Assembly (NCBI RefSeq): GCF_001418225.1
Contig: NZ_LIPT01000005.1
Coordinates: forward strand, 62,001 to 126,000
Length of the DNA: 64,000 bases
Reading direction: 5' to 3'
From: Pannonibacter indicus
GTDB lineage: Bacteria > Pseudomonadota > Alphaproteobacteria > Rhizobiales > Stappiaceae
Under the pieces are notes generated by a model, which saw only the letters and a program-made list of their open reading frames with translations, ran no database searches and had not been told where the DNA came from. The position numbers and the translations under genes are program-made. This document shows, piece after piece, positions 1 through 64,000 of the stretch (positions within the stretch are counted from its first letter, which is position 1; each line of letters begins with the position of its first letter).

Positions 1-239
1 CGCTCCACGCCATGGGCGTTGCGGGCGGCGGCAAAACCGGCCTTGACGCTCTCCTCACTCGTCACGTCGACGCAGACGAACAGCCCGCCAATTTCCTTCG
101 CAACCGCTTCGCCCTGCTCCGCATTGCGGTCGAACAGGGCCACCTTCACGCCGCTGGCGGCGAGAAGCCGGGCCGTCGCCGCGCCCAGGCCCGACGCACC
201 ACCGGTGACAACAGCCGCAATGGCGGATGAGAGCTGCAT
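1..239 (-). CDS. Short-chain dehydrogenase/reductase, N-terminal part
   Basis: The gene runs off the left edge, so only about 79 residues are visible. They begin with the cofactor-binding beta-alpha-beta unit of short-chain dehydrogenases: the glycine motif TGGASGLG near residues 12-19 and an acidic residue (LFDRN) near residue 37, which in this family favours NAD(H) over NADP(H). A VDVT segment, where the adenine-contacting Asp normally lies, follows. The start is the ATG at 239, preceded by a strong AGGAGG ribosome site. The order of motifs resembles the 3-hydroxyacyl-CoA dehydrogenase type 2 branch, but the catalytic YxxxK region is outside the window, so the substrate is unknown. Confidence 0.85.
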   Translation of the reverse strand, partial: MQLSSAIAAVVTGGASGLGAATARLLAASGVKVALFDRNAEQGEAVAKEIGGLFVCVDVTSEESVKAGFAAARNAHGVE

Positions 240-264
240 GAGTTCCTCCTGTTTATTTTGAATC

Positions 265-287
265 AAGCCAATGATTTATATTGGCTT
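265..287. promoter_or_regulatory. Candidate operator palindrome upstream of the dehydrogenase
   Basis: A perfect 8-base inverted repeat (AAGCCAAT / ATTGGCTT) with a 7-base A/T spacer lies 26-48 bases upstream of the dehydrogenase start, in the place expected for a promoter-proximal operator. The size and symmetry suit a TetR- or MarR-type repressor, but no such gene is visible, so the binder is unknown. It could instead be a weak hairpin. Confidence 0.35.
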
Positions 288-441
288 TTACGCATTCATT
301 GACGGTTGCGTCATATAGAGGAGACTCTGCGCCGAAAGTCGCAGGCGGTCAAGCCGGACAGCCTTCGGCGAAAGAGGGGATGGCGCAGCAAACGTCCGTA
401 CGGAAGTGGGAACGCGGAAAACAGGGGCATCCGCCCCGGTA

Positions 442-506
442 AGATCAAGGCTTCCGCTGCTCACGCATCACGCCTTGAAACGGCTCAAGCGCCGCACGGG
501 CTTGAG
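442..506 (+). repeat. Dispersed structured intergenic repeat, copy 1
   Basis: This copy shares the core ACGCATCACGCCTTGAAA followed by GCTCAAGCGCCGCACGGGCTTGAG with copies near 13981, 26810 (reverse) and 10251 (reverse). Its second half can fold through CTCAAG/CTTGAG. It sits in the otherwise empty stretch 240-526, between the 3' end of the MBL-fold gene and the promoter of the dehydrogenase. No gene is credible in that stretch. Confidence 0.7.
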
Positions 507-526
507 AAATTCACCGCCTGCGCCCC

Positions 527-1351
527 TTATGGCCGCAGGATCATGCCTTCCATGGCGGTCAGGCAGCCGGGATAGGCGGCACTTGCGGCAGCGGCAATCT
601 CGTCCATCCCGTCATCCATGCGGCGCGGGTCATGGTGGAAGAGGACGGGCGTCTTCACCCCGGCCTTCTGCGACAGCTCAACTGCCTTCTGCCAGGTGGA
701 ATGGCCCCAGCCGCGATAGGTGGGATACTCCTCATCCGTGAACATGGCGTCGTAGATCATCACATCCGCACCAGCGACAAAGCGCTCCACATTGGCGTCG
801 ATCTCAGGATCGCCATGCTCGTGGTCGGTGATGATGCAGATGGATTTGCCCTGAAAATCGAAGCGGTAGCCGCAGGCCCCGCCCGGATGATTGAGGCGGA
901 TGGTGCGGATCGACAGGCCATCCTGCCGCGGCAGGTTTTCCCCGGCGCGGAAGCTGCGGAAGGTCACTGCCTTCAGCGTATTGGCGGCCACGGGGAAGAT
1001 CGGGGGCGACATGATACGGCAGATGATATCGGTAAGGTCCGTATCGTCCTGAAAATGACCGGCCCAGGCATTGATGGTGAAAGCCGGATCATAGGCGGGC
1101 TTGAAGAAGGGCAGGCCGCAGATGTGGTCGAGATGCGTATGGGTGAAGAGCAGGTCAAAGGACCGGCTTCCCTGCGTGCACAGGCCGGCGCCCAGCTTGC
1201 GGGCGCCAGAGCCGCAGTCAACCAGCACGAGCGCGTCTCCGGCCCTCAGTTCGAAGCAGGCCGTCTCGCCGCCATACTTCAAGGTGCCGGCCCCAGGAGT
1301 GGGGGTCGAACCACGCACGCCCCAGCACCGGAGCCAGAAATCTTCCGCCAC
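527..1351 (-). CDS. Metallo-beta-lactamase-fold hydrolase
   Basis: A 274-residue cytoplasmic MBL-fold protein. It shows the metal motif HTHLDH at residues 71-76, an upstream VDCGSG strand near 44-49, a TDHEH segment near 175-179 that supplies the bridging Asp, and a C-terminal FHHDP with the last His ligand. The layout is that of the phosphodiesterase/RNase Z-like branch, so a phosphodiester substrate, possibly a cyclic nucleotide, is a reasonable guess but not shown. The start is GTG at 1351, with GGGAGAGG seven bases upstream. It lies 11 bases after a cyclic-nucleotide-binding gene and in the same direction as the large ABC exporter, suggesting one operon and possible cyclic nucleotide turnover next to its sensor. 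Confidence 0.85.
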   Translation of the reverse strand: MAEDFWLRCWGVRGSTPTPGAGTLKYGGETACFELRAGDALVLVDCGSGARKLGAGLCTQGSRSFDLLFTHTHLDHICGLPFFKPAYDPAFTINAWAGHFQDDTDLTDIICRIMSPPIFPVAANTLKAVTFRSFRAGENLPRQDGLSIRTIRLNHPGGACGYRFDFQGKSICIITDHEHGDPEIDANVERFVAGADVMIYDAMFTDEEYPTYRGWGHSTWQKAVELSQKAGVKTPVLFHHDPRRMDDGMDEIAAAASAAYPGCLTAMEGMILRP

Positions 1352-1362
1352 GCGGCCTCTCC

Positions 1363-1821
1363 CTATGCTGCCGCTTCACCAGATCTGGCAGCGGCCAGAT
1401 CGCGGGTGGTGCGCTCAAGACGCTGGGCCAGAGTTCTCATCACTTCCAATGACATATCAGGAAATTCTTTCAAAAGTTTCAGGAAATCGTCCTTGCTGAC
1501 AGACAGCACATCCATATCGGTTCTGGCAACCAGCGTTGCGGTTCGCGGCACATCGCAGAGAATGGCGATCTCGCCGACAATGGAATGCTGGCGGGCGATG
1601 GCCACGGTCTGGTCCTGGCCGTTGCTGCGCACCCGCACATCCGCCTCGCCCTTCAGAATGATGAAGGCCGTATCGCCCTCCTCGCCCTGCTCGCACAGAT
1701 GCTCTCCCGGCTGAAAGCCGATCCGGTCACTGATAAATGCCAGAAGCCGCAACTTGGTTTCATCGATGCCCCGGAACAGGGGCACCTTGCGCAGGGCGTC
1801 GACTTCCAGATCGAGAGACAC
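1363..1821 (-). CDS. Cyclic nucleotide-binding domain protein
   Basis: A 152-residue protein made almost entirely of one CAP/CNB beta-roll. The segment FQPGEHLCEQGEEGDTAFIILKG is typical of the fold, GEIAIL corresponds to the phosphate-binding cassette, and PRTATLVA follows. The cassette has an Arg (near residue 95) in PRTAT, as cAMP/cGMP binders do. There is no helix-turn-helix, so it is not a CRP-type regulator; it probably modulates a partner. GTG at 1821 is chosen because GGAGG lies six bases upstream; a TTG two codons earlier would abut the ribosome site. It lies 42 bases downstream of the unusual ABC exporter and just upstream of an MBL-fold hydrolase, so it may sense a cyclic nucleotide for the exporter. 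Confidence 0.85.
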   Translation of the reverse strand: MSLDLEVDALRKVPLFRGIDETKLRLLAFISDRIGFQPGEHLCEQGEEGDTAFIILKGEADVRVRSNGQDQTVAIARQHSIVGEIAILCDVPRTATLVARTDMDVLSVSKDDFLKLLKEFPDMSLEVMRTLAQRLERTTRDLAAARSGEAAA

Positions 1822-1863
1822 GGCCAACCTCCATTACACCATTACTTGCAGCCAGAGCTTGTT

Positions 1864-4464
1864 TCAGGCTTGTTCTTCCCTGTTGTCCTGCCGGACGGTC
1901 CGGCCCTGATCCATTATCACGGCCTGATCGAATTCCGAGGCTATGTCAGCATGCGCCGTTCCGAACAGTACCGTACGGCCCGCAAGGATCTCCCGCAATA
2001 TGCGGCGCAACTGTTTGTCATCCTCACCGGGACCGGCGGCGATATCGTCGAGAATGGTGACTGGAGCATTTTTCAGCAGGCCTCTGACGAGTGCAAGCTT
2101 GCGGCGCTGGCCGGCGGACAGGCGCGAGCCGCTGACGCCCACATGGTAGTCAAAGCCGGTGAAGATGATCGGCTCGCGCAGCCCCTCCTCCTCCACAACC
2201 TGCCGCACCAGCGCGTCGATCCGCTGGCGCGCATCGCGCCTGTCGAGACGGGCGCGGCCGAAGAGCAGATTGTCCTCGATGCTGAGCGGCGGCAGATAGA
2301 CGGCCGGGTCAACCGCGATGAAATTGCGGCTGCCGTCCACCACCTTGCGCCGGAAGTCGCGCCGGGCCTCGACAACTTTCGCCCGCAAGTCCTCATCCAG
2401 AACACCCAGGCGGTGGCGGGCGGGAATGAGGCGGAAGGCCAGCGTCACAAGGCGCGCCCGGTCGGCCGGCGTGATCGTGTTCTTCAGGGCTTCGGAACGG
2501 AAGGCCCGCACGATCTGGTCAAACTCGGGCAGATCATCCTGCGTGATGAACGAATAGGTGCTGAGCAGCCCTGAATCGCCGCTGACATTGGCAAAAAGCT
2601 CCACCATCGTCTCTGCAATGCGCAGGCCCAGCAACTGCAGCTTGGTCTCGAGCCCGGTGTCAGACAGGAACTGCCTGACCTCCGGCATGGACGGCATCTG
2701 GTCCATCATCACATTGGGATCAGAGGGCACGGCAAAGAACAGGTTCTCGGCCAGCGAGGCATTCAGGTTGAAGGCGTTGACGTCCCAAAGTTCGACCAGC
2801 GCGGCGATGCGGCCATCTTCGGCAATACGCTCGCCAATGCGGGCGCGCACGGCCAGAAGGCGCTCGACAAAGCCCGGATCGCGCGCCGGATCAAAGCGGG
2901 ACTGGAGGCCGAGGCGGTAGATGTCCCCCTCCATCCCGGCCGCAGACAGCAGCGCCAGCGCCAGTACATCCAGATCCTCCCGCGAGGCAACGCCCGCAGC
3001 CCGCAGATCTTCCCAGGAGGCATGAATATCATGCAGCGGATTGCTGGTCTCCCGCGCCTCGCGCATGGCCCGCAGGAAGCTGTCAAGATCCTTGCCTGTA
3101 CGCTGCACCTCGTTCTGTGGCCGGTGCTTCAGCCCGTAATACAGATTGTCGCGGATGGTGCCGGTCCAGATGTGCACAGCGCCGCCCACATAGGCGATTT
3201 CCCGGCCGAGAGTTGCCTCACCCAGCTTCTCCAGATCGTGACCGCCAATCTCCACCCGGCCCGAAGTGGGACTGACCAGCCCCGCGGCAAGTTGCAGCAC
3301 TTCCGAACGGCCGGAGCCATCGCCGCCGGCGATGGCGCAATGGGTGCCTTCCGGAACCTTGAGGGAAATGCCGAACACTTCCTGACCTGCCGCGCCGCCG
3401 GAGAAACTGACATTGTGCATCTCGAGCGCACCCGTGAGGCTGGTGCGCTCATCGGCCACCAGCCGTTCGACCGGATAGATGTCTGCGGCGTCGAAGTTTT
3501 CCACAACGGTCTGGTATTTCACCTGCACGTCGGCGACGAGCTGGTAATAGGCCAGCAGTTCCTTCCAGGGGCCGGCCAGATCCTTGTAGGCGGCAATCAC
3601 CGCCAGCAGCGCACCGATGCTGAGATTGCCCTGGATGACCAGATAACCGCCGATCAGGTAGAAGAAGAACGGCGTCAGCTGGTTCATGAAATTATTCACG
3701 AACTTGATGAAATACTTCCGGTTGTAGATCTCGTAGCGGATCTTGAAATTTTCATAGAGCCGGTCAGAAATATCGGCAGAATGCAGCGCCGAAGTATCAT
3801 TGGCGTGAATCTCATGAACGCCAGTGATCGCCTCGCCCAGCTTGTCGGAAATGACGCGAACGTTCTTGACCCTCTGGCGGGAGAGCAGGACAACCTTCTT
3901 CTGCAGCTTGGGAATGATATAGGCCTGCAGCGGATAGGAGCTGACGGCAGCAAGCCCCAGCAGCGGGTCCTGCATGAATATGAAGCCGACCTGTACCATC
4001 AGAAGGCCGCCCTGATAGGCGGGCAGCGCTATGGCATCGCCGACGAAACCGCCCACATCCTCCACCTCGGCGGTGATCATCGGGATGATTTCGCCGGAGC
4101 TCACCTTCCGGAAATGCGGCAGGCGGAACCTGAGCACGCGTTGAAAGAGCTCGAAGCGCAGGCGGCGCAACATGCGCTCGCCCAGCCGCCCCTTGTAGAC
4201 GTTGATCCAGAGCTTCAGCCCGTTGCTGACGACAACGAGGGCCAGAAACGTGATGCAGAGCAGGAAGAGATAGGAGATCTGGTCAAACTCAAATCCCTGA
4301 AACTCCCTCGGAAAACCGTCACCCTGCACCGCATCGTTGACGATCTGTTTTGGCAGCTCCAGCAGGATGTAGCTGATCGGATAAGACACGACTGTGAGAA
4401 AAAGAATGAAGAGCTGCTGCCGCGCACTGAACTTCCAGATGAAGCGAAAAAGGCTTTTTTCCAT
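1864..4464 (-). CDS. ABC exporter with degenerate, expanded ATPase domain
   Basis: An 866-residue half-transporter. Residues 1-320 form an exporter-type membrane domain with about six helices. The nucleotide-binding domain is abnormal: Walker A at 380-387 reads GGDGSGRS, with Arg replacing the catalytic Lys; the signature LSAGQ at 782-786 and Walker B ILDD at 804-807 have Asp in place of the catalytic Glu; H838 (TAHAD) could be the switch His. Between the Q-loop region (near 435) and the signature lie about 335 residues, where normal exporters have roughly 60. This insertion carries three similar segments (IRDNLYYGL 437-445, LAENLFFAV 571-579, IEDNLLFGR 729-737) that each resemble the post-Q-loop motif. 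The start was placed at the MEKSLF methionine. Divergent glycosyltransferase genes suggest a glycan or glycolipid substrate. ATP hydrolysis may be weak or absent. Confidence 0.85.
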   Translation of the reverse strand: MEKSLFRFIWKFSARQQLFILFLTVVSYPISYILLELPKQIVNDAVQGDGFPREFQGFEFDQISYLFLLCITFLALVVVSNGLKLWINVYKGRLGERMLRRLRFELFQRVLRFRLPHFRKVSSGEIIPMITAEVEDVGGFVGDAIALPAYQGGLLMVQVGFIFMQDPLLGLAAVSSYPLQAYIIPKLQKKVVLLSRQRVKNVRVISDKLGEAITGVHEIHANDTSALHSADISDRLYENFKIRYEIYNRKYFIKFVNNFMNQLTPFFFYLIGGYLVIQGNLSIGALLAVIAAYKDLAGPWKELLAYYQLVADVQVKYQTVVENFDAADIYPVERLVADERTSLTGALEMHNVSFSGGAAGQEVFGISLKVPEGTHCAIAGGDGSGRSEVLQLAAGLVSPTSGRVEIGGHDLEKLGEATLGREIAYVGGAVHIWTGTIRDNLYYGLKHRPQNEVQRTGKDLDSFLRAMREARETSNPLHDIHASWEDLRAAGVASREDLDVLALALLSAAGMEGDIYRLGLQSRFDPARDPGFVERLLAVRARIGERIAEDGRIAALVELWDVNAFNLNASLAENLFFAVPSDPNVMMDQMPSMPEVRQFLSDTGLETKLQLLGLRIAETMVELFANVSGDSGLLSTYSFITQDDLPEFDQIVRAFRSEALKNTITPADRARLVTLAFRLIPARHRLGVLDEDLRAKVVEARRDFRRKVVDGSRNFIAVDPAVYLPPLSIEDNLLFGRARLDRRDARQRIDALVRQVVEEEGLREPIIFTGFDYHVGVSGSRLSAGQRRKLALVRGLLKNAPVTILDDIAAGPGEDDKQLRRILREILAGRTVLFGTAHADIASEFDQAVIMDQGRTVRQDNREEQA

Positions 4465-4702
4465 AGGTGAAGTCCAGTCTGGCGAAACTGCGGCCATCCT
4501 TGTACTGGTATGACGTTGCCAGTTAACTCGCAACGCCGGATATGCCATAGAAGCAGAAAGTTTTTCTGATCCGCCCCAAAACTGCCGGAATTCAAGAGAG
4601 CAAAAAGCGCAGGACGGACAGGGATTGGCTTCAGGCCGGAGCGGCTGACGCTCACGGAAAGCCGCGACAGAGACACAAGACGGGGCATGCACGCGGGGGC
4701 AC
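4465..4702. promoter_or_regulatory. Divergent promoter region, ABC exporter / glycosyltransferase operon
   Basis: This 238-base gap separates the start of the leftward ABC exporter from the rightward glycosyltransferase operon, so it must hold promoters for both. I see no clear palindrome or consensus -35/-10 pair. The leftward frame stays open through it, but that extension lacks a good ribosome site and has atypical codon use. Confidence 0.5.
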
Positions 4703-5917
4703 ATGAAGTCCGAATCGCCACGAATCCTGATCTACAGCCATGACTCCTTTGGCCTTGGCCATCTGCGCCGGTGCCGTGCCATCGCGCAGTCACTGGTCGG
4801 CAAGTTCGACACGCTGTCGGTCCTGATTCTCTCCGGCTCGCCCATCATCGGCAGCTTCGAATTCCGCTCGCGGGTGGATTTTGTCCGGATTCCCGGCGTG
4901 ATCAAGCTGCGCAACGGGGAGTACACATCCCTGTCGCTGCATCTCAACATCGACCACACGCTGGAGATCCGCTCCTCCATCATTGAGCATACGGCGCAGG
5001 TCTTTGCCCCGGACATCTTCATCGTCGACAAGGAGCCGCTGGGCCTGCGCGGCGAGGTGCTTGGCACGCTGGAAATGCTGAAGGAAACCGGCACCCGGCT
5101 GGTTCTGGGGCTGCGCGACGTGATGGATGACCCGCAGATCCTGCAGCAGGAGTGGGAGCGCAAGAACGTGCATCCCGCACTGGAAGACCTGTATGACGAG
5201 CTATGGGTCTATGGCCCGGAAGGCATGTGCGACCCGCTTGCCGGGATCGACCTGCCGCAGTCGGTGTTCGACAAGATGCTCTACACCGGCTTCCTGCGCC
5301 GCGACATGCCCAAGGGCGCAAAACTTTCCGAACCCCTGCCCTTTGGCGATGAACCCTTCATTCTGGTCACGCCCGGAGGCGGCGGCGATGGGGTGGAAAT
5401 GGTGGACTGGGTGATGCGGGCGTATGAATCGCACGGCCGGCCGCTATTTCCCGCCCTGATCGTGCTTGGCCCCTTCATGCCGGGAGCCGCCGTAACGGAT
5501 TTCATGGCGCGCGCCGAACATCTGCGCGACGTGCATATCATGCGCTTCACACCGCAGATCGAGCCTTACCTTCAAGCGGCAACGGCCATCGTCGGCATGG
5601 GCGGCTACAACACCTTCTGCGAGATCCTGTCCTTCGACAAGCCGACGCTGCTGGTGCCGCGCATCATCCCGCGCCGGGAGCAGGCCATCCGGGCTGGACA
5701 GGCCGAGGAGAAGGGGCTGCTGACGGTGCTGCCGATCGAACGTTATCCGGAGGTCGAGCCCATGCTGAATGCGCTTGCCGCCCTGCCCGGCCAGGCCCGC
5801 CCGTCCCTGGCAGGCGTAGACAACCTTCTCGGCGGTATCGAGGTGATCGAGACACGCGTCGAGGAAATCCTGTCCACCCGCCCCCGCTTCCAGCAGCCGC
5901 GCCGCTCCGCCGTCTGA
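4703..5917 (+). CDS. MurG-like (GT-B) glycosyltransferase
   Basis: A 404-residue protein of GT-B type. The N-terminal SHDSFGLGHLRRC (residues 12-24) is the glycine-rich acceptor-side loop of MurG-like enzymes. The C-terminal half has TPGGGGDG near 231-238 and MGGYNTFCEIL near 300-310, the usual nucleotide-sugar side. There are no membrane helices or signal peptide. It opens a rightward operon of five genes with short or negative spacing (36, 4, -1 and -4 bases) and lies opposite the ABC exporter, so it probably builds a glycan handled by that transporter. Donor and acceptor cannot be read from the sequence. Confidence 0.8.
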   Translation: MKSESPRILIYSHDSFGLGHLRRCRAIAQSLVGKFDTLSVLILSGSPIIGSFEFRSRVDFVRIPGVIKLRNGEYTSLSLHLNIDHTLEIRSSIIEHTAQVFAPDIFIVDKEPLGLRGEVLGTLEMLKETGTRLVLGLRDVMDDPQILQQEWERKNVHPALEDLYDELWVYGPEGMCDPLAGIDLPQSVFDKMLYTGFLRRDMPKGAKLSEPLPFGDEPFILVTPGGGGDGVEMVDWVMRAYESHGRPLFPALIVLGPFMPGAAVTDFMARAEHLRDVHIMRFTPQIEPYLQAATAIVGMGGYNTFCEILSFDKPTLLVPRIIPRREQAIRAGQAEEKGLLTVLPIERYPEVEPMLNALAALPGQARPSLAGVDNLLGGIEVIETRVEEILSTRPRFQQPRRSAV

Positions 5918-5952
5918 GCCGCCCTTTCAGATCAAGACCAGAGGCCTCTCCC

Positions 5953-7173
5953 ATGTCCCGCATCGCTGTTGTCGTGAAAGGCTATCCGCGCCTGTCGGAA
6001 ACCTTCATCGCGCAGGAAATCCTCGGACTGGAGCGCCGGGGCATCGGCCAGCTGATCGTTGCGCTGCGCAAGCCCTACGACCCCTTCATTCACGAGCTGC
6101 ACCGGCAGATCAGCGCCGAAGTGCTGTACCTGCCGGAGTATCTGAAGGATGATCCGAAGCGTGTTGCCCGTGCCCGCCGCTGGGCGGAGCAGCAGCCCAC
6201 CTATGCCGCAGCGCGTGCCCTGTTCGAGGCGGATCTGAAGCATGAGAGCAATGCGGGACGGCACCGGCGCTGGGGCCAGGCCTGCGTCTTTGCCCATGAA
6301 CTGCCCGAAGATGTGACGTGGATCCACACCCACTATCTGCACACGCCCTGTTCGGTGGCGCGCTATGCGGCGCATCTGTCCGGGCGCGGCTGGTCCTTCT
6401 CGGCCCATGCCAAGGACATCTGGACGAGCCCGGAATGGGAGCTGCGTACAAAGCTTGATGACGCTGCCTGGGGCGTGACCTGCACCTCCGTCAATGTGAA
6501 TTATCTGCGCAGTCTTTCGGCCAACCCTGCCAAGGTGGAGCTGGTTTATCACGGGCTGGATTTCACCGGCTTTCCCGAACCCTCGGGCCGCCCCTCCACC
6601 CGTGACGGCAGCGGTGAGCCGGTGCGGCTTCTGTCCGTTGGCCGGGCCGTGGCGAAGAAGGGCTATGACGATCTTCTCACCGCCCTCGCCCGCCTGCCGG
6701 CAGGGCTCAACTGGCATTTCACCCATATCGGCGGCGGCGAGCTGTCGGACACACTCAAGGCGCAGGCGGACAAGCTCGGCCTTTCCGCCCGCGTCACCTG
6801 GATGGGCGCGCGCCCGCGTGAAGAGGTGATTGCCGCCTCTCTTGAAGCCGACCTCTTCGTGCTGCCCTCCAAGGTGACGAAAAGCGGCGACCGGGACGGC
6901 CTGCCCAACGTGCTGATGGAGGCCCAGTCCATGGGTCTGTGCTGCCTGTCCACCGCCGTTTCCGCCATTCCGGAGCTGATCGACAACGGCGAGACCGGCA
7001 TTCTGGTGCCCCCGGCAGATCCCGCAGCATTGGCAGATGCGATGGTCCGGCTGATCACCACCCCCGCCATGCGTGATGAATTCGGCCTTGCTGCCTCGCG
7101 CAAGGTGCGGGCCGAATTTGCCACAGCGCCGGGGCTTGACCGGCTGGCGGTGAAGTTCAAGGCGCTGGTCTGA
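5953..7173 (+). CDS. Family 4 glycosyltransferase
   Basis: A 406-residue group 1 (GT4) glycosyltransferase. Evidence is the N-terminal KGYPRLSETFI motif found in WcaL/colanic-acid-type enzymes, a central hinge leading to LLSVGRAVAKKGYDDLL (near 218-234), and the retaining-enzyme EX7E-type region around GDRDGLPNVLMEAQ (near 314-328) followed by PELIDNGETG. It is second in the operon, 35 bases after the MurG-like gene and 4 bases before another GT4 gene. Substrate specificity is unknown. Confidence 0.85.
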   Translation: MSRIAVVVKGYPRLSETFIAQEILGLERRGIGQLIVALRKPYDPFIHELHRQISAEVLYLPEYLKDDPKRVARARRWAEQQPTYAAARALFEADLKHESNAGRHRRWGQACVFAHELPEDVTWIHTHYLHTPCSVARYAAHLSGRGWSFSAHAKDIWTSPEWELRTKLDDAAWGVTCTSVNVNYLRSLSANPAKVELVYHGLDFTGFPEPSGRPSTRDGSGEPVRLLSVGRAVAKKGYDDLLTALARLPAGLNWHFTHIGGGELSDTLKAQADKLGLSARVTWMGARPREEVIAASLEADLFVLPSKVTKSGDRDGLPNVLMEAQSMGLCCLSTAVSAIPELIDNGETGILVPPADPAALADAMVRLITTPAMRDEFGLAASRKVRAEFATAPGLDRLAVKFKALV

Positions 7174-7177
7174 CGGG

Positions 7178-8287
7178 ATGCGCGCCGCCTTCTATGCGCC
7201 AATGAAGCCTGCCGATGATCCGGTGCCCTCCGGCGACCGGACCTTTGCGCAGCTTATCCTGCGGGCGCTGGAGACGGGCGGCCATGACACCCGCGTGGCC
7301 AGCCGGCTGAAGACATGGCGGGCCGTGCCAGAGGACCTGCCGGAGGCCCATGCGGCGGCACAGGGCGAAGCAGAGCGGATCATCGGTGACTGGGAAGCCG
7401 AAGGCTGGCGGCCGGAGGTGTGGGTGACCTATCATCTCTATCACAAGGCGCCGGACTGGATTGGGCCTGCGGTGGCGGACCATTTCGCCATTCCCTATGT
7501 GGTGCTGGAGGCAAGCCGGGCGCCCAAGCGCCAGACCGGCCCTTGGGCATATGGGTTTGCCGCTGCCGATGCGGCCCTTCAGCGGGCTGACGCGGTGGGT
7601 GCGATCCACCGGGCCGATGCGGGCTGCCTTGAGCCGGCACTGCCCCCGGATGTGCTGCATCTCTTCCCGCCGTTTCTCGATGCAACGCCCTTCCTGAAAG
7701 CCCGCCCTGCCCTCTCCGAAGAAGGCCCCGTGCGGCTGCTGGCCGTGGGGATGATGCGCCCCGGCGACAAGGAAGCCTCCTACCGGGTGCTGGCCGAGGC
7801 GCTGGTGCTGCTGATGGATCTTGACTGGGAACTGACCCTCGTTGGCGGCGGACCTTCCCGCGAGGTTCTGACGCCGCTGTTTCCCGCCACCCGTTGCCAC
7901 TTCGCCGGGGCCCTGCCGCCCGAAGCGCTGCCGCAGCAGTATCTCAGCCATGATGTGTTTGTCTGGCCCGCCATCCGCGAGGCCTTCGGCTTCGTCTTTC
8001 TGGAGGCGCAGGCAAGCGGCCTGCCGGTGGCAGGCGGCGCCACCTTCGGCGTACCGGATATCGTCGAGGATGGCCGCACCGGGCTGCTGTCTCCTGAAGG
8101 GGATTCGGCCGCCCTTGCTGCCAGCCTGCGCCGCCTGATCCTGAACCGGGGCTTGCGCAGCGCCATGGGAGGGGCTGCCCGCGCCCATATTCTATCCCGG
8201 CATGATCTCACTGCAGGCGCTGCCCGGCTCGACGCCCTTCTCCATGCGGCGCAAAAGCACTATCTGGGTGTGAGGACAAGACCTTGA
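7178..8287 (+). CDS. Family 4 glycosyltransferase
   Basis: A 369-residue GT4-type enzyme. The nucleotide-sugar half shows RLLAVGMM (near 187-194), the GGGPSREVL loop and an EX7E-type element REAFGFVFLEAQASG (near 267-281), followed by DIVEDGRTGLL. It overlaps the next gene by one base, which indicates translational coupling. The N-terminal acceptor domain is short and divergent. With its neighbours it should add successive sugars to one glycan; the particular linkage is not deducible. Confidence 0.83.
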   Translation: MRAAFYAPMKPADDPVPSGDRTFAQLILRALETGGHDTRVASRLKTWRAVPEDLPEAHAAAQGEAERIIGDWEAEGWRPEVWVTYHLYHKAPDWIGPAVADHFAIPYVVLEASRAPKRQTGPWAYGFAAADAALQRADAVGAIHRADAGCLEPALPPDVLHLFPPFLDATPFLKARPALSEEGPVRLLAVGMMRPGDKEASYRVLAEALVLLMDLDWELTLVGGGPSREVLTPLFPATRCHFAGALPPEALPQQYLSHDVFVWPAIREAFGFVFLEAQASGLPVAGGATFGVPDIVEDGRTGLLSPEGDSAALAASLRRLILNRGLRSAMGGAARAHILSRHDLTAGAARLDALLHAAQKHYLGVRTRP

Positions 8288-9459
8288 TGACCAGCACATC
8301 CACACGCCCCCTGCACGCCTTCATCCATGTTCAGCACCTCCTCGGCACTGGCCACGCGGTGCGGGCGGCCGCCATCGGGCAGGCGCTGGCCACACGCGGC
8401 GTGGACGTGACGCTGGCGGCCGGCAACATTCTGCCGCCGACGCTGGATGTCTCAGGCCTCAACGTCATCGCCCTGCCGCCGGTGCGCAGTCCCGATGCAG
8501 TGTTCAACCGGCTGGTGACACCGGAAGGCACCGACATTGACGAAGCCTGGATGGCCCGCCGAGCAGAGGCCACTATGGCGGCCTTCACGGCGCGGCCCGT
8601 CGATATCCTCCTGACCGAAACTTATCCCTTCGGCCGCCGCCAGTTCGAATTCGAGCTGGCACCGCTTCTGGCTCATGCCCGTGCCTTGCCGCAGCGCCCG
8701 CTGACCGCCAGTTCCATCCGCGACATTCTGGTGCGCAAGCAGCAGCTTTGGAAGGAAGAGTGGATGGCGGATCAGGCGCTGGCCTCCTATGACCGGGTGC
8801 TTGTTCATTCCGATCCGGATTTCGTCGAGCTTGGCGACAGCTTTCCCTTCGCGGACCGCATTGCCCATCTGGTGCGCTACACCGGCTATGTCAGCACGGA
8901 CGGGCGCCCCGAGGCACCCGGTGAGGACGGGCGGGACGAAGTGATTCTCTCCTGCGGCGGCGGCGCCGTCTCTGCTGCGCTGATCGAGGCCGCTCTTGGT
9001 GCCCGCGCCCTGTCTGCCCGCGCCAATGACGCACGCTGGCGTCTGCTGGTGGGCCACGACGTGGAGGCGGAGGCCTTCGTCTCCTATGTGGCACGCGCGC
9101 CGGACGGCATGATTGTGGAGCGGGCAAGACGCGATTTTCCGAACCTGCTCACCCGGGCAAGGCTATCCGTCAGTCAGGTGGGTTACAACACGGTGCTGGA
9201 TATCCTGCGAGCGGGTGTGCCCAGCGTGCTTGTGCCCTTTGCGCAGGTGAAGGAAACCGAGCAGACGCAGCGCGCCGAAGCGCTGGCCGGCCACCGCCGG
9301 GCTGTCATGCTGGCCGAGAAGGACCTTTCTGCCGCCACACTTGCCCGGGCGGTGGATGAAGCCTTGTCCCTGCCCCCAACCGCCACCTCCGTGCGCCTTG
9401 GCGGCGCGGAGGCCAGCGCCGACATTCTCCTCAAGGATCTGGAAGAGTTCCGCACATGA
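8287..9459 (+). CDS. MurG-like glycosyltransferase, second copy
   Basis: A 390-residue GT-B protein that resembles the first gene of this operon in plan: an N-terminal glycine-rich loop LLGTGHAVRAA (near 18-28), a central SCGGGAVS segment (near 220-227) and VGYNTVLDILRAGVPSVLVP (near 299-318) at the donor side. ATG 8287 overlaps the previous stop by one base; a TTG one codon earlier is possible. Its stop overlaps the next gene by four bases. It may be an ancient paralogue of the 4703 gene, with a different acceptor. Confidence 0.8.
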   Translation: MTSTSTRPLHAFIHVQHLLGTGHAVRAAAIGQALATRGVDVTLAAGNILPPTLDVSGLNVIALPPVRSPDAVFNRLVTPEGTDIDEAWMARRAEATMAAFTARPVDILLTETYPFGRRQFEFELAPLLAHARALPQRPLTASSIRDILVRKQQLWKEEWMADQALASYDRVLVHSDPDFVELGDSFPFADRIAHLVRYTGYVSTDGRPEAPGEDGRDEVILSCGGGAVSAALIEAALGARALSARANDARWRLLVGHDVEAEAFVSYVARAPDGMIVERARRDFPNLLTRARLSVSQVGYNTVLDILRAGVPSVLVPFAQVKETEQTQRAEALAGHRRAVMLAEKDLSAATLARAVDEALSLPPTATSVRLGGAEASADILLKDLEEFRT

Positions 9460-10214
9460 CGATTGAGCTTGCCGCGTTCAGGGACAGCCTCAGGGCGCAT
9501 CTCGACTGGTTTGCGGAGCGGGACCGGAAGGTGCGTTTCTGGTGGCGCGATGATGATGCCATTGAGCCCACGCCTGCGCTGGAGGCCATCCTTGGACTTG
9601 CCCGTGCCCACAAGGTGCAGGTGGCCCTTGCCGTCATTCCCCGAAACGCGACGCAAGCGCTGGCGCAGCGGCTGGCGGAGGATCCCCATGCGGTGGTGCT
9701 GCAGCATGGCTGGCAGCATCTCAACCACCAGCTCAAGGACCTTGGCGAAAAGGCCGCCGAATTCGGCACGCGGCGGGATGAAACGGAAGCGCTGGCGGAG
9801 TTGAAGGCCGGATGCGAGAGGCTTGGCCAGCTGTTCGGGCCGCGCTTTGTGCCTGCCATGGTGCCGCCCTGGAACCGGATTGCCCCCGGCATCATCCGCC
9901 TTCTGCCGGAGGCCGGGCTGACAGGCCTGTCCACCTTCACCTGGCACTACCACGGGCCGCATGTGGTGCAGGCGCATGTGGACATCATCAAGTGGAAGAA
10001 GGACCGGCGCTTCATCGGCTGGAAGAGTGCGAGGAAGCGGCTGGACCTGCAGTTTCTGCGCCGCCGCAACACGGACAGCGAACCGCTGGGTATTCTCACT
10101 CACCATCTCGTTCACGACGAAGGGTGCCAGGCGTTTCTCGAAGACTTTCTCACCATCGCCGCGCACCATCCCGGTGCAGACTGGCCGGACGTGCCTGGGC
10201 TCTTCAGCGAGTAA
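9456..10214 (+). CDS. Polysaccharide deacetylase-like protein
   Basis: A 252-residue protein of the NodB-like (carbohydrate esterase 4) superfamily. It has the metal/catalytic Asp cluster WWRDDDA at residues 29-35, HGWQHLNHQ near 84-92 carrying the metal His residues, and VPPWNR near 135-140, a motif seen in putative glycan deacetylases that sit with glycosyltransferases. There is no signal peptide, so it would act in the cytoplasm on a lipid-linked or nucleotide-linked intermediate. ATG overlaps the preceding stop (ATGA), so it is translationally coupled as the last gene of the operon. Confidence 0.8.
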   Translation: MTIELAAFRDSLRAHLDWFAERDRKVRFWWRDDDAIEPTPALEAILGLARAHKVQVALAVIPRNATQALAQRLAEDPHAVVLQHGWQHLNHQLKDLGEKAAEFGTRRDETEALAELKAGCERLGQLFGPRFVPAMVPPWNRIAPGIIRLLPEAGLTGLSTFTWHYHGPHVVQAHVDIIKWKKDRRFIGWKSARKRLDLQFLRRRNTDSEPLGILTHHLVHDEGCQAFLEDFLTIAAHHPGADWPDVPGLFSE

Positions 10215-10250
10215 TACCAGCACTCAACGAGCTTGATTTACCGGATGCTG

Positions 10251-10316
10251 GTCAAGTCCATGCGGCGCATGAGCAATTTCAGGGCCTGATGCGTCAGCAT
10301 CGAAATCCTTGGCATG
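10251..10316 (-). repeat. Dispersed structured intergenic repeat, copy 2
   Basis: Read on the minus strand, this matches the family core: CCAAGGATTTCGATGCTGAC, then GCATCAGGCCCTGAAATTGC, then CATGCGCCGCATGGACTTGA. GATGC/GCATC can pair. A second imperfect hairpin (CCAGCA/TGCTGG) follows at 10216-10251. It fills the gap between the convergent deacetylase and zur genes. Confidence 0.7.
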
Positions 10317-10324
10317 CGAAACTG

Positions 10325-10771
10325 TCACTGCGCGGCGGCAGCTTCGCGGCAGGTGCAGCAGAGGCCGCGCAGCTCGATCACCGTCTTGTGCAGGGCAAAG
10401 CCCTCGGCGTTGGCCCAGCCGCTGAGCCGCTTGGAGATCTCTTCATCGGCAAATTCGCTCACCGATCCGCAGGTTTCGCAGATGGCGAAAGCCGTGCTGG
10501 CGTGGTCCTCGCAGGAGGGATGGCGGCAGGCCACGAACGCATTGAGGCTTTCCAGCCGGTGCACCATGCCCATTTCAACAAGCTTTTCCAGCGCCCGGTA
10601 GACCTGCAGCGGCGCCCGGAAGCCCTCCACCCGCAGCTTGTCGAGGATGGTATAGGCCGTCAGTGGTCCTTGCGCCTCTTCCAAAGCGCCAAACACGAGG
10701 TTCTGGTTGCGTGTCAGGCCCGAGCGGTCGTGGTAATGGTGGTGATGATGATGGTCGTGGTGGTCACTCAT
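10325..10771 (-). CDS. zur: Zinc uptake regulator Zur (Fur family)
   Basis: A 148-residue Fur-family repressor. The winged-helix segment includes PLTAYTILDKLR and APLQVYRALEKLVEMGMVHR, and the C-terminal dimerisation part has the structural-zinc cysteine pairs CETC and CCTC. It sits at the end of zur-znuB-znuC and near a candidate operator, so repression of zinc uptake genes when zinc is sufficient is the expected role. Unusually, the N-terminus is a His run (MSDHHDHHHHHHYHD). The start is the ATG at 10771, with AGAAGGA seven bases upstream. Confidence 0.93.
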   Translation of the reverse strand: MSDHHDHHHHHHYHDRSGLTRNQNLVFGALEEAQGPLTAYTILDKLRVEGFRAPLQVYRALEKLVEMGMVHRLESLNAFVACRHPSCEDHASTAFAICETCGSVSEFADEEISKRLSGWANAEGFALHKTVIELRGLCCTCREAAAAQ

Positions 10772-10797
10772 CGTCGTTTCCTTCTCTCCGCCGCCGG

Positions 10798-11625
10798 TCA
10801 GCCCTGGCCCACACTGTCTGCGCGCCGCTTGCGGCCCAGCATGGCCCACGCTGGAAACAGGCTTACACCGAAAAGCAGCATAGCCGCCACCACGATGGAA
10901 GGTCCTGAGGGCGTGTCAAAATGCAGTGAGGCAAATAGCCCCATGACGACGGCACAGGCCCCGACCAGCGCCGCGACCACCGCCATCTGCTCGGGCCCGC
11001 CGGACAGCCGCCGGGCGGCCGCAGCAGGAATGATCAGCAGAGCGGTGATCAGCAGCACGCCGACAATCTTCATGGCAATGGCGATCACGGTCGCCATCAG
11101 CACCATGAAGATGAGGTTGGCCCGCTGCGGCTGCATGCCTTCTGCTTCAGCCAGATCGGTGTTGACAGTTGCGGCGAAGAGCGGCCGCCAGATCATCGCC
11201 AGCACGACCAGCACGGCTGCGCCACCTGCATAGATGATACCGATGTCCAGACGCGATACGGCGAGGATATCGCCGAAGAGGAAGCCCATCAGATCCATGC
11301 GGATCCAGGTCATGAAGGCCAGGCACACAAGGCCCAGCGCCAGCGAGGAATGGGCGAGAAGCCCCAGCAGCGCATCAGAGGAGAGGCCGCCGCGCCGCTG
11401 CAGGGTGAGCAGCAGCAGCGACACCAGCGTGCAGATGAGAAAGACCGCCAGCGTGATGTTGACATTCAGCAGGAACGCCAGCGCCACACCCAGCAGCGAG
11501 GCGTGGGACAGGGTGTCGCCGAAATAGGCCAGCCGCCGCCAGACGATGAAACAACCGAGCGGACCGGTCACAAGCGCAACGCCGATGCCGGCCAGAATGG
11601 CACGTGTGAAGAAATCATCCAGCAT
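10798..11625 (-). CDS. znuB: Zinc ABC transporter permease ZnuB
   Basis: A 275-residue membrane permease of the ABC-3 family with about eight hydrophobic helices and the family segment GDTLSHASLLGVALAF near residues 35-50. It would form the zinc channel with ZnuC as ATPase and ZnuA as periplasmic binding protein. AGGAGG precedes the start, which lies inside the end of znuC (11-base overlap), showing tight coupling. Confidence 0.95.
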   Translation of the reverse strand: MLDDFFTRAILAGIGVALVTGPLGCFIVWRRLAYFGDTLSHASLLGVALAFLLNVNITLAVFLICTLVSLLLLTLQRRGGLSSDALLGLLAHSSLALGLVCLAFMTWIRMDLMGFLFGDILAVSRLDIGIIYAGGAAVLVVLAMIWRPLFAATVNTDLAEAEGMQPQRANLIFMVLMATVIAIAMKIVGVLLITALLIIPAAAARRLSGGPEQMAVVAALVGACAVVMGLFASLHFDTPSGPSIVVAAMLLFGVSLFPAWAMLGRKRRADSVGQG

Positions 11626-12526
11626 GGCGCCCGTCCTCCTTCACGCAGTTGCAAGGCTCCACACCCGCTTCATGGGCGTGATCATGTCCGTGGTGATGAT
11701 GGTCCCCGTGATGGTGATGATCATGCGCGTGATCGTGATGCCCATCTCCCGGATGGCAGCTGTCAGTGACCGAACCATCCGCATGGCGGACCCGGCCATC
11801 GGGCAGATGCTCGTGATCGTGACTGTGCTCATAGACCGCCAGCGCCCCTGCGGCACGGATGCCGAAGAGTTCGCGGTAGGCGCTGGAGCGGGCGACGTTG
11901 ACCGGTGTGCCACGGCAGCAGACATGACCGTTGAGGCAGATGACCTGATCGGTGGCGGCCATAACCACATGCAAGTCGTGGGAAATCATCAGGATTCCAC
12001 AGCCGGTCCGGTCGCGCAGGTCCTTGATCAGGTCGTAGAGCAGGATCTCGCCATTGTAGTCCACCCCCTGCACCGGCTCGTCCAGCACAAGAAGGTCAGG
12101 CTTGCGGGCAAAGGCGCGGGCCAGCAGTGCCCGCTGCATCTCGCCGCCTGAGAGGTTGCGCATCTCCGCCTTGATCAGATGGGCAATGCCGGTAGCGGAC
12201 AGGGCCTCAAGGGCTTCAGCCTCCGACAGCGGCGAGGTGAGTCGCATGAAGCGGCCGACCGTCAGCGGCAGCGTCCAGTCGATGGCAACCTTCTGCGGCA
12301 CATAGCCAACGCGCAGCCCGTTCTTCCGGATGGCGGAGCCCTCCGTTGGCGCGATGATGCCAAGGGACATTTTCGCTGTCGTGGACTTGCCGGATCCATT
12401 GGGGCCGATGAGCGTGACAATTTCACGCGGGGCCACGGTCAGATCGACGCCGCGCACCAGCCAGCGGCCGTCGCGCTGCACGCCGGCATTGGACAGTTGG
12501 ATGAGATGGGAACCGCTGGGAGACAA
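11615..12526 (-). CDS. znuC: Zinc ABC transporter ATPase ZnuC
   Basis: A 303-residue ATP-binding subunit with all canonical motifs: Walker A GPNGSGKST at 41-49, signature LSGGE at 125-129, Walker B LLVLDE near 145-150 and the switch His in MISHDLH. The last 70 residues are a His-rich tail, which is unusual in the cytoplasmic ATPase and may bind or sense zinc. TTG at 12526 is the best start (GGAAAG eight bases upstream). It is divergent from znuA across a 154-base control region. Confidence 0.95.
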   Translation of the reverse strand: MSPSGSHLIQLSNAGVQRDGRWLVRGVDLTVAPREIVTLIGPNGSGKSTTAKMSLGIIAPTEGSAIRKNGLRVGYVPQKVAIDWTLPLTVGRFMRLTSPLSEAEALEALSATGIAHLIKAEMRNLSGGEMQRALLARAFARKPDLLVLDEPVQGVDYNGEILLYDLIKDLRDRTGCGILMISHDLHVVMAATDQVICLNGHVCCRGTPVNVARSSAYRELFGIRAAGALAVYEHSHDHEHLPDGRVRHADGSVTDSCHPGDGHHDHAHDHHHHGDHHHHGHDHAHEAGVEPCNCVKEDGRHAG

Positions 12527-12597
12527 GCCAGTTGCTTTCCAGTGTGAGGATCGGGGTTGCCGGGACTTATCTCATACGTTATACGATCACGCAAACA

Positions 12598-12614
12598 ATG
12601 TAACAACATAACAT
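12598..12614. promoter_or_regulatory. Candidate Zur operator between znuC and znuA
   Basis: The A/T-rich imperfect palindrome ATGTAACAACATAACAT resembles the general Zur-box form (TGTTAT...ATAACA). A second, similar element (ATACGTTATACGAT) lies about 25 bases to the left. Both fall in the divergent znuC/znuA promoter region, where a Zur box is expected. Confidence 0.55.
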
Positions 12615-12680
12615 CACAGGTTCCGCCTGACGCGCCTCCTGCGCCGGGCCTTTCCCCCCGAGGACTGAAGGAGACTTCCC

Positions 12681-13715
12681 ATGTCCCAGACTTTCCGCAC
12701 CGGCTCCAAGAGCCGCCTCACCCGCGCAGCACTGGGCGGCACGGCCCTGATGCTGCTCAACATTTCCCCTGTGCTCGCCGCGCCCAAGGTCATTGCCTCG
12801 ATCAAGCCGGTGCAGAGCCTCGTTGCCGCCGTCATGGACGGCGTCGGTGAGCCCTCCGTCATCGTCGATGGCGCCGCCTCGCCGCATACCTTCGCGCTGA
12901 AGCCTTCAACCGCCAAGCTGATCGCGGATGCGGATGTGGTGTTCTGGGTCGGGCCGGAGCTGGAGCCATTCCTCTCAAAGCCGCTCGAAACGCTGGGCGA
13001 AAAGGCCCAGGCCATCGAACTGTCCGAAGCGCCGGGCGTCAACAAGCTGCCGGTGCGCGAGGATGCCAATTTCGAGCCGCATGACCATGGTCATGAAGAG
13101 GGCGAAGCAGGGCACAGCCATGCGGGGCATGATCACAGTCATGGCCATTCGCATTCACATGACCACGGCCATGGCCATGGTCACGAGCATGGCGAGTTTG
13201 ACGCCCACGTCTGGCTGGACCCGGAAAACGCCAAGGCCATGGCGGACGACATTGCCCACCACCTGTCCGAAGCCGATCCGGAGAACGCAGCTACTTATGC
13301 CGCCAATGCCGCTGCGCTGAAGGAAAAGCTGACGGCGCTGGAAACCGAGCTCGCCGCCGAGCTGGAGCCGGTGAAGGACAAGCCCTTCATCGTCTTCCAC
13401 GATGCCTACCAGTATTTCGAACACCGCTTCGGCGTGCGGGCGGCCGGCTCCGTCACCCTCAGCCCGGAAGTGCAGCCGGGCGCCGAGCGTGTCGCCGCGC
13501 TGCGCACCAAGCTGAAGGACCTGGGTGCCGTCTGCGTCTTTTCCGAGCCGCAGTTCGAGCCGAAGCTGGTCAGCGTGCTGATCGAAGGCACGGATGTGCG
13601 CAGCGGCGTGCTCGACCCGCTGGGCGCGGGTGTGGCCAATGGCAAGGACCTCTATTTCGAGGTGACCCGCAACATGGCTGCTTCGCTGAAGTCCTGCCTG
13701 TCCGGCGCGAACTGA
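12681..13715 (+). CDS. znuA: Periplasmic zinc-binding protein ZnuA
   Basis: A 344-residue cluster 9 substrate-binding protein. A signal peptide spans about residues 1-33. The zinc site ligands are in the expected places: H69 (SPHTF), H176 (DAHVWLD) after the loop, and HDAYQYF near 236. The His/Asp/Glu-rich loop at about 134-170 is typical of zinc rather than manganese binders and is very long here. It is transcribed apart from znuCB-zur but shares the control region, and it ends in a strong terminator. Confidence 0.96.
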   Translation: MSQTFRTGSKSRLTRAALGGTALMLLNISPVLAAPKVIASIKPVQSLVAAVMDGVGEPSVIVDGAASPHTFALKPSTAKLIADADVVFWVGPELEPFLSKPLETLGEKAQAIELSEAPGVNKLPVREDANFEPHDHGHEEGEAGHSHAGHDHSHGHSHSHDHGHGHGHEHGEFDAHVWLDPENAKAMADDIAHHLSEADPENAATYAANAAALKEKLTALETELAAELEPVKDKPFIVFHDAYQYFEHRFGVRAAGSVTLSPEVQPGAERVAALRTKLKDLGAVCVFSEPQFEPKLVSVLIEGTDVRSGVLDPLGAGVANGKDLYFEVTRNMAASLKSCLSGAN

Positions 13716-13746
13716 TCGCGCCCATGACGGCAAGCCTGAAACATCA

Positions 13747-13777
13747 AGGGCGCGGAGATGATCCGCGCCCTGTTTTT
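13747..13777 (+). terminator. Rho-independent terminator after znuA
   Basis: A perfect 10-base stem (AGGGCGCGGA / TCCGCGCCCT) with a 5-base loop is followed by GTTTTTC. It lies 32 bases after the znuA stop. Confidence 0.9.
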
Positions 13778-13980
13778 CGTTGAACGACAGTCATTTCGTC
13801 ATGGCATGACTTGATCATTCCATCCGTGCCGCGACCTCTCATAATGGGCAGTCAGCACGGAAAGACAGCAATGTTGAGGCCCCGCCGGGCAGAAGCGTCA
13901 CGGCATGGATGCCATGGCATGACGAAAACGGTTTGCGTTCCCCGCAACCGGCGGCCCCACATGTGCCCGCCTTCAGGCTC

Positions 13981-14080
13981 ATACCAAGGCTCCGGGATGC
14001 TGACGCATCACGCCTCGAAATTGCTCAGGCGCCGCACGGGCTTGGCCAACTCTCGATGAGACAAGCTCATCGCGAGTTGG
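13981..14080 (+). repeat. Dispersed structured repeat, copy 3, with extra hairpin
   Basis: Bases 13981-14045 carry the family core (ATACCAAGGC, GATGCTGACGCATC, then GCCGCACGGGCTTG). Directly after it, 14046-14060 and 14066-14080 form a 15-base stem with one mismatch around ACAAG. The element occupies the convergent gap between znuA and cysNC (13716-14082) and may help to end cysNC transcription. Nothing else credible is coded there. Confidence 0.75.
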
Positions 14081-14082
14081 TC

Positions 14083-16020
14083 TCAAATCCCCTCACCGGC
14101 TGCGAAATAGCCGATGGCGGGAATGATGCCTTCGCAGCGCAGGTAATTGAGCACCTCCTCCGCCAGAGCCTCAGCCTCACGCCCGGCGGTCTTGAGGTGC
14201 AGTTCCGGGTTTTCCGGAGCTTCATAGGGGCTGCTGATGCCGGTGAAGTTCGGGATCTCGCCCGCCATCGCCTTCTTGTAGAGACCCTTCGGATCACGCG
14301 CCTTGCAATCCTCCAGCGGCGTGTCCACGAAGATCTCGATGAACTCGCCAGGCTGCAGCAGCTCGCGGGCCATCTGGCGCTCGGCCTTGAAGGGCGAGAT
14401 GAAGGACACCAGCGTGATCAGGCCTGCATCGGTGAAGAGCTTGGCCACCTCGCCGACGCGGCGGATGTTTTCCACCCGGTCGCCATCGGTGAAGCCCAGA
14501 TCGCGGTTCAGCCCATGGCGCACGTTGTCGCCGTCGAGCACATAGGTGTGCCGGCCTTCCAGATGCAGCTTCTTCTCCACGATGGAGGCGATGGTGGATT
14601 TGCCGGAACCGGACAGCCCGGTGAACCACAGCACCACCGGCTTCTGCCGCAGGCTCTCGCTGCGCGCCGCCTTGTCCACGTCCAGCGCCTGCCAGTGGAT
14701 ATTGCTCGCCCGGCGCAGCGCATGGGCCACCATGCCCGCTCCCACCGTCGCATTGGTCATGCGGTCGATCAGGATGAAGGCACCGGTCGTGCGGTTGTCC
14801 TTGTAGGCGTCGAACGCCACGGCTCCGGAAAGCGCCAGATTGCACAGGCCGATCTCGTTCAGCGCCAGCGTCTTGGCTGCCGTCTGCTCGAAGGTGTTGA
14901 CGTTGATCTTGTGGCGGATGTCGGTGACGGAGGCCGCCAGCGTGCGTGCGCCGATCTTCATGAGATAGGAGCGGCCGGGCAGCAGGGCGTCTTCCGCCAT
15001 CCAGATCACATGGGCGGAGAACTGGTCCGCCACATCAGGCCGTGCCTGCACCGGCGCCAGCACGTCGCCGCGTGAAATATCGATCTCGTCCTTGAGCACG
15101 ATGGTCACCGCTTCACCGGCCCTTGCGCTGTCCACATCGCCGCCCGCACCCAGAATGCGGGTGACCTGGGATGTCTTGCCGGAAGCTGCAACGATCAGTT
15201 CCTCTCCCACGGACACGCGGCCGCTGGCGATGGTGCCGGAATAGCCGCGGAAGTCGAGGTTCGGGCGGTTCACCCACTGCACGGGGAAACGGAAGGTACG
15301 GGCCTCCTCAGCCCCGTTCACATCGACGCTTTCCAGATGCTCCAGCAGCACCGGACCATCATACCAGGGCATGCGGGCGCTGCGGGTGGTGACATTGTCG
15401 CCATAGCGGGCGGAGATGGGGATCGCCTGGAGCGTCTCGAAGCCGAAGCCACGGGCCAGCTCCTCGAAGGCCTCCCGGATTTCGTTGAAACGCTCCTGCG
15501 AGAAATCCACCAGGTCGATCTTGTTCACCGCCAGCACCGCGTGGCGGATGCCCAGCAGCGAAGCAATGAAGGCGTGGCGGCGGGTCTGGGTCATCAGCCC
15601 GTGGCGGGCATCGACCAGCAGCACGGCAAGATCAGCGGTGGAAGCGCCGGTCGCCATGTTGCGGGTGTATTGCTCGTGGCCCGGCGTGTCGGCAACGATG
15701 AACTTGCGCTTGCCGGTGGCGAAGAAGCGGTAGGCCACGTCGATGGTGATGCCCTGCTCGCGCTCGGCCTCAAGACCATCCACCAGCAGGGCCAGGTCCA
15801 TGTCCTCGCCCACGGTGCCGTGCTTGCGGCTGTCCTTTTCCAGTGCTGCCAGCTGGTCCTCGAAGATCAGCTTGGTGTCATAGAGCAGGCGCCCGATCAG
15901 GGTGGACTTGCCGTCGTCGACGCTGCCGCAGGTGAGGAAGCGCAGCTGGTCCTTGTTTTCCTGCGAACGGATATAGTCGAGCACGGCCTCTTCGGACGTG
16001 AGCTTTTCGGAGAAGTCCAT
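14083..16020 (-). CDS. cysNC: Bifunctional sulfate adenylyltransferase subunit 1 / APS kinase
   Basis: A 645-residue fusion. The N-terminal part is the CysN GTPase (P-loop GSVDDGKST near residues 32-40, [16 protein letters not shown]) that drives APS synthesis with CysD. The C-terminal 200 residues are APS kinase ([10 protein letters not shown]-loop near 465), making PAPS. The fusion is the NodQ-like arrangement common in rhizobia. It starts two bases after cysD ends, so the two are one operon. The products feed cysteine synthesis and could also serve sulfotransferases. Confidence 0.96.
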
Positions 16021-16022
16021 GA

Positions 16023-16928
16023 TCAGAAATACCCCTCGCGCTTCTTCTTTTCCATGGAGGCGCTGTCGTCGTGGTCGATCAAGCGGCCGGAGCGTTCGGA
16101 TGTGCGCGCAATCAGCATCTCGCGCAGGATGGCCGGCAGCGTGTCAGCCTCCGATTCAATGGCACCGGTCAGCGGGTAGCAGCCGAGCGTGCGGAAGCGG
16201 ACGGATTTCTCTTCCACCGTTTCCCCGGCCCGCAGCTTCATCCGGTCATCATCGACCATGATGAGCATGCCGTCCCGCTCCACTACCGGGCGGCGGGCGG
16301 CGTAATAGAGCGGCACCATGGGGATGTTTTCGGCCAGGATGTATTGCCAGATGTCCAGCTCGGTCCAGTTGGACAGCGGGAAGGCGCGGATGGATTCGCC
16401 CTTCGCCACACGGGCGTTGTAGAGGTTCCACAGTTCCGGCCGCTGGTTCTTCGGGTCCCAGGTGTGGGCCGCCGTGCGGAAGGAAAAGACGCGCTCCTTG
16501 GCGCGGGATTTTTCCTCGTCGCGCCGTGCACCGCCAAAGGCCGCATCGAAGCCGTATTTCGTCAGCGCCTGCTTCAGCGCCTCGGTCTTCATGATGTGGG
16601 TGTGGACCTGCGAGCCGTGGTCGAAGGGATTGATGTTCTGCGCCAGCCCGTCCGGGTTGGTGTGAACGATCAGTTCCAGCCCGAGCCGCTTCACCGTCTC
16701 GTCGCGGAAAGTGATCATCTCGCGGAACTTCCAGCCCGTATCCACATGCAGGAAGGGAAAAGGCGGCTTCGAGGGATAGAAGGCCTTCATCGCCAGATGG
16801 AGCATCACGGAGGAGTCCTTGCCGATGGAATAGAGCATCACCGGATTGCGGAACTCTGCCGCCACCTCGCGGATGATGTGAATGCTCTCCGCCTCAAGGC
16901 GCCGGAGATTGCTGAGCCGGTCTGACAT
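16023..16928 (-). CDS. cysD: Sulfate adenylyltransferase subunit 2
   Basis: A 301-residue PP-loop ATP pyrophosphatase. It shows [13 protein letters not shown] (the SGGKDS-like loop, near residues 33-45), [16 protein letters not shown] and the C-terminal YPLTGAI and KKREGYF typical of CysD. It transfers AMP from ATP to sulfate within the CysDN complex. The start was set at the MSDRLSN methionine, which has GGAAGAAGG upstream; the longer frame would extend into the promoter. Confidence 0.96.
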
Positions 16929-17008
16929 GCGATTGCCTTCTTCCACTCCCTCTTCCCGCTGCGCTGCTGCGCCGGGAAACATGTGCGCGAGACTATAGGG
17001 CGTTGCCC

Positions 17009-17034
17009 TTGCGCATAAGAAACAGTTTTGCGCA
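17009..17034. promoter_or_regulatory. Direct repeats upstream of cysD
   Basis: TTGCGCA occurs twice, 19 bases apart centre to centre, 81-106 bases upstream of the cysD start. The spacing of about two helical turns suits a dimeric activator such as a LysR-type sulfur regulator, but no regulator is identified. The rest of 16929-17174 shows no gene. Confidence 0.3.
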
Positions 17035-17174
17035 GATTGCCAGAAGCTGGACCTTTACTCCCGCTTTTTGAAGCCATGAGAGAAATCCCTTCGGCAGCAT
17101 CAATTTGCACGCTGTGCCGCGCAGCGGGCATGGACACAGGCCGTGCCCGGCACACAGGGGCATGTATCAATCGG

Positions 17175-18095
17175 TCAGCGCGCCTTTTCGGCGGCAAAGC
17201 GCAGGCAGGCCTGCATCAGGATCAGCGCCGGTGTCGGCGGGGTGTCGGCGCGGGTGGTCAGCCCCACCGGCCCCAGCGTTTCCGCCGTCTTTACCGGAAG
17301 TTCCACCAGATCGCCATTGGCGATGTCGCGGGCAACAACGCCGCTGGAGATGATCCACACCGCATCGCTGTCCAGCGTATAAATGCGCCCGAAGGTGTCG
17401 GAGATGGTCTCCACCCGCTTCGGGAGATGGGTGACGCCGTTGGCAATCAACAACCGCTCCACATAGGGCCGGATGATGGCCTCGCGCGTTGGGTAAAGCA
17501 CCGTGAAATCCGCGATCCGGGCCAGATCCGCCGAAGGCTCATCCAGCAGCGGATGCCCCCGGCGCACCACCAGCGACACGCTTTCGGAATAAAGATGCGT
17601 GAAGGAGAGGCCTTGCATCTGTTCAGGATCTGCAAGCCGCCCGACGACGAGATCCAGTTCCCCCACCCTGAGGCGGCCCAGCAGGAACCGGTTGGGGCCC
17701 GTCTCCATCGTCAGCACCGTGCCGATGGCCTCTGCCTCGAAGCGCTGCACCGCCTCCGGGAAGATGCGTGCTGCGACACTTGGCAGCACGCCGACATTCA
17801 GGAACGAATCCCCCGACATGCGCGCCTGCGCCACGCTGTCGAGCCCCTGCTTCAGCGCGGCGAGACTCGCCCCTGCATAATGCAGCAGTACATCACCGAA
17901 CTGGGTCAGTTCCACGCCCTTGCGCGAGCGTTCGAACAGGCGCACGCCGAGAATCTCCTCCAGCTCCTTCAGCGTCTTGGAGACTGCCGGCTGGGTGATG
18001 GCCAGCGCATCGGCGGCCTTCACCAGACTGCGCCTGCGGGCCACCTCCAGAAAGCACTGGATGTGGCGGTATTTCACCCGGCCATCAATGATCAT
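17175..18095 (-). CDS. pcaQ: LysR-type activator PcaQ
   Basis: A 306-residue LysR-type regulator. The N-terminal helix-turn-helix (HIQCFLEVARRRSLVKAADALAI, near 11-33, then QPAVSKTLKELE) is canonical and the rest is an effector-binding domain. In rhizobia and agrobacteria PcaQ activates pcaDCHGB in response to beta-carboxy-cis,cis-muconate and related metabolites. Here it is divergent from pcaD, and a site matching the PcaQ operator lies 44 bases upstream of its start. Confidence 0.95.
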   Translation of the reverse strand: MIIDGRVKYRHIQCFLEVARRRSLVKAADALAITQPAVSKTLKELEEILGVRLFERSRKGVELTQFGDVLLHYAGASLAALKQGLDSVAQARMSGDSFLNVGVLPSVAARIFPEAVQRFEAEAIGTVLTMETGPNRFLLGRLRVGELDLVVGRLADPEQMQGLSFTHLYSESVSLVVRRGHPLLDEPSADLARIADFTVLYPTREAIIRPYVERLLIANGVTHLPKRVETISDTFGRIYTLDSDAVWIISSGVVARDIANGDLVELPVKTAETLGPVGLTTRADTPPTPALILMQACLRFAAEKAR

Positions 18096-18138
18096 CCATT
18101 CCCTCCGGTTATGCTGACTGGATAAATTGTCATTTTAC

Positions 18139-18153
18139 ATAACTGATGGTTGA
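18139..18153 (+). promoter_or_regulatory. Probable PcaQ binding site
   Basis: ATAAC-TGAT-GGTTGA matches the PcaQ recognition pattern reported in Sinorhizobium (ATAAC-N4-GGTTAA) with one change. It lies between pcaQ and pcaD and should serve activation of pcaD and autoregulation of pcaQ. Confidence 0.7.
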
Positions 18154-18235
18154 ATGAAATAGTCGGCCTCAGGAGAAGACGTGTTACAGCACAGGACGGT
18201 GTTTGAAACGGACGGAGCACTCACATAGGGCCGCA

Positions 18236-18289
18236 GCCCCCTCTCCCAGCTTGAGGGGAGATGTCTGCGTCAGCAGACGGAGGGGGCAG
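18236..18289 (+). repeat. Palindromic repeat in the pcaQ-pcaD gap, copy a
   Basis: A REP/RIME-like element: outer arms GCCCCCTC/GAGGGGGC enclose CTTGAGGGGAGATG and an inner hairpin GTCTGC-gtca-GCAGAC. A related element lies about 50 bases downstream in the opposite orientation. Confidence 0.7.
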
Positions 18290-18337
18290 CGGCGCATCAG
18301 CATCTCGGGGCCTTTTGAGTAATTCCGAGAGGCTGTT

Positions 18338-18390
18338 CCCCCCCCCTCTCTGCCCCCTGCCGGGGGCATCTCCCCCTCAAGGGGAGAGGA
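18338..18390 (-). repeat. Palindromic repeat in the pcaQ-pcaD gap, copy b
   Basis: Read on the minus strand it has CTCTCCCCTTGAGGGGGAGATG, split by a GCCCCC/GGGGGC hairpin, and then a G-rich arm, matching copy a. The two copies face each other and fill most of the leader between the PcaQ site and pcaD. Confidence 0.7.
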
Positions 18391-18467
18391 ATTGGGGCCT
18401 GCGAGACAGTCCGGAATGAACATTGCCCGCAAGGGAAACGCGGCAAGAGGGAGAGAGTGCGTTGCAG

Positions 18468-19248
18468 ATGATCCGCGCAAACGGTGTGTGCCTGCATGTG
18501 AGCGACAGCGGCGAACAGCACCTGCCCGTTATGGTCTTTGCCAATTCGCTTGGCACGGACTTCCGCTCATGGGACCGGGTGGCGGCGCATTATTCTGGCA
18601 GGTTCCGCATCCTGCGCTATGACATGCGCGGCCATGGCCTGTCCGAGTGCCCCGATGGCCCCTATTCCATTGAGGATCTCGTAGCCGACCTCGACCAGCT
18701 TCTGGCGGCGCTCGGCATCACCTCTGCCATTGCCGTGGGCCTGTCCGTGGGCGGGCTGGTGGCACAGGGGCTGGCGGCGCTGCGTCCAGGTCTGGTGCGG
18801 GCTGCCGTGCTCAGCAACACGGCGGCCAAGGTGGGCTCGCCTGAAATGTGGGCCCAGCGCATCGCCGCGATTGAAGCGGGCGGAATTGCATCCCTCTCGG
18901 AACCCATTCTGGAGCGCTGGTTCTCTGCCGCCTTCCGTCAGAGCCGTCCGGATGAACTGACCGGCTGGCGCGCCATGCTGACCCGCACCACGCGCGAAGG
19001 CTACACCGGTATCTGCCATGCGCTGGCTGGCGCCGATCTCACCGCCTCCACAGCCAAACTGAAGCTGCCGGTGCTGGTGATTGCGGGCAGCGAGGATGGC
19101 TCGACCCCGCCCGATCTGGTGCGCGGCACCACTGAGCTTATCGAAGGTGCCCGTTTTACCCTCATCGAGGGTGTGGGCCACATTCCTTGCGTTGAGGCGC
19201 CGGAGGCCTTCTGCGCGGCCATTGATACTTTCCTTGAGGAGCATTCCC

Positions 19249-19256
<8 letters not shown>
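18468..19256 (+). CDS. pcaD: 3-oxoadipate enol-lactonase
   Basis: A 262-residue alpha/beta hydrolase. The nucleophile elbow is VGLSVGG (near residues 85-91), RYDMRGHG precedes it, and the late catalytic His lies in GVGHIPCVEAPE near 240. It hydrolyses beta-ketoadipate enol-lactone to beta-ketoadipate. ATG 18468 is used; an in-frame TTG two codons upstream has a better-spaced GAGGGAGAG and could be the true start. It heads pcaDCHG, with pcaC overlapping its end. Confidence 0.94.
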
Positions 19257-20444
<1,188 letters not shown>

Positions 20445-20447
20445 GCC

Positions 20448-21074
20448 ATGGTTCTGCCGCTTCCCTATCTTCAGGAAACCGCCAGCCAGACGGCGGGCCC
20501 CTATGTCCACATTGGCCTTGCTCCACAGGCAGCCGGGTTCGACATCTTCGAGAAGAACTTCAGCCATGTGGTCGCCGGGCCAAACACGCGCGGTGAGCGC
20601 ATCCGCATTGAGGGCCGCGTTTTCGACGGCTCCGGCACGCCGCTTAAGGATGTGCTGATCGAAAGCTGGCAGGCCAACAGCGATGGCCGCTACAATCACC
20701 CGGAAGACAAGGGGCCAGGCCAGCTTGATCCGGACTTCCGGGGCTGGGGCCGCAGCTGCTCGGATTTCGAAACCGGTGTTTTCGTCATCGAGACCATCAA
20801 GCCCGGCTCTGTCCGGTGGCGGGATGGGCGCCCGCAGGCCCCGCACATCAGCCTGTGGATCGTCGCACGCGGCATCAATATCGGCCTCAATACCCGGCTC
20901 TATTTCTCCGATGAGGAAGAGGCCAATGCCAAGGACCCGGTGATCAATCTGGTGGAACACCCGGTGCGCCGCAAGACGCTGATCGCCCAGCGCGAAGAGC
21001 GGAACGGCGAAGTGATCTACACCTTCGACATCCACATCCAGGGCGAGAACGAGACGGTGTTCTTCGACATCTGA
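20448..21074 (+). CDS. pcaG: Protocatechuate 3,4-dioxygenase alpha subunit
   Basis: A 208-residue intradiol dioxygenase subunit similar in core to PcaH (LIESWQANSDGRYNHPED, then PHISLWIVARGI) but lacking the paired His of the iron site, as expected for the structural alpha chain. The N-terminal ETASQTAGPYVHIGLAP segment is typical of PcaG. It forms the alpha/beta protomer with PcaH. Confidence 0.97.
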   Translation: MVLPLPYLQETASQTAGPYVHIGLAPQAAGFDIFEKNFSHVVAGPNTRGERIRIEGRVFDGSGTPLKDVLIESWQANSDGRYNHPEDKGPGQLDPDFRGWGRSCSDFETGVFVIETIKPGSVRWRDGRPQAPHISLWIVARGINIGLNTRLYFSDEEEANAKDPVINLVEHPVRRKTLIAQREERNGEVIYTFDIHIQGENETVFFDI

Positions 21075-21151
21075 CCGCTCGCAGGCAAGAGACGGACCTG
21101 ACCGGGGGGAGATCCAGATAGCCCATCAAACCCTGATCAGGAACCGGGCAT

Positions 21152-21179
21152 GGAGCCGGGCCAAAGACGGCCTGGCTCC
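21152..21179 (+). terminator. Hairpin between pcaG and pcaB
   Basis: An 11-base stem with one G-T pair (GGAGCCGGGCC / GGCCTGGCTCC) and a 6-base loop is followed by AGTCCTTTC. The T-run is weak, so it may attenuate rather than stop transcription into pcaB. Confidence 0.45.
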
Positions 21180-21290
21180 AGTCCTTTCTGCGATGCTCCA
21201 GCACACGGCATCCGGCCCGCGCTTGGCGGGCCCTTGCCGTTCCAGTACCAATACATACCAGCGCCATTTCCGGCCGCATCAGGGACAGCC

Positions 21291-22631
21291 ATGACCGTCA
21301 GCCCCTTCGATTCCCCTCTCCTCTCCGGCCTGCTGCAGGATGGTGAAACGGCGGCTCTGTTCAGTGATGCTGCTGCCCTTGCGGCCATGCTGGAGGTAGA
21401 AGCCGCTCTCGCACTGGCGCAAGGGGACTGCGGCCTCATTCCGCACGAAGCTGCGAAGGCGATCAGCGCGGCCGCAAGACACCTGACGCTGGACCCGGCT
21501 GCACTGTCGGCGGCCACTGCGCAGGATGGCGTGCCCGTGCCGGCGCTGGTCGCGGCCCTGCGCAAGGCAGTATCTGCAGACCATGCCCCCTTCGTCCATT
21601 GGGGCGCGACCAGTCAGGACATCGCCGACACCGGTCTGGTGCTGCGGCTGTCGCAGCTGGCAGACATCTTCGAGGCCCGACTGCGCGATCTCGCCCGCCT
21701 GCTCCTGCGCATGGCTGAGGCGCACCGCGCAACGCCCATGGCGGCGCACACCCGCATGCAGCAGGCGACCCCCACAAGCTTCGGCCTGAAGGCTGCCGTG
21801 TGGCTGGCGCCGCTGCTGGCGCATCTGGAACGTCTTGCTCAATTGCGCCCGCGCCTGTTGCGCCTGTCGCTGGGCGGGGCGTCGGGCAACCTTGCCGCGC
21901 TGGCCCCGCATGGGCTGGCGGTGGAGGCAAAGCTCGCAGAACGGCTGGGTCTCACAATTTCGCCCGTGCCCTGGCATGTGAGCCGCGACGGGCTGATGGA
22001 ATTTGCCGGCTGGTGTGCTCTCGTCACCGGCAGCCTCGGCAAGACCGGGCAGGACATTGCCCTCCTCTCCCAGAACGAAATCGGCGAACTGCGCCCCGGC
22101 AGCGGCGGCGGCTCGTCCACCATGCCCAACAAGGCCAACCCGGTGGGCGCAGAAGTGCTGATCGCCCTCGCCCGTTACACTGGCGGTCAGCTCGGCACCC
22201 TGCAGCAGGCGGCTATTGCAGAGTATGAGCGCAGCGGCGCGGCCTGGCTGATCGAGTGGCTGAGCCTGCCGCAGATCGCTGCCGCCACCGGCAAGGCGCT
22301 AACCACAGCCACCAGCCTGCTGGAGAGCCTCGTCATCGACACAGCCCGCATGCGTGCCAACATCGAGGCGGGCAACGGCCTGCTTCTGGCAGAGGCCGCC
22401 AGCTTTGCGCTCGCCGCCACCATGCCCCGTCCGCAGGCGCAAGATTTGGTAAAGAAAGCCTGTGCTACTGTCCTTGCGAGCGGCACCCATCTCTTCGATG
22501 TGCTGGCCGCCATGACCCCGGTTCCTGCGGACTGGAGCGCGCTCAAGGACCCTGCGCTCCATATGGGTGAAGCGGCGGCGCTGATCGACCGGATTGTAGA
22601 GTCGGCTCAGGCACTTGGCCTTGAGAGCTGA
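21291..22631 (+). CDS. pcaB: 3-carboxy-cis,cis-muconate cycloisomerase
   Basis: A 446-residue fumarase/aspartase superfamily enzyme. It has the superfamily signature GSSTMPNKANPVGAE near residues 269-283 and TRMQQATPTSFG near 155. It cyclises beta-carboxy-cis,cis-muconate to gamma-carboxymuconolactone, the step between PcaHG and PcaC. ATG 21291 is taken; the frame stays open 141 bases upstream but that stretch has no family similarity. It is last in the pca cluster, 216 bases after pcaG. Confidence 0.95.
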   Translation: MTVSPFDSPLLSGLLQDGETAALFSDAAALAAMLEVEAALALAQGDCGLIPHEAAKAISAAARHLTLDPAALSAATAQDGVPVPALVAALRKAVSADHAPFVHWGATSQDIADTGLVLRLSQLADIFEARLRDLARLLLRMAEAHRATPMAAHTRMQQATPTSFGLKAAVWLAPLLAHLERLAQLRPRLLRLSLGGASGNLAALAPHGLAVEAKLAERLGLTISPVPWHVSRDGLMEFAGWCALVTGSLGKTGQDIALLSQNEIGELRPGSGGGSSTMPNKANPVGAEVLIALARYTGGQLGTLQQAAIAEYERSGAAWLIEWLSLPQIAAATGKALTTATSLLESLVIDTARMRANIEAGNGLLLAEAASFALAATMPRPQAQDLVKKACATVLASGTHLFDVLAAMTPVPADWSALKDPALHMGEAAALIDRIVESAQALGLES

Positions 22632-22808
22632 GAGATAGATTCGGCTTCTTCTCAAACTGATTCAAGCACTTGGCATGTTGATTCCGGTTTTCCGGCCAAT
22701 TGCCCTTGTGATTCATGTTGCCGGTGCAAGTTACTGATACCTTTGAGTCAGCGTGTTGAGATGAAGAGTCAGCACACGCTTGCCACAATATGAGCCCGCA
22801 AATGCAAC

Positions 22809-22832
22809 GGGGCGCCGGTTGTCCGGCGCCCC
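22809..22832. terminator. Bidirectional hairpin between pcaB and the LysM gene
   Basis: A perfect 10-base GC stem (GGGGCGCCGG / CCGGCGCCCC) with loop TTGT lies 28 bases past the end of the leftward LysM gene. The T-runs on either side are short. The rest of 22632-22859 is empty. Confidence 0.6.
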
Positions 22833-22859
22833 GCATAAAGTCCCGTTCACGCAGTCAGG

Positions 22860-24401
22860 TCACTTGGACACTGCATCGCCCTGGGTTGCATCCGGAGCAG
22901 CGCCCGGGGTCAGGAACACCTGTCCCGGATAGATCAGGTCGGGATTGCGGATCTGGTCCTTGTTGGCCTGATAGATGGTGGTGTAGCGGAAGCCCGTGCC
23001 ATAAAGGCGGCGGGAGATATTCCAGAGATTGTCGCCCTTGCGGATGATGACATTCGGCACCTGCGGGGCAGCAGCTGCATCGGACGCGCCTTGAGAACCG
23101 GCTTCCTCGACCTTGCTGAGAATGATCTCCTGCAGCTCGGCCTTGCGGAACGATACGGCAGCACGGGCCAGAACCGCGCCGGTGACCGGGTCCACATGGT
23201 CGGCACGAACCTCGACGTCACCGACCGGAATCTCGGCCGTGGTTTCCAGCAGCCAGCGGCCATCCCCGTTGGCCTTCGTTTCACCAACCAGAGCATCGGC
23301 CACATAGATGCGCAGCAGCGCATCCGCCGTGCTGGTGCCAGCCACATAGAGCTTGCCATCCTCGGACTCGACCGCTTCCACGGTGACCGGCGCGATGACG
23401 GGCTTGACCTCTGCTGCAGGCGCTTCTGCGGGCGCAGGCGCGGCAGCAACCGGTGCAGGCTCGGGAGCGGGAGCCGGCACGTCCGCCTGTTCCGGAGCGG
23501 CCTCGGCGGCAGCTTCAGGAGCGGTGTCTGGGGTTGCATCTGAGGCTGCGTCCGGGGCTGCTTCTGCAGTGGCTTGCGGGGCAGCTTCAGGTGCAGATGA
23601 AGGTTCCGGTGCAGATGCTACCGCCAGTTCGGTGGTGCCGGGCTCCGGCGCGGCGGTTTCAGCGGCCGCAGGCGCCGGTTCAGCGGGAGCAGCTTCTGCT
23701 GCCAGCTCTCCTTCGGGCGCTGCCGCGGGTGCCGCTTCAGATGCCGCCTCAGCTGCTGGCGCGGTCTCCTCCGGCTTCGGAGTGGCCTGAGCGCTCGCCA
23801 CCTCGACAGCGGCGGGCCGCTGCAGCACGCTGGAGGGTGCATCCGGGGTGTTGAGGACGATCAGAGGACGTTCCCGACCGCTGCCCGGAAGAGAAACGGT
23901 CAGGCGCTGCGCCGACTCGATGATCTTCCCGTCAGCCGTTTCCATGCGCAGCAGCATGTCGTAGTCGCCGGGTGCCAGCGGCTTGTCGAGGACCATCGAC
24001 CATTCCCCTGCCTCATTGGCTGTGGCGGTGCCGATCACCTCGCCGTTGGCCAGCAGGGACACCGTCGAGCCCGGTGCCGCACGGCCCGCAATCACGGCTG
24101 CGCCATCGGCTTCAATTCCAGCGACGTCAAAGCTGGGGGCTTCCGGTTCGGGAGTTGCGGCAGGTTCAGCCGCCGGGGCCGGGGACTGGACTGCGGCCGG
24201 CCGGGACGCGGTATCAAGAGCCGCTGCCGCCGGGGCCTCGGCCTGAGTTGCAGGGGCGGCTGTCTGACTTGCGGCTTGAGGGGCACTTGCCATTTCCTGG
24301 GGCGCTCCCGCATCCTTCTGGCTCAGATAGCCTGTCAGCAGCGCAATGATCCCCACGACCACGGCAATGACCAGACTGACGGTAACCCCTTTACGTGTCA
24401 T
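22860..24401 (-). CDS. LysM-domain membrane-anchored protein
   Basis: A 513-residue protein with one N-terminal membrane helix (about residues 6-28) and an exported C-terminus ending in a LysM domain (IRKGDNLWNISRRLYG near 448-463, then NPDLIYPGQVFLTP). Between them are Bacterial-Ig-like segments (SLLANGEVIGTATANEAGEW; LRIYVADALVGETKANGDG), each shaped like the family that precedes LysM in alphaproteobacterial proteins, and a 130-residue Ala/Pro/Glu-rich linker (about 190-320). It probably binds peptidoglycan. The start is the MTRKG methionine; the longer frame has an implausible Cys-rich extension. Confidence 0.88.
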   Translation of the reverse strand: MTRKGVTVSLVIAVVVGIIALLTGYLSQKDAGAPQEMASAPQAASQTAAPATQAEAPAAAALDTASRPAAVQSPAPAAEPAATPEPEAPSFDVAGIEADGAAVIAGRAAPGSTVSLLANGEVIGTATANEAGEWSMVLDKPLAPGDYDMLLRMETADGKIIESAQRLTVSLPGSGRERPLIVLNTPDAPSSVLQRPAAVEVASAQATPKPEETAPAAEAASEAAPAAAPEGELAAEAAPAEPAPAAAETAAPEPGTTELAVASAPEPSSAPEAAPQATAEAAPDAASDATPDTAPEAAAEAAPEQADVPAPAPEPAPVAAAPAPAEAPAAEVKPVIAPVTVEAVESEDGKLYVAGTSTADALLRIYVADALVGETKANGDGRWLLETTAEIPVGDVEVRADHVDPVTGAVLARAAVSFRKAELQEIILSKVEEAGSQGASDAAAAPQVPNVIIRKGDNLWNISRRLYGTGFRYTTIYQANKDQIRNPDLIYPGQVFLTPGAAPDATQGDAVSK

Positions 24402-24644
24402 CTCAGACCCCAAACCCTGATTGGAGGTGCGGCGGCTCTCTTCAACAGCCGCACAGCTCGCCCCCTGCCACATGCCCGGCTGCACCGGACACTCAATTTC
24501 TGAACAGTTCCCCAGCGTTTCACGAAGAACACCACAAGATCTAGCAGATTCGCCGCATAAACGGCATTTTGCACAAGGCACGCAAGCTTTGTTGCCGCAG
24601 GCAATGCTTGACCATGGCTGTCTGCCAATGCCAAACATTTTGCC

Positions 24645-25250
24645 ATGACGAATCTCAAAAGCATTTGTGTCTATTGCGGATCAAGCTTCGGCCATGACGC
24701 AACCTATCTGGACGCTGCCCGAAGCCTCGGCCGGTTGATCGGCGAGGCAGGGCTGTCGCTTGTCTATGGCGGCGGCTCCGTCGGCCTTATGGGCGCAGTC
24801 GCAAAATCGGCGCTTGACCACGGCGCGCCCGTGACTGGCATTATCCCTGAGTTTCTGGAACAGCGTGAAGTTATGCTGCATGAGGTGAACGATCTCATCG
24901 TCACCCGCGACATGCATGAACGCAAGAAGCTGATGTTCCAGAAATCGGATGCCTTCGTCGCGCTCCCTGGAGGCATCGGCACGCTGGAAGAGGTTGTCGA
25001 GATGATGACCTGGGCTCAGCTGGGACAGCACCGCAAACCGGTACTTCTGGCCAATATCAACAGTTTCTGGTCTCCGCTCCTTGAACTCCTCGACCACATG
25101 CGTAACGAGGCTTTCATCCGGCGCGAGCAGGATGTGCCCTATCTCGTTGCTTCTGACACTGCCAGTATCATTCCGATGCTGCTGGAAGCCTTCCAGTCCT
25201 CACAAAACGCCCAACTTGTTGATGCTGAAGCAGGATTTGAGAACTTCTGA
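24645..25250 (+). CDS. LOG-family nucleotide 5'-monophosphate phosphoribohydrolase
   Basis: A 201-residue Rossmann protein of the TIGR00730/LOG family. The diagnostic PGGIGTLEE motif is at about residues 108-116, and VYGGGSVGLMG near 40-50 is also conserved. Members hydrolyse nucleoside monophosphates at the N-glycosidic bond, including cytokinin ribotides in plant-associated bacteria; older databases misname them lysine decarboxylase. It is divergent from the LysM gene across 243 bases. Confidence 0.93.
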   Translation: MTNLKSICVYCGSSFGHDATYLDAARSLGRLIGEAGLSLVYGGGSVGLMGAVAKSALDHGAPVTGIIPEFLEQREVMLHEVNDLIVTRDMHERKKLMFQKSDAFVALPGGIGTLEEVVEMMTWAQLGQHRKPVLLANINSFWSPLLELLDHMRNEAFIRREQDVPYLVASDTASIIPMLLEAFQSSQNAQLVDAEAGFENF

Positions 25251-25473
25251 CAAGTCATCCGTATAAATACCTATAACAACTCAAGGAAGTCTTTGCCGGA
25301 GCGCGCACCTATAATTCGAGCGCCCGGGCAAACTATTGATATTTTGACTCTTTCCCCGCCGCCGGCACCGCGTCAAATTGGTCATTTGAGAAAAATTGAC
25401 GCCTCAGGATAACTGTTTGTTTGTGATTGGCATTCACTATTCTCGAAACTTTTATCAATGCCGGCGGACAGAT

Positions 25474-26721
25474 ATGCAGAAGATCCTTCTCGTCGAGGAT
25501 GCCGCCTTCTTTGAGAAGGCTGCACTCAAGAAACTCGCTGAGATCGGAGAGCGCCGGATCACAGTGGCAAGGACCCTTGCCCAGGCGGAAGCCCATCTCA
25601 CAGGCGGCGGCGAAGCCTTTGAGCTGGCCCTTGTCGACCTGACCCTGCCAGATGCTCCGGACGGTCAGATTGTGGACCTGTGTATCTCGCACCGGGTTCC
25701 CACGGTCGTTTTCACCAGCCGCTTCGAGCCCCACCTGCGCAAGGCGATGCGTGACAAGGGAGTGCTCGACTACATCATCAAGGATAGCCCTTCCAGTCTC
25801 GACTACCTCGGCGATCTGGTGCAGCGGCTGGGCCGGAATTCGTCCATTGGTGTGCTGGTCATCGATGACGCGGTGGTCGAGCGGACCTATATGAGCGAGA
25901 CGATTGCCCGGCACCGCTACAAGATGTTTGTGGCCAGTTCCGCCAAGGAGGGCATGCAGTATCTGCAGGATTATCCGGAAATCCGGCTGGTCATCGTGGA
26001 TTACTTCATGCCGGAGGAAGACGGATTCTCATTCCTGAAGGCAATCCGGCGCAAGCGCAGCCGGGAATCCCTCGCCGTCATCGGTATTTCCGGATCCGAA
26101 GACATGGAAAACCGCATACGCTTTCTGAAATACGGCGCCAGCGACTTCCTGCACAAGAGCTGCCCGCCGGAAGAACTGCTGCTGCGGGTTTCCCAGAACC
26201 TCGACGTGATCGACCGGTTTGCCGATCTCAGCGACCGCAGTTTCCGGGACGCTCTGACCGGGCTTTACAACCGCCGCTTCCTGTTCAGTGAAGGCATCCG
26301 CCTTGTTTCAGAAGCCCAGGAGCGCGGCGAAGTCCGCTGGCTGGCGCTGGTTGACGTGGACAAGTTCAAACATGTCAACGACACCTACGGCCACGAAGCC
26401 GGAGACCGGGCGCTGATTGCCCTGTCGGACGAGCTTCTGCGGCTTGCAGGCGAGGAAGGTCAGGCGGTGCGGCTGGGCGGTGACGAGTTCTGTGCCGTAT
26501 TATGCGGAAAGAGCGAAGCAGAGGTCATGACCCGCGTCGAAGCCTTCCGCCGCCGGCTGCAGAGCCTCGACATTTCGTCCGGCGAACAGACCTTCCGCAT
26601 TGCCGCCAGCATTGGCCTGTCAGTCATCCCCGGCCATGACTTGTCGGAAGCCATCCGGACCTCCGACGCCCGGCTGTATTCCGCAAAGAACTCCGGACGC
26701 AACCAGCTCGTTGCCTCCTGA
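25474..26721 (+). CDS. PleD-like diguanylate cyclase (REC-REC-GGDEF)
   Basis: A 415-residue cytoplasmic response regulator. A first receiver domain (ILLVED at 4-9, phospho-acceptor Asp in LVDLTLPD near 57) is followed by a second (VLVIDDA near 128, VDYFMPEEDG near 170) and a GGDEF domain with the intact motif GGDEF at 335-339. It should make c-di-GMP when phosphorylated. The first domain has an unusual acceptor region and lacks the usual Lys-Pro. ATG 25474 is chosen at MQKILL, with GGCGGA upstream; the 26-codon upstream extension is not receiver-like. Confidence 0.9.
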   Translation: MQKILLVEDAAFFEKAALKKLAEIGERRITVARTLAQAEAHLTGGGEAFELALVDLTLPDAPDGQIVDLCISHRVPTVVFTSRFEPHLRKAMRDKGVLDYIIKDSPSSLDYLGDLVQRLGRNSSIGVLVIDDAVVERTYMSETIARHRYKMFVASSAKEGMQYLQDYPEIRLVIVDYFMPEEDGFSFLKAIRRKRSRESLAVIGISGSEDMENRIRFLKYGASDFLHKSCPPEELLLRVSQNLDVIDRFADLSDRSFRDALTGLYNRRFLFSEGIRLVSEAQERGEVRWLALVDVDKFKHVNDTYGHEAGDRALIALSDELLRLAGEEGQAVRLGGDEFCAVLCGKSEAEVMTRVEAFRRRLQSLDISSGEQTFRIAASIGLSVIPGHDLSEAIRTSDARLYSAKNSGRNQLVAS

Positions 26722-26740
26722 GCCTTCGCGTTCAGTCACC

Positions 26741-26758
26741 CCTGCCTCAGACGGCAGG
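26741..26758 (+). terminator. Weak hairpin after the diguanylate cyclase
   Basis: A 6-base stem CCTGCC/GGCAGG lies 20 bases after the stop and is followed by AGTTGATCTTAT. It is a short stem without a T-run, so only a possible terminator. Confidence 0.3.
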
Positions 26759-26809
26759 AGTTGATCTTATATCAATGCTTGATGGGCTTGACTCATCGAG
26801 CAGTGGTTA

Positions 26810-26870
26810 CACCCTTGCGGCAATTGAGCATTTTTCAAGGCGTGATGCTTCAGCATCGAAAGCCTTGTCA
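26810..26870 (-). repeat. Dispersed structured intergenic repeat, copy 4
   Basis: On the minus strand: GACAAGGCTTTCGATGCTGA, GCATCACGCCTTGAAAAATG, then GCCGCAAGGGTG. It matches the core of copies 1, 3 and 5. GATGCTGAAGCATC is a self-complementary hairpin. It lies between two convergent genes (diguanylate cyclase and cimA). Confidence 0.72.
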
Positions 26871-26879
26871 TACTGGGTC

Positions 26880-28472
26880 CTATCCCGCCGACTTCAACAG
26901 CGCATAGGTGATGGAATCCGTCAGCGCCTGGAACGAGGCATCCACGATGTTGGACGACACGCCGATGGTGAACCAGCGCTGGTGTGTCGTCTTGTCGTGG
27001 CTTTCGATGAGCACGCGCGTGATGGCACCCGTACCGCCGTCGAGGATACGCACCTTGTAGTCCACCAGCTCCAGCCCCTCGATGGCCGACTGATACTTGC
27101 CCAGATCCTTGCGCAGCGCACCGTCCAGCGCGTTGACCGGGCCGTTGCCCTCGCAGACGGACATGCGGGTTTCCCCGTCGATATCCACCTTCACCACCGC
27201 CTCGGACATGGTGACCTGCTCGCCCACCGCGTTGAAACGCCGCTCCACCATGACGCGGAAGGACTTCACCTCGAAGAAGCGCGGCACCTTGCCCAGAATG
27301 CGCCGGGCCAGCAGCTCGAAGGAGGCATCCGCCGCCTCATAGGCGTAACCCTTGGCCTCGCGCTCCTTCACTTCCCTCAGCAGTGCATCCAGCTTCGGAT
27401 CAGCCTTGTCCACATCGATGCCAAGCCGGGACAACTCGCCCAGCAGATTGCTCTTGCCCGCCTGATCGGACACCAGCACCTTGCGCTTGTTGCCGACGCT
27501 TTCCGGCTCCACATGCTCGTAGGTCTTGGGGTCCTTCAGCAGGGCCGAGGCATGGATGCCGGCCTTGGTGGCAAAGGCGCTTTCGCCCACATAGGGCGCA
27601 TGCCGGTCCGGGGAGCGGTTCAGCATCTCGTCGAAAGTGTGCGAGATGGCCGTGATGTCCTTCAGCCGGTCCGGCCGGACGGAGAGTTCCACCGTATCCT
27701 TGTAAGGCGCCTTCAGCATCAGGGTCGGGATCAGGCTGATCAGATTGGCATTGCCGCAACGCTCGCCAATGCCGTTGAGCGTGCCCTGGATCTGGCGCAC
27801 GCCAGCCTCCACCGCCGCCAGCGAATTGGCGACCGCCTGGCCTGTGTCGTTGTGGGCGTGGATGCCCAGATGACTGCCCGGCACCACCTGCTTCACCCGG
27901 GTAATGATCTCCTTCACCTCGCCCGGCAGGGTGCCACCGTTGGTGTCGCACAGCACCACCCAGCGCGCCCCCGCTTCATAGGCCGTGCGGGCGCAGGCCA
28001 GCGCATACTCCGGATTGGCCTTGTAGCCATCGAAGAAATGCTCGCAGTCGATCATGGCTTCGCGGCCAGCGGCAACAGCCGCCTGCACCGTATCGCGGAT
28101 GCTTTCGAGGTTTTCCTCGTTGGTGCAGCCGAGCGCCACTTCCACGTGGTAGTCCCAGGACTTGGCCACAAAGCAGTTCGCGTCGGCCTTGGCCTCCAGC
28201 AGCAATTGCAGGCCCGGATCGTTGGAGGCGGAGCGCCCTGCCCGCTTGGTCATGCCGAAGGCGGTGAAGCGGGCGGTCTTCGTCCGCTTTTCTGAGAAGA
28301 ACTCGGTATCCGTAGGGTTTGCACCCGGATAGCCGCCCTCGATGTAATCAACACCCAGCCGCTCCAGCAACTCGGCGATGGCGATCTTTTCCGTGATGGA
28401 AAAGTCGATGCCGCTGGTCTGCGCTCCGTCGCGGAGCGTGGTGTCGAACAGGTAGAGTTTCTCGCGGGTCAT
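26880..28472 (-). CDS. cimA: Citramalate synthase
   Basis: A 530-residue HMGL-like/LeuA-family enzyme of citramalate synthase type. The N-terminal TIM barrel has DTTLRDGAQTSGIDFS (near 10-25), the metal His pair in HAHNDTG (near 213) and GIGERCGNANL. The C-terminal 150 residues form a LeuA-like regulatory domain. It condenses pyruvate with acetyl-CoA, feeding isoleucine synthesis. The start was set at MTREKLYLF; the longer frame overlaps pip's end without family similarity. Confidence 0.93.
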   Translation of the reverse strand: MTREKLYLFDTTLRDGAQTSGIDFSITEKIAIAELLERLGVDYIEGGYPGANPTDTEFFSEKRTKTARFTAFGMTKRAGRSASNDPGLQLLLEAKADANCFVAKSWDYHVEVALGCTNEENLESIRDTVQAAVAAGREAMIDCEHFFDGYKANPEYALACARTAYEAGARWVVLCDTNGGTLPGEVKEIITRVKQVVPGSHLGIHAHNDTGQAVANSLAAVEAGVRQIQGTLNGIGERCGNANLISLIPTLMLKAPYKDTVELSVRPDRLKDITAISHTFDEMLNRSPDRHAPYVGESAFATKAGIHASALLKDPKTYEHVEPESVGNKRKVLVSDQAGKSNLLGELSRLGIDVDKADPKLDALLREVKEREAKGYAYEAADASFELLARRILGKVPRFFEVKSFRVMVERRFNAVGEQVTMSEAVVKVDIDGETRMSVCEGNGPVNALDGALRKDLGKYQSAIEGLELVDYKVRILDGGTGAITRVLIESHDKTTHQRWFTIGVSSNIVDASFQALTDSITYALLKSAG

Positions 28473-28507
28473 TGTCTGGATACCGGTTTCTGGCTGTTTT
28501 TTTGGCT

Positions 28508-29485
<978 letters not shown>

Positions 29486-29965
29486 TCAGGCCGCCTCCGG
29501 CGGCCAGACGTCTGTATCATGATCGGGATGCTGGAAGCTGACGATGGCAGCCAGAAACGCCGCCGCTGCAACATCCTCCTCCGTCTTGCGTTCCGGCAGA
29601 TCCGGCACCGCATCGGCATAAGGCAGCTTGCCCTCCACCCCATAGGCAACGATTGGCACGATCCCGGACGGGTCATCAAAGGCAGCGATGGAGATGGCCA
29701 TGCCGTCCGGCGCCTCATAGGTCAGCGGCGTGCCGCAGGCCGAACAAAAGCCACGGGAAACCAGATTGGAGCTGCGGAAGATGGCCCGCTGCCCGCGCGT
29801 CCACTCCATGCTGTCCGCCTCGCGCACCGACACCAGCGGCGTATAGAAGCCGCCGAAAGCCTTCTGGCACATGCGGCAATGGCACACCGACGCATGCCCC
29901 AGCTGCCCCCGCACCCGGAACCGCACCGCCCCGCACTGACACCCGCCAGACCGTTCACTGGTCAT
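29486..29965 (-). CDS. GFA-family zinc protein
   Basis: A 159-residue protein of the GFA (glutathione-dependent formaldehyde-activating) fold. The zinc cysteines are in place: C9 and C11 (GCQCGAV), C28, C30 and C33 (CHCRMC), C74 and C77 (CSACGTPL). Most family members are not proven formaldehyde enzymes, so only the fold is claimed. The start is the MTSERSGG methionine with GAGAGGGAGAG upstream; a longer frame runs into a repeat-like C-rich stretch. Confidence 0.9.
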   Translation of the reverse strand: MTSERSGGCQCGAVRFRVRGQLGHASVCHCRMCQKAFGGFYTPLVSVREADSMEWTRGQRAIFRSSNLVSRGFCSACGTPLTYEAPDGMAISIAAFDDPSGIVPIVAYGVEGKLPYADAVPDLPERKTEEDVAAAAFLAAIVSFQHPDHDTDVWPPEAA

Positions 29966-30093
29966 GATTGGCTCTCCCTCTCTGACGCCTTGCGATTGCT
30001 TTCGCAATACAGGCGCTAGTTTCCTTGCAACCGCAGAGCCCCCTTCACCCGTGATCTCAAGGGGGGAGAGGGGCGGTGCGGCCTGCAGCGGCC

Positions 30094-31509
30094 TCAGCGC
30101 TTCACCTCCCACGTTGTCACACGCTTTCCGGTGGCCGCGTCCTTGCCGTCCTTGAGCTGAATGCCCATGGCGGAGAGCTCGTCGCGGATGCGGTCGGCTT
30201 CAGCCCAGTTTTTGGCTTCAAGACTGGCGAGACGAGCGCCAACGAGGGCTTCGATGCGTCCCGTATCCACATCCTCCAGTACGGCGGCAACAGGCGCGAG
30301 CCCGAGAAGACGGGCACTGGCACAGTAGACCGGAAGCAGGGCACTGTCCTTGGCGGCGTTCTGCGCAAGGCCGTGCAGGGCCTGCACAGCAGCAACCGTA
30401 TTGAGGTCATCCGTCAAGGCAGCCAGCACTTCCGGAGCGGGAGCGGCAGCAGTTTCCTGAACCTCGGGCCACTTCGCCAGCAGCCGCTCAGCCTCCTCCA
30501 GCCGCTTCACCGAAAAATCAATCGGCTCGCGGTAATGCGTCATCAGCATGGCAAGGCGCAGCACTTCGCCCGGCCATTTGCGGCCACCGAATTTTTCCGT
30601 GTGCAGCAGGTCATGGATGGTGACGAAGTTGCCCTCGGACTTGGACATCTTGCGCCCCTCCACCTGCACAAAGCCGTTGTGCAGCCAGAAGTTTGCCATC
30701 ACGCTGGTGCCATGGGCGCAGCAGGACTGGGCGATTTCGTTTTCGTGGTGCGGGAAGATGAGATCCAGCCCGCCGCCGTGAATGTCGAACACCTCGCCCA
30801 GGTGATGGGCGCTCATGACCGAGCATTCGATGTGCCAGCCGGGGCGGCCACGGCCCCAGGGGCTGTCCCAGCCCGGCTCTTCCGGGGAAGACAGCTTCCA
30901 CAGCACGAAGTCGCCCGGGTTCTTCTTGTGGGCGTCAACGGCAATGCGCGCGCCTGCCCTCTGGTCCTCCAGATTGCGCTTGGACAGCTGGCCATAGGCC
31001 TCCATGGAGCCCGTGTCGAACAGCACCTCGCCGCCATCTTGTGTCTGCGCCACATAGGCATGGCCGCGGGCAATCAGCGTTTCGATCATCGACACCATGC
31101 CCGCGATATGCTGCGTGGCGCGCGGCTCATGGCTGGGCTCAAGGCAACCGAGCGCCTTCACGTCCGCGTGGAACTGGTCCGCGGTGGTGGAGGTCACCCG
31201 TGCGATGGCATCGTTCAGCGGCAGGCCGGGAAAATCACGCAGGGCGCGGGCGTTGATCTTGTCATCCACGTCCGTGATGTTGCGCACATAGGTGACGTGA
31301 CCGGCCCCGTAGAGATGACGCAGCAGGCGGTATAGCACGTCAAAGACAATGACGGGCCGGGCATTGCCGATATGGGCAAAGTCATAGACCGTCGGCCCGC
31401 ACACATACATGCGCACGTTCTGCGGATCGATCGGATGGAAGACATCCTTCGTCCGGGTGAGCGTATTGGTCAGGCGCAGAACCGGGGTGTCCGGGCTGGC
31501 ATTCGTCAT
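30094..31509 (-). CDS. cysS: Cysteinyl-tRNA synthetase
   Basis: A 471-residue class I aminoacyl-tRNA synthetase. It has [18 protein letters not shown] (zinc Cys plus HIGH-like, near 34-51), the zinc residues [10 protein letters not shown] and HHENE, and the KMSKS loop (KMSKSEGNF, near 273). It charges tRNA-Cys in the cytoplasm. It is single, with 128 bases to the GFA gene. Confidence 0.97.
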
Positions 31510-31851
31510 GACACGTCGTCTCCTGGCCTGCTGGCCGGGGGCGTCCGTCTCTTTGGAATTGGCGCAAGGAGGGAACGGCCACAGCCAGCAGAGGTGCTAG
31601 CTGCAAATAATGGTGATCGGAATGAGGGTCCGGCTGGCCGTATTCATGGCTCTGTTGTGACCGGTTTCCCGTTTCCGGTCAAGCATTCATCTGCCGCGCC
31701 GCGCAGGCCCAGGCGCCCGGTTCCCTCAGGATCCAAACACCTGTTCACGAAGCTGAACGCCAGCTGAATTTGCCCCTCAGACCCGGTTCAGCGCGCCCCT
31801 GCCACAGTAGCGCCATGAGTTGAACACAGCCCGCCGCAACGGCCGGGCAAG
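31510..31851. other. Intergenic region upstream of cysS
   Basis: This 342-base stretch holds the cysS promoter and leader on the minus strand and the promoter of the small secreted protein on the plus strand. A GACCGG/CCGGTC inverted repeat at 31659-31680 is the only structure noted. No RNA family or gene is recognised. Confidence 0.4.
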
Positions 31852-32058
31852 ATGAAAATGGGGCCTGTCATGTTTGCACGTCTTGTCTCGGTCTGCTTCG
31901 TTCTCGCCATCATCGCCGCCCCCTTCGCCGGCCTTGCAGCCCTTGCCTCCAGCAAGCCGATGCCCTTCGGCGTCTCGGCCCAGAAGAGCATGTGCATGAC
32001 CGCAGGTGTCAGCTGCGGCGCCGGCCACATCCTTCTGCCGGCCATGATCCGGGGCTGA
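31852..32058 (+). CDS. Small secreted or membrane protein
   Basis: A 68-residue protein with a hydrophobic N-terminal segment (FARLVSVCFVLAIIAAPFAG, about residues 8-27) followed by a short tail with three Cys-Met-rich positions (KSMCMTAGVSCGAG). It looks like a signal peptide or single membrane anchor. It is not recognised by function. It lies 93 bases before an ArsR regulator. A second ATG six codons in is possible. Opposite-strand frames here are not credible. Confidence 0.5.
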   Translation: MKMGPVMFARLVSVCFVLAIIAAPFAGLAALASSKPMPFGVSAQKSMCMTAGVSCGAGHILLPAMIRG

Positions 32059-32151
32059 TCGCACCGGCAGGTTGCAGCGCCTTGCAGAAAGCCTGAAGAC
32101 AGTGTGACGGCGTGGCTTGAAACAATCGGGTCTTGGTGCCATCTTGCGCCC

Positions 32152-32502
32152 ATGGAAACCAAGGCTCTGGAAGAAAAGGCCGAAGCGGCCGTTCAATTTC
32201 TCAAGACCATCGCCTCGACACCGAGGCTGATGCTGCTGTGCATGATGGCCGACCGGGAGTGCAAGGTCGGCGATCTGGCCGAACAGACCGGCATGCGTAT
32301 GCCCACCGTCTCCCAGCAACTCAGCCTGCTGCGCGCGCAAGGGCTCGTGCGCACCCGCCGGGAAGGCACGACGATCTATTACCGGCTGGCAAGTGATGCA
32401 GCCCGCGATGTCATGGGTGTACTCTACACCCATTTCTGCTCGCCCGATGCCAAGCCTCAGGAAGCCCCGCAGACCGAGGACGAGGAAGAGCCCGCGCTGT
32501 AA
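32152..32502 (+). CDS. ArsR-family winged-helix regulator
   Basis: A 116-residue ArsR/SmtB protein. The helix-turn-helix is CKVGDLAEQTGMRMPTVSQQ and on to LSLLRAQGLVRTRREGTTIYYRLA (about residues 40-82). The usual metal motif ELCVCDL is replaced by DRECKVGDL, which retains one Cys, and the acidic C-terminus has another Cys, so metal or redox sensing is possible but unproven. ATG 32152 is used; a GTG 16 codons upstream is an alternative. Its neighbours, CreA and a small secreted protein, do not reveal the target. Confidence 0.85.
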   Translation: METKALEEKAEAAVQFLKTIASTPRLMLLCMMADRECKVGDLAEQTGMRMPTVSQQLSLLRAQGLVRTRREGTTIYYRLASDAARDVMGVLYTHFCSPDAKPQEAPQTEDEEEPAL

Positions 32503-32523
32503 GCCAGTGCGGGCTTCTACCTG

Positions 32524-33054
32524 TCATTTATCCAGAAAATCAGCACAGCGCGGCGCTTCGCCGCTGCCCCATGGCATGATGGGAACGGTGGAGGTGGAGT
32601 TCTTCGGGCTGCCTTCCACCAGCTTGTCGGAATAGACGAGATAGACCAGCACATTGCGCTTGGTGTCGCAGCCGCGCACGATCCGCATTTTCTTGAACAG
32701 GAACGACCTGCGCTGGCGGAACATCTCCTCGCCCTGCTCGAAGCGCGCCTTGAAGCTGACCGGCCCCACCTGACGGCAGGCAAGCGAAATGTCCGACACC
32801 TCCTCGGCAATGCCGAGCCAGCCGTCAATGCCGCCCTTTTCCGGGACGGTGAAATGACAGGCGACGCCCTCCACCACCGGATCGTCGATGGCATAGGTCG
32901 CAAGCTTGTGGTCGGGCGTGAGGAATTTCCACACGGTGGACTTCTTGAAGATGAGATCCGGCTGCTCCGCCGCGAGGGCCGAACCCGCCGCAAGCAGAAA
33001 AGCCAGAAGACCACCTGCGAGTGTTGCAATGATGCTACCGGTGCCGCTGCGCAT
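32524..33054 (-). CDS. creA: CreA family periplasmic protein
   Basis: A 176-residue protein with a signal peptide (about residues 1-28) and the CreA core: FKTSTVWKFL-like, ATYAIDDPVVEGVACHFT, DISLACRQVGPVSF, RQRRSFLFKKMRIVRGCD and RNVLVYLVYSDKLVEGSPKNS. CreA is conserved in Proteobacteria but its function is unknown. It converges with the ArsR gene (21 bases between stops). Confidence 0.9.
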   Translation of the reverse strand: MRSGTGSIIATLAGGLLAFLLAAGSALAAEQPDLIFKKSTVWKFLTPDHKLATYAIDDPVVEGVACHFTVPEKGGIDGWLGIAEEVSDISLACRQVGPVSFKARFEQGEEMFRQRRSFLFKKMRIVRGCDTKRNVLVYLVYSDKLVEGSPKNSTSTVPIMPWGSGEAPRCADFLDK

Positions 33055-33201
33055 AACCCGTTTCCCTGGCTCGTCCCATAGGTCTCGTTCATGTAGGGGG
33101 GGCCGACAGTTCTTTCCATAAAGAACGGAAGAAAATGAAACCGGATCTCCCGGGAACCCGGCTTCTGCGGCAAGGCCATCTCAAGAGGCTGATACCTCCC
33201 C

Positions 33202-34167
33202 CTACGCCGCGTCCTCACTCGCCGCAGCACGGCTGAGGCGGCTGATGGCGATCTGTTCGCGTTCCACCGTCCAGATCTGCGGCACGTCGATGCCCTTGGC
33301 TTCGTCATAGGCGCGGGCGATGTTGAGCGGCATGATCCGGTCATAGCCCGGAAGCTTGCCGTAGCGCGGGTCCATCGCGTCACGCACGGCATCGTTGGTG
33401 GCCTTGAGGTCCAGCCCCTGATCCACACAGGCCGCCGCCGAGGCGCGCAGGGTTTCGATGAACTCCTTGGTGCGGGTGATGGCGTCATTCACCATCTGCG
33501 ATCCGCGCAAGGGCGCGCCGGAGCCTGCAACCAGTGCGTTGCCCTTGAAGGCACGCAGCCGCTCCAGCGTCTTCACCCAGTCGCCAAGGTGGCCATCGGC
33601 GGCATAGGGCACCCCGCCGGGGTTGAGCAGGTCGCCGGCAAAGATGGTGCCCGAATCCGGCACCCAGACCACGATGTCCCCCATCGTATGCCCGCGCCCC
33701 AGATGCATGAGCCGGATCTCGCGCGAGCCGAGCCGCAGCGACAGGGACGAGGCAAAGGTCAGCTCCGGCCAGACAAGGGCATTGCTGACCGCAGGCGCGC
33801 CATCAGTTGCGCGGCGGCGCTCGCATTCGAGGTTGGCTTCGCCCCGCTCTTCAATCAGGCGTCGCGTGAGGTCCGAAGCGAGGATTTCGCCAGGCTCCAG
33901 CGCATGCGCTCCGGCGGTGCGCCCGGCGTGGTAATGGGTGAGCACGAGATAGCGCACCGGCTTGCCGCTGATCCGCTCCAGCGCCTCGGTGATGCCCTGC
34001 GCGGCCTCGACGCTGGGCGGGGCATCAACCACGAGAATGGCCTCATCACCGCGCACGGCGCCGATTGTTGGAAAGCCGTCCCGCATCAGGGCATAGCAGC
34101 CGCTGGCCACTTCCGACACGGAAACGGCGGGAATCTTGCCTTCCGGCGCCTTGCTGTCTTCGCTCAT
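33202..34167 (-). CDS. MBL-fold hydrolase with altered metal motif
   Basis: A 321-residue MBL-fold protein. The usual THxHxDH is THYHAGR at residues 77-83, so the Asp and second His of metal site 2 are Gly82 and Arg83. H78 and H80 of the first site remain, as do H160 (RGHTMGD) and D179 (FAGDL). The fold is therefore kept but two-metal chemistry is doubtful. A similarly altered motif occurs in a subfamily of uncharacterised MBL proteins. The start was put at MSEDSK; the longer frame is Arg-rich and improbable. It lies 147 bases upstream of creA on the same strand. Confidence 0.82.
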   Translation of the reverse strand: MSEDSKAPEGKIPAVSVSEVASGCYALMRDGFPTIGAVRGDEAILVVDAPPSVEAAQGITEALERISGKPVRYLVLTHYHAGRTAGAHALEPGEILASDLTRRLIEERGEANLECERRRATDGAPAVSNALVWPELTFASSLSLRLGSREIRLMHLGRGHTMGDIVVWVPDSGTIFAGDLLNPGGVPYAADGHLGDWVKTLERLRAFKGNALVAGSGAPLRGSQMVNDAITRTKEFIETLRASAAACVDQGLDLKATNDAVRDAMDPRYGKLPGYDRIMPLNIARAYDEAKGIDVPQIWTVEREQIAISRLSRAAASEDAA

Positions 34168-34725
34168 GGCGTCCACTTTCGTTCTGGCGGGGCCCTTAGG
34201 CCCGCGTTGCTGCCGGGCGCTTGTGGCCCGCCGCGCCGGAGAGATGCGGGGACAGGACGCAATGCGCCTGCCTCCGCTCATCGCTCACATCTCATCACTT
34301 CAACGTGAGAGTTCAGCGCGGCACGGTTCGATTCGCAAACAATTGCAGGCAAATCATGGCAGCCCCCGTTTTTTTATCAACAAGAACAGCCGCCCCCGGC
34401 AATGGATTCAGATCTTTGTCAGAAAAGAGGAGTGAAGAAGGCAATATTCGGCCGTGACATCTGTGGCACTACAGCCCGGCATACGGCGGACCGGCTCACG
34501 CCAGAACAGGTGTGAAGAGCCTTGTCTGCCGGACTTCTTTTAGCTTGCTGCAGTGCGGCGGAACGGTGTCTGGTTCACGCCGGGCATGGGGCAGCCAGAC
34601 GTGTTAACTCCGGCTGGCCCGTTGCTTGCAAAGGGGCAGTTCAGCCCCGATAGTTGCGTCGGGGAAAGTTGGGAAGCAGGCCTGGCCTGCACAAGTGACC
34701 GGGCTGCCGGAAGGCCGGGTTGGGG
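34168..34725. other. Intergenic region without a credible gene
   Basis: These 558 bases lie between two divergent genes (MBL-fold hydrolase and DUF2865 protein). The middle (34300-34450) is more A/T-rich than the surroundings and holds the promoters. A 62-codon open frame at 34553-34741 overlaps the next gene's start and has no ribosome site or family resemblance, so I do not call it. Confidence 0.4.
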
Positions 34726-34737
34726 ATGGCTGTCACC

Positions 34738-36150
34738 ATGAAGCGCGTAAAGTTCAGGCTTCTGGCCCTTTCTGGCCTCATGGCACTTGCCTTGGGGGCT
34801 TCTGCTGCGCATGCACGCAGTTCCACCTGTGAAACCCTAGCCCGGCAGCTTTCCCGTCTTGAAACAGCTGGCGCCTCCTCCTCTGCTTCAAAATGGGACG
34901 AAGCTGCGGAGGCACAGGCCCGCTCGATCATGGCGGCGCGGCGCGATGCGGCCTATTACCAATGCGGACTGGCGGGCGCCAATGCACGGTGCCCCTCTCT
35001 CCTTGACAAGATCCAGCGCATGGAGGCCAACCTCGCCAAGATCGAGCGCCAGCGCGTCAAGGCCGGCAAAGCAAATGCGGGCCGCGGCGGCACAGCGGCG
35101 AACCGGGCGGAAATCCTGCGCATCCGCAAGGATATGGTGCGCAACATGTGCCCGGGCGAAGGCAACACGCGGGCCCTGCGGGAGGCTGCGGCCCAGCCGA
35201 AACTGGCACCGCAGCAGCCGAGAGGACTCCTCACCCGCACTTGGGGCCAGCCAGACGCGCCGGCTGCGCCCATGGCACCGCTTCAGCCCGGGCGCAAAAC
35301 CGTCATGCTGCCGGTGCAGCCGGAGCGGCGTGCCGCCGCCGGCACGGTTCCCCAGGAACTGGAGCGCACCCGCGACGGCCTTGCCTATCCGGCCTATAAT
35401 TTTCCGCGCAATGCCACCTACCGCACCTTGTGTGTGCGCACCTGCGATGGCTATTTCTTCCCCATCAGCTTCAGCGCCCGGCCGGGCCAGTTCGGCCAGG
35501 ATGCCGCGGCCTGCAATGCGATGTGCCCGGCAGCCGAAACGGGGCTTTTCGTCTACCGCAATCCGGGCGGCGATCCGGAGGACATGATTTCGCTGGCGGG
35601 CGTGCCCTATACGGAACTGCCCAACGCCTTCCGCCACCGCAAGGAATATGTCAACGGCTGCAGCTGTCAGGCCGCCCCTTCCGCCCAGCAGGAGGCACCT
35701 CCGCTGACACCGGTCTCCGGAGCCGCAGGCGGCATTTTGACCTTGGCCGGAGGACGTGTTGTCGCTGGACAAGGCGCTGCCAACCCGCAGACGGATGCCA
35801 TCCGCATGTCCATGCCCCCTGTAAGTGCCGATGAGATGCCGCTGGATGCAGACCCGGACACGGCGCAGAACCTGCGCGAAGGGTTTGATGCCTCCAGCCT
35901 TGTCACCGCGTCCCTCCCCGCGACTGACGTCCAGCCCAAAACAGAGGGCATGCGCCCGTCCCTGCCCGTGCTGGGACGGAAGACGGAGGAGCAAGGCCCG
36001 GAAGAAAGCCCCGCAGGGGCTGAGCAAGCGCTGAACGGCACGCAGCCTGATCACCAGGCCGCCTCACAGGAAGCGCCTGCGGAGGATGCGAGAGGTGAGC
36101 CGCGCGGGCCTGTCAGGAAAGTCGGGCCGCAGTTCTTTCCCGACCGATAA
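34738..36150 (+). CDS. DUF2865 family exported protein
   Basis: A 470-residue exported protein. The signal peptide is about residues 1-26 (cleavage after AHA). It has paired Cys in the N-terminal helical region and the conserved DUF2865 core [20 protein letters not shown] (near 231-250), CNAMCPAA (near 266) and YVNGCSCQ (near 310). The C-terminus is low complexity. The function is unknown. ATG 34738 fits the signal peptide; ATG 34726 is possible. Its last 38 bases overlap the 3' end of gltX on the other strand. Confidence 0.82.
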
Positions 36151-37483
36151 GCGGCAGCAGCGCCTTCATGTCGGGGCCGTGATCATGGCCGGTCAGCGCC
36201 AGGCGCAGCGGCATGAACAGGGTCTTGCCCTTGCGCCCCGTCTTCTCCTTGAGCAAGCCGGTCCAGACGCCCCAACTTGAGCCATCCAGCGGGCCTTCGG
36301 GCAAGAGCGCGAGGGCCTCGGCCAGATAGGCCCGGTCCTCTTCTGCCACCTGCTCAGCATCGGCTGGCAGATCGCCGGAAATGATGGCCCACCAACCGGC
36401 GGCATCGCCGAAGCGGGCGCAATTTTCCCGCACCGCCAGCCAGAAGGCTTCGCCGCCGCCGATGCCAAGCGCTGCAAGGCGCGGTGCGGCTTCTTCGTAG
36501 GTCATGGCATGGACCAGCCGGGCGTTGAGGCTGTCCAGTTCCTGCGGGTCGAACTTGGCGGATGAGCGGGAGATCCCGGCAAGATCCAGCATGCCCGCCA
36601 GCGTGTCCATGTCCCGCACCGGCTCGACGGCGTGGCTGGTGCCGGTGAGGACAGCCAGCGAGGCAACGGCCATGGGCTCGATGCCAGCTTCGCGCAGGGA
36701 GCTGATGGACAGCGCGCCCTTGCGCTTGGACAGCCCTTCGCCGTCCATCGTGGTCAGCAGGTTATGGTGGGCGAAGCGCGGCAGCGGCGCCCCCAGCGCT
36801 TCAAAGATGGCAATCTGTACCGCCGTGTTGGCAACGTGATCCTCACCCCGGATGACATGGGTGATGCCCATGTCCGCGTCATCCACCACAGACGTAAACG
36901 TGTAGAGATAGCTGCCGTCGGCACGGGCGAGTACCGGATCGGACAGGGAAGCAAGGTCGATCGACTGGCTGCCACGGCACAGGTCGTCCCACGTGACATC
37001 CGTGCGGCGCGGGGCCAGCGGGTCGCCGTCATGGTTGGGCAGCAGGAAGCGCCAGTGCGGCTGGCGGCCTTCGGCCTCCAGCTTTGCCTTGTCCTCCGCC
37101 GTCAGCTTCAGGGCCGCGCGGTCATAGACCGGCGGGCGGCCCATCGCACGGGCGCGGGAGCGGCGGCGCTCCAGCTCATCCGCCGTTTCGTAACAGGGAT
37201 AGAGCAGGCTAGCCGCCTTCAGCTTCTCCGCCGCCGCATCATAGAGCGCGATCCGGTCCGACTGGCGCACCATCATGGCGGGTTTGACGCCGAACCAGGC
37301 GAGATCCGCCTCGATGGCATCGGCATATTCCCGGCGCGAGCGCTCCAGATCCGTGTCGTCGAAACGCAGCACAAACTGGCCGCCATTCTTCAGGGCAAAG
37401 AGCCAGTTGAGAAGCGCGGTACGGCTGTTGCCGAGGTGGATGAGGCCCGTCGGAGAGGGCGCGAAGCGGAGCTTTACGGTCAT
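36113..37483 (-). CDS. gltX: Glutamyl-tRNA synthetase
   Basis: A 456-residue class I synthetase. It has the HIGH-type motif [15 protein letters not shown] (near 7-21) and KLSKR-type loop LSKRKG (near 243). It charges tRNA-Glu and, in many alphaproteobacteria, tRNA-Gln for later amidation; the length fits the shorter of the two copies such genomes often carry, so it could be GltX2. It ends inside the convergent DUF2865 gene. Confidence 0.93.
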
Positions 37484-37498
37484 GCGTCTCCCCTACCC

Positions 37499-38740
37499 TC
37501 AGTCCGCCGTGCTGGCAAGATCATCCCGCTTCAGCAGCACACGTGAGGCACTGGCGAGGGCAGCCGTCATCACCAGGCAATAGAGCGAGAAGCCGAGGAT
37601 CTGGCCGTCATAAGGCACGCCGAAATCGATCAGCCAGCCCGCAAGCCCCGGTCCGAGCGCCGAGGCAAAGACCATGAAGGCAAAGACGACCGAGCGCACG
37701 GCGCCCAGATGGCGGGTGCCGTAAAGCTCCGGCCAGAGCGCACCGTTGAAGGTGGCGACAAAACCGTTGGAGAGGCCGATCAGCGCCATGAAGATGAAAG
37801 GCGCATAAGGAGCATGCACCAGCGCCAGAATTGCCGTGCCGCAGGCGAGTGGCAGCAGCATGAAAGGCAGGATGCGCCGCGCCGTGAAGCGGTCGATCAA
37901 CTGGCCCAGCACCAGCGACGACAGCACCGCCGAAGCAGACATGACGATGAAAGCTGCTGCGAAGAGCTCCCTCGTCCAACCGCGCAGGTCCACCAGATAG
38001 GCCTGATGGAACAGCACTGCCGTGACGATGAAAGGCGGGGCGAGAACTCCGGCGGAAACGACATAGAACATCGGATCACGCAGCACTTCGGCCCGCGTCC
38101 AGTGCCGCCGCTCCACCACCTTGACGTCCGTGGCCGTGTTCACCGGCACCCGCTCCCTGCGCAGGAGCAGCAGCACGATGGGCAGCACCAGCGCCAGTAT
38201 CACAGCCACCGCCACCCACCAGCCCTGCCGCCAGCCGAAACTGGTCATGATGGCAACGAAGGAAACCGGCATGATGGCTTCCGATACCGGGAAGCCAAGG
38301 CCGATCACCGCCACGGCGCGGCCGCGCTGCGCATCAAACCAGCGCCCGGCCGCCGTCATGGCGGTGTTGCTCATCATGCCCTGCCCGAAAAGACGCAGGC
38401 CATAGAGCGCCAGCCCCACCATCCAGATGGAGGTGGCGGAGGCCATCAGGGAGCAGAACAGCCCGAGCATGACCATGACGCCGGCTGCCACCTGCGCCAC
38501 GGAAAAGCGGTCCAGCACCCGGCCAAGGGTGGGCAGCGTCAGCGCGCTTCCAAGCGTTGCGGCCATGTAGAGCGAGCCGAAGGCGCCGTTGCTGAGGTCC
38601 AGCTCCGCCCGCACATCACCTGCGGACAGGGCGATGAAGAAGGTCTGCCCGAAACCGGAAAAGGCGGTCATCAGGAAGGCTGCCCCAAGCCAGCGGGCAT
38701 TGCCGGCAAGAAAGGCACCAAAGGTCTGCGGTTTGCTCAT
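37499..38740 (-). CDS. MFS transporter
   Basis: A 413-residue major facilitator with 12 predicted helices. The loop 2-3 signature appears as GRVLDRFSVAQVAAG (near 93-107) and its repeat as GQLIDRFTARRILP in the second half, which supports the two-fold MFS layout. It resembles monocarboxylate/oxalate-formate-type MFS proteins, but the substrate is not determined. It is upstream of gltX on the same strand (15 bases), so perhaps co-transcribed. Confidence 0.87.
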   Translation of the reverse strand: MSKPQTFGAFLAGNARWLGAAFLMTAFSGFGQTFFIALSAGDVRAELDLSNGAFGSLYMAATLGSALTLPTLGRVLDRFSVAQVAAGVMVMLGLFCSLMASATSIWMVGLALYGLRLFGQGMMSNTAMTAAGRWFDAQRGRAVAVIGLGFPVSEAIMPVSFVAIMTSFGWRQGWWVAVAVILALVLPIVLLLLRRERVPVNTATDVKVVERRHWTRAEVLRDPMFYVVSAGVLAPPFIVTAVLFHQAYLVDLRGWTRELFAAAFIVMSASAVLSSLVLGQLIDRFTARRILPFMLLPLACGTAILALVHAPYAPFIFMALIGLSNGFVATFNGALWPELYGTRHLGAVRSVVFAFMVFASALGPGLAGWLIDFGVPYDGQILGFSLYCLVMTAALASASRVLLKRDDLASTAD

Positions 38741-38815
38741 GGCATGAAACCGGCTCCCGCTCTCGACGGGGCCAGCCCTTTCTTCCAGATGAATCAGAGG
38801 CTTGCGCGTGGCGGG

Positions 38816-40504
38816 TCAGCGGTCGCGGAAGCGGTTGGTGATGGGATAGCGCCGGTCGCGGCCAAAGTTGCGGCGGCTGATCTTGACGCCCGGAGGGGCC
38901 TGACGGCGCTTGTATTCGGCGATGTAGAGAAGGTGTTCCACCCGCTCGATGGTCGCGCGCTCATAGCCCAGCGCCTCAATCTCGCCGATGGACAGTTCAT
39001 TTTCGACCAGTCCCTGCAGGATGGCATCCAGCACCTCGTAGGGCGGCAGACTGTCCTGATCGGTCTGGTTCTCGCGCAGTTCCGCCGTGGGAGCCTTGGT
39101 GATGACATGGGCAGGGATCATTTCCCCAGCCACGCCCTTCACCCCCTGTGGCAGATGGGCATTGCGCCAGGCGGCAAGCCGGTAGACCTCGGTCTTGTAG
39201 AGGTCTTTGATCGGGTTATAGCCGCCGTTCATGTCGCCATAGAGCGTGGCGTAACCGACAGACATTTCCGACTTGTTGCCCGTGGTCAGCACCATGGCGC
39301 CAAACTTGTTGGAGATGGCCATGAGAATGACGCCGCGGCTGCGTGACTGCAGGTTTTCTTCCGTGATATCGGCCGCGCGGCCCGCAAAGAGCGGCGCAAG
39401 AACTTCGGTAAAGCCTGTCATCGGCGCCTCAATGGGCACGATGTCGTAGCGGATGCCAAGTGCCTTTGCGCTGGCTTCAGCGTCCCTGAGGCTGTCTGAT
39501 GAGGTAAAACGGTAGGGCATCATCACCCCGTGCACCCGCTCCGGCCCCAGCGCATCCACCGCCATGGCGGCACAGATGGCAGAATCGATGCCGCCCGAAA
39601 GGCCGAGCACAACGCCGGGGAAGCGGTTCTTCTCCACATAGTCGCGCAGGCCCATGACGCAAGCGAGCCAGTTGGCTTCATCCGCATCCGGCAGCTTCGC
39701 AAATTCACCCGGCTCCGCCCGCCAGATGCCATCGGCCCCTTCGCGCCAGTCGCTGATGGCCAGCGCCGTGGTGAACTGGGGCATCTGGAAGGCAAGCGAG
39801 CGGTCCGCGTTGAGTGCAAAGGAGGCACCGTCGAAGACAAGCTCGTCCTGCCCGCCGGTCTGGTTGCAGTAGACAAGTGGCAGGCCGCTTTCCACCACAC
39901 GGGCCACCATGATCTGCAGCCGCTCGTCCGCCTTGCTCGCCCAGTAAGGCGAGCCGTTCGGCACCAGCAGCATCTGCGCGCCGGTTTCCGTCAGGCACTC
40001 GACCACTTCATCGGTCCAGGTGTCCTCGCAGATCGGCAGTCCCAGCCTCAGCCCGCGGAAATCCACCGGTCCCGGCAGCGGCCCCTGATCGAAGACGCGC
40101 TTCTCGTCGAAGACGCCATAGTTCGGAAGGTCGTACTTGAAGCGCAGCGCCTGCACCTTGCCGCCATCGAGCAGCGCCACCGCATTGTAAAGCTTGCCGC
40201 CTTCGGCCCAGGGCAGTCCGATGACCATGCCGGGGCCGCCGTCCGCGGTCTCTGCGGCAAGCGCTTCCAGCGCCGTGCGGCAGGCGCGCACGAAGGCGGG
40301 CTTCAGCACCAGATCCTCCGCCGGATAGCCGGAGAGGAACATTTCGGACAGCAGCACCAGATGCGCCCCTGCCCTTGCCGCACCGGCACGGGCCTGGCGG
40401 GCCAGATCCGCATTGCCGGCAATACCGCCGACGGAGGGGTTCAGCTGGGCAATGGCAAGACGGAGGTGGCCCGAAAGGGCCTCGGGGTGGGTGCTGGTGC
40501 TCAT
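38816..40504 (-). CDS. nadE: Glutamine-dependent NAD+ synthetase
   Basis: A 562-residue two-domain enzyme. The N-terminal nitrilase-like glutaminase has LLSEMFLSGYP (catalytic Glu), KYDLPNYGVFDEKRVF (Lys) and LPICEDTW (catalytic Cys near 150). The C-terminal synthetase has the PP-loop VLGLSGGIDSA near 293. It makes NAD+ from deamido-NAD+, ATP and glutamine. The start was placed at MSTSTHPEAL; the frame stays open for 100 codons upstream over the neighbouring response regulator gene but is not family-like. Confidence 0.95.
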   Translation of the reverse strand: MSTSTHPEALSGHLRLAIAQLNPSVGGIAGNADLARQARAGAARAGAHLVLLSEMFLSGYPAEDLVLKPAFVRACRTALEALAAETADGGPGMVIGLPWAEGGKLYNAVALLDGGKVQALRFKYDLPNYGVFDEKRVFDQGPLPGPVDFRGLRLGLPICEDTWTDEVVECLTETGAQMLLVPNGSPYWASKADERLQIMVARVVESGLPLVYCNQTGGQDELVFDGASFALNADRSLAFQMPQFTTALAISDWREGADGIWRAEPGEFAKLPDADEANWLACVMGLRDYVEKNRFPGVVLGLSGGIDSAICAAMAVDALGPERVHGVMMPYRFTSSDSLRDAEASAKALGIRYDIVPIEAPMTGFTEVLAPLFAGRAADITEENLQSRSRGVILMAISNKFGAMVLTTGNKSEMSVGYATLYGDMNGGYNPIKDLYKTEVYRLAAWRNAHLPQGVKGVAGEMIPAHVITKAPTAELRENQTDQDSLPPYEVLDAILQGLVENELSIGEIEALGYERATIERVEHLLYIAEYKRRQAPPGVKISRRNFGRDRRYPITNRFRDR

Positions 40505-40568
40505 GACACCTGATTTAGCGCGCACTTGCGGGCCTTGCAATCGGGCGATCATGATACATGATGGATGA

Positions 40569-41090
40569 TCAGAGCAGGGCAAGGTTTCCCGGCGGATGCA
40601 CGGAAGTGGCCAGAACCGCACCGGCGGGCCCTGCCGGCCCGGCCTTACGCCAGCCCGGCCGGCGCATACCTTTGGAGCGGCCATCACGCTCCTGCCGCAG
40701 CAGGGCATCCTCGATCCGCTGATAGAGCACGGCAGGCGCCACCGGCTTGGCGATGAAGCCGTGAACACCCTGGCGCATGGCATCCAGAATGACGCTGCGG
40801 CGCGCATGGCCTGAAACGGCGATGACGGGTGTCGTCGCCAGAATATAATCTTTCTCCCCCCGCAGAAGCTTGAGGAACTCCTCGCCGGAGACAGGCGCCA
40901 TCATCCAGTCGAGCAGAACGAGATCGGGCGCACGGTCGATGACGATTTCCAGACCGTCGGCGCCATCGGCTGCTTCGAAAATGCGTCTCGCACCGAAGCC
41001 TGCGAGAATCGAACGAAGGATTGCGCGCATATGCGCATTGTCATCGACCACAAGGATCGACACCCCCGACAATTCCACCTGCATCCGCAT
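40569..41090 (-). CDS. Single-domain response regulator
   Basis: A 173-residue receiver-only protein. The acidic pair is in ILVVDDN (near 12-18), the phospho-acceptor Asp in LVLLDWMMAP (near 55), the Ser/Thr in VIAVSGHA, and Lys in IAKPVAP. The last 50 residues are a Gly/Pro/Arg tail without a domain. Such proteins act by contacts with kinases or targets. ATG at 41090 is selected because GGAGGAGACC lies directly upstream; a more distal ATG has a poorer site. Confidence 0.88.
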   Translation of the reverse strand: MRMQVELSGVSILVVDDNAHMRAILRSILAGFGARRIFEAADGADGLEIVIDRAPDLVLLDWMMAPVSGEEFLKLLRGEKDYILATTPVIAVSGHARRSVILDAMRQGVHGFIAKPVAPAVLYQRIEDALLRQERDGRSKGMRRPGWRKAGPAGPAGAVLATSVHPPGNLALL

Positions 41091-41231
41091 GGTCTCCTCC
41101 ATTCTGGAGGGCAGCTCTACATGCCGTTACGTTAAATCAAGGTTAGAGGCGCGCCTGCCCATGGCAATTTCAACGAGGGGGAACAGTCTTCGGCATCACA
41201 ATTCCGTCCTCAGCTTGAGCGCAAATGCAAA

Positions 41232-41256
41232 AGGGGCAGACCTGCGGCCTGCCCCT
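41232..41256 (-). terminator. Terminator after the DAHP synthase gene
   Basis: A perfect 8-base stem AGGGGCAG / CTGCCCCT with a 9-base loop. Read leftward it is followed by TTTTGC. It lies 27 bases after the gene's stop. Confidence 0.82.
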
Positions 41257-41282
41257 CCTGATGCGTGTCAAAGCAGCTGCGC

Positions 41283-42662
41283 TCAGGCGCTGGCCGCGAT
41301 CTTGTCCGTGCGGGCCTCGCGTTCCTTCTTGAGGTTTTCAGCCACAAGGAAGGCAAGCTCGATCGCCTGATCGGCATTGAGGCGCGGGTCGCAATGGGTA
41401 TGATAGCGGTCACCCAGCTGCTCGGCGGTCAGCGCATGGGCGCCGCCGGTGCATTCGGTGACGTTGCGGCCCGTCATCTCGATATGGATACCGCCTGCAT
41501 GGGTGCCCTCGGCGCGGTGCACTGCGAAGAAGGCTTCCACTTCCTTCAGGATGCGCTCGAACGGACGGGTCTTGTAGCCGGCGGCGGTGATGGTGTTGCC
41601 ATGCATCGGATCGCAGGACCACACAACCGTGCGACCTTCCCGCTCCACGGCGCGGATCAGCTGCGGCAGATGGTCGAACACCTTGTCCGCGCCGAAACGG
41701 CAGATCAGCGTCAGGCGGCCGGCTTCGTTCTCCGGGTTCAGTATGTCGATCAGCTTCAGCAGCCCATCCGGCGAAAGAGACGGACCGCACTTCAGGCCGA
41801 TCGGGTTCTTGATGCCGCGGAAGAACTCCACATGGGCATGATCCGGCTGGCGGGTGCGGTCGCCGATCCACAGCATGTGGCCGGAGGTGGCGTACCAGTC
41901 GCCCGAGGTGGAATCGACGCGGGTGAAGGCCTGCTCGTAGCCGAGCAGAAGCGCTTCATGACTGGTGAAGAAATCGGTCGAACGCAGCTGCGGCACGCTG
42001 TCCGGAGACACGCCGCAGGCACGCATGAAGGCGAGCGATTCTGAAATGCGGTCCGCCAGCTCCTGATAGCGGTGCGACTGCGGGCTGTCCTTGACGAAGC
42101 CCAACATCCAGCGGTGCACCTGATCAAGGTTGGCAAAGCCGCCCTGCGCGAAGGCGCGCAGCAGGTTCAGCGTCGCGGCCGACTGGCGGTAGGCCATGGA
42201 CAGGCGGTTCGGATCCGGGATGCGGCTTTCCGGAGTGAAGGCGATGTCGTTGATGATGTCACCGCGGTAGCTCGGCAGCTCCACGTCACCTTGCTTTTCG
42301 ATGTCCGAGGAGCGCGGCTTGGCGAACTGGCCGGCAATGCGGCCCACCTTCACCACCGGCTGGGACGCCGCATAGGTGAGGACGACGGCCATCTGCAGGA
42401 AGACGCGGAAAAAGTCACGGATGTGATCCGGATGATGCTCTGCGAAGCTCTCCGCACAGTCACCACCCTGCAGAAGGAATGCCCGCCCTGCCGCAACATC
42501 CGCAAGCTGGCGCTTCAGAAGACGCGCCTCACCTGCAAAAACCAGCGGCGGATAGGTCGACAGACGCTTTTCCACGTCCGCCAGGGCCTCTTTGTCGGGA
42601 TAATCCGGCACCTGCAAGATCGGCTTGGATCTCCAGCTGTCCGGTGTCCACTTCTCCGCCAT
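41283..42662 (-). CDS. aroG: Class II DAHP synthase
   Basis: A 459-residue class II (plant/mycobacterial-type) 3-deoxy-7-phosphoheptulonate synthase. Typical segments are [20 protein letters not shown] at the N-terminus, [11 protein letters not shown] (near 63-73, metal Cys), [23 protein letters not shown] and [10 protein letters not shown]. It condenses PEP and erythrose 4-phosphate at the start of the shikimate pathway. ATG 42662 is used; a GTG directly before it would add one residue. Confidence 0.95.
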
Positions 42663-43174
42663 CACACAGTCTCCAATACGGTCCGGCTGCTTTGCCCTGC
42701 CTTGGGCAAACGGGCGGCAGATCCTGCATCTGCCAATGGCCCGTTGCGCTCACAAGAACGGGCGCCGGAACTTCCTCACATCACGTGCTGCAAACGTCTC
42801 CCCCCGAAGGACAAGAAACGTGCGGCCTTATACACGGCTTGACGGCTCAAGACTACAGTCCAGGACAGTATCCCGCCAGCAATCCGGATGACCGTGGCTC
42901 AGGTGCCGCAATGCAGGCCGGGCCGCCCCGCCCAGCCTGCCGGTACGGCAAGACGGCCACCCATGCCGCTCCATCGTAAAAATACGGATGATTAACAAGA
43001 AGAAAAACGCAGGCACGAATGGGAAATGCACAGCAACCAAATATCGTTGATGAACTTAAGGACCTGTTTCCAATTATACCCTATCAGATTTTGACAGGTA
43101 TGTTGTGGTCTGGCGAAGCTTATGCAGGCCCTTCCCCATAGCGCGGTCCACCAGATCCAGAAAGGATTGGCAGC
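42663..43174. other. Intergenic region upstream of aroG
   Basis: These 512 bases separate divergent genes. They contain C-rich runs near 42800 and an A/T-rich section at 42970-43110 that probably holds the promoter of the GGDEF gene. A 70-codon minus-strand frame (42828-43040) is present, but only its N-terminus is hydrophobic and the rest is not protein-like. No gene is called. Confidence 0.4.
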
Positions 43175-44761
43175 GTGTCACCTTTGGCAGGCATTGGCAA
43201 GAACCCGGCAGGACGCTGGAGCCTGACGCATCAGGTCTATTTCCTCGCTTCGCTGCTGATGGTACTGGCAACAGCATCCCTGCTTTATGTTGGTCACATC
43301 GCCTCACGTGCTGCAGACAAGCAGGCCGTGCAGAACGAAATGCGGCTGATCGAAAGCGCCCTTCATGACCGCCAGCGGCTGATGGCGAGGGACCAGATGA
43401 CCCTTGCCCGCTGGGACCGGGCGGTGGCCAATATCCCGGTCAAGTTCAACCCGGCCTTTGTCCGCTATGAACTGCTTGACTCCCTCTGGTACGATTTTGG
43501 GCATGAGCGGACTTTCCTCGTTGATCCGCAAGGCGCCTTGCTTGCTGAATCCCACAGGGAAGTTTCCCGCATCGGCCGCAAGAGCCTGCCCGCCTCTTCG
43601 GTGCTGCTGGCGGTTTCACGGATGTCCGTGCGCAAATACGAGGGCCTGCGCAGCACATCGGAGGCCGGACCGGGCCGCAGCGGGCCGCCCGCCATCGATG
43701 ACATGGCCACATTCGCCTATGTGCTGCTCGACAAGACCCCGACATTTATCAGCGCCATGCCGATTGTGCCGGATGACGGAGCCGTGACGCCCCCTCCCGG
43801 ACCGCCGGTCATCCTCATGTCGGCCCGCCTGATCGACGAGCGCTTCACCGCCGACATCAATTCGCGACTGGCCTTCCGCGACATGAAGTTTATGCCGGGG
43901 GAAACGCCGCCGGCGGGCAGCACTAGCTGGCCCATCACATCACCGGATGGCGAGATCATTGGCCATTTCCAATGGACCAGCGAAACGCCGGGCGAGCATG
44001 TCTGGCGCATGATCCTGCCGACCATCCTGCTGCTTTGGGCCATGCTGGCCGGTTCTGCCTTCGCCGTATCGCGCAAGGTGGGAACACTCACCCGTTCACT
44101 GGAACAGCGGGAACAGGAGTTTGCCTATCTGGCCGACCACGATCAGCTCACCGGGCTCGCCAACCGCCGGCAGATCAGCTCCATTCTTGTAAATGCCATT
44201 TCGGGCCTGCCTGACAAACCCTTCGCACTGATCGGCTGCGATCTGGACCGGTTCAAGCAGATCAACGACACCTATGGCCATGCAGCGGGTGATGAAGTTC
44301 TCGCGACCGTGGCCCGCAGGATTGAAGCGGAAGTTGGCAGCGCGGGCGTTGCCGGACGCATGGGCGGTGACGAGTTCGTGATCGTGGTGATCGAGTTTGC
44401 GGATATCGACCGGCTGGCCGATCTTGGACGCCGGATCATGGCCGCGCTGGACGAAGAGATTCCGATGCCCAATGGCATCCATGCAGAACTCGGCGTCAGC
44501 CTCGGCATTGCCATCGCCCCCATTGACGGCAGCACGGATGAAGCCCTGCTTGCTGCTGCAGATGCTGCGCTTTACGCTGCCAAGTCCGCACGGGACGGCA
44601 CACTTGTCTTTGCCGCAAGCCTGCCGCGTGGAGAGGGCCCAATGCCGGAGAAGGAAGCTGTCACAGGCACAATACCGGCAGCCGTTCCGGCAAGGTCCCC
44701 GCTCGCCATCAGTGACGGCGGCACCGTGATCAAGCAGGTTCCGAAAGGCTGCGGACACTGA
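43175..44761 (+). CDS. Membrane diguanylate cyclase with CHASE4-like sensor
   Basis: A 528-residue membrane protein. One helix at about residues 20-43, a periplasmic CHASE4-like domain to about 275 (LARWDRAVANIPVKFN and VRYELLDSLWYDFGHERTFL are CHASE4-like), a second helix near 278-298 and a cytoplasmic GGDEF domain. GGDEF is intact at 397-401 (RMGGDEF), with DLDRFKQINDTYGHAAGDE preceding it, so c-di-GMP synthesis is expected. The GTG start is supported by AAAGGA seven bases upstream. Confidence 0.9.
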   Translation: MSPLAGIGKNPAGRWSLTHQVYFLASLLMVLATASLLYVGHIASRAADKQAVQNEMRLIESALHDRQRLMARDQMTLARWDRAVANIPVKFNPAFVRYELLDSLWYDFGHERTFLVDPQGALLAESHREVSRIGRKSLPASSVLLAVSRMSVRKYEGLRSTSEAGPGRSGPPAIDDMATFAYVLLDKTPTFISAMPIVPDDGAVTPPPGPPVILMSARLIDERFTADINSRLAFRDMKFMPGETPPAGSTSWPITSPDGEIIGHFQWTSETPGEHVWRMILPTILLLWAMLAGSAFAVSRKVGTLTRSLEQREQEFAYLADHDQLTGLANRRQISSILVNAISGLPDKPFALIGCDLDRFKQINDTYGHAAGDEVLATVARRIEAEVGSAGVAGRMGGDEFVIVVIEFADIDRLADLGRRIMAALDEEIPMPNGIHAELGVSLGIAIAPIDGSTDEALLAAADAALYAAKSARDGTLVFAASLPRGEGPMPEKEAVTGTIPAAVPARSPLAISDGGTVIKQVPKGCGH

Positions 44762-44807
44762 TACCAAGGCTTTCGATGCTGACGCATCACGCCTCGAAGA
44801 CTCAAGG
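44761..44807 (+). repeat. Dispersed structured intergenic repeat, copy 5
   Basis: ATACCAAGGCTTTCGATGCTG then ACGCATCACGCCTCGAA, the first half of the family core, directly after the GGDEF gene; the second half is replaced by another hairpin. Its first base is the last base of that gene's stop codon. Confidence 0.7.
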
Positions 44808-44810
44808 AAG

Positions 44811-44857
44811 GGGCCACCCGTTCCCGATGCAACATGCGCATCCGGAGCGGGTGGCCC
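44811..44857. terminator. Long hairpin between the GGDEF gene and gor
   Basis: A perfect 10-base stem GGGCCACCCG / CGGGTGGCCC encloses 27 bases that themselves contain GATGC/GCATC. It lies in a convergent gap and could serve both genes; neither side has a strong T-run. Confidence 0.55.
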
Positions 44858-44886
44858 TGACCTGTTTCACGACCTGTCTGCGGATT

Positions 44887-46263
44887 TCAACCGCGCAGGC
44901 GTTCCGCGGGCTCGCGCATGGTCACAAGCTCCTCGGCGGCGGTGGGATGAACGGCGACCGTCCGGTCAAAGTCGGCCTTGGTTGCGCCCATCTGCAGCGT
45001 AATTCCAAGCACCTGCGCCAGTTCGCCAGCGTCGGGTCCCAGAACATGGACGCCCAGGACCTTGTCCGTGTCCGCATCGACGATCAGCTTCATCACCATC
45101 TTCTCGTCCCGGCCCGAAAGGGTGTGCTTCATGGGACGGAAGCTGGTCTTGTAGATGTCGAGGTTCGGCGTCCGCTTGAGCGCCTCTTCCTGAGTGAGGC
45201 CAACCGTTCCCAGCTCCGGCTGGGAGAAGACGGCCGTTGCGATGAGGCTGTGATCGACCGTCCAGGGCTTGCCGCCAAAGATGGTGTCGGCAAAGGCATG
45301 GCCTTCGCGGATGGCCACCGGGGTGAGATTGGCCCGGTTGGTGACGTCGCCCACGGCATAGATGGAAGGAACGGAGGTGCGGGACGTTTCATCCACCCGG
45401 ATGGCACCGTCCTCACCCACTTCAACACCAGCCTTCTCGAGGCCGAGGCCCGCAATGTTCGGGCGGCGGCCGATGGCAAAGAGGATCTGATCGGCGGGCA
45501 GCGCCTTGCCGCCCTTGGTGTGGCCCGTCAGCTTGCCATCTGCATCCTTTTCGATTGCGGAGAACGTGTCGCCGCAGATGATCTTGATGCCCTTCTTCTC
45601 CATCTCTTCATGCACGGCCTTGCGCAGATCATTGTCAAAGCCGCGCAGGATTTCCTCGCCGCGGTAGATGAGCGTCGTCTCGGCGCCGAGGCCGTTGAAG
45701 ATGCCGGCGAATTCCACGGCGATGTAGCCGCCTCCGGCGACAATCACCTGCCTCGGCATTTCGGCCAGATGGAAGGCCTCGTTGGAGGTGATCACATGCT
45801 CGCAGCCGGGCAGCGAGGGATCGACATTCGGCGTGCCGCCCGTTGCGATCAGGATGTAACGGGCCGTCACTGTCTGGCCGGTTGACAGCAGGCGGACGCT
45901 GTTGGGGCCCTCGATGACGGCGCGGCTGTCAAACAGCTCGACGCCGGTCCGGTCAAGGTTGCGCCGGTAGATGCCTTCCAGCCGCGTGATTTCCTTGTCC
46001 TTGGCTTCGATCAGGGTCTGCCAGGAGAAACTGCGCTCGCCGACCGTCCAGCCAAAGCCGGCGGCGTCCTCGAACTCTTCGGAGAACTTGGAGGCGTAAA
46101 CGAACAGCTTCTTCGGCACGCAGCCCCGGATGACGCACGTTCCGCCGAACCTGTATTCCTCGGCGATCGCGACGCGCGCACCGTGGGTGGCAGCGATCCG
46201 TGCAGCCCGCACACCGCCGGAGCCGCCGCCAATGACGAACAGATCGTAGTTGAACTCGCTCAT
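44887..46263 (-). CDS. gor: Glutathione-disulfide reductase
   Basis: A 458-residue class I pyridine nucleotide-disulfide oxidoreductase. The FAD loop is GGGSGGVRAA (near 12-21), the redox-active pair is GGTCVIRGCVPKK (C43, C48), the NAD(P) loop is VAGGGYIAVE (near 170), and the C-terminal HPTAAEELVTM holds the active-site His. An Arg in the NADPH-binding strand (IYRGEE) is compatible with NADPH. It keeps glutathione reduced. Confidence 0.95.
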   Translation of the reverse strand: MSEFNYDLFVIGGGSGGVRAARIAATHGARVAIAEEYRFGGTCVIRGCVPKKLFVYASKFSEEFEDAAGFGWTVGERSFSWQTLIEAKDKEITRLEGIYRRNLDRTGVELFDSRAVIEGPNSVRLLSTGQTVTARYILIATGGTPNVDPSLPGCEHVITSNEAFHLAEMPRQVIVAGGGYIAVEFAGIFNGLGAETTLIYRGEEILRGFDNDLRKAVHEEMEKKGIKIICGDTFSAIEKDADGKLTGHTKGGKALPADQILFAIGRRPNIAGLGLEKAGVEVGEDGAIRVDETSRTSVPSIYAVGDVTNRANLTPVAIREGHAFADTIFGGKPWTVDHSLIATAVFSQPELGTVGLTQEEALKRTPNLDIYKTSFRPMKHTLSGRDEKMVMKLIVDADTDKVLGVHVLGPDAGELAQVLGITLQMGATKADFDRTVAVHPTAAEELVTMREPAERLRG

Positions 46264-46298
46264 CCTGTGAGATCCTTCAGGTCACATCCAAAAACAAA

Positions 46299-46318
46299 CG
46301 GCCCCGTCTCCGGGGCCG
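46299..46318 (-). terminator. Terminator after the DUF2059 gene
   Basis: A perfect 8-base stem CGGCCCCG / CGGGGCCG with a TCTC loop. Read leftward it is followed by TTTGTTTTTGG. It lies 18 bases after the stop. Confidence 0.88.
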
Positions 46319-46336
46319 CTGGTAAGCCGGAGCCGC

Positions 46337-46837
46337 TTACGGCTTGATCAGGCCACGCTTCTCCAGCTCGCCGCGCACCTGCATGACCATTTCCTGAGAC
46401 AGCTTGTCCTGCCACTGGCGCGCGGCGCCAATCGACAGCGCACTGATTTCCGGCGACAGCTGGGTCAGCTTCTTACCCGTGGGGCTCTCGTAGAAGTTTG
46501 CAATCTCGGTCAGCTCTTCTTCGCTCAGGCGGCGGGCCCAGACTTCAAAGACCATCCTGTTCAGTTCGGGACGCTCTTCGGTCATCTTGAGCGCGACTTC
46601 GGTTACCACTTCATCAAGCACACCGGTCAGGGACGGGTCGGCCTGAATGAAAATGCCTGTGGTCCGTTCAGCCAGTTCCGGAATGATGGAGTCAAACGCA
46701 GAGAGAGCGTCTGTAGCAATCACTGCGCGGCGTGCGGCTGCAAGATGGCTTTCGGTCAGATCCTGCGCCATGGCAGACGGCGCAAAGGCAAGACCGGCAA
46801 CCACAACCCCTGCGGAAAAGAGGGCTTTCAGATTCAT
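46337..46837 (-). CDS. DUF2059 exported protein
   Basis: A 166-residue exported protein with a signal peptide (about 1-24, AMA cleavage) and the DUF2059 C-terminal core (LSEEELTEIANFYESPTGKKLTQLSPEI, near 107-134). The function is unknown. It lies 59 bases downstream of rpiA and ends in a good terminator, so the two may be co-transcribed. The MNLKALF start is chosen for its signal peptide. Confidence 0.9.
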   Translation of the reverse strand: MNLKALFSAGVVVAGLAFAPSAMAQDLTESHLAAARRAVIATDALSAFDSIIPELAERTTGIFIQADPSLTGVLDEVVTEVALKMTEERPELNRMVFEVWARRLSEEELTEIANFYESPTGKKLTQLSPEISALSIGAARQWQDKLSQEMVMQVRGELEKRGLIKP

Positions 46838-46896
46838 TTGCAAACTCCAGCGTGCATTGTCTGTGCCCGGCTGCGGCAGATGCCGCGGCCAGCGCT

Positions 46897-47589
46897 TCAA
46901 TCTTTCATTATGACGTCCACACCCTGCGGTCCGGCCACATAGGCCTTGGCCGCCAGCCCGATGAACAGGCCCGTCTCGACGACACCGGGTATCAGGTTCA
47001 GCTCAGCGGCCAATTTTGCAGCATCCGGAATGGCTCCAAGCGAGGCATCCAGGATGTAGTGACCGCCATCTGTGACAAAAGGATGGTCCTCACCGCCGCG
47101 CAGCGAGACTTCGCCAGTCAGTCCATGACTATCAAGAACGGCGCGCACAGCAATGCGGGTGGCGCCAAGGCCAAAGGGCACGACTTCGACCGGAAGCGGG
47201 AACTTGCCAAGACGCTGCACCAGCTTGCCGCTGTCGGCGATCACGACCATCTTGCCGGAGGCAGCCGCCACGATTTTCTCACGCAGCAAAGCACCGCCAC
47301 CGCCCTTGATGAGCGCCATGTCCGGATCGATCTCATCTGCGCCGTCAACGGTCACGTCGAGCACGGGCATGTCTTCAAGCGTGGAGAGCGGGATACCCTC
47401 CTCGCGGGCCAGGGCAGCGGTGCGCTCCGATGTCGGCACGCCAGTTACCTTGAGCCCGGCACGGACAGCCCGGCCAAGAGCACGGACGAAATGCTCAGCG
47501 GTCGAACCGGTGCCAATGCCGACCTTCATGCCGTCACGGATTTCTTCCATAGCCCGCTCGGCGGCCTGGCGCTTGAAATCGTCGCTCAT
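46897..47589 (-). CDS. rpiA: Ribose 5-phosphate isomerase A
   Basis: A 230-residue RpiA. It has the phosphate loop [12 protein letters not shown] (near 24-35), [10 protein letters not shown] (near 85-94), [12 protein letters not shown] (near 98-109) and GLFIGLAA near the C-terminus. It interconverts ribose 5-phosphate and ribulose 5-phosphate. The start was put at MSDDFKRQ; a 77-codon upstream extension is not family-like and crosses the promoter. Confidence 0.95.
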
Positions 47590-47835
47590 CCTGTCCCTTC
47601 CGGCAATCGTTGAAAGACCCATGGGCGGCGGCAGGAGGAGGCATGCCTTGCAGCACCCCATGCCGAAGCCGCATGTGTTGGGGCTGATTAGCATGCCGGC
47701 AAGTTCAGGGCAAAGGCGAAGTCTCACGTGCGCGGCCTGCCCCGCTGAGAATAGTTGCAAGGCAGCATTGAAAATTAACCTGCCGTTCAGCTGACGTTGA
47801 GAACGTTCGATATCCGGCATGTCTAGGAAAATAAA

Positions 47836-49611
47836 ATGCGCCCGAACTTCAGTTCCTCGCTCTTTTCAAAGCCTCCCAAGCCTGAGGCTTCGGATGCATT
47901 TGCGCAGAAGACGCAAGTCGACGCACTGAAAGATACGCAAGAAGAGCGGGAAGACGCGGCGCGCCGGATCGGGAACGCGATCGACATGATAGAAACGGAC
48001 CTGCGCAGAGCGACTGCACAGGTGTCCGCAGAGACGGATGATCTTCGAAATCTTCTTTCTTCGCAGCAAGATACGCTGAAAGAGATTCGGATGGACGCCC
48101 TCAACCTGCAGTCGGAGGCGGAGCAGGCCACAGGCACGATGTCCGAGCTTGCGGCCTCTATCGAGGAACTGGCTGGCTCCAGCGGGCAGATTGGAGCGCT
48201 GGTCGAACGTTCAGGCCAGCTGGCACAGGACGCCACCGGCGCTGCGACCGAGGCCAATTCCGGGGTTCTGGAACTGACGGCGGCGATCCTGGATATTGCC
48301 AATGTTGTCCGGCTGATTTCAGGCATCGCCAAGCAGACCAACCTTCTGGCGCTGAATGCCACCATTGAAGCGGCCCGCGCCGGGGACGCCGGACGGGGGT
48401 TTGCGGTTGTTGCCAGCGAAGTGAAGGCGCTTTCGGTGGAAACACAAAAGGCCACGGAAGAAATCGTCAGCAAGATCGAACGGCTTCAGGCTTCGGCGGA
48501 TCTGAGCACCACGTCGGTCAGCCGCATCATTGATGCCGTCGCCGAACTGCGCCCAAGTTTCGCAGAAGTTGAGAATGCGATCCGCGAACAGGTGGCAACC
48601 ACCTCTGATATCAGCCAGAGGGCCAACCAGACCGCTGCCTTCATCGACGAAGTGGGCAAGCGCATCAGCACCATCAACAATTCTGTCTCTCGCGCCGAAG
48701 AAAGCGGAGCCAGCGTCTACGGCGCCGTGGGTAAAATGGCCGCTTCGGTTTCGGCGCTCGGGCCACGCTTCACGATGATGCTGCGCCAGAGCCCGGCCGG
48801 CGACCGCCGGGTCGAAGACCGTCTGCCTTGCCGGATCAACGGAACACTTGCCGTGGCAGGGCACACCGCCGCCGTCGAAGCGCGCGACATTTCCCATGCC
48901 GGCGTCCTGCTTAAGCCGGGCAGCGATGCGCAGATTACAGCCCCCGCCAGTGCACGCCTTTTGCTTGACGGCGTTGGCCAGATTGATCTGCGGATCGTCA
49001 ACAGAAGTGACAATGGCCTGCATTGCCAGTTCTCCCGTATGGACGACATGACGGGCGCGGCCCTCGACAAGCTCATCCATGGCATTCAGACAAAGAATGC
49101 CACTTCCGTCCGCCGGGCCCAGGAGGGAGCTGCCAGAATCAGCGAGGCAATGCACAAGCTCATCGAGACCGGCCGCCTCACGCGGGACGCCTTGTTCGAT
49201 ACCGATTACAAAATCATACAAGGCACCAATCCCGTTCAGTACAGCAACCGTGCGCTGGCACAGCTGGAACAGATCCTGCCGCAGATCCAGGACGCCATCC
49301 TGGCGCAAGATGCAGCGATGATATTTTGCGTGGCGATTGACCGTAATGGCTATCTGCCGGTGCATAACAAAGCCTATTCACATCCGCAGCGGCCGGATGA
49401 TCCGGTCTGGAATGCGGCAAACTGCCGGAACAAGCGCATTTTTGACGACAGGGCGGGCCTGAGCGCCGCACGGAACACGAGACCCGTACTTGTACAGTCT
49501 TACGCCCGTGATATGGGAAATGGTAACGTCGTATGGTTGCAGGAAGTCGACGCCCCCATCACGGTGTGCGGTATCCACTGGGGCGGTTTCAGGACAGCTT
49601 ACAAGCTTTGA
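47836..49611 (+). CDS. Soluble chemoreceptor with PilZ domain
   Basis: A 591-residue MCP without membrane helices. The signalling hairpin is canonical ([20 protein letters not shown], near 172-190). A PilZ domain follows (RRVEDR near 324-329, DISHAG near 351-356), with both c-di-GMP motifs complete. The last 140 residues ([13 protein letters not shown], then [20 protein letters not shown] and [12 protein letters not shown]) form a cytosolic sensor-like domain found in some alphaproteobacterial MCPs. It could couple c-di-GMP to chemotaxis. A short acidic coiled coil precedes the MCP domain. Confidence 0.9.
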
Positions 49612-49684
49612 CAGCACCACCTGCCCGCTGCAAGTTGCAGAATGGGCAGAGAATCAGCTGCGGCATGTGACAGGGAGGCCCTGC

Positions 49685-50362
49685 TTGGCCACGCTCGTAT
49701 TTGACCTGGATGGAACACTGGCCGATACGGCGGAAGATCTGGCAGCTGCCCTCAATGCAGCGCTCGCGGACGCAGGATACGGACCTGTTCCGCTGGAACT
49801 GGCCCGGCCACAGGCCGGCAATGGCGCCGCTGCCCTGATCCGCCTCGGTCTCATGTTTCACGGCGCCGACCCAGCTGAAGCGCCGCTGGACGCCATGCGG
49901 GCTGTTTTTCTGGACTACTATGAGGCCAATATCGCCGCGTTCAGCCGGCCCTACGAAGGTGTCCCCGAAACATTGGAGAAGCTCGCCGGCAGAGGCTGGA
50001 GGCTGGCAATCTGCACCAACAAGCCGGAGTATCTGGCTCGCAAGCTCCTCGACGAGCTGTCGCTGACCCGCCTCTTCGGCTCCATCGTTGGCGGCAACAC
50101 ATATCCGCGGCCCAAACCGGACGCCCTGCCGGTGCTCGGCGCCATACGGCGGGCAGGCGGAGAGCCCTGCAAGGCAATCATGATCGGCGATACGGCGACC
50201 GATATTGCTGCAGCCCGGGCCACGCAGATCCCTGTCATTGCCGTCGATTTCGGCTATGCCAGCGTGCCGGTTGCAGATCTTTGCCCCGACCGGGTCATCT
50301 CCTCTTTCCGGGATCTGTTGCCTGCGCTGGAAACGCTGGGAGCAGCCGCCAGCCCCCTGTAA
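49685..50362 (+). CDS. gph: Phosphoglycolate phosphatase
   Basis: A 225-residue HAD hydrolase: nucleophile motif FDLDGTLADT at residues 5-14, ICTNKPE (motif 2), KPKP-like RPKPDALPV, and MIGDTATDIAAAR (motif 4). It is of the Gph type that dephosphorylates 2-phosphoglycolate. TTG at 49685 is chosen because ACAGGGAGG lies seven bases upstream; a longer frame is open but runs back into the chemoreceptor gene. Confidence 0.88.
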   Translation: MATLVFDLDGTLADTAEDLAAALNAALADAGYGPVPLELARPQAGNGAAALIRLGLMFHGADPAEAPLDAMRAVFLDYYEANIAAFSRPYEGVPETLEKLAGRGWRLAICTNKPEYLARKLLDELSLTRLFGSIVGGNTYPRPKPDALPVLGAIRRAGGEPCKAIMIGDTATDIAAARATQIPVIAVDFGYASVPVADLCPDRVISSFRDLLPALETLGAAASPL

Positions 50363-50454
50363 CCGGGCTGTTCATAACGCCGAAATTCTTGGTCCATCCC
50401 CTCTTGCGCTGCCCCGTAGAATGTCATAGAAGCCGTCCCACGCTGCACAGCGGC

Positions 50455-50529
50455 GGGCGATTAGCTCAGCGGGAGAGCGTTCCGTTCACACCGGAAAGGT
50501 CGCAGGTTCAATCCCTGCATCGCCCACCA
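50455..50529 (+). tRNA. tRNA-Val (CAC)
   Basis: All arms pair: acceptor GGGCGAT/ATCGCCC, D-stem GCTC/GAGC, anticodon stem TTCCG/CGGAA with the loop TTCACAC (anticodon CAC), and T-stem GCAGG/CCTGC with TTCAATC. The 3' CCA is encoded. It reads GUG. Confidence 0.97.
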
Positions 50530-50796
50530 TTTTCTCCTTCTTTACCCAGATCCGCAACCAAGGAGTTGGGACAGTTTTTTTCACACCAGAATACCTGAAT
50601 GGTTGAAATTTACTCTCTCAAAAGGTGACGGGCTTTCCTTGTGACTTATCGTCACTTTTACTTACATAGCTTTTCAACTAGTTTATTTAATCCAAGCCAG
50701 ATTTCATCATAAGTCAAACTTGCCCTTTCCATTTGAGTTAACGGTTCCTTCAAGAGACTCGCTCTACCGTGACAGCATCTCAACCGAGGATGCATC
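50530..50796. other. A/T-rich gap between tRNA-Val and the globin chemoreceptor
   Basis: A stretch of 267 bases distinctly richer in A/T than the flanks. It holds the promoter of the globin chemoreceptor. A T7 run after GGGACAG at 50565-50582 could end the tRNA transcript. No gene, integrase or duplicated tRNA end is seen. Confidence 0.4.
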
Positions 50797-52158
50797 ATGT
50801 TGTACAGTGACGAGGAAATGAGGGGCCGTCTGAGCTTTGCAAGGATTGACGCTGAGACGAAGTCGACCCTTACGAAACTCTGGCCTTTCGTCCAGAAGGC
50901 ACTGCCGGCCGTGCTTGACGGCTTCTATTCCCATCTCAAGTCACAGCCGAAGATGGCGGCTCTTGTCGGAAATCGCGAGGACATGCTCAAGAAGGCCCAA
51001 GGCGGTCACTGGGCCAAGCTGTTCTCCGGCCGGTTTGACAAGGATTATTTCGAGAGCATAGACCGCATTGGCCGTGCCCATGTCCGCATCGGACTGGAGC
51101 CGAAGTGGTATATCGCAGGCTATCAGTATATCCTGAATGAGCTGGTCAACATCGTCCTGAAGAAGCACCGTTTCTCTCAGCACAGGGCACTGACCGCCGT
51201 GCAGGCGCTCAACAAGGCAGTGCTGTTCGACCTGGATCTTGCCATTTCGACCTATCAGGATGTTCTGATGGAGCTGCAACAGGAACAGGAGCGGCAGATC
51301 AACCACGCCATCGACACTTTCAAGGTCAAGGTGGACGCCACCATGACGGAGGTGAGCAACAGCGCCGAGAAGATGACCCGTCAGGCCATGTCCCTGTCTG
51401 ACATGTCCGTTTCTGCGAACGCAGAGGCCTCTGAAGCTGCACGTTCCTCCGTTCAGACGACCAACAATATCCAAACGATCGCCGCAGCGACGGAGGAGCT
51501 GTCCAGCTCCATCGCCGAGATTTCACGACAGGTCACCGGCGCCTCTGATGTGGCGCGCCGGGCGAATGGCGAGACGAACCGGACATCTGCCGAAGTCGGG
51601 CGCCTGTCCGATTCGGCCCAGAAAATCGGGGACGTCATCAGCCTCATTCAGGCCATTGCAGAGCAGACCAATCTCCTCGCCCTCAATGCCACGATCGAGG
51701 CCGCCCGTGCTGGCGAAGCCGGACGCGGATTTGCCGTCGTGGCAGCCGAAGTGAAGGAACTGGCGAACCAGACTTCCAAGGCGACGGAAGAGATTTCGTC
51801 CCAGATCTCCGCCATCCAGTTGGCCACCCAGAACGCCGTGAAGTCGATCAATGCGATTTCCGAGACGGTGAGGGAAGTCGACAACATGACGGCCACCATC
51901 GCCGCAGCGGTGGAGCAGCAGGGTGCGGCAACGCGCGAGATTTCGTCGAACATCCAGAGCGCAGCCTCCGGCTCCCAGTCTCTGGCCGGCAACGTTGACC
52001 GTGTGGCCGGTGCCATTGCCCAGACAGGCACCGCCGCCGCAGATTTCCAGGTGGCGGCCGATGGGCTCAAGAGCTGCTCGGCGCAGCTCGGGGATGATGT
52101 GCGCCACTTCTTCGAGAACCTGCAGAAGATTGCAGCTGCGGCCAGCAAGGCGGCCTGA
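50797..52158 (+). CDS. Globin-coupled chemoreceptor
   Basis: A 453-residue soluble MCP. Residues 1-165 are a protoglobin/globin-coupled-sensor domain with the proximal haem His at H95 in [18 protein letters not shown]. The rest is an MCP domain ([21 protein letters not shown], near 288-308). HemAT-like proteins sense O2. It has no membrane helix. Confidence 0.93.
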
Positions 52159-52348
52159 AGACTTCTCCTGAAAATCGACAGGCAGCCCCCTCCCCCTTGG
52201 GCCTGCCTGTTTGCGTCAAGCATTGGCCACTGCACTCTCTCCTAGGGCAAATCAGCGGCAGAACAGGCAAATACGGACAGCTCACCCATTTCCGAGCTTT
52301 TCTTGCTAGACTTTGCGCAGTGATTCTCCGAAGTCAGCGGATGGGCGA

Positions 52349-54214
52349 ATGAGCTTCAAGCCGGCAAATGCTGCCACCACGACACTCGACATAATGCGCA
52401 AGGCCGTGGCCCTGCAGCAGGCCGGTGAAGTCGAGAAAGCGCAGCGGCTTTACAAAACCGTCCTTAAGAAGAACCCTTCCTCTCCGGATGCCAACCACCT
52501 TCTGGGGGTCTGCTACCGGCAGCTGGGCTTCCCCAAACGGGCAGTGGAGTTCATCCGCAAGGCAATTTCCCTCGCACCGGACCGCGCCCCCTATCATGCC
52601 AATCTGGCACGCGCGCTCTCTGACCTTGATGAAGATAACCATGCCGATGTGCTGGCCGCAGCCGAACGGGCCGTGGCACTGGATCCCAGGCTTGCCGAAG
52701 CGCAAAGCCTGCGTGCCGTGGCCATGACCAAACTGGGCCGGGAGACTGAGGCAGAGGAAATCTTCAAGCAGATTGTCGCGGATCATCCAGGCTACGGAGA
52801 TGCCTACCGCAACTATGGCGTTCTGTTGCGGGATCAGAAGAAGTTCCATCAGGCCGTTGAGTTCTTCGACAAGGCCATCCAGATCGATCCCAGCAATTCC
52901 GACATATGGGTCCAGCGGGCCCGCTCAAGACTTGAAGCAGAGCAGTATGACAAGTCAGGCGAGGAACTGAGGCTTGCTCTTCAACTCTTCCCCGGGAATG
53001 ATGATCTCCAGCATGAAATGGCACGCCTGCTGTTCCGGATTGGCGAAGCATCGGATGCCCTGCCCTTTGCAGAAGCTGCCATGGCAGCGAACCCGCAGGA
53101 TGTTGCAAGGCATGTCACCCTAGGTGTCATTCTGCAAAGCATGAGCCGGTCCACGGACGCGATAAAGGTCCTGCGGAAGGGTATCGAACTGGCGAATGGC
53201 GACCTTCCGGTTGCGGAGTGGAATCTCGCCCTAGCCTATCTGGGAGCGGGCAACATTGCAGAGGGCTGGAAGCACTATGGTGCCCGCTTCAAGGCGGAAA
53301 TCACGTCCTGCCTCAACCGCAAATTCCGGAAGCCCCAATGGGATGGGTCTGATCTGACTGGCAAGACGATCATGATCTGGAATGATCAGGGGGTTGGCGA
53401 CTGCCTCCGCTCCGGCACGCTGATTGCCGACATCATGGAGATGGCAGACAAGGTGATCATCGAGGTGCCGAAGAAACTGGTCGCACCTTTCGAGCATAGT
53501 TTCCCGGATGCCCTGACACGCACACCGACGTTTGAATCCATCACCCTGATGGCCACCACCGATGATTATGACTTCCAGATCTCCTCGGCAGATCTTCCGC
53601 GCTATATCCGCAATGATCTGGAGTCTTTCAAGAAAACACGGCATCCCGTGTTCAAGATCAACACCCGGCGCGCCCGTGAACTTTACCGCCGGATTCCTGA
53701 CGCCGACAAGAAACCGGTTGTCGGTGTCTCATGGCGCTCCAGCAAGCTGGCTCCTGCCCGTGCGAAAAATTACCTTTCGGTGATGGATTTTGCACCGGTT
53801 GTCGAGACGAAAGGTATCGTCTTCGTCAATCTGCAATATTCCTGCATCGACCGGGAGGTTACTTACCTTCAGGAAGGGCGCGGCGCAAACCTGATTCACT
53901 TTGCCGACATTGACCAGATGAACAACATTGAGGATGCGGCTGCACTTGCCTCGTGCTGTGATCTTGTCATAACGGCAAACACAAGCGTTTCAGACATTGC
54001 CGGCTGCTACGGCATGCCCTGCTGGACCTTCGGCGACGACATCAGTCATTACATGCTCGGGCAGGAGCAGACACCCTGGTTCCCCAGGACAACCTACACG
54101 AAACTCAAGCCCGGCCAGCCTGTCGTTGAGCTGATTCCGGGGCTTGTCGAGCGGCTGGAAAGCTGGAAATCGTCGTTCTCTCCCGAAGAGCGCATGAAGC
54201 GCCTGCAGCTGTGA
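52349..54214 (+). CDS. TPR-glycosyltransferase, FlmG-like
   Basis: A 621-residue cytoplasmic protein. About residues 14-320 are TPR repeats (AVALQQAGEVEKAQRLYKTV, then NHLLGVCYRQLGFPKRAVEF, and others); the C-terminal half (about 335-600) is a GT-B-like transferase domain ending in DLVITANTSVSDIAGCYGMP and TPWFPRTTY, the pattern of TPR-linked glycosyltransferases such as Caulobacter FlmG, which adds pseudaminic acid to flagellin. It is followed after six bases by neuA, so a role in transferring the CMP-sugar to protein is inferred. Donor specificity is not deducible. ATG 52349 is used. Confidence 0.8.
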   Translation: MSFKPANAATTTLDIMRKAVALQQAGEVEKAQRLYKTVLKKNPSSPDANHLLGVCYRQLGFPKRAVEFIRKAISLAPDRAPYHANLARALSDLDEDNHADVLAAAERAVALDPRLAEAQSLRAVAMTKLGRETEAEEIFKQIVADHPGYGDAYRNYGVLLRDQKKFHQAVEFFDKAIQIDPSNSDIWVQRARSRLEAEQYDKSGEELRLALQLFPGNDDLQHEMARLLFRIGEASDALPFAEAAMAANPQDVARHVTLGVILQSMSRSTDAIKVLRKGIELANGDLPVAEWNLALAYLGAGNIAEGWKHYGARFKAEITSCLNRKFRKPQWDGSDLTGKTIMIWNDQGVGDCLRSGTLIADIMEMADKVIIEVPKKLVAPFEHSFPDALTRTPTFESITLMATTDDYDFQISSADLPRYIRNDLESFKKTRHPVFKINTRRARELYRRIPDADKKPVVGVSWRSSKLAPARAKNYLSVMDFAPVVETKGIVFVNLQYSCIDREVTYLQEGRGANLIHFADIDQMNNIEDAAALASCCDLVITANTSVSDIAGCYGMPCWTFGDDISHYMLGQEQTPWFPRTTYTKLKPGQPVVELIPGLVERLESWKSSFSPEERMKRLQL

Positions 54215-54220
54215 GGCATC

Positions 54221-54910
54221 ATGGCAGCGCCCACGCAAGTCACCGCCATCATTCCTGCAAGGGCCGGGTCAAAGGGATTGCCGGGCAAGAACATCCGGCC
54301 GCTGGCGGGCAAGCCGCTGTACCGGCATAGTGTCGATGCTGCGCTCGCCGCTGGAATCGGCCGTGTGATCATCAGCACCGATATCGGTGAGATCTTCACT
54401 CATGACCTGCCCCCGCAGGTGGAATGCATCCGGCGCCCGCTGGAACTGGCAACGGACAGCACGACGATGGCGGAGGTGCTGCGCGACCTCTTGCCCAGCG
54501 CAGGCGTCACTTCAGGCCTTGCCGTTCTGTTGCAGCCCACGTCGCCGCTGCGCAAGGCCGAGACCGTGCGCAAGGGCATCGGTCTGTTCCGGCAAGGCGA
54601 CGCCAGCATGGTCATGAGCGTATCTCCGGCAGATTCCGCCGTGCTGAAGTGGGGTTTTGCGGAGGGAGACCGGTTCGTGCCGCTGGTTTCTCCAGATTTC
54701 TGTTTTGCGAACCGGCAGGACTTGCCAGCCCTGATCAGGCCCAACGGCGTTCTCTATGTTTTTGATGCGGCGCAGTTCATCGCAGATGGCAACTTTTCTG
54801 CTGCATCGATCCGCGTGCTGCCGGTTAGCGCGAACGAGGCTCAGGACATTGATACGGCTGAAGACTTTCAGCGCTGCGCAGATCTGATGGCGAAGGGGGA
54901 ACTGACGTGA
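54221..54910 (+). CDS. neuA: CMP-nonulosonate cytidylyltransferase
   Basis: A 229-residue NeuA-type enzyme. The CTP loop is IIPARAGSKGLPGKNIRPL (near 10-28), followed by DSTTMAEVL, LLQPTSPLR and QDIDTAEDF near the C-terminus. It activates sialic acid or a relative as CMP-sugar. It overlaps neuB by four bases (GTGA) and follows the TPR-glycosyltransferase. A sugar-specific call (Neu5Ac, legionaminate or pseudaminate) cannot be made from this sequence alone. Confidence 0.92.
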   Translation: MAAPTQVTAIIPARAGSKGLPGKNIRPLAGKPLYRHSVDAALAAGIGRVIISTDIGEIFTHDLPPQVECIRRPLELATDSTTMAEVLRDLLPSAGVTSGLAVLLQPTSPLRKAETVRKGIGLFRQGDASMVMSVSPADSAVLKWGFAEGDRFVPLVSPDFCFANRQDLPALIRPNGVLYVFDAAQFIADGNFSAASIRVLPVSANEAQDIDTAEDFQRCADLMAKGELT

Positions 54911-55956
54911 AAATCGCTCACAGAGACATTGGTCCCGCGCATCCCCCGCTGGTGATTGCAGAAATCGGCATCAATCATGGCGGCAACCTTGATGTTGCAA
55001 AGGCCATGGTGCGCGCTGCAGCCCAGAGCGGCTGCGAGATGATCAAGCACCAGACGCATATCGTCGAGGACGAGATGACGGATGAGGCCAGGGAGATCTT
55101 CCCGCCCAATGCCGATGTCTCGATCTTCGAGGTGATGCGGCGCTGCGCCCTGCCGCTGGAGGCGGAGAAAGAGCTGAAGGCCTATACCGAAAGCCTCGGC
55201 CTCATCTACATCTCCACGCCCTTTTCCCGCGCGGCCGCCGATTTCCTCAACTCCATCGATGTGCCCGGCTTCAAGATCGGCAGCGGTGAATGCGATCACC
55301 TGCCGCTGATCCGGCACATTGCCGGTTTCGGCAAGCCGGTGATCATGAGCACAGGTATGCAGACACTGGAGAGCATCCGCCCTTCGGTCGAGATCCTTGA
55401 CAAGGCCGGCATTGGCTATGCCCTGCTGGAATGCACGAACCTCTATCCCTCCCCACCGGAGATCGTTTCCCTCAGGGGGGTGACGGATCTGAAGGCGGCA
55501 TTTCCCAATGCGGTTGTCGGCTTCTCCGATCACAGCATCGGCCCGGAGATGGCGCTGGCCTCCGTGGCACTCGGCGCCTGTATTCTGGAGCGGCATTTCA
55601 CCGACACACGCTACCGCAAGGGGCCGGATATTTCCTGTTCCATGGACCCTTCTGAACTGCGGTTTCTGATCGAGCGCTCGCGGGAGATCCACATGGCGCT
55701 TCACAACGAAAAGAAGCGCACGGCGCCGGAGGAAGATGTCTACCGCTTCGCCCGCGGATCCGTTGTGGCGGACCGGGATCTGCCGGAAGGCCATGTGATC
55801 ACCGAAGCCGATATCTGGGCGCGGCGGCCGGGCAACGGCGAGATCCCCGTCTCGCGGTTTGACGAAATCATCGGGCGGAAGCTGACGCTTGCGGTCAGGC
55901 GCAATCAGCAACTGCGCTGGAGCGATCTGGCTCCTGCTCCGGAGACCCGCCAATGA
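54907..55956 (+). CDS. neuB: Nonulosonic acid synthase NeuB
   Basis: A 349-residue NeuB-type synthase. The PEP-binding barrel shows IAEIGINHGGN (near 17-27), FKIGSGECDHLPL (near 120-132), STGMQTLESI, LECTNLYPSP and GFSDHSIGPEMA. A C-terminal SAF (antifreeze-like) domain (about 290-340) is present, as in sialic and legionaminic synthases. It condenses PEP with ManNAc or a 6-deoxy-diacetamido relative. The start is GTG 54907, which overlaps the neuA stop. Confidence 0.93.
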   Translation: MKIAHRDIGPAHPPLVIAEIGINHGGNLDVAKAMVRAAAQSGCEMIKHQTHIVEDEMTDEAREIFPPNADVSIFEVMRRCALPLEAEKELKAYTESLGLIYISTPFSRAAADFLNSIDVPGFKIGSGECDHLPLIRHIAGFGKPVIMSTGMQTLESIRPSVEILDKAGIGYALLECTNLYPSPPEIVSLRGVTDLKAAFPNAVVGFSDHSIGPEMALASVALGACILERHFTDTRYRKGPDISCSMDPSELRFLIERSREIHMALHNEKKRTAPEEDVYRFARGSVVADRDLPEGHVITEADIWARRPGNGEIPVSRFDEIIGRKLTLAVRRNQQLRWSDLAPAPETRQ

Positions 55957-57074
55957 CCGCCCGGCGGCTCCTGTTTCTGACCGGTACCCGGGCCGATTTC
56001 GGCAAGCTGGAACCGCTTGCCATCGCAGCAAGAGATGCCGGCCACGAGGTGACTTTTTTCGTCACCGGCATGCATATGCTGGAAAAATACGGCCTCACCC
56101 GCAACGAGGTGCAGCGGCTGCCGGGTGTGGTGAAGCATGAGTTCATCAACCAGCGGCTGGGCGACCCGCAGGACATCATCCTGTCCAAGACGATCCTCGG
56201 TCTTTCGGACTGGGTTCATGAGAACAGGCCGGATCTGACCATCGTGCATGGCGACCGGATCGAAGCCCTTGCCGGTGCGCTGGTCTGCGCGACCAATTAC
56301 ATCCGCTGTGCCCATATTGAAGGCGGTGAGGTGTCAGGCACGATCGATGAGGTCTACCGCCATTGCAACACCAAGCTCTGTACCTACCACTTTGTCAGCT
56401 CTGAAGCCGCAAGAGCACGGGTCCTGACATTGGGGGAAGAGCCAGGTACGGTCTTCAACATCGGTTCTCCGGAGCTGGACTTCCATGGCGGACCATCCGG
56501 CGTCACGCTCGATGAAGTCTGCAAGCATTACGCAATTCCCTTCAAGGATTACGGGATTGCAGTGTTTCATCCGGTAACATCGGAGCGGGACACGATCGCT
56601 GCACAGGCGCAAAGCCTGTTCTCTGCTTTGTCGGCAAGCGGACGGAACTTTATTGTCATCTCCCCGAACAACGATCCCGGCTCAGAGGATATCTTTGCCG
56701 AGATCGAGCGGCTGGATCCCGGGCGCTTCCGGCACCTGCCCAACATGCGTTTTGCCTACTTCTCTGAGCTGATGAAGAATGCGGCTGCCATCATCGGCAA
56801 CTCCAGTGCCGGTGTGCGTGAAGCCCCGTTCCTAGGCATTCCCAGCCTCAATCTCGGCACCCGGCAGCTCAACAGATCCGTGGCGCCAACCATCACGGAA
56901 GCCTCAGCCTTCGACCGCGAGGCCATCGCGGATTTCCTGACCAACAGATGGGGCCAGCGCTTCGCCTCCGACCGCAGCTTCGGGCAGGGCAACTCGGCGG
57001 CCCGTTTTGTCGAGATCCTGAATGGTCCCGGCTTCTGGGATGCCCCGCTGCAGAAGCACTTCTACAGCGCGTGA
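55953..57074 (+). CDS. neuC: Hydrolysing UDP-HexNAc 2-epimerase NeuC
   Basis: A 373-residue GT-B-like epimerase of the hydrolysing type. It shows LTGTRADFGKLEPL (near 9-22), VHGDRIEAL (near 98-106), HIEGGEVSGTIDE (near 119-131), NSSAGVREAPFLGIP and LGTRQ. It releases a free 2-epimerised sugar (ManNAc from UDP-GlcNAc, or the diacetamido equivalent from UDP-diNAcBac as LegG does). It overlaps neuB by four bases (ATGA). No 4,6-dehydratase/aminotransferase pair of the legionaminate route is in the window, which leans to a ManNAc/Neu5Ac route. Confidence 0.92.
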   Translation: MTARRLLFLTGTRADFGKLEPLAIAARDAGHEVTFFVTGMHMLEKYGLTRNEVQRLPGVVKHEFINQRLGDPQDIILSKTILGLSDWVHENRPDLTIVHGDRIEALAGALVCATNYIRCAHIEGGEVSGTIDEVYRHCNTKLCTYHFVSSEAARARVLTLGEEPGTVFNIGSPELDFHGGPSGVTLDEVCKHYAIPFKDYGIAVFHPVTSERDTIAAQAQSLFSALSASGRNFIVISPNNDPGSEDIFAEIERLDPGRFRHLPNMRFAYFSELMKNAAAIIGNSSAGVREAPFLGIPSLNLGTRQLNRSVAPTITEASAFDREAIADFLTNRWGQRFASDRSFGQGNSAARFVEILNGPGFWDAPLQKHFYSA

Positions 57075-57105
57075 TAGCTGATGCTCCTGACCAGCTTCTG
57101 CTTTT

Positions 57106-57825
57106 TCAAGACGTAATGCGTTGCGCCACCGCGTGATACCGGGAAGCGTGCGCCGAGACGGTCAACACCGTCCGGCGGACCAGCACCAGCTCCTTCAATT
57201 GGAACTGCCCCTCAAGCAGCCGCGAAATTTTGTCTGGATCGAAATAGCTCTGGACCGTGCCAAGCTCATGGTCTTTGGAGACGGTCAACTCTCCGGTAAA
57301 TCCCTGATCCTGCAACTCACTGTCTTCCGGGCTGATCAGATCAAGATAGAACAGGGCGCCGGGCTTCAATACCCTTGCAATTTCCCCTATCGCCACTCTG
57401 GCATGCTCGAAGGGCATGGAATCAAGAACAGCATGGGAGACAGCCGCATCAAAAAAGCCATCCTCGAAGGGCAAACTGCGCCCGTCGCCGCAGATCAGAC
57501 GCCCTTCTGCATCCCCGCAGCCGACAGCCGAAAGCCAGCTACGGCCAGCCGCAATGGCCTTGTCAGACAGATCAATGCCCCGGCCATCCAGCCCGAGGTC
57601 CAGCGCAAGGCGGACATGACGGCCGAGGCCGCAGCCGAAGTCCAGAATGCGGGAAGCGGGGCCAAAGCCCTCCCTGTACTGCACCGTGTCCAGACCGGTA
57701 CGCTTGGCCACATGACGGGCGAAGAAGCGGATCACTTCCTCATTGGGATAGAAAAGAAAGTTGCCGCCACGGTCATAGGCGGCGTTCCACTCGCTGCGTC
57801 TCGTGTCCTTTTGCATAGGTCTCAT
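57106..57825 (-). CDS. Class I SAM-dependent methyltransferase
   Basis: A 239-residue methyltransferase with motif I ILDFGCGLGRHVRLAL (near 61-76), GRGIDLSDKAI (motif II) and FDAAVSHAVLDSMPF (near 125). It is fully coupled to the CMAH-like gene upstream: ATG at 57825 overlaps that gene's stop by four bases. A function on the same nonulosonic acid, such as O-methylation, is inferred from context only. It converges with neuC (31 bases between the stops). Confidence 0.85.
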   Translation of the reverse strand: MRPMQKDTRRSEWNAAYDRGGNFLFYPNEEVIRFFARHVAKRTGLDTVQYREGFGPASRILDFGCGLGRHVRLALDLGLDGRGIDLSDKAIAAGRSWLSAVGCGDAEGRLICGDGRSLPFEDGFFDAAVSHAVLDSMPFEHARVAIGEIARVLKPGALFYLDLISPEDSELQDQGFTGELTVSKDHELGTVQSYFDPDKISRLLEGQFQLKELVLVRRTVLTVSAHASRYHAVAQRITS

Positions 57826-59519
57826 ACCACGAATTCATGTTGAATGTTGATACAGGCGTCGCACGCGAGCGAAGCGCGCTTGACCCTGTCGTTCACATAG
57901 ACATTCGAAAAATGATACCAGAAGTCTGAGTGGTAGATATTTGGCTGGCGCTTCACCCGGCACTGGAAACCGATCGACAGATCTTCCCAGGGCAGCCCAA
58001 GCCGGATGACCCGGATGAACTCGTTACGGCGGATACGCAGCGACAGAAACCGGTCCAGGCTGAGAAGATATGCTTCATAGTCAGCGCGGTTGAGCGGCGT
58101 AACGCTTCCCGGGCCTTTTTCGTCGAAACGGCAAAAAAAGGCCTCTTCCCCTTCCTCAAACGCATCATCCGTCAGGCGGACAAGAAGATTCAGGGGCTTG
58201 GCATAGCCTGAGCCGAGGAAATAAGTGGCAACTTCAGCCGGATCGAGCGCAGCCCCGCCCGGAGGTGGTGCGGCAAGATAGGCCTCCATTGGTGCCTGAT
58301 CCAGAACGGTCCCACTTCGGGGCAGGCTTGTCCTGAAATCCCGTCCCTCGAACAGAAAACGCGTATCCACGGTCACATCCAGCAGCCGGACGCCCAGAGC
58401 CTTACAGATGTTGCTATAGTCAGACACCGCGTTTTTCCGGTTATGCTCCTTGATGTAGCTGTCCCGCGGCGCGGCTTCCGAGAAGAACCCCGCGTAAGGG
58501 AGAAAGGCAGCCGGAGCCGTCTTCTCAAGGATCTGAGACGCCAGATATCTGACCGTGTTGCGATTGCGGATGATGATCTGCTGGCGTTCGCGCTCATCAT
58601 AATTGTCGAAGCAGAGGGGAAAGCCGCTCGCCCCGCTGGCAAAGGATGAGGCAAAGACGGTCAGCCCCTCAGGGAAGCGGTAAAAGTCGATGAAGTTGGC
58701 ATCCACCGCCAGCAGGGCACTGAAACCGCCAATTTCCACCAGTAAGCCGCTGTCATCACGGAAGTCTCCGCTTTTCAGAACCGAAAGGGAGATTTCCGCC
58801 GCATCGTCGCGCAAGGCGGCATCAAAAGGGGCAGCCAGAATGCTGACAAAACCCAGATCCTCCAGATAGCGGACGGTCGACCCGCTGCCGAAGGCCGGTG
58901 TCAGGACAGGCATGTCCTTGCGCACGCGTTCCAGAGTTTCCCGGTGAAGATGGTCCGGGTGATTGTGAGAGATATACAGAAAATCACAGGCGTTGATCTT
59001 CTCAAATGCATCGGCAGGCGATGGTAATGCCAGCCACCAGCCATTGCAGAAAGCAGGCCCCAGCAGCCAGGGATCCGTCGCAAAGCTCAAGCCCTCTGTA
59101 CGGATGATGAGGCAGGCATGGTTGAGAAACTCAATCTCAACCGGCAGCGGCTTTGAATATCCTGCCAGCGAGCGCGACATGGACTTCAGGGCAAAACGCA
59201 CCGGTGCTGCCGGCACAGGATCATCCACAGCCACCACCAGAGGCGCCTTGGTGCATTCCACATTTTTGTAGCGCCCGGTCGCAGCATCCAGTTCCCAGCC
59301 GTGCATGGGGCAGGAGACACGGCCGTTGTTGAAGATCAGGCGCCCGCCATTATGGTCGCAGATCCGGTCATAAACACGAATCTCACCGCCGCCGCGAAAG
59401 ATGATCCAGTCGTCCGCATGGCTGATACCTTCCGGCACAGAGCGCGGGTCAATCTCTTGCGGCTGCTCGCGCATGGCAAAGGCCGCGGGCACGATAGAAA
59501 ACCTGTCCCAAACCGCCAT
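57822..59519 (-). CDS. CMP-Neu5Ac hydroxylase (CMAH)-like Rieske/MBL protein
   Basis: A 565-residue protein with the domain order of vertebrate CMP-N-acetylneuraminate hydroxylase. Rieske ligands are C54-x-H56 and C70-x2-H73 (ICDHNGG, CPMHGWEL). An MBL-fold domain follows with HNHPDH at 185-190. Segments of CMAH recur in order: HACxxxR, DPWLLGPAFCNGWW (149-162), SHNHPDHL, FASGASGFPLCF (293-304), PYAGFFSE (341-348), YIKEHNRKN (355-363), and near the C-terminus IGFQCRVKRQPNIYH. CMAH converts CMP-Neu5Ac to CMP-Neu5Gc with electrons from cytochrome b5. Beside neuA/B/C, this supports hydroxylation of a CMP-nonulosonate. No cytochrome b5 gene is in the window. Confidence 0.88.
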   Translation of the reverse strand: MAVWDRFSIVPAAFAMREQPQEIDPRSVPEGISHADDWIIFRGGGEIRVYDRICDHNGGRLIFNNGRVSCPMHGWELDAATGRYKNVECTKAPLVVAVDDPVPAAPVRFALKSMSRSLAGYSKPLPVEIEFLNHACLIIRTEGLSFATDPWLLGPAFCNGWWLALPSPADAFEKINACDFLYISHNHPDHLHRETLERVRKDMPVLTPAFGSGSTVRYLEDLGFVSILAAPFDAALRDDAAEISLSVLKSGDFRDDSGLLVEIGGFSALLAVDANFIDFYRFPEGLTVFASSFASGASGFPLCFDNYDERERQQIIIRNRNTVRYLASQILEKTAPAAFLPYAGFFSEAAPRDSYIKEHNRKNAVSDYSNICKALGVRLLDVTVDTRFLFEGRDFRTSLPRSGTVLDQAPMEAYLAAPPPGGAALDPAEVATYFLGSGYAKPLNLLVRLTDDAFEEGEEAFFCRFDEKGPGSVTPLNRADYEAYLLSLDRFLSLRIRRNEFIRVIRLGLPWEDLSIGFQCRVKRQPNIYHSDFWYHFSNVYVNDRVKRASLACDACINIQHEFVV

Positions 59520-59739
59520 TGCCGCACCTTTCCGGTCTCGCCCGCTGCCGAAGCGGTGGAATCACTTCAGCCTCTTCCACTACGGCATAAGATAGCTTAG
59601 GCGGGCTCCACCCGGACATACAGGGAAAAACATAGAGAAAACCGGCGAGCCCGGCGTAATCTCTTTGGGCATCTGACGATTCTGGCGTCAGTTTCACCCG
59701 GCCGTACCGGTCACCCGCACATGCCAAGGGAGAAGGCAG
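59520..59739. promoter_or_regulatory. Divergent promoter region, CMAH-like / TylF-like genes
   Basis: 220 bases between two divergent starts, so promoters for both modification genes must lie here. GAAAGGT precedes the leftward start and AGGGAGAAGG the rightward start. No clear operator palindrome is visible. Confidence 0.45.
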
Positions 59740-60435
59740 ATGACAAAGGGCACGGACAGCGTTCAGGGCCTGTCGCCCGGCAAGGTCTGGGACTACGAGA
59801 ACGGCTTCTACTGGTTCTCCGATCCAAGCCGCCTCAACAAGATGCTGGCTCATTACGAGCTCTACCGGAGGATTACAGGGCTTCCAGGAGATGTGCTGGA
59901 ACTCGGCGTCTTCAAGGGCCTGTCCCTGATCCGCTTCGCCCAGTTCCGCGCCTTGCTCGAAACCGAGGCTTCACGCCGCATCATCGGCTTCGACGCCTTC
60001 GGAGACTTTCCGGCGGAGGGTCTGTCTGATCCATCGGATCACAAATTCATCGAGAAATTCGAGACGGAGGCTGGCAAGGGGCTGTCAAAGGCCGAAATGG
60101 CCGCCATTCTGGAGGCAAAGCGGATCGGCAATGTGGATTTGGTGGAGGGCAACGTGTTCCAGACCCTGCCGGACTACCTGGCCCGCAATCCGCAGCTTCG
60201 CATATCCCTGCTGCATCTCGACATGGATGTGGGCGAACCGACGCGCTTTGCGCTGGAACATCTGTTTGAGCGTGTCGTGCCGGGCGGGCTGGTCGTCGTT
60301 GATGACTATAATGCTGTCGCGGGAGCAACCAATGCAGTGGATGACTTCCTGAGAGCAGCGGGAGGCGCGTCTGCGGGTCTCAGCTTGCAGAAACTGCCAA
60401 ACTATCGCGTACCCGCCTTCTTCGTCCGGCCCTGA
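59740..60435 (+). CDS. TylF/MycF-type sugar O-methyltransferase
   Basis: A 231-residue SAM methyltransferase of the TylF family, which includes macrocin and other sugar O-methyltransferases. It shows DVLELGVFKGLSLIRFA (near 51-67), GFDAFGDFP (near 89-97), NVFQTLPDYL, LHLDMDVGEPTRFALEHL (near 165-182) and GGLVVVDDY (near 190). The metal-binding Asp residues of TylF/MycF lie in the last two regions. With the CMAH-like protein it makes O-methylation of the nonulosonic acid or glycan likely. Start ATG 59740, with a strong AGGGAGAAGG. Confidence 0.85.
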   Translation: MTKGTDSVQGLSPGKVWDYENGFYWFSDPSRLNKMLAHYELYRRITGLPGDVLELGVFKGLSLIRFAQFRALLETEASRRIIGFDAFGDFPAEGLSDPSDHKFIEKFETEAGKGLSKAEMAAILEAKRIGNVDLVEGNVFQTLPDYLARNPQLRISLLHLDMDVGEPTRFALEHLFERVVPGGLVVVDDYNAVAGATNAVDDFLRAAGGASAGLSLQKLPNYRVPAFFVRP

Positions 60436-60449
60436 CCGGGCCGGACGAA
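60421..60449 (+). terminator. Terminator hairpin with a stop codon in its loop
   Basis: A perfect 12-base stem TTCGTCCGGCCC / GGGCCGGACGAA has the loop TGACC, whose TGA is the stop codon of the TylF-like gene. It is followed by CTTTCAG. Termination directly on the end of the coding region is likely. Confidence 0.7.
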
Positions 60450-60467
60450 CTTTCAGACCGGAGTATC

Positions 60468-60521
60468 ATACCAAGGCTTCGATGCTGGCTTGAAATGCTC
60501 AGCATCCGCACGGGCTTGAGA
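60468..60521 (+). repeat. Dispersed structured intergenic repeat, copy 6
   Basis: ATACCAAGGCTTCGATGCTG, then CTTGAAATGCT and CAGCATC, then CGCACGGGCTTGAG. GATGCTG/CAGCATC form a 7-base stem. It is a shortened variant of the family core. It ends two bases before the fpr stop. Confidence 0.7.
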
Positions 60522-60522
60522 C

Positions 60523-61335
60523 TCAGCCCACAAACGCCCGTTCCACGACGAATTCGCCGGGCTTGTTGTTGGCGCCTTCGTTGAGGCCGGCCTTTTCGAG
60601 CAGGGCCTTGGTGTCGCGGAGCATTTCCATGGAGCCGCAGATCATGCCGCGGTCGATGGCCGGGTCCAGCGGCGGAACACCGAGATCGGTGAAGAGCTTG
60701 CCGCTCTCGATCAGATCGGTGATGCGGCCCTGGCGCGGGAAGTCCTCGCGGGTGACGGAGGTGTAATGCACCAGCTTTTCGCTGGCGAGTTCACCGATCA
60801 GCGGATCGTTCTTGGTTGCCTCGACCAATTCCTCGCCGTAGCGCAGTTCCGCAACTTCACGGCAGGTGTGGGTCAGGATGACCTGATCGAACTTCTCATA
60901 GGTTTCCGGATCACGGATCAGGCTGGCAAAGGGGGCAATGCCGGTGCCAGTGGAGAACATGTAGACGCGCTTGCCTGGCGTCAGAGCATCATTGACGAGC
61001 GTTCCGGTCGGCTTCTTCTTCAGAAGCAGCGCGTCGCCCGGCTGGATTTTCTGCAGATGCTGGGTCAGCGGGCCATCCGGCACCTTGATGGAGAAAAACT
61101 CCAGTTCCTCATCCCAGGACGGGCTGGCGATGGAATAGGCGCGGTACAGCGGCTTGCCGTCGATCAGCAGGCCGATCATCACGAATTCACCGGAGCGGAA
61201 ACGGAATGCGGCAGGCCGCGTGGTGCGGAACTTGAAGAGGCGGTCGGTGTAATGCTTGACCTCCGTCACTTCCTGCACGAAGGCACTCGGGCCTGCGACA
61301 GTTTCCAGGTCGGCGGGTTTGGCAAGAACGTTCAT
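60523..61335 (-). CDS. fpr: Ferredoxin-NADP+ reductase
   Basis: A 270-residue FAD/NADPH reductase. The FAD motif is RAYSIASP (near 83-90), the NADP-binding loop FSTGTGIAPF (near 125-134), CGSMEM and the C-terminal EFVVERAFVG of alphaproteobacterial Fpr proteins. It transfers electrons between NADPH and ferredoxin or flavodoxin. It lies beside the CMAH/NeuABC island, separated from the TylF-like gene by a repeat, in convergent orientation. Confidence 0.93.
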   Translation of the reverse strand: MNVLAKPADLETVAGPSAFVQEVTEVKHYTDRLFKFRTTRPAAFRFRSGEFVMIGLLIDGKPLYRAYSIASPSWDEELEFFSIKVPDGPLTQHLQKIQPGDALLLKKKPTGTLVNDALTPGKRVYMFSTGTGIAPFASLIRDPETYEKFDQVILTHTCREVAELRYGEELVEATKNDPLIGELASEKLVHYTSVTREDFPRQGRITDLIESGKLFTDLGVPPLDPAIDRGMICGSMEMLRDTKALLEKAGLNEGANNKPGEFVVERAFVG

Positions 61336-61661
61336 GGCGGTCCAGTCATGTTACGCCGCGACACTCCTGCCTGCGGCCAGTCCATCGGAACGGCCCGCCA
61401 GCACGGCATGAGAGAGTCGCCTCATCACCGGCAAGACACGGGCTATTGTGGCGTATCACCTACCACTTTCTTCGCCTTGATATGAAGCAACAACCGCCCA
61501 GGAAAACGCCTTCCGCATAAAAAAAAATCTAATCGCCCCCCTTCGATGCAGGAATGGTTTCTGCAGCAGCGGATTTCTGCAATTTTCATTGACAGCTGAA
61601 CCAATCATGCCGCTCCATACAGGAAAATACATAATCTTCCAGAGCAAGGGTGCCGCGTTCC
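61336..61661. other. Divergent gap, fpr / GlxA-type regulator
   Basis: 326 bases between two divergent starts. An A-run (AAAAAAAAAT near 61518) and an A/T-rich stretch lie at about 61485-61645, suitable for promoters. No coding region is credible. Confidence 0.4.
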
Positions 61662-62708
61662 ATGTCCAATTCCGGTCCGCAGCCGCACAGGTCAGATCCC
61701 GAAGGGCAGACCATTGCCCTCGTCCTCTTTGACCGGTTTTCGATGATTGCCTTCACCTCCGTCGTTGAACCGCTCCGCCTTGCCAACCGGGTGCTGGGGC
61801 GGGAGTTTTACCGCTGGCGCACTTATTCCCTGGATGGCGCCCCGGTGACCGCCTCGAATGGCTGTGAGATCAGCGTGAACCACAGCATCCGCGAACTTGA
61901 GGATACCGATATCACCCTGCTTTGCAGCGGCATCGATGTGGAGCGGCTGCCGCTGGACAAGGAACTGGGCATACGGCTGCGGAAACTGAATTCACGCGGA
62001 CGCACCTTTGGCGCCATCTGCACCGGCGCCTACCTGCTGGCCCGCTATGGCCTTCTGGAAGGCCGGCGCTGCACACTGCACTGGGAGAACCTGCGCTCGT
62101 TCCGTGAGGAGTTTCCAGGCGTGGATGTGTCATCGGACATCTTCGCCATCGACCGCAACTGCATCACCTGCGCCGGCGGCATGGCATCGCTCGACATGAT
62201 GCTGCGGCTGATCGCCATCCGCCATGGCGCGGCACTGGCACATGAAGTGGCGGAAGTGGCCCTGTATCAGAACATGCGCTCGGGCGAGAGCGCGCAGCGC
62301 CATGACATCGAGGCCCGCACGGGTATCTCCAATGCCAAGATCCTGGAAGCCATCCGCATCATGGACATGCATATCGAGGATCCCCTCTCCTGCCAGCAAC
62401 TGGCGATGACGGTGAACCTGTCACCCCGCCAGCTGGAGCGGCTGTTCCGGCGCCACTTCAACTGTACGCCGGGGCAATACTATCTGAAACTGCGCCTCGA
62501 GACGGCCCGTGATCTTCTGCGGCGCACCTCACGTGCCGTGCTGGATGTGGCCATTGCCTGCGGCTTTGCATCCACCTCGCATTTCACCAAATGCTACCGG
62601 GAACGCTTCCTCGTCACCCCGACAGAAGAGCGCAACACCTATCAAGGCGGCAACCGGAGTTCACGCAGCGCGCGCATGCAGCTCCGGCAGGCTGCTGTGC
62701 CGGTCTGA
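61662..62708 (+). CDS. GlxA-family transcriptional regulator
   Basis: A 348-residue protein with an N-terminal DJ-1/PfpI-like domain (about 15-190; FGAICTGAYLLARYGLLEGRRCTLHWEN near 118-145) and a C-terminal AraC-type double helix-turn-helix (about 225-320; LSPRQLERLFRRHF and DVAIACGFASTSHFTKCYRERF). Family members such as GbdR and CdhR control choline, betaine or carnitine use; no such genes are in the window, so the target is unknown. ATG 61662 is taken; an upstream GTG adds four residues. Confidence 0.9.
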   Translation: MSNSGPQPHRSDPEGQTIALVLFDRFSMIAFTSVVEPLRLANRVLGREFYRWRTYSLDGAPVTASNGCEISVNHSIRELEDTDITLLCSGIDVERLPLDKELGIRLRKLNSRGRTFGAICTGAYLLARYGLLEGRRCTLHWENLRSFREEFPGVDVSSDIFAIDRNCITCAGGMASLDMMLRLIAIRHGAALAHEVAEVALYQNMRSGESAQRHDIEARTGISNAKILEAIRIMDMHIEDPLSCQQLAMTVNLSPRQLERLFRRHFNCTPGQYYLKLRLETARDLLRRTSRAVLDVAIACGFASTSHFTKCYRERFLVTPTEERNTYQGGNRSSRSARMQLRQAAVPV

Positions 62709-62737
62709 ATCCACCTGAAAGAGCTGAGATCGTGACA

Positions 62738-62765
62738 GCCGCGTCAGCCCCCAGGCTGACGCGGC
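62738..62765 (+). terminator. Terminator after the GlxA-type regulator
   Basis: A perfect 12-base stem GCCGCGTCAGCC / GGCTGACGCGGC with loop CCCA is followed by GCATTTCTC. It lies 30 bases after the stop. Confidence 0.8.
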
Positions 62766-62998
62766 GCATTTCTCGTGTTGCGAGTATATTTTATCCAAGT
62801 ACGCCAAATTTTACCATTTCCTTAGCGAATTGACCTATTATCAGCACTGCAGCCCCGGGAACGCGCTTCCCCTTTGGGAACGCACCCTTTGACGTTAGGT
62901 CATAAAAGGATAATTGCCTAAAATTTTACCGGTTTCCTTTACCCAGTCTTGGATGGGAAAAGGCTACTCTAATTTTATTCATATTGCGGAGAGTTCCG

Positions 62999-63484
62999 AT
63001 GCGTCTCCTTACTGTCATTTTTGCCGGCGTTCTTTTTATAATCTCATTTTTTCCAGCGGCATCAACAGCTTCCGGCGCCCCCACTATACTGACGATTGAC
63101 GGAAAACTCCCCTCTGGCCCCATCGCCATGACAATGGATGAGATTGAGGCCTTGGGGCTGGAGACCATGACAACGGTTACGCCCTGGCATGATGGTCCGG
63201 TAACGTTTGAAGGTGTTCCCTTTGCAAGGCTCATGGCCCATGCAGGCGTGAAAGATGGCACGGTCGAGGTGATGGCCCTCAACAGCTACTTCGTCCAGAT
63301 GCCGTTTGACGACGTTGTTCAGGCGCAAGGCCTTCTGGCAACACGGCAGAACGGCAAGCATATGCCCGTGGCAGACAAAGGCCCTCTTTTTCTGATCTTC
63401 CCTTTCAGTGACAGGCCTGACCTCAAGACGGAAAGCTATTATTCGCGCGCTGTCTGGCAGATCCGCCAGATCACCATCAGGTAA
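62999..63484 (+). CDS. Exported molybdopterin-oxidoreductase-like protein
   Basis: A 161-residue exported protein with a signal peptide (about 1-25). The segment VTFEGVPFARLMAHAGV is characteristic of the oxidoreductase molybdopterin-binding (SUOX-like) fold, followed by NSYFVQMPFDDVVQAQGLLAT. It is much shorter than a full enzyme and no Cys ligand for Mo is present, so it may be a degenerate or binding-only relative. It lies 31 bases before a membrane sensor gene and may be its periplasmic partner. Start ATG 62999, with GGAGAG six bases upstream. Confidence 0.75.
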   Translation: MRLLTVIFAGVLFIISFFPAASTASGAPTILTIDGKLPSGPIAMTMDEIEALGLETMTTVTPWHDGPVTFEGVPFARLMAHAGVKDGTVEVMALNSYFVQMPFDDVVQAQGLLATRQNGKHMPVADKGPLFLIFPFSDRPDLKTESYYSRAVWQIRQITIR

Positions 63485-63515
63485 CAAGCCCTCCCTCTTA
63501 CTGGTGACTGTTGCC

Positions 63516-64000
63516 ATGACGATATGGTTCCGGCGAATAACTGTTCTACTCTTCATTTGTCTGGCCGCTGCTGCCTTAATCCAGCCCTATATCACAGCAG
63601 CCAACCAGAGTGCCGTCATTCAGGCCAAGCGCTACGACATTGCCTGGACCGGCTTCAACGGCCGTCTGGAGGTGTCGACCCTGCGCGAGTTGGTCGCGCG
63701 CTATGCAGCGACGGGGGACAAGTCCGCCGCAAGCGAAGCGCAGCTCTACTATCAGATCATGATCGGCCGCATGAAAATCTGGAACTCCGGACAGTTCCGG
63801 ACCTTCCTGGAGCTGTCCGCCGAGCGGGTCGCGCGGTTCGAACAGCTGGCTGCCGACCTGGAAGCCCTTGAACCACTGTTCGGCCGGATCGAAGATCCCG
63901 CAGCGCAACTTGAGATCATCGACCGTATGGTTCCGGTCAAGGCCGCCGTCGACCGTATTGGCGGGGAAGCCTATAGCCTGAGCCTCGTCGAGGCAGACAA
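63516..64000 (+). CDS. Membrane sensor protein, N-terminal part
   Basis: The gene runs off the right edge. The 161 visible residues have one N-terminal helix (about 7-26), followed by a helical, probably periplasmic, sensor region (about 27-161) and no catalytic domain yet. Such proteins often end in GGDEF/EAL or histidine kinase domains. It is directly downstream of the molybdopterin-like protein and probably co-transcribed. ATG 63516 is inferred; the ribosome site is weak. Confidence 0.7.
   Translation, partial: MTIWFRRITVLLFICLAAAALIQPYITAANQSAVIQAKRYDIAWTGFNGRLEVSTLRELVARYAATGDKSAASEAQLYYQIMIGRMKIWNSGQFRTFLELSAERVARFEQLAADLEALEPLFGRIEDPAAQLEIIDRMVPVKAAVDRIGGEAYSLSLVEAD

Follow-up and report, generated by a model that had tools for sequence, protein, structure and literature searches.

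The window, the whole 64,000-nt stretch of Pannonibacter indicus DNA analysed here (NZ_LIPT01000005.1, positions 62,001-126,000 of the forward strand), contains an intact gene resembling that of CMAH, the animal enzyme through which the sialic acid Neu5Gc is made. It overlaps a methyltransferase gene and lies beside neuA, neuB and neuC. The features of the locus, in window coordinates, are:

52313..54214, plus strand: TPR protein (633 aa) at the head of the neu gene block, its C-terminal part long; proposed FlmG-like flagellin glycosyltransferase
54221..54910, plus strand: neuA, CMP-nonulosonate synthetase
54907..55956, plus strand: neuB
55953..57074, plus strand: neuC, UDP-GlcNAc 2-epimerase
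57106..57825, minus strand: class I SAM methyltransferase of 239 aa, with a 4-bp overlap (ATGA) between its start and the stop of the CMAH-like gene
57822..59519, minus strand: CMAH-like gene (Rieske, MBL fold, C-terminal module), ATG start, TGA stop, 565 aa, intact
59244..59417, minus strand: Rieske [2Fe-2S] domain of the CMAH-like protein, residues 35-92
58350..59141, minus strand: MBL-fold domain, approximately residues 127-390
57885..58322, minus strand: C-terminal module, approximately residues 400-545, pattern GLPWEDLSIGFQ..R.PN.Y..FW.HF
59740..60435, plus strand: TylF-type methyltransferase
60523..61335, minus strand: ferredoxin-NADP reductase, identified by eye only; a possible electron donor, not specific

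An earlier note, made from the sequence alone, had placed a CMAH homologue at 57822-59519. These coordinates are correct (minus-strand ORF 59519..57822), and the motifs quoted for the protein are all present: the Rieske CxH...CxxH (C54-x-H56 and C70-x2-H73), HNHPDH in the MBL domain (residues 185-190), DPWLLGPAFCNGWW (149-162), FASGASGFPLCF (293-304), PYAGFFSE (341-348), YIKEHNRKN (355-363), and IGFQCRVKRQPNIYH (516-530). Two Pfam families exceed their cut-offs, Rieske (PF00355, E 1e-10, residues 35-92) and Lactamase_B_3 (E 2e-7, residues 128-215). The Rieske C-x-H/C-x2-H and MBL HxHxDH residues are all intact; when bacterial sequences are aligned, the Rieske ligand residues and H185, H187, D189, H190, D256, and D273 of the MBL domain are unchanged in all nine rows. 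The NCBIfam scan of the protein gave no match at E 0.001, and the C-terminal module belongs to no Pfam family, its one match (E 0.39) being at chance level.

The reference for comparison was a provisional mouse CMAH sequence of 576 residues, only partly verified. In a partial check against 14 cat residues, 6 agreed when the offset was set by the difference in length, and 0-3 at eight other offsets. Against this provisional sequence the window protein is 28 % identical over 556 columns (blastp, 195-204 bits), and against the myxobacterial protein L023 it is 33 % identical over approximately 526 (238-243 bits); shuffling the window protein 200 times gave 400 scores, the best being 26.6 bits. Collinearity with CMAH spans approximately 500 residues with identical domain order; the homology is full-length, and the reading of the earlier note is supported. 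The animal and window proteins share the Rieske-then-MBL order, C-x-H/C-x2-H and HxHxDH, the stretches GPAFxxGWW, FAxGASGFP, YIKExNxKN, and GFQxRxxRxPxIYH, and similar length (565 aa, compared with 576 in the provisional mouse sequence or 578 in cat). They differ in that identity is only 28 %, the window protein belongs to a sister clade of the animal and myxobacterial forms, and its gene has a linked methyltransferase.

The neu genes and the likely substrate

The neighbouring block of neuA, neuB, and neuC (54221-57074, plus strand), which the earlier note had also recognised, best matches enzymes of Neu5Ac synthesis. NeuC exceeds the cut-off of TIGR03568 (337 bits, cut-off 235.9), and its closest solved relative is the bifunctional UDP-GlcNAc 2-epimerase/ManNAc kinase 4zht (164 bits), presumably human GNE, although the margin over a diacetylbacillosamine-type epimerase (144 bits) is small. 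The closest solved relative of NeuB is the N-acetylneuraminate synthase SiaC, which we take to be the N. meningitidis enzyme (376.6 bits over 340 residues, compared with 139 bits for pseudaminic acid synthase); no legionaminate synthase was included among the solved relatives compared. For NeuA it is the CMP-Neu5Ac synthetase 1eyr (112.5 bits). NeuB falls below its NCBIfam cut-off (348.6 versus 399.65), and NeuA reaches none.

Legionaminic and pseudaminic acid are not supported as the sugar of this genome. There is no LegB above cut-off (best 128.9 versus 475 bits), and the sole strong DegT-family aminotransferase, an RfbH-like protein encoded beside gmd and best-match fcl, wzm, and wzt genes, fails both the LegC and PseC models (ten weaker DegT-family matches were left unscanned). 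Likewise, NeuB from the legionaminic-type cluster of Lacimicrobium is just 31 % identical to the window NeuB. Judged by sequence alone, the genes for CMP-Neu5Ac synthesis are present. Since NeuA, NeuB, and NeuC best match Neu5Ac enzymes, LegB stays below its cut-off, and the strong aminotransferase match fails both models, it is likely that the substrate is CMP-Neu5Ac and the product CMP-Neu5Gc, both activity and product being inferred.

Phylogeny, distribution and the sugars of relatives

Phylogenetically, the window protein belongs to a 12-row CMAH clade (98/95), in which the mouse row is the provisional sequence. The window protein and seven other proteobacterial rows form one subclade (100/100); mouse and three myxobacterial rows form its sister (100/99). 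Nine MBL-only rows fall outside the clade, and the outgroup, three NamH-type rows, is a separate long-branched group. Grouping with unrelated hydrolases would have refuted the CMAH assignment; given the full-length homology, the same domain order, and a position apart from the MBL-only proteins, this outcome did not arise.

As to the origin of CMAH, the clade is shared with mouse, but it is the myxobacterial proteins (L023, L038, and L039) that group with it. These have the architecture of the window protein, belong to the 12-row clade, and come from genomes with NeuC; they differ in being 34-40 % identical to mouse (L023 is from a metagenome-assembled genome) and only 31-33 % identical to the window protein. 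In the myxobacterial genome G763, neuC, neuA, and an animal-type CMAH gene overlap by 4 bp each in a single operon. Because they group with mouse and the window protein lies in the clade sister to theirs, the myxobacterial sequences are more telling for the origin of animal CMAH.

Scanning genome contigs with two peptide patterns identified at least 8 loci. This is a lower bound, as only two patterns were used and L038 and L039, retrieved with L023 as query, fit neither. The patterns were designed partly on the provisional mouse row, so the 8 residues through which L023 was picked up cannot count as independent of that row, unlike the remainder of L023. No relative was found in the viral contigs or phages scanned, and plasmids gave nothing beyond partial matches (11 records when the window protein was the query, 2 with L023); three of these were taken as NamH-type references.

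Of the 12 genomes carrying a CMAH-like gene, 10 have NeuC over cut-off, or 9 out of 11 on excluding G869 (L040), which was counted although outside the 12-row clade. The background is 42 out of 297 genomes in the order of the window and 25 out of 183 in the myxobacterial order, where NeuC is present in all four carriers and in 21 of the 179 others (Fisher p 2.8e-4, relatedness ignored). The 12 carriers cover more groups than the background samples. Against specificity, three out of five myxobacterial genomes with partial, MBL-part-only matches also have NeuC over cut-off. Eight of the 12 carriers, including P. carbonis, have no neu gene seen in the flanking stretch examined; neighbours were assigned by approximate ORF tiling and by blastp searches using the window proteins, by which genes can be missed, and the stretch for L018 is only 6.9 kb. 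In Bradyrhizobium sp. 138, a NeuB match is absent and NeuC is not over cut-off.

Some sister-clade relatives adjoin genes of legionaminic or pseudaminic type. The Lacimicrobium L019 cluster contains neuC, neuB, a CBS-nucleotidyltransferase (presumably PtmE-like), and LegB over cut-off (494.8 versus 475 bits), LegB is also over cut-off in Bradyrhizobium MOS003 (498.2 bits), and in AH-326-B08 a PseI-type NeuB (462.9 versus 340 bits) is one small ORF away from the CMAH-like gene. The sugar therefore need not be Neu5Ac in all members, and the clade might comprise CMP-nonulosonate hydroxylases acting on varied sugars, Neu5Ac here and legionaminic- or pseudaminic-type elsewhere, with a product in P. 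indicus that is further modified, for example O-methylated, rather than free Neu5Gc. In favour of such modification, if the sugar is indeed what the overlapping methyltransferase acts on, relatives of this enzyme adjoin the CMAH-like gene in P. carbonis and in two genomes of Bradyrhizobium, making 4 out of 12 loci, with opposite gene orders in two genera. The lack of LegB over cut-off, the failed LegC and PseC models, and the 376-bit match of NeuB to Neu5Ac synthase tell against other sugars in the window genome, and as a whole this alternative is unlikely, though it survives better than those below.

The metal site and other candidate activities

Foldseek places the di-iron oxygenases CmlA (1.3e-8) and FrsH (1.5e-8) as top matches of the MBL domain, and sequence profiles agree (E 4e-9 to 7e-8). 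Both are di-iron hydroxylases of MBL fold; sequence alignment to the window protein is confined to the MBL part and, to our knowledge, neither has a Rieske domain. By VIA-align, the hydrolase 6brm (Z 18.9) ranks above CmlA (17.7) and FrsH (17.4), and MBL hydrolases in general score Z 17-19, level with the oxygenases, so the fold alone is not diagnostic of an oxygenase. The CmlA residue taken as its site-1 glutamate ligand pairs with K249, in a gapped stretch of the alignment, and a third site-1 ligand in the window protein is not obvious from sequence. No entry named CMAH is among its Protein Data Bank sequence matches; according to a 2016 review, no CMAH structure had been reported (PMC4819959). 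The bacterial enzyme could aid a first one.

NamH of Mycobacteriales also converts N-acetyl to N-glycolyl, and hydroxylation of another N-acetyl sugar nucleotide, such as UDP-MurNAc, has to be weighed. The Rieske and MBL domains of NamH-type proteins are related to those of the window protein (hhalign, 94.7 % and 99.1 % probability), and two of the 12 carriers are without NeuC over cut-off. The domain order, however, is reversed: in the R. ruber protein L036, which we take to be NamH, the UDP-MurNAc hydroxylase (SCP2_Rv3818 in Pfam agrees), the MBL domain (2-76) is followed by an SCP2-like domain (331-450) and a C-terminal Rieske domain (466-507). An SCP2-like domain common to NamH and the C-terminal module is unsupported (hhalign, 0.1 % probability). 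With the long-branched position of the NamH-type rows and NeuC far commoner in carriers than in background, a NamH identity is rejected and such a substrate is improbable. In PMC6481270, CMAH is described as a distant homologue of NamH.

The VIA-align scores and the lack of an obvious third site-1 ligand could also fit a UlaG-like hydrolase to which a Rieske domain has been joined, or a degenerate protein that has no oxygenase activity, but this is very improbable given the Rieske domain, ligand residues constant in 9/9 rows, 64-65 % identity to Pannonibacter relatives over almost the whole length, and MBL-only rows that stay outside the clade.

Proposed pathway and earlier reports

What is observed is the Rieske-MBL-C-terminal architecture and its ligand residues, a place within the CMAH clade, and linkage to neuA, neuB, neuC, and the methyltransferase. 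The best explanation as a whole, and a reasonably probable one, is a bacterial CMAH-family oxygenase turning CMP-Neu5Ac into CMP-Neu5Gc, where hydroxylation and product are inferred. NeuC would convert UDP-GlcNAc to ManNAc, NeuB would make Neu5Ac, and NeuA CMP-Neu5Ac. Electrons, which animal CMAH takes from cytochrome b5, would here be fed by a bacterial ferredoxin or reductase to the Rieske cluster and on to the MBL-domain metal site, probably di-iron, where O2 would be activated and the N-acetyl methyl hydroxylated to give CMP-N-glycolylneuraminate (CMP-Neu5Gc). More speculatively, the overlapping methyltransferase may next alter the sugar, and the TPR protein, if an FlmG-type glycosyltransferase, may attach it to flagellin. 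Caulobacter FlmG (PMC7591256) likewise is an alphaproteobacterial protein of approximately 600 aa with a TPR N-terminus, and Caulobacter flagellin glycosylation uses pseudaminic acid. In FlmG systems the TPR domain is joined to a GT-B glycosyltransferase; the gene of the TPR protein in the window adjoins neu genes, but its C-terminal part matches no identified domain (no Pfam match at E 1; the single-sequence model is unusable, pLDDT 34.7).

Bacterial CMAH-like sequences are not new, having been reported before (Peri et al., 2018, cited in PMC6288428, which also mentions Helicobacter sequences; PMC6724515), without activity tests in the parts of these sources available. The pathway context, the methyltransferase link, and the myxobacterial placement are new here. 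According to reviews, Neu5Gc synthesis has not been demonstrated in any bacterium. An intact CMAH relative beside sialic-acid genes is a concrete, testable candidate: a seemingly complete CMP-Neu5Ac route with an enzyme of the CMAH clade makes the question of bacterial Neu5Gc testable, the more so as the genus includes a named strain (P. carbonis Q4.6), the myxobacterial neuC-neuA-CMAH operon offers a second test, and the view that the tree suggests of how animal CMAH arose can likewise be put to the test.

A wider scenario, combining de novo Neu5Gc or O-methyl-Neu5Gc on flagellin, a mobile CMAH-methyltransferase cassette landing beside nonulosonate genes, and animal CMAH derived from a myxobacteria-like gene, is possible but doubtful as a whole. 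If true, Neu5Gc of P. indicus would be the first from a bacterium and Neu5Gc chemistry would be bacterial in origin. Nothing convincing was found in a search for tRNA or repeats bounding the cassette. In P. carbonis, an ORF of like sequence is in the matching place to the reductase, yet the CMAH-like gene is elsewhere. The TylF-type methyltransferase adjoins neuC in that species, and a relative is present in the myxobacterial cluster L064.

The CMAH-like protein and its relationship to animal CMAH

The CMAH-like gene lies at the coordinates given in the earlier note, in an unbroken frame:

59519 to 57822, minus strand: CMAH-like gene, single intact open reading frame of 565 codons

Every CMAH motif quoted in that note is found in the protein, and Pfam matches above cut-off assign residues 35-92 to a Rieske domain and 128-215 to a metallo-beta-lactamase-like (MBL) fold. 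The likeness to animal CMAH along the length is also borne out, with 28% identity to mouse CMAH over residues 37-538 (blastp, E 9e-63). The mouse row is an unverified sequence, not a database record. A partial check against 14 cat CMAH residues given in PMC11350856 found 6 in agreement when the two were offset as their lengths predict, while eight other offsets gave 0 to 3 agreements. L023, a protein of a Myxococcales MAG, has 33% identity to the window protein and 40% to this mouse row over 548 columns. It was retrieved only after the mouse row had been set down, through an 8-residue pattern partly shaped by that row; the remainder of L023 is independent. Shuffled copies of the window protein (200 copies, 400 scores) reached at most 26.6 bits, against 238 for L023 and 195 for mouse with the real sequence. 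Homology to CMAH and a shared architecture are close to certain.

Identification as NamH (UDP-MurNAc hydroxylase) was rejected due to reversed domain order. Three NamH-type references were taken from Rhodococcus and Nocardia records, which we take to be NamH. The R. ruber protein has MBL (2-76), SCP2_Rv3818 (331-450) and Rieske (466-507) domains, the reverse of the order in CMAH and the window protein, and in hhalign the two common domains align separately, with the order swapped. According to PMC6481270, CMAH is distantly homologous to the prokaryotic genes for N-glycolylmuramic acid.

In a 25-row tree (IQ-TREE, LG+C20 PMSF; the three NamH-type rows as outgroup), the window protein and seven Proteobacteria rows form one group (100/100), mouse and three myxobacterial rows form another (100/99), and the two are joined at 98/95. 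A long-branched protein from genome G869 falls just outside this joined clade, and nine MBL-only rows branch beyond it. A composition test flagged 8 of the 25 rows, including the mouse row and the clade rows L021 and L038. Based on this grouping of sequences, the window protein is placed as a bacterial member of the CMAH clade, with the MBL-only rows outside, so the placement that the earlier note named as refuting was not obtained; other bacterial proteins are closer to animal CMAH. For the origin of CMAH, on which the earlier note expected this gene to bear, the myxobacterial rows, which group with mouse, tell more than the window protein does.

CMAH is likely an oxygenase, and no structure of it had been reported by 2016, according to the accessible text of PMC4819959. 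The AlphaFold2 model of the window protein (nine-row alignment; pLDDT 80.7, pTM 0.82) has as its top Foldseek matches CmlA and FrsH, MBL-fold di-iron oxygenases, which also come first in a nine-row sequence profile search. In VIA-align several hydrolases equal or exceed them, therefore the fold alone is not decisive for an oxygenase. H185, H187, D189, H190, D256 and D273 are identical in the nine rows. K249, within LKSGDFR (unchanged across eight Proteobacteria rows), aligns with what is presumably the site-1 glutamate of CmlA, so the metal site is not settled without a structure.

Distribution and linkage to neu genes

CMAH-like genes are rare, being found in 2 of 87 genomes of the family, the window's own counted. 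Full-length matches were confined to the window's own genome in both the order (297 genomes; partial matches in 3) and the phylum (398 genomes; partial in 5). A scan of 84,980 species, with one genome per species and two peptide patterns only, gave 56 pattern matches and at least eight relatives, a lower bound: Pannonibacter carbonis, a Parvibaculaceae MAG, a Rhodobiaceae MAG, Lacimicrobium alkaliphilum, two Bradyrhizobium, an uncultured alphaproteobacterium and the Myxococcales MAG. The closest named relative is that of P. carbonis (L016, 64%); the congeneric genome G300 has a 65% relative equal to L016 in length and start. Among 183 genomes of the myxobacterial order there are two more close relatives (G763 and G800, 51-54%), a more distant one (G869, 32%) and five genomes with partial matches to the MBL part only.

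The G869 protein (L040; L065 8184-10154) is a 656-aa Rieske-MBL protein with an additional C-terminal tail, in a genome that has NeuC. Open frames of about 450-505 aa matching only the MBL part of CMAH were seen at L007-L009, L011-L014, L041-L043 and L045; the only one scanned, L014, has no Rieske domain. Three of the five partial-match genomes of the myxobacterial order (G752, G760, G793) have NeuC over cut-off, so a role in sugar-nucleotide pathways is possible for some of the MBL-only proteins too.

Of the 12 genomes that carry a CMAH-like gene, 10 have a NeuC scoring over cut-off; the exceptions are Bradyrhizobium sp. 138 and a MAG of 1.5 Mb. The background is 42/297 in the window's order and 25/183 in the myxobacterial order. 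Ignoring relatedness, the association is 10/12 carriers against 41/296 (Fisher p 3.5e-7) and, in the myxobacterial order, 4/4 against 21/179 (p 2.8e-4). Four of the 12 have a neu gene physically linked to the CMAH-like gene, namely the window and:

Lacimicrobium: LegB, NeuC, NeuB, CBS-nucleotidyltransferase, neuA, CMAH-like gene
AH-326-B08: PseI-type NeuB, one small ORF, CMAH-like gene
G763 (L064, G763:C91:19001-38000), 6876-10797, plus strand: neuC, neuA, animal-type CMAH-like gene, each overlapping by 4 bp

The remaining eight have no neu gene within the stretch examined around the CMAH-like gene. In the Parvibaculaceae MAG, neu genes lie elsewhere with a similar nucleotidyltransferase, and no LegB is over cut-off. 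Since neighbourhoods differ among carriers, the sugar may differ between members.

Directly upstream of the Lacimicrobium CMAH-like gene (L019, 8859-9971, plus strand) is a 370-aa product with a weak alpha-2,8-polysialyltransferase match (PF07388, E 7e-4, below cut-off), possibly a transferase for the modified sugar.

Candidate substrate

Upstream of the window CMAH-like gene are a TPR gene, neuA, neuB and neuC, all in the same direction; the neu genes named in the earlier note are all three present. NeuC is over the NCBIfam cut-off. Among solved structures it scores highest with the bifunctional UDP-GlcNAc 2-epimerase/ManNAc kinase 4zht (164 bits), followed by a GDP/UDP-diacetylbacillosamine epimerase (144 bits). 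The best solved match of NeuB is N-acetylneuraminate synthase SiaC at 376.6 bits (a pseudaminic acid synthase scores 139, and no legionaminate synthase is among the solved matches), and that of NeuA is CMP-Neu5Ac synthetase 1eyr (112.5 bits). NeuB of the legionaminic-type Lacimicrobium cluster has only 31% identity to the window NeuB. No LegB is over cut-off in the window's genome (best 128.9 of 475 bits). Of its 11 DegT-family matches, the single strong one (256 bits; runner-up 50.9) is RfbH-like (257 of 423 bits) and falls below the LegC (135 of 420) and PseC (183 of 423.5) models; its gene adjoins gmd (over cut-off) and genes best matching fcl, wzm and wzt (below cut-off). Taken together, the Neu5Ac-type matches, the lack of a LegB over cut-off and the aminotransferase failing LegC and PseC point to CMP-Neu5Ac as the putative substrate. 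Against this, the window NeuB is below its NCBIfam cut-off (348.6 of 399.65). It is reasonably likely that CMP-Neu5Ac is hydroxylated by the window enzyme in P. indicus, the activity itself being inferred.

The RfbH-like gene group (L092 6900-12227, plus strand, G000:C2, with gmd, fcl-like and wzm/wzt-like genes) is probably an O-antigen GDP-deoxysugar cluster.

A 2018 abstract by Peri and others reportedly describes CMAH homologues from a few prokaryotes and from two green algae. Bacterial CMAH-like genes are already known, and the locus here is a variant whose context is unusually complete. No title or abstract opening reporting activity of a bacterial CMAH or de novo synthesis of Neu5Gc by bacteria was found in a literature search that left subscription papers largely outside. 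With the window locus and the myxobacterial operon, bacterial Neu5Gc can be put to a direct test.

The CMAH-methyltransferase pair and a possible acceptor

P. carbonis has the same TPR-neuA-neuB-neuC-TylF block, with 65 bp from neuC to TylF, without the CMAH-methyltransferase pair, which is elsewhere in its genome. In the window, neuC and TylF are separated by the pair, which has the opposite orientation. Window DNA at 52382-57020 and 59781-61999 aligns to the P. carbonis block and the segment between does not, stretches of it aligning instead to L016, the P. carbonis CMAH-like locus. No convincing repeats or tRNA were found at the edges of the pair. The methyltransferase and CMAH-like genes overlap by 4 bp, as they do in two Bradyrhizobium with the gene order reversed; the methyltransferase might methylate the hydroxylated sugar, for which there is no proof.

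The 633-aa window TPR protein has the same outline as FlmG, which combines TPR repeats with a C-terminal GT-B-like domain in 596 residues and puts pseudaminic acid on flagellins (PMC7591256). The C-terminal part of the window protein, however, has no Pfam match and gave no usable model. By inference flagellin would be the acceptor of the sugar; the genome has five flagellin matches, all on other contigs.

In the myxobacterial locus L064, genes for a PhyH oxygenase and a TylF methyltransferase are found some 3-4 kb upstream of neuC-neuA-CMAH, on the opposite strand. TylF-type methyltransferases (window 59740-60435; L064 2214-2993), adjoining neuC in P. carbonis and near it in the myxobacterium, are perhaps nonulosonate O-methyltransferases.
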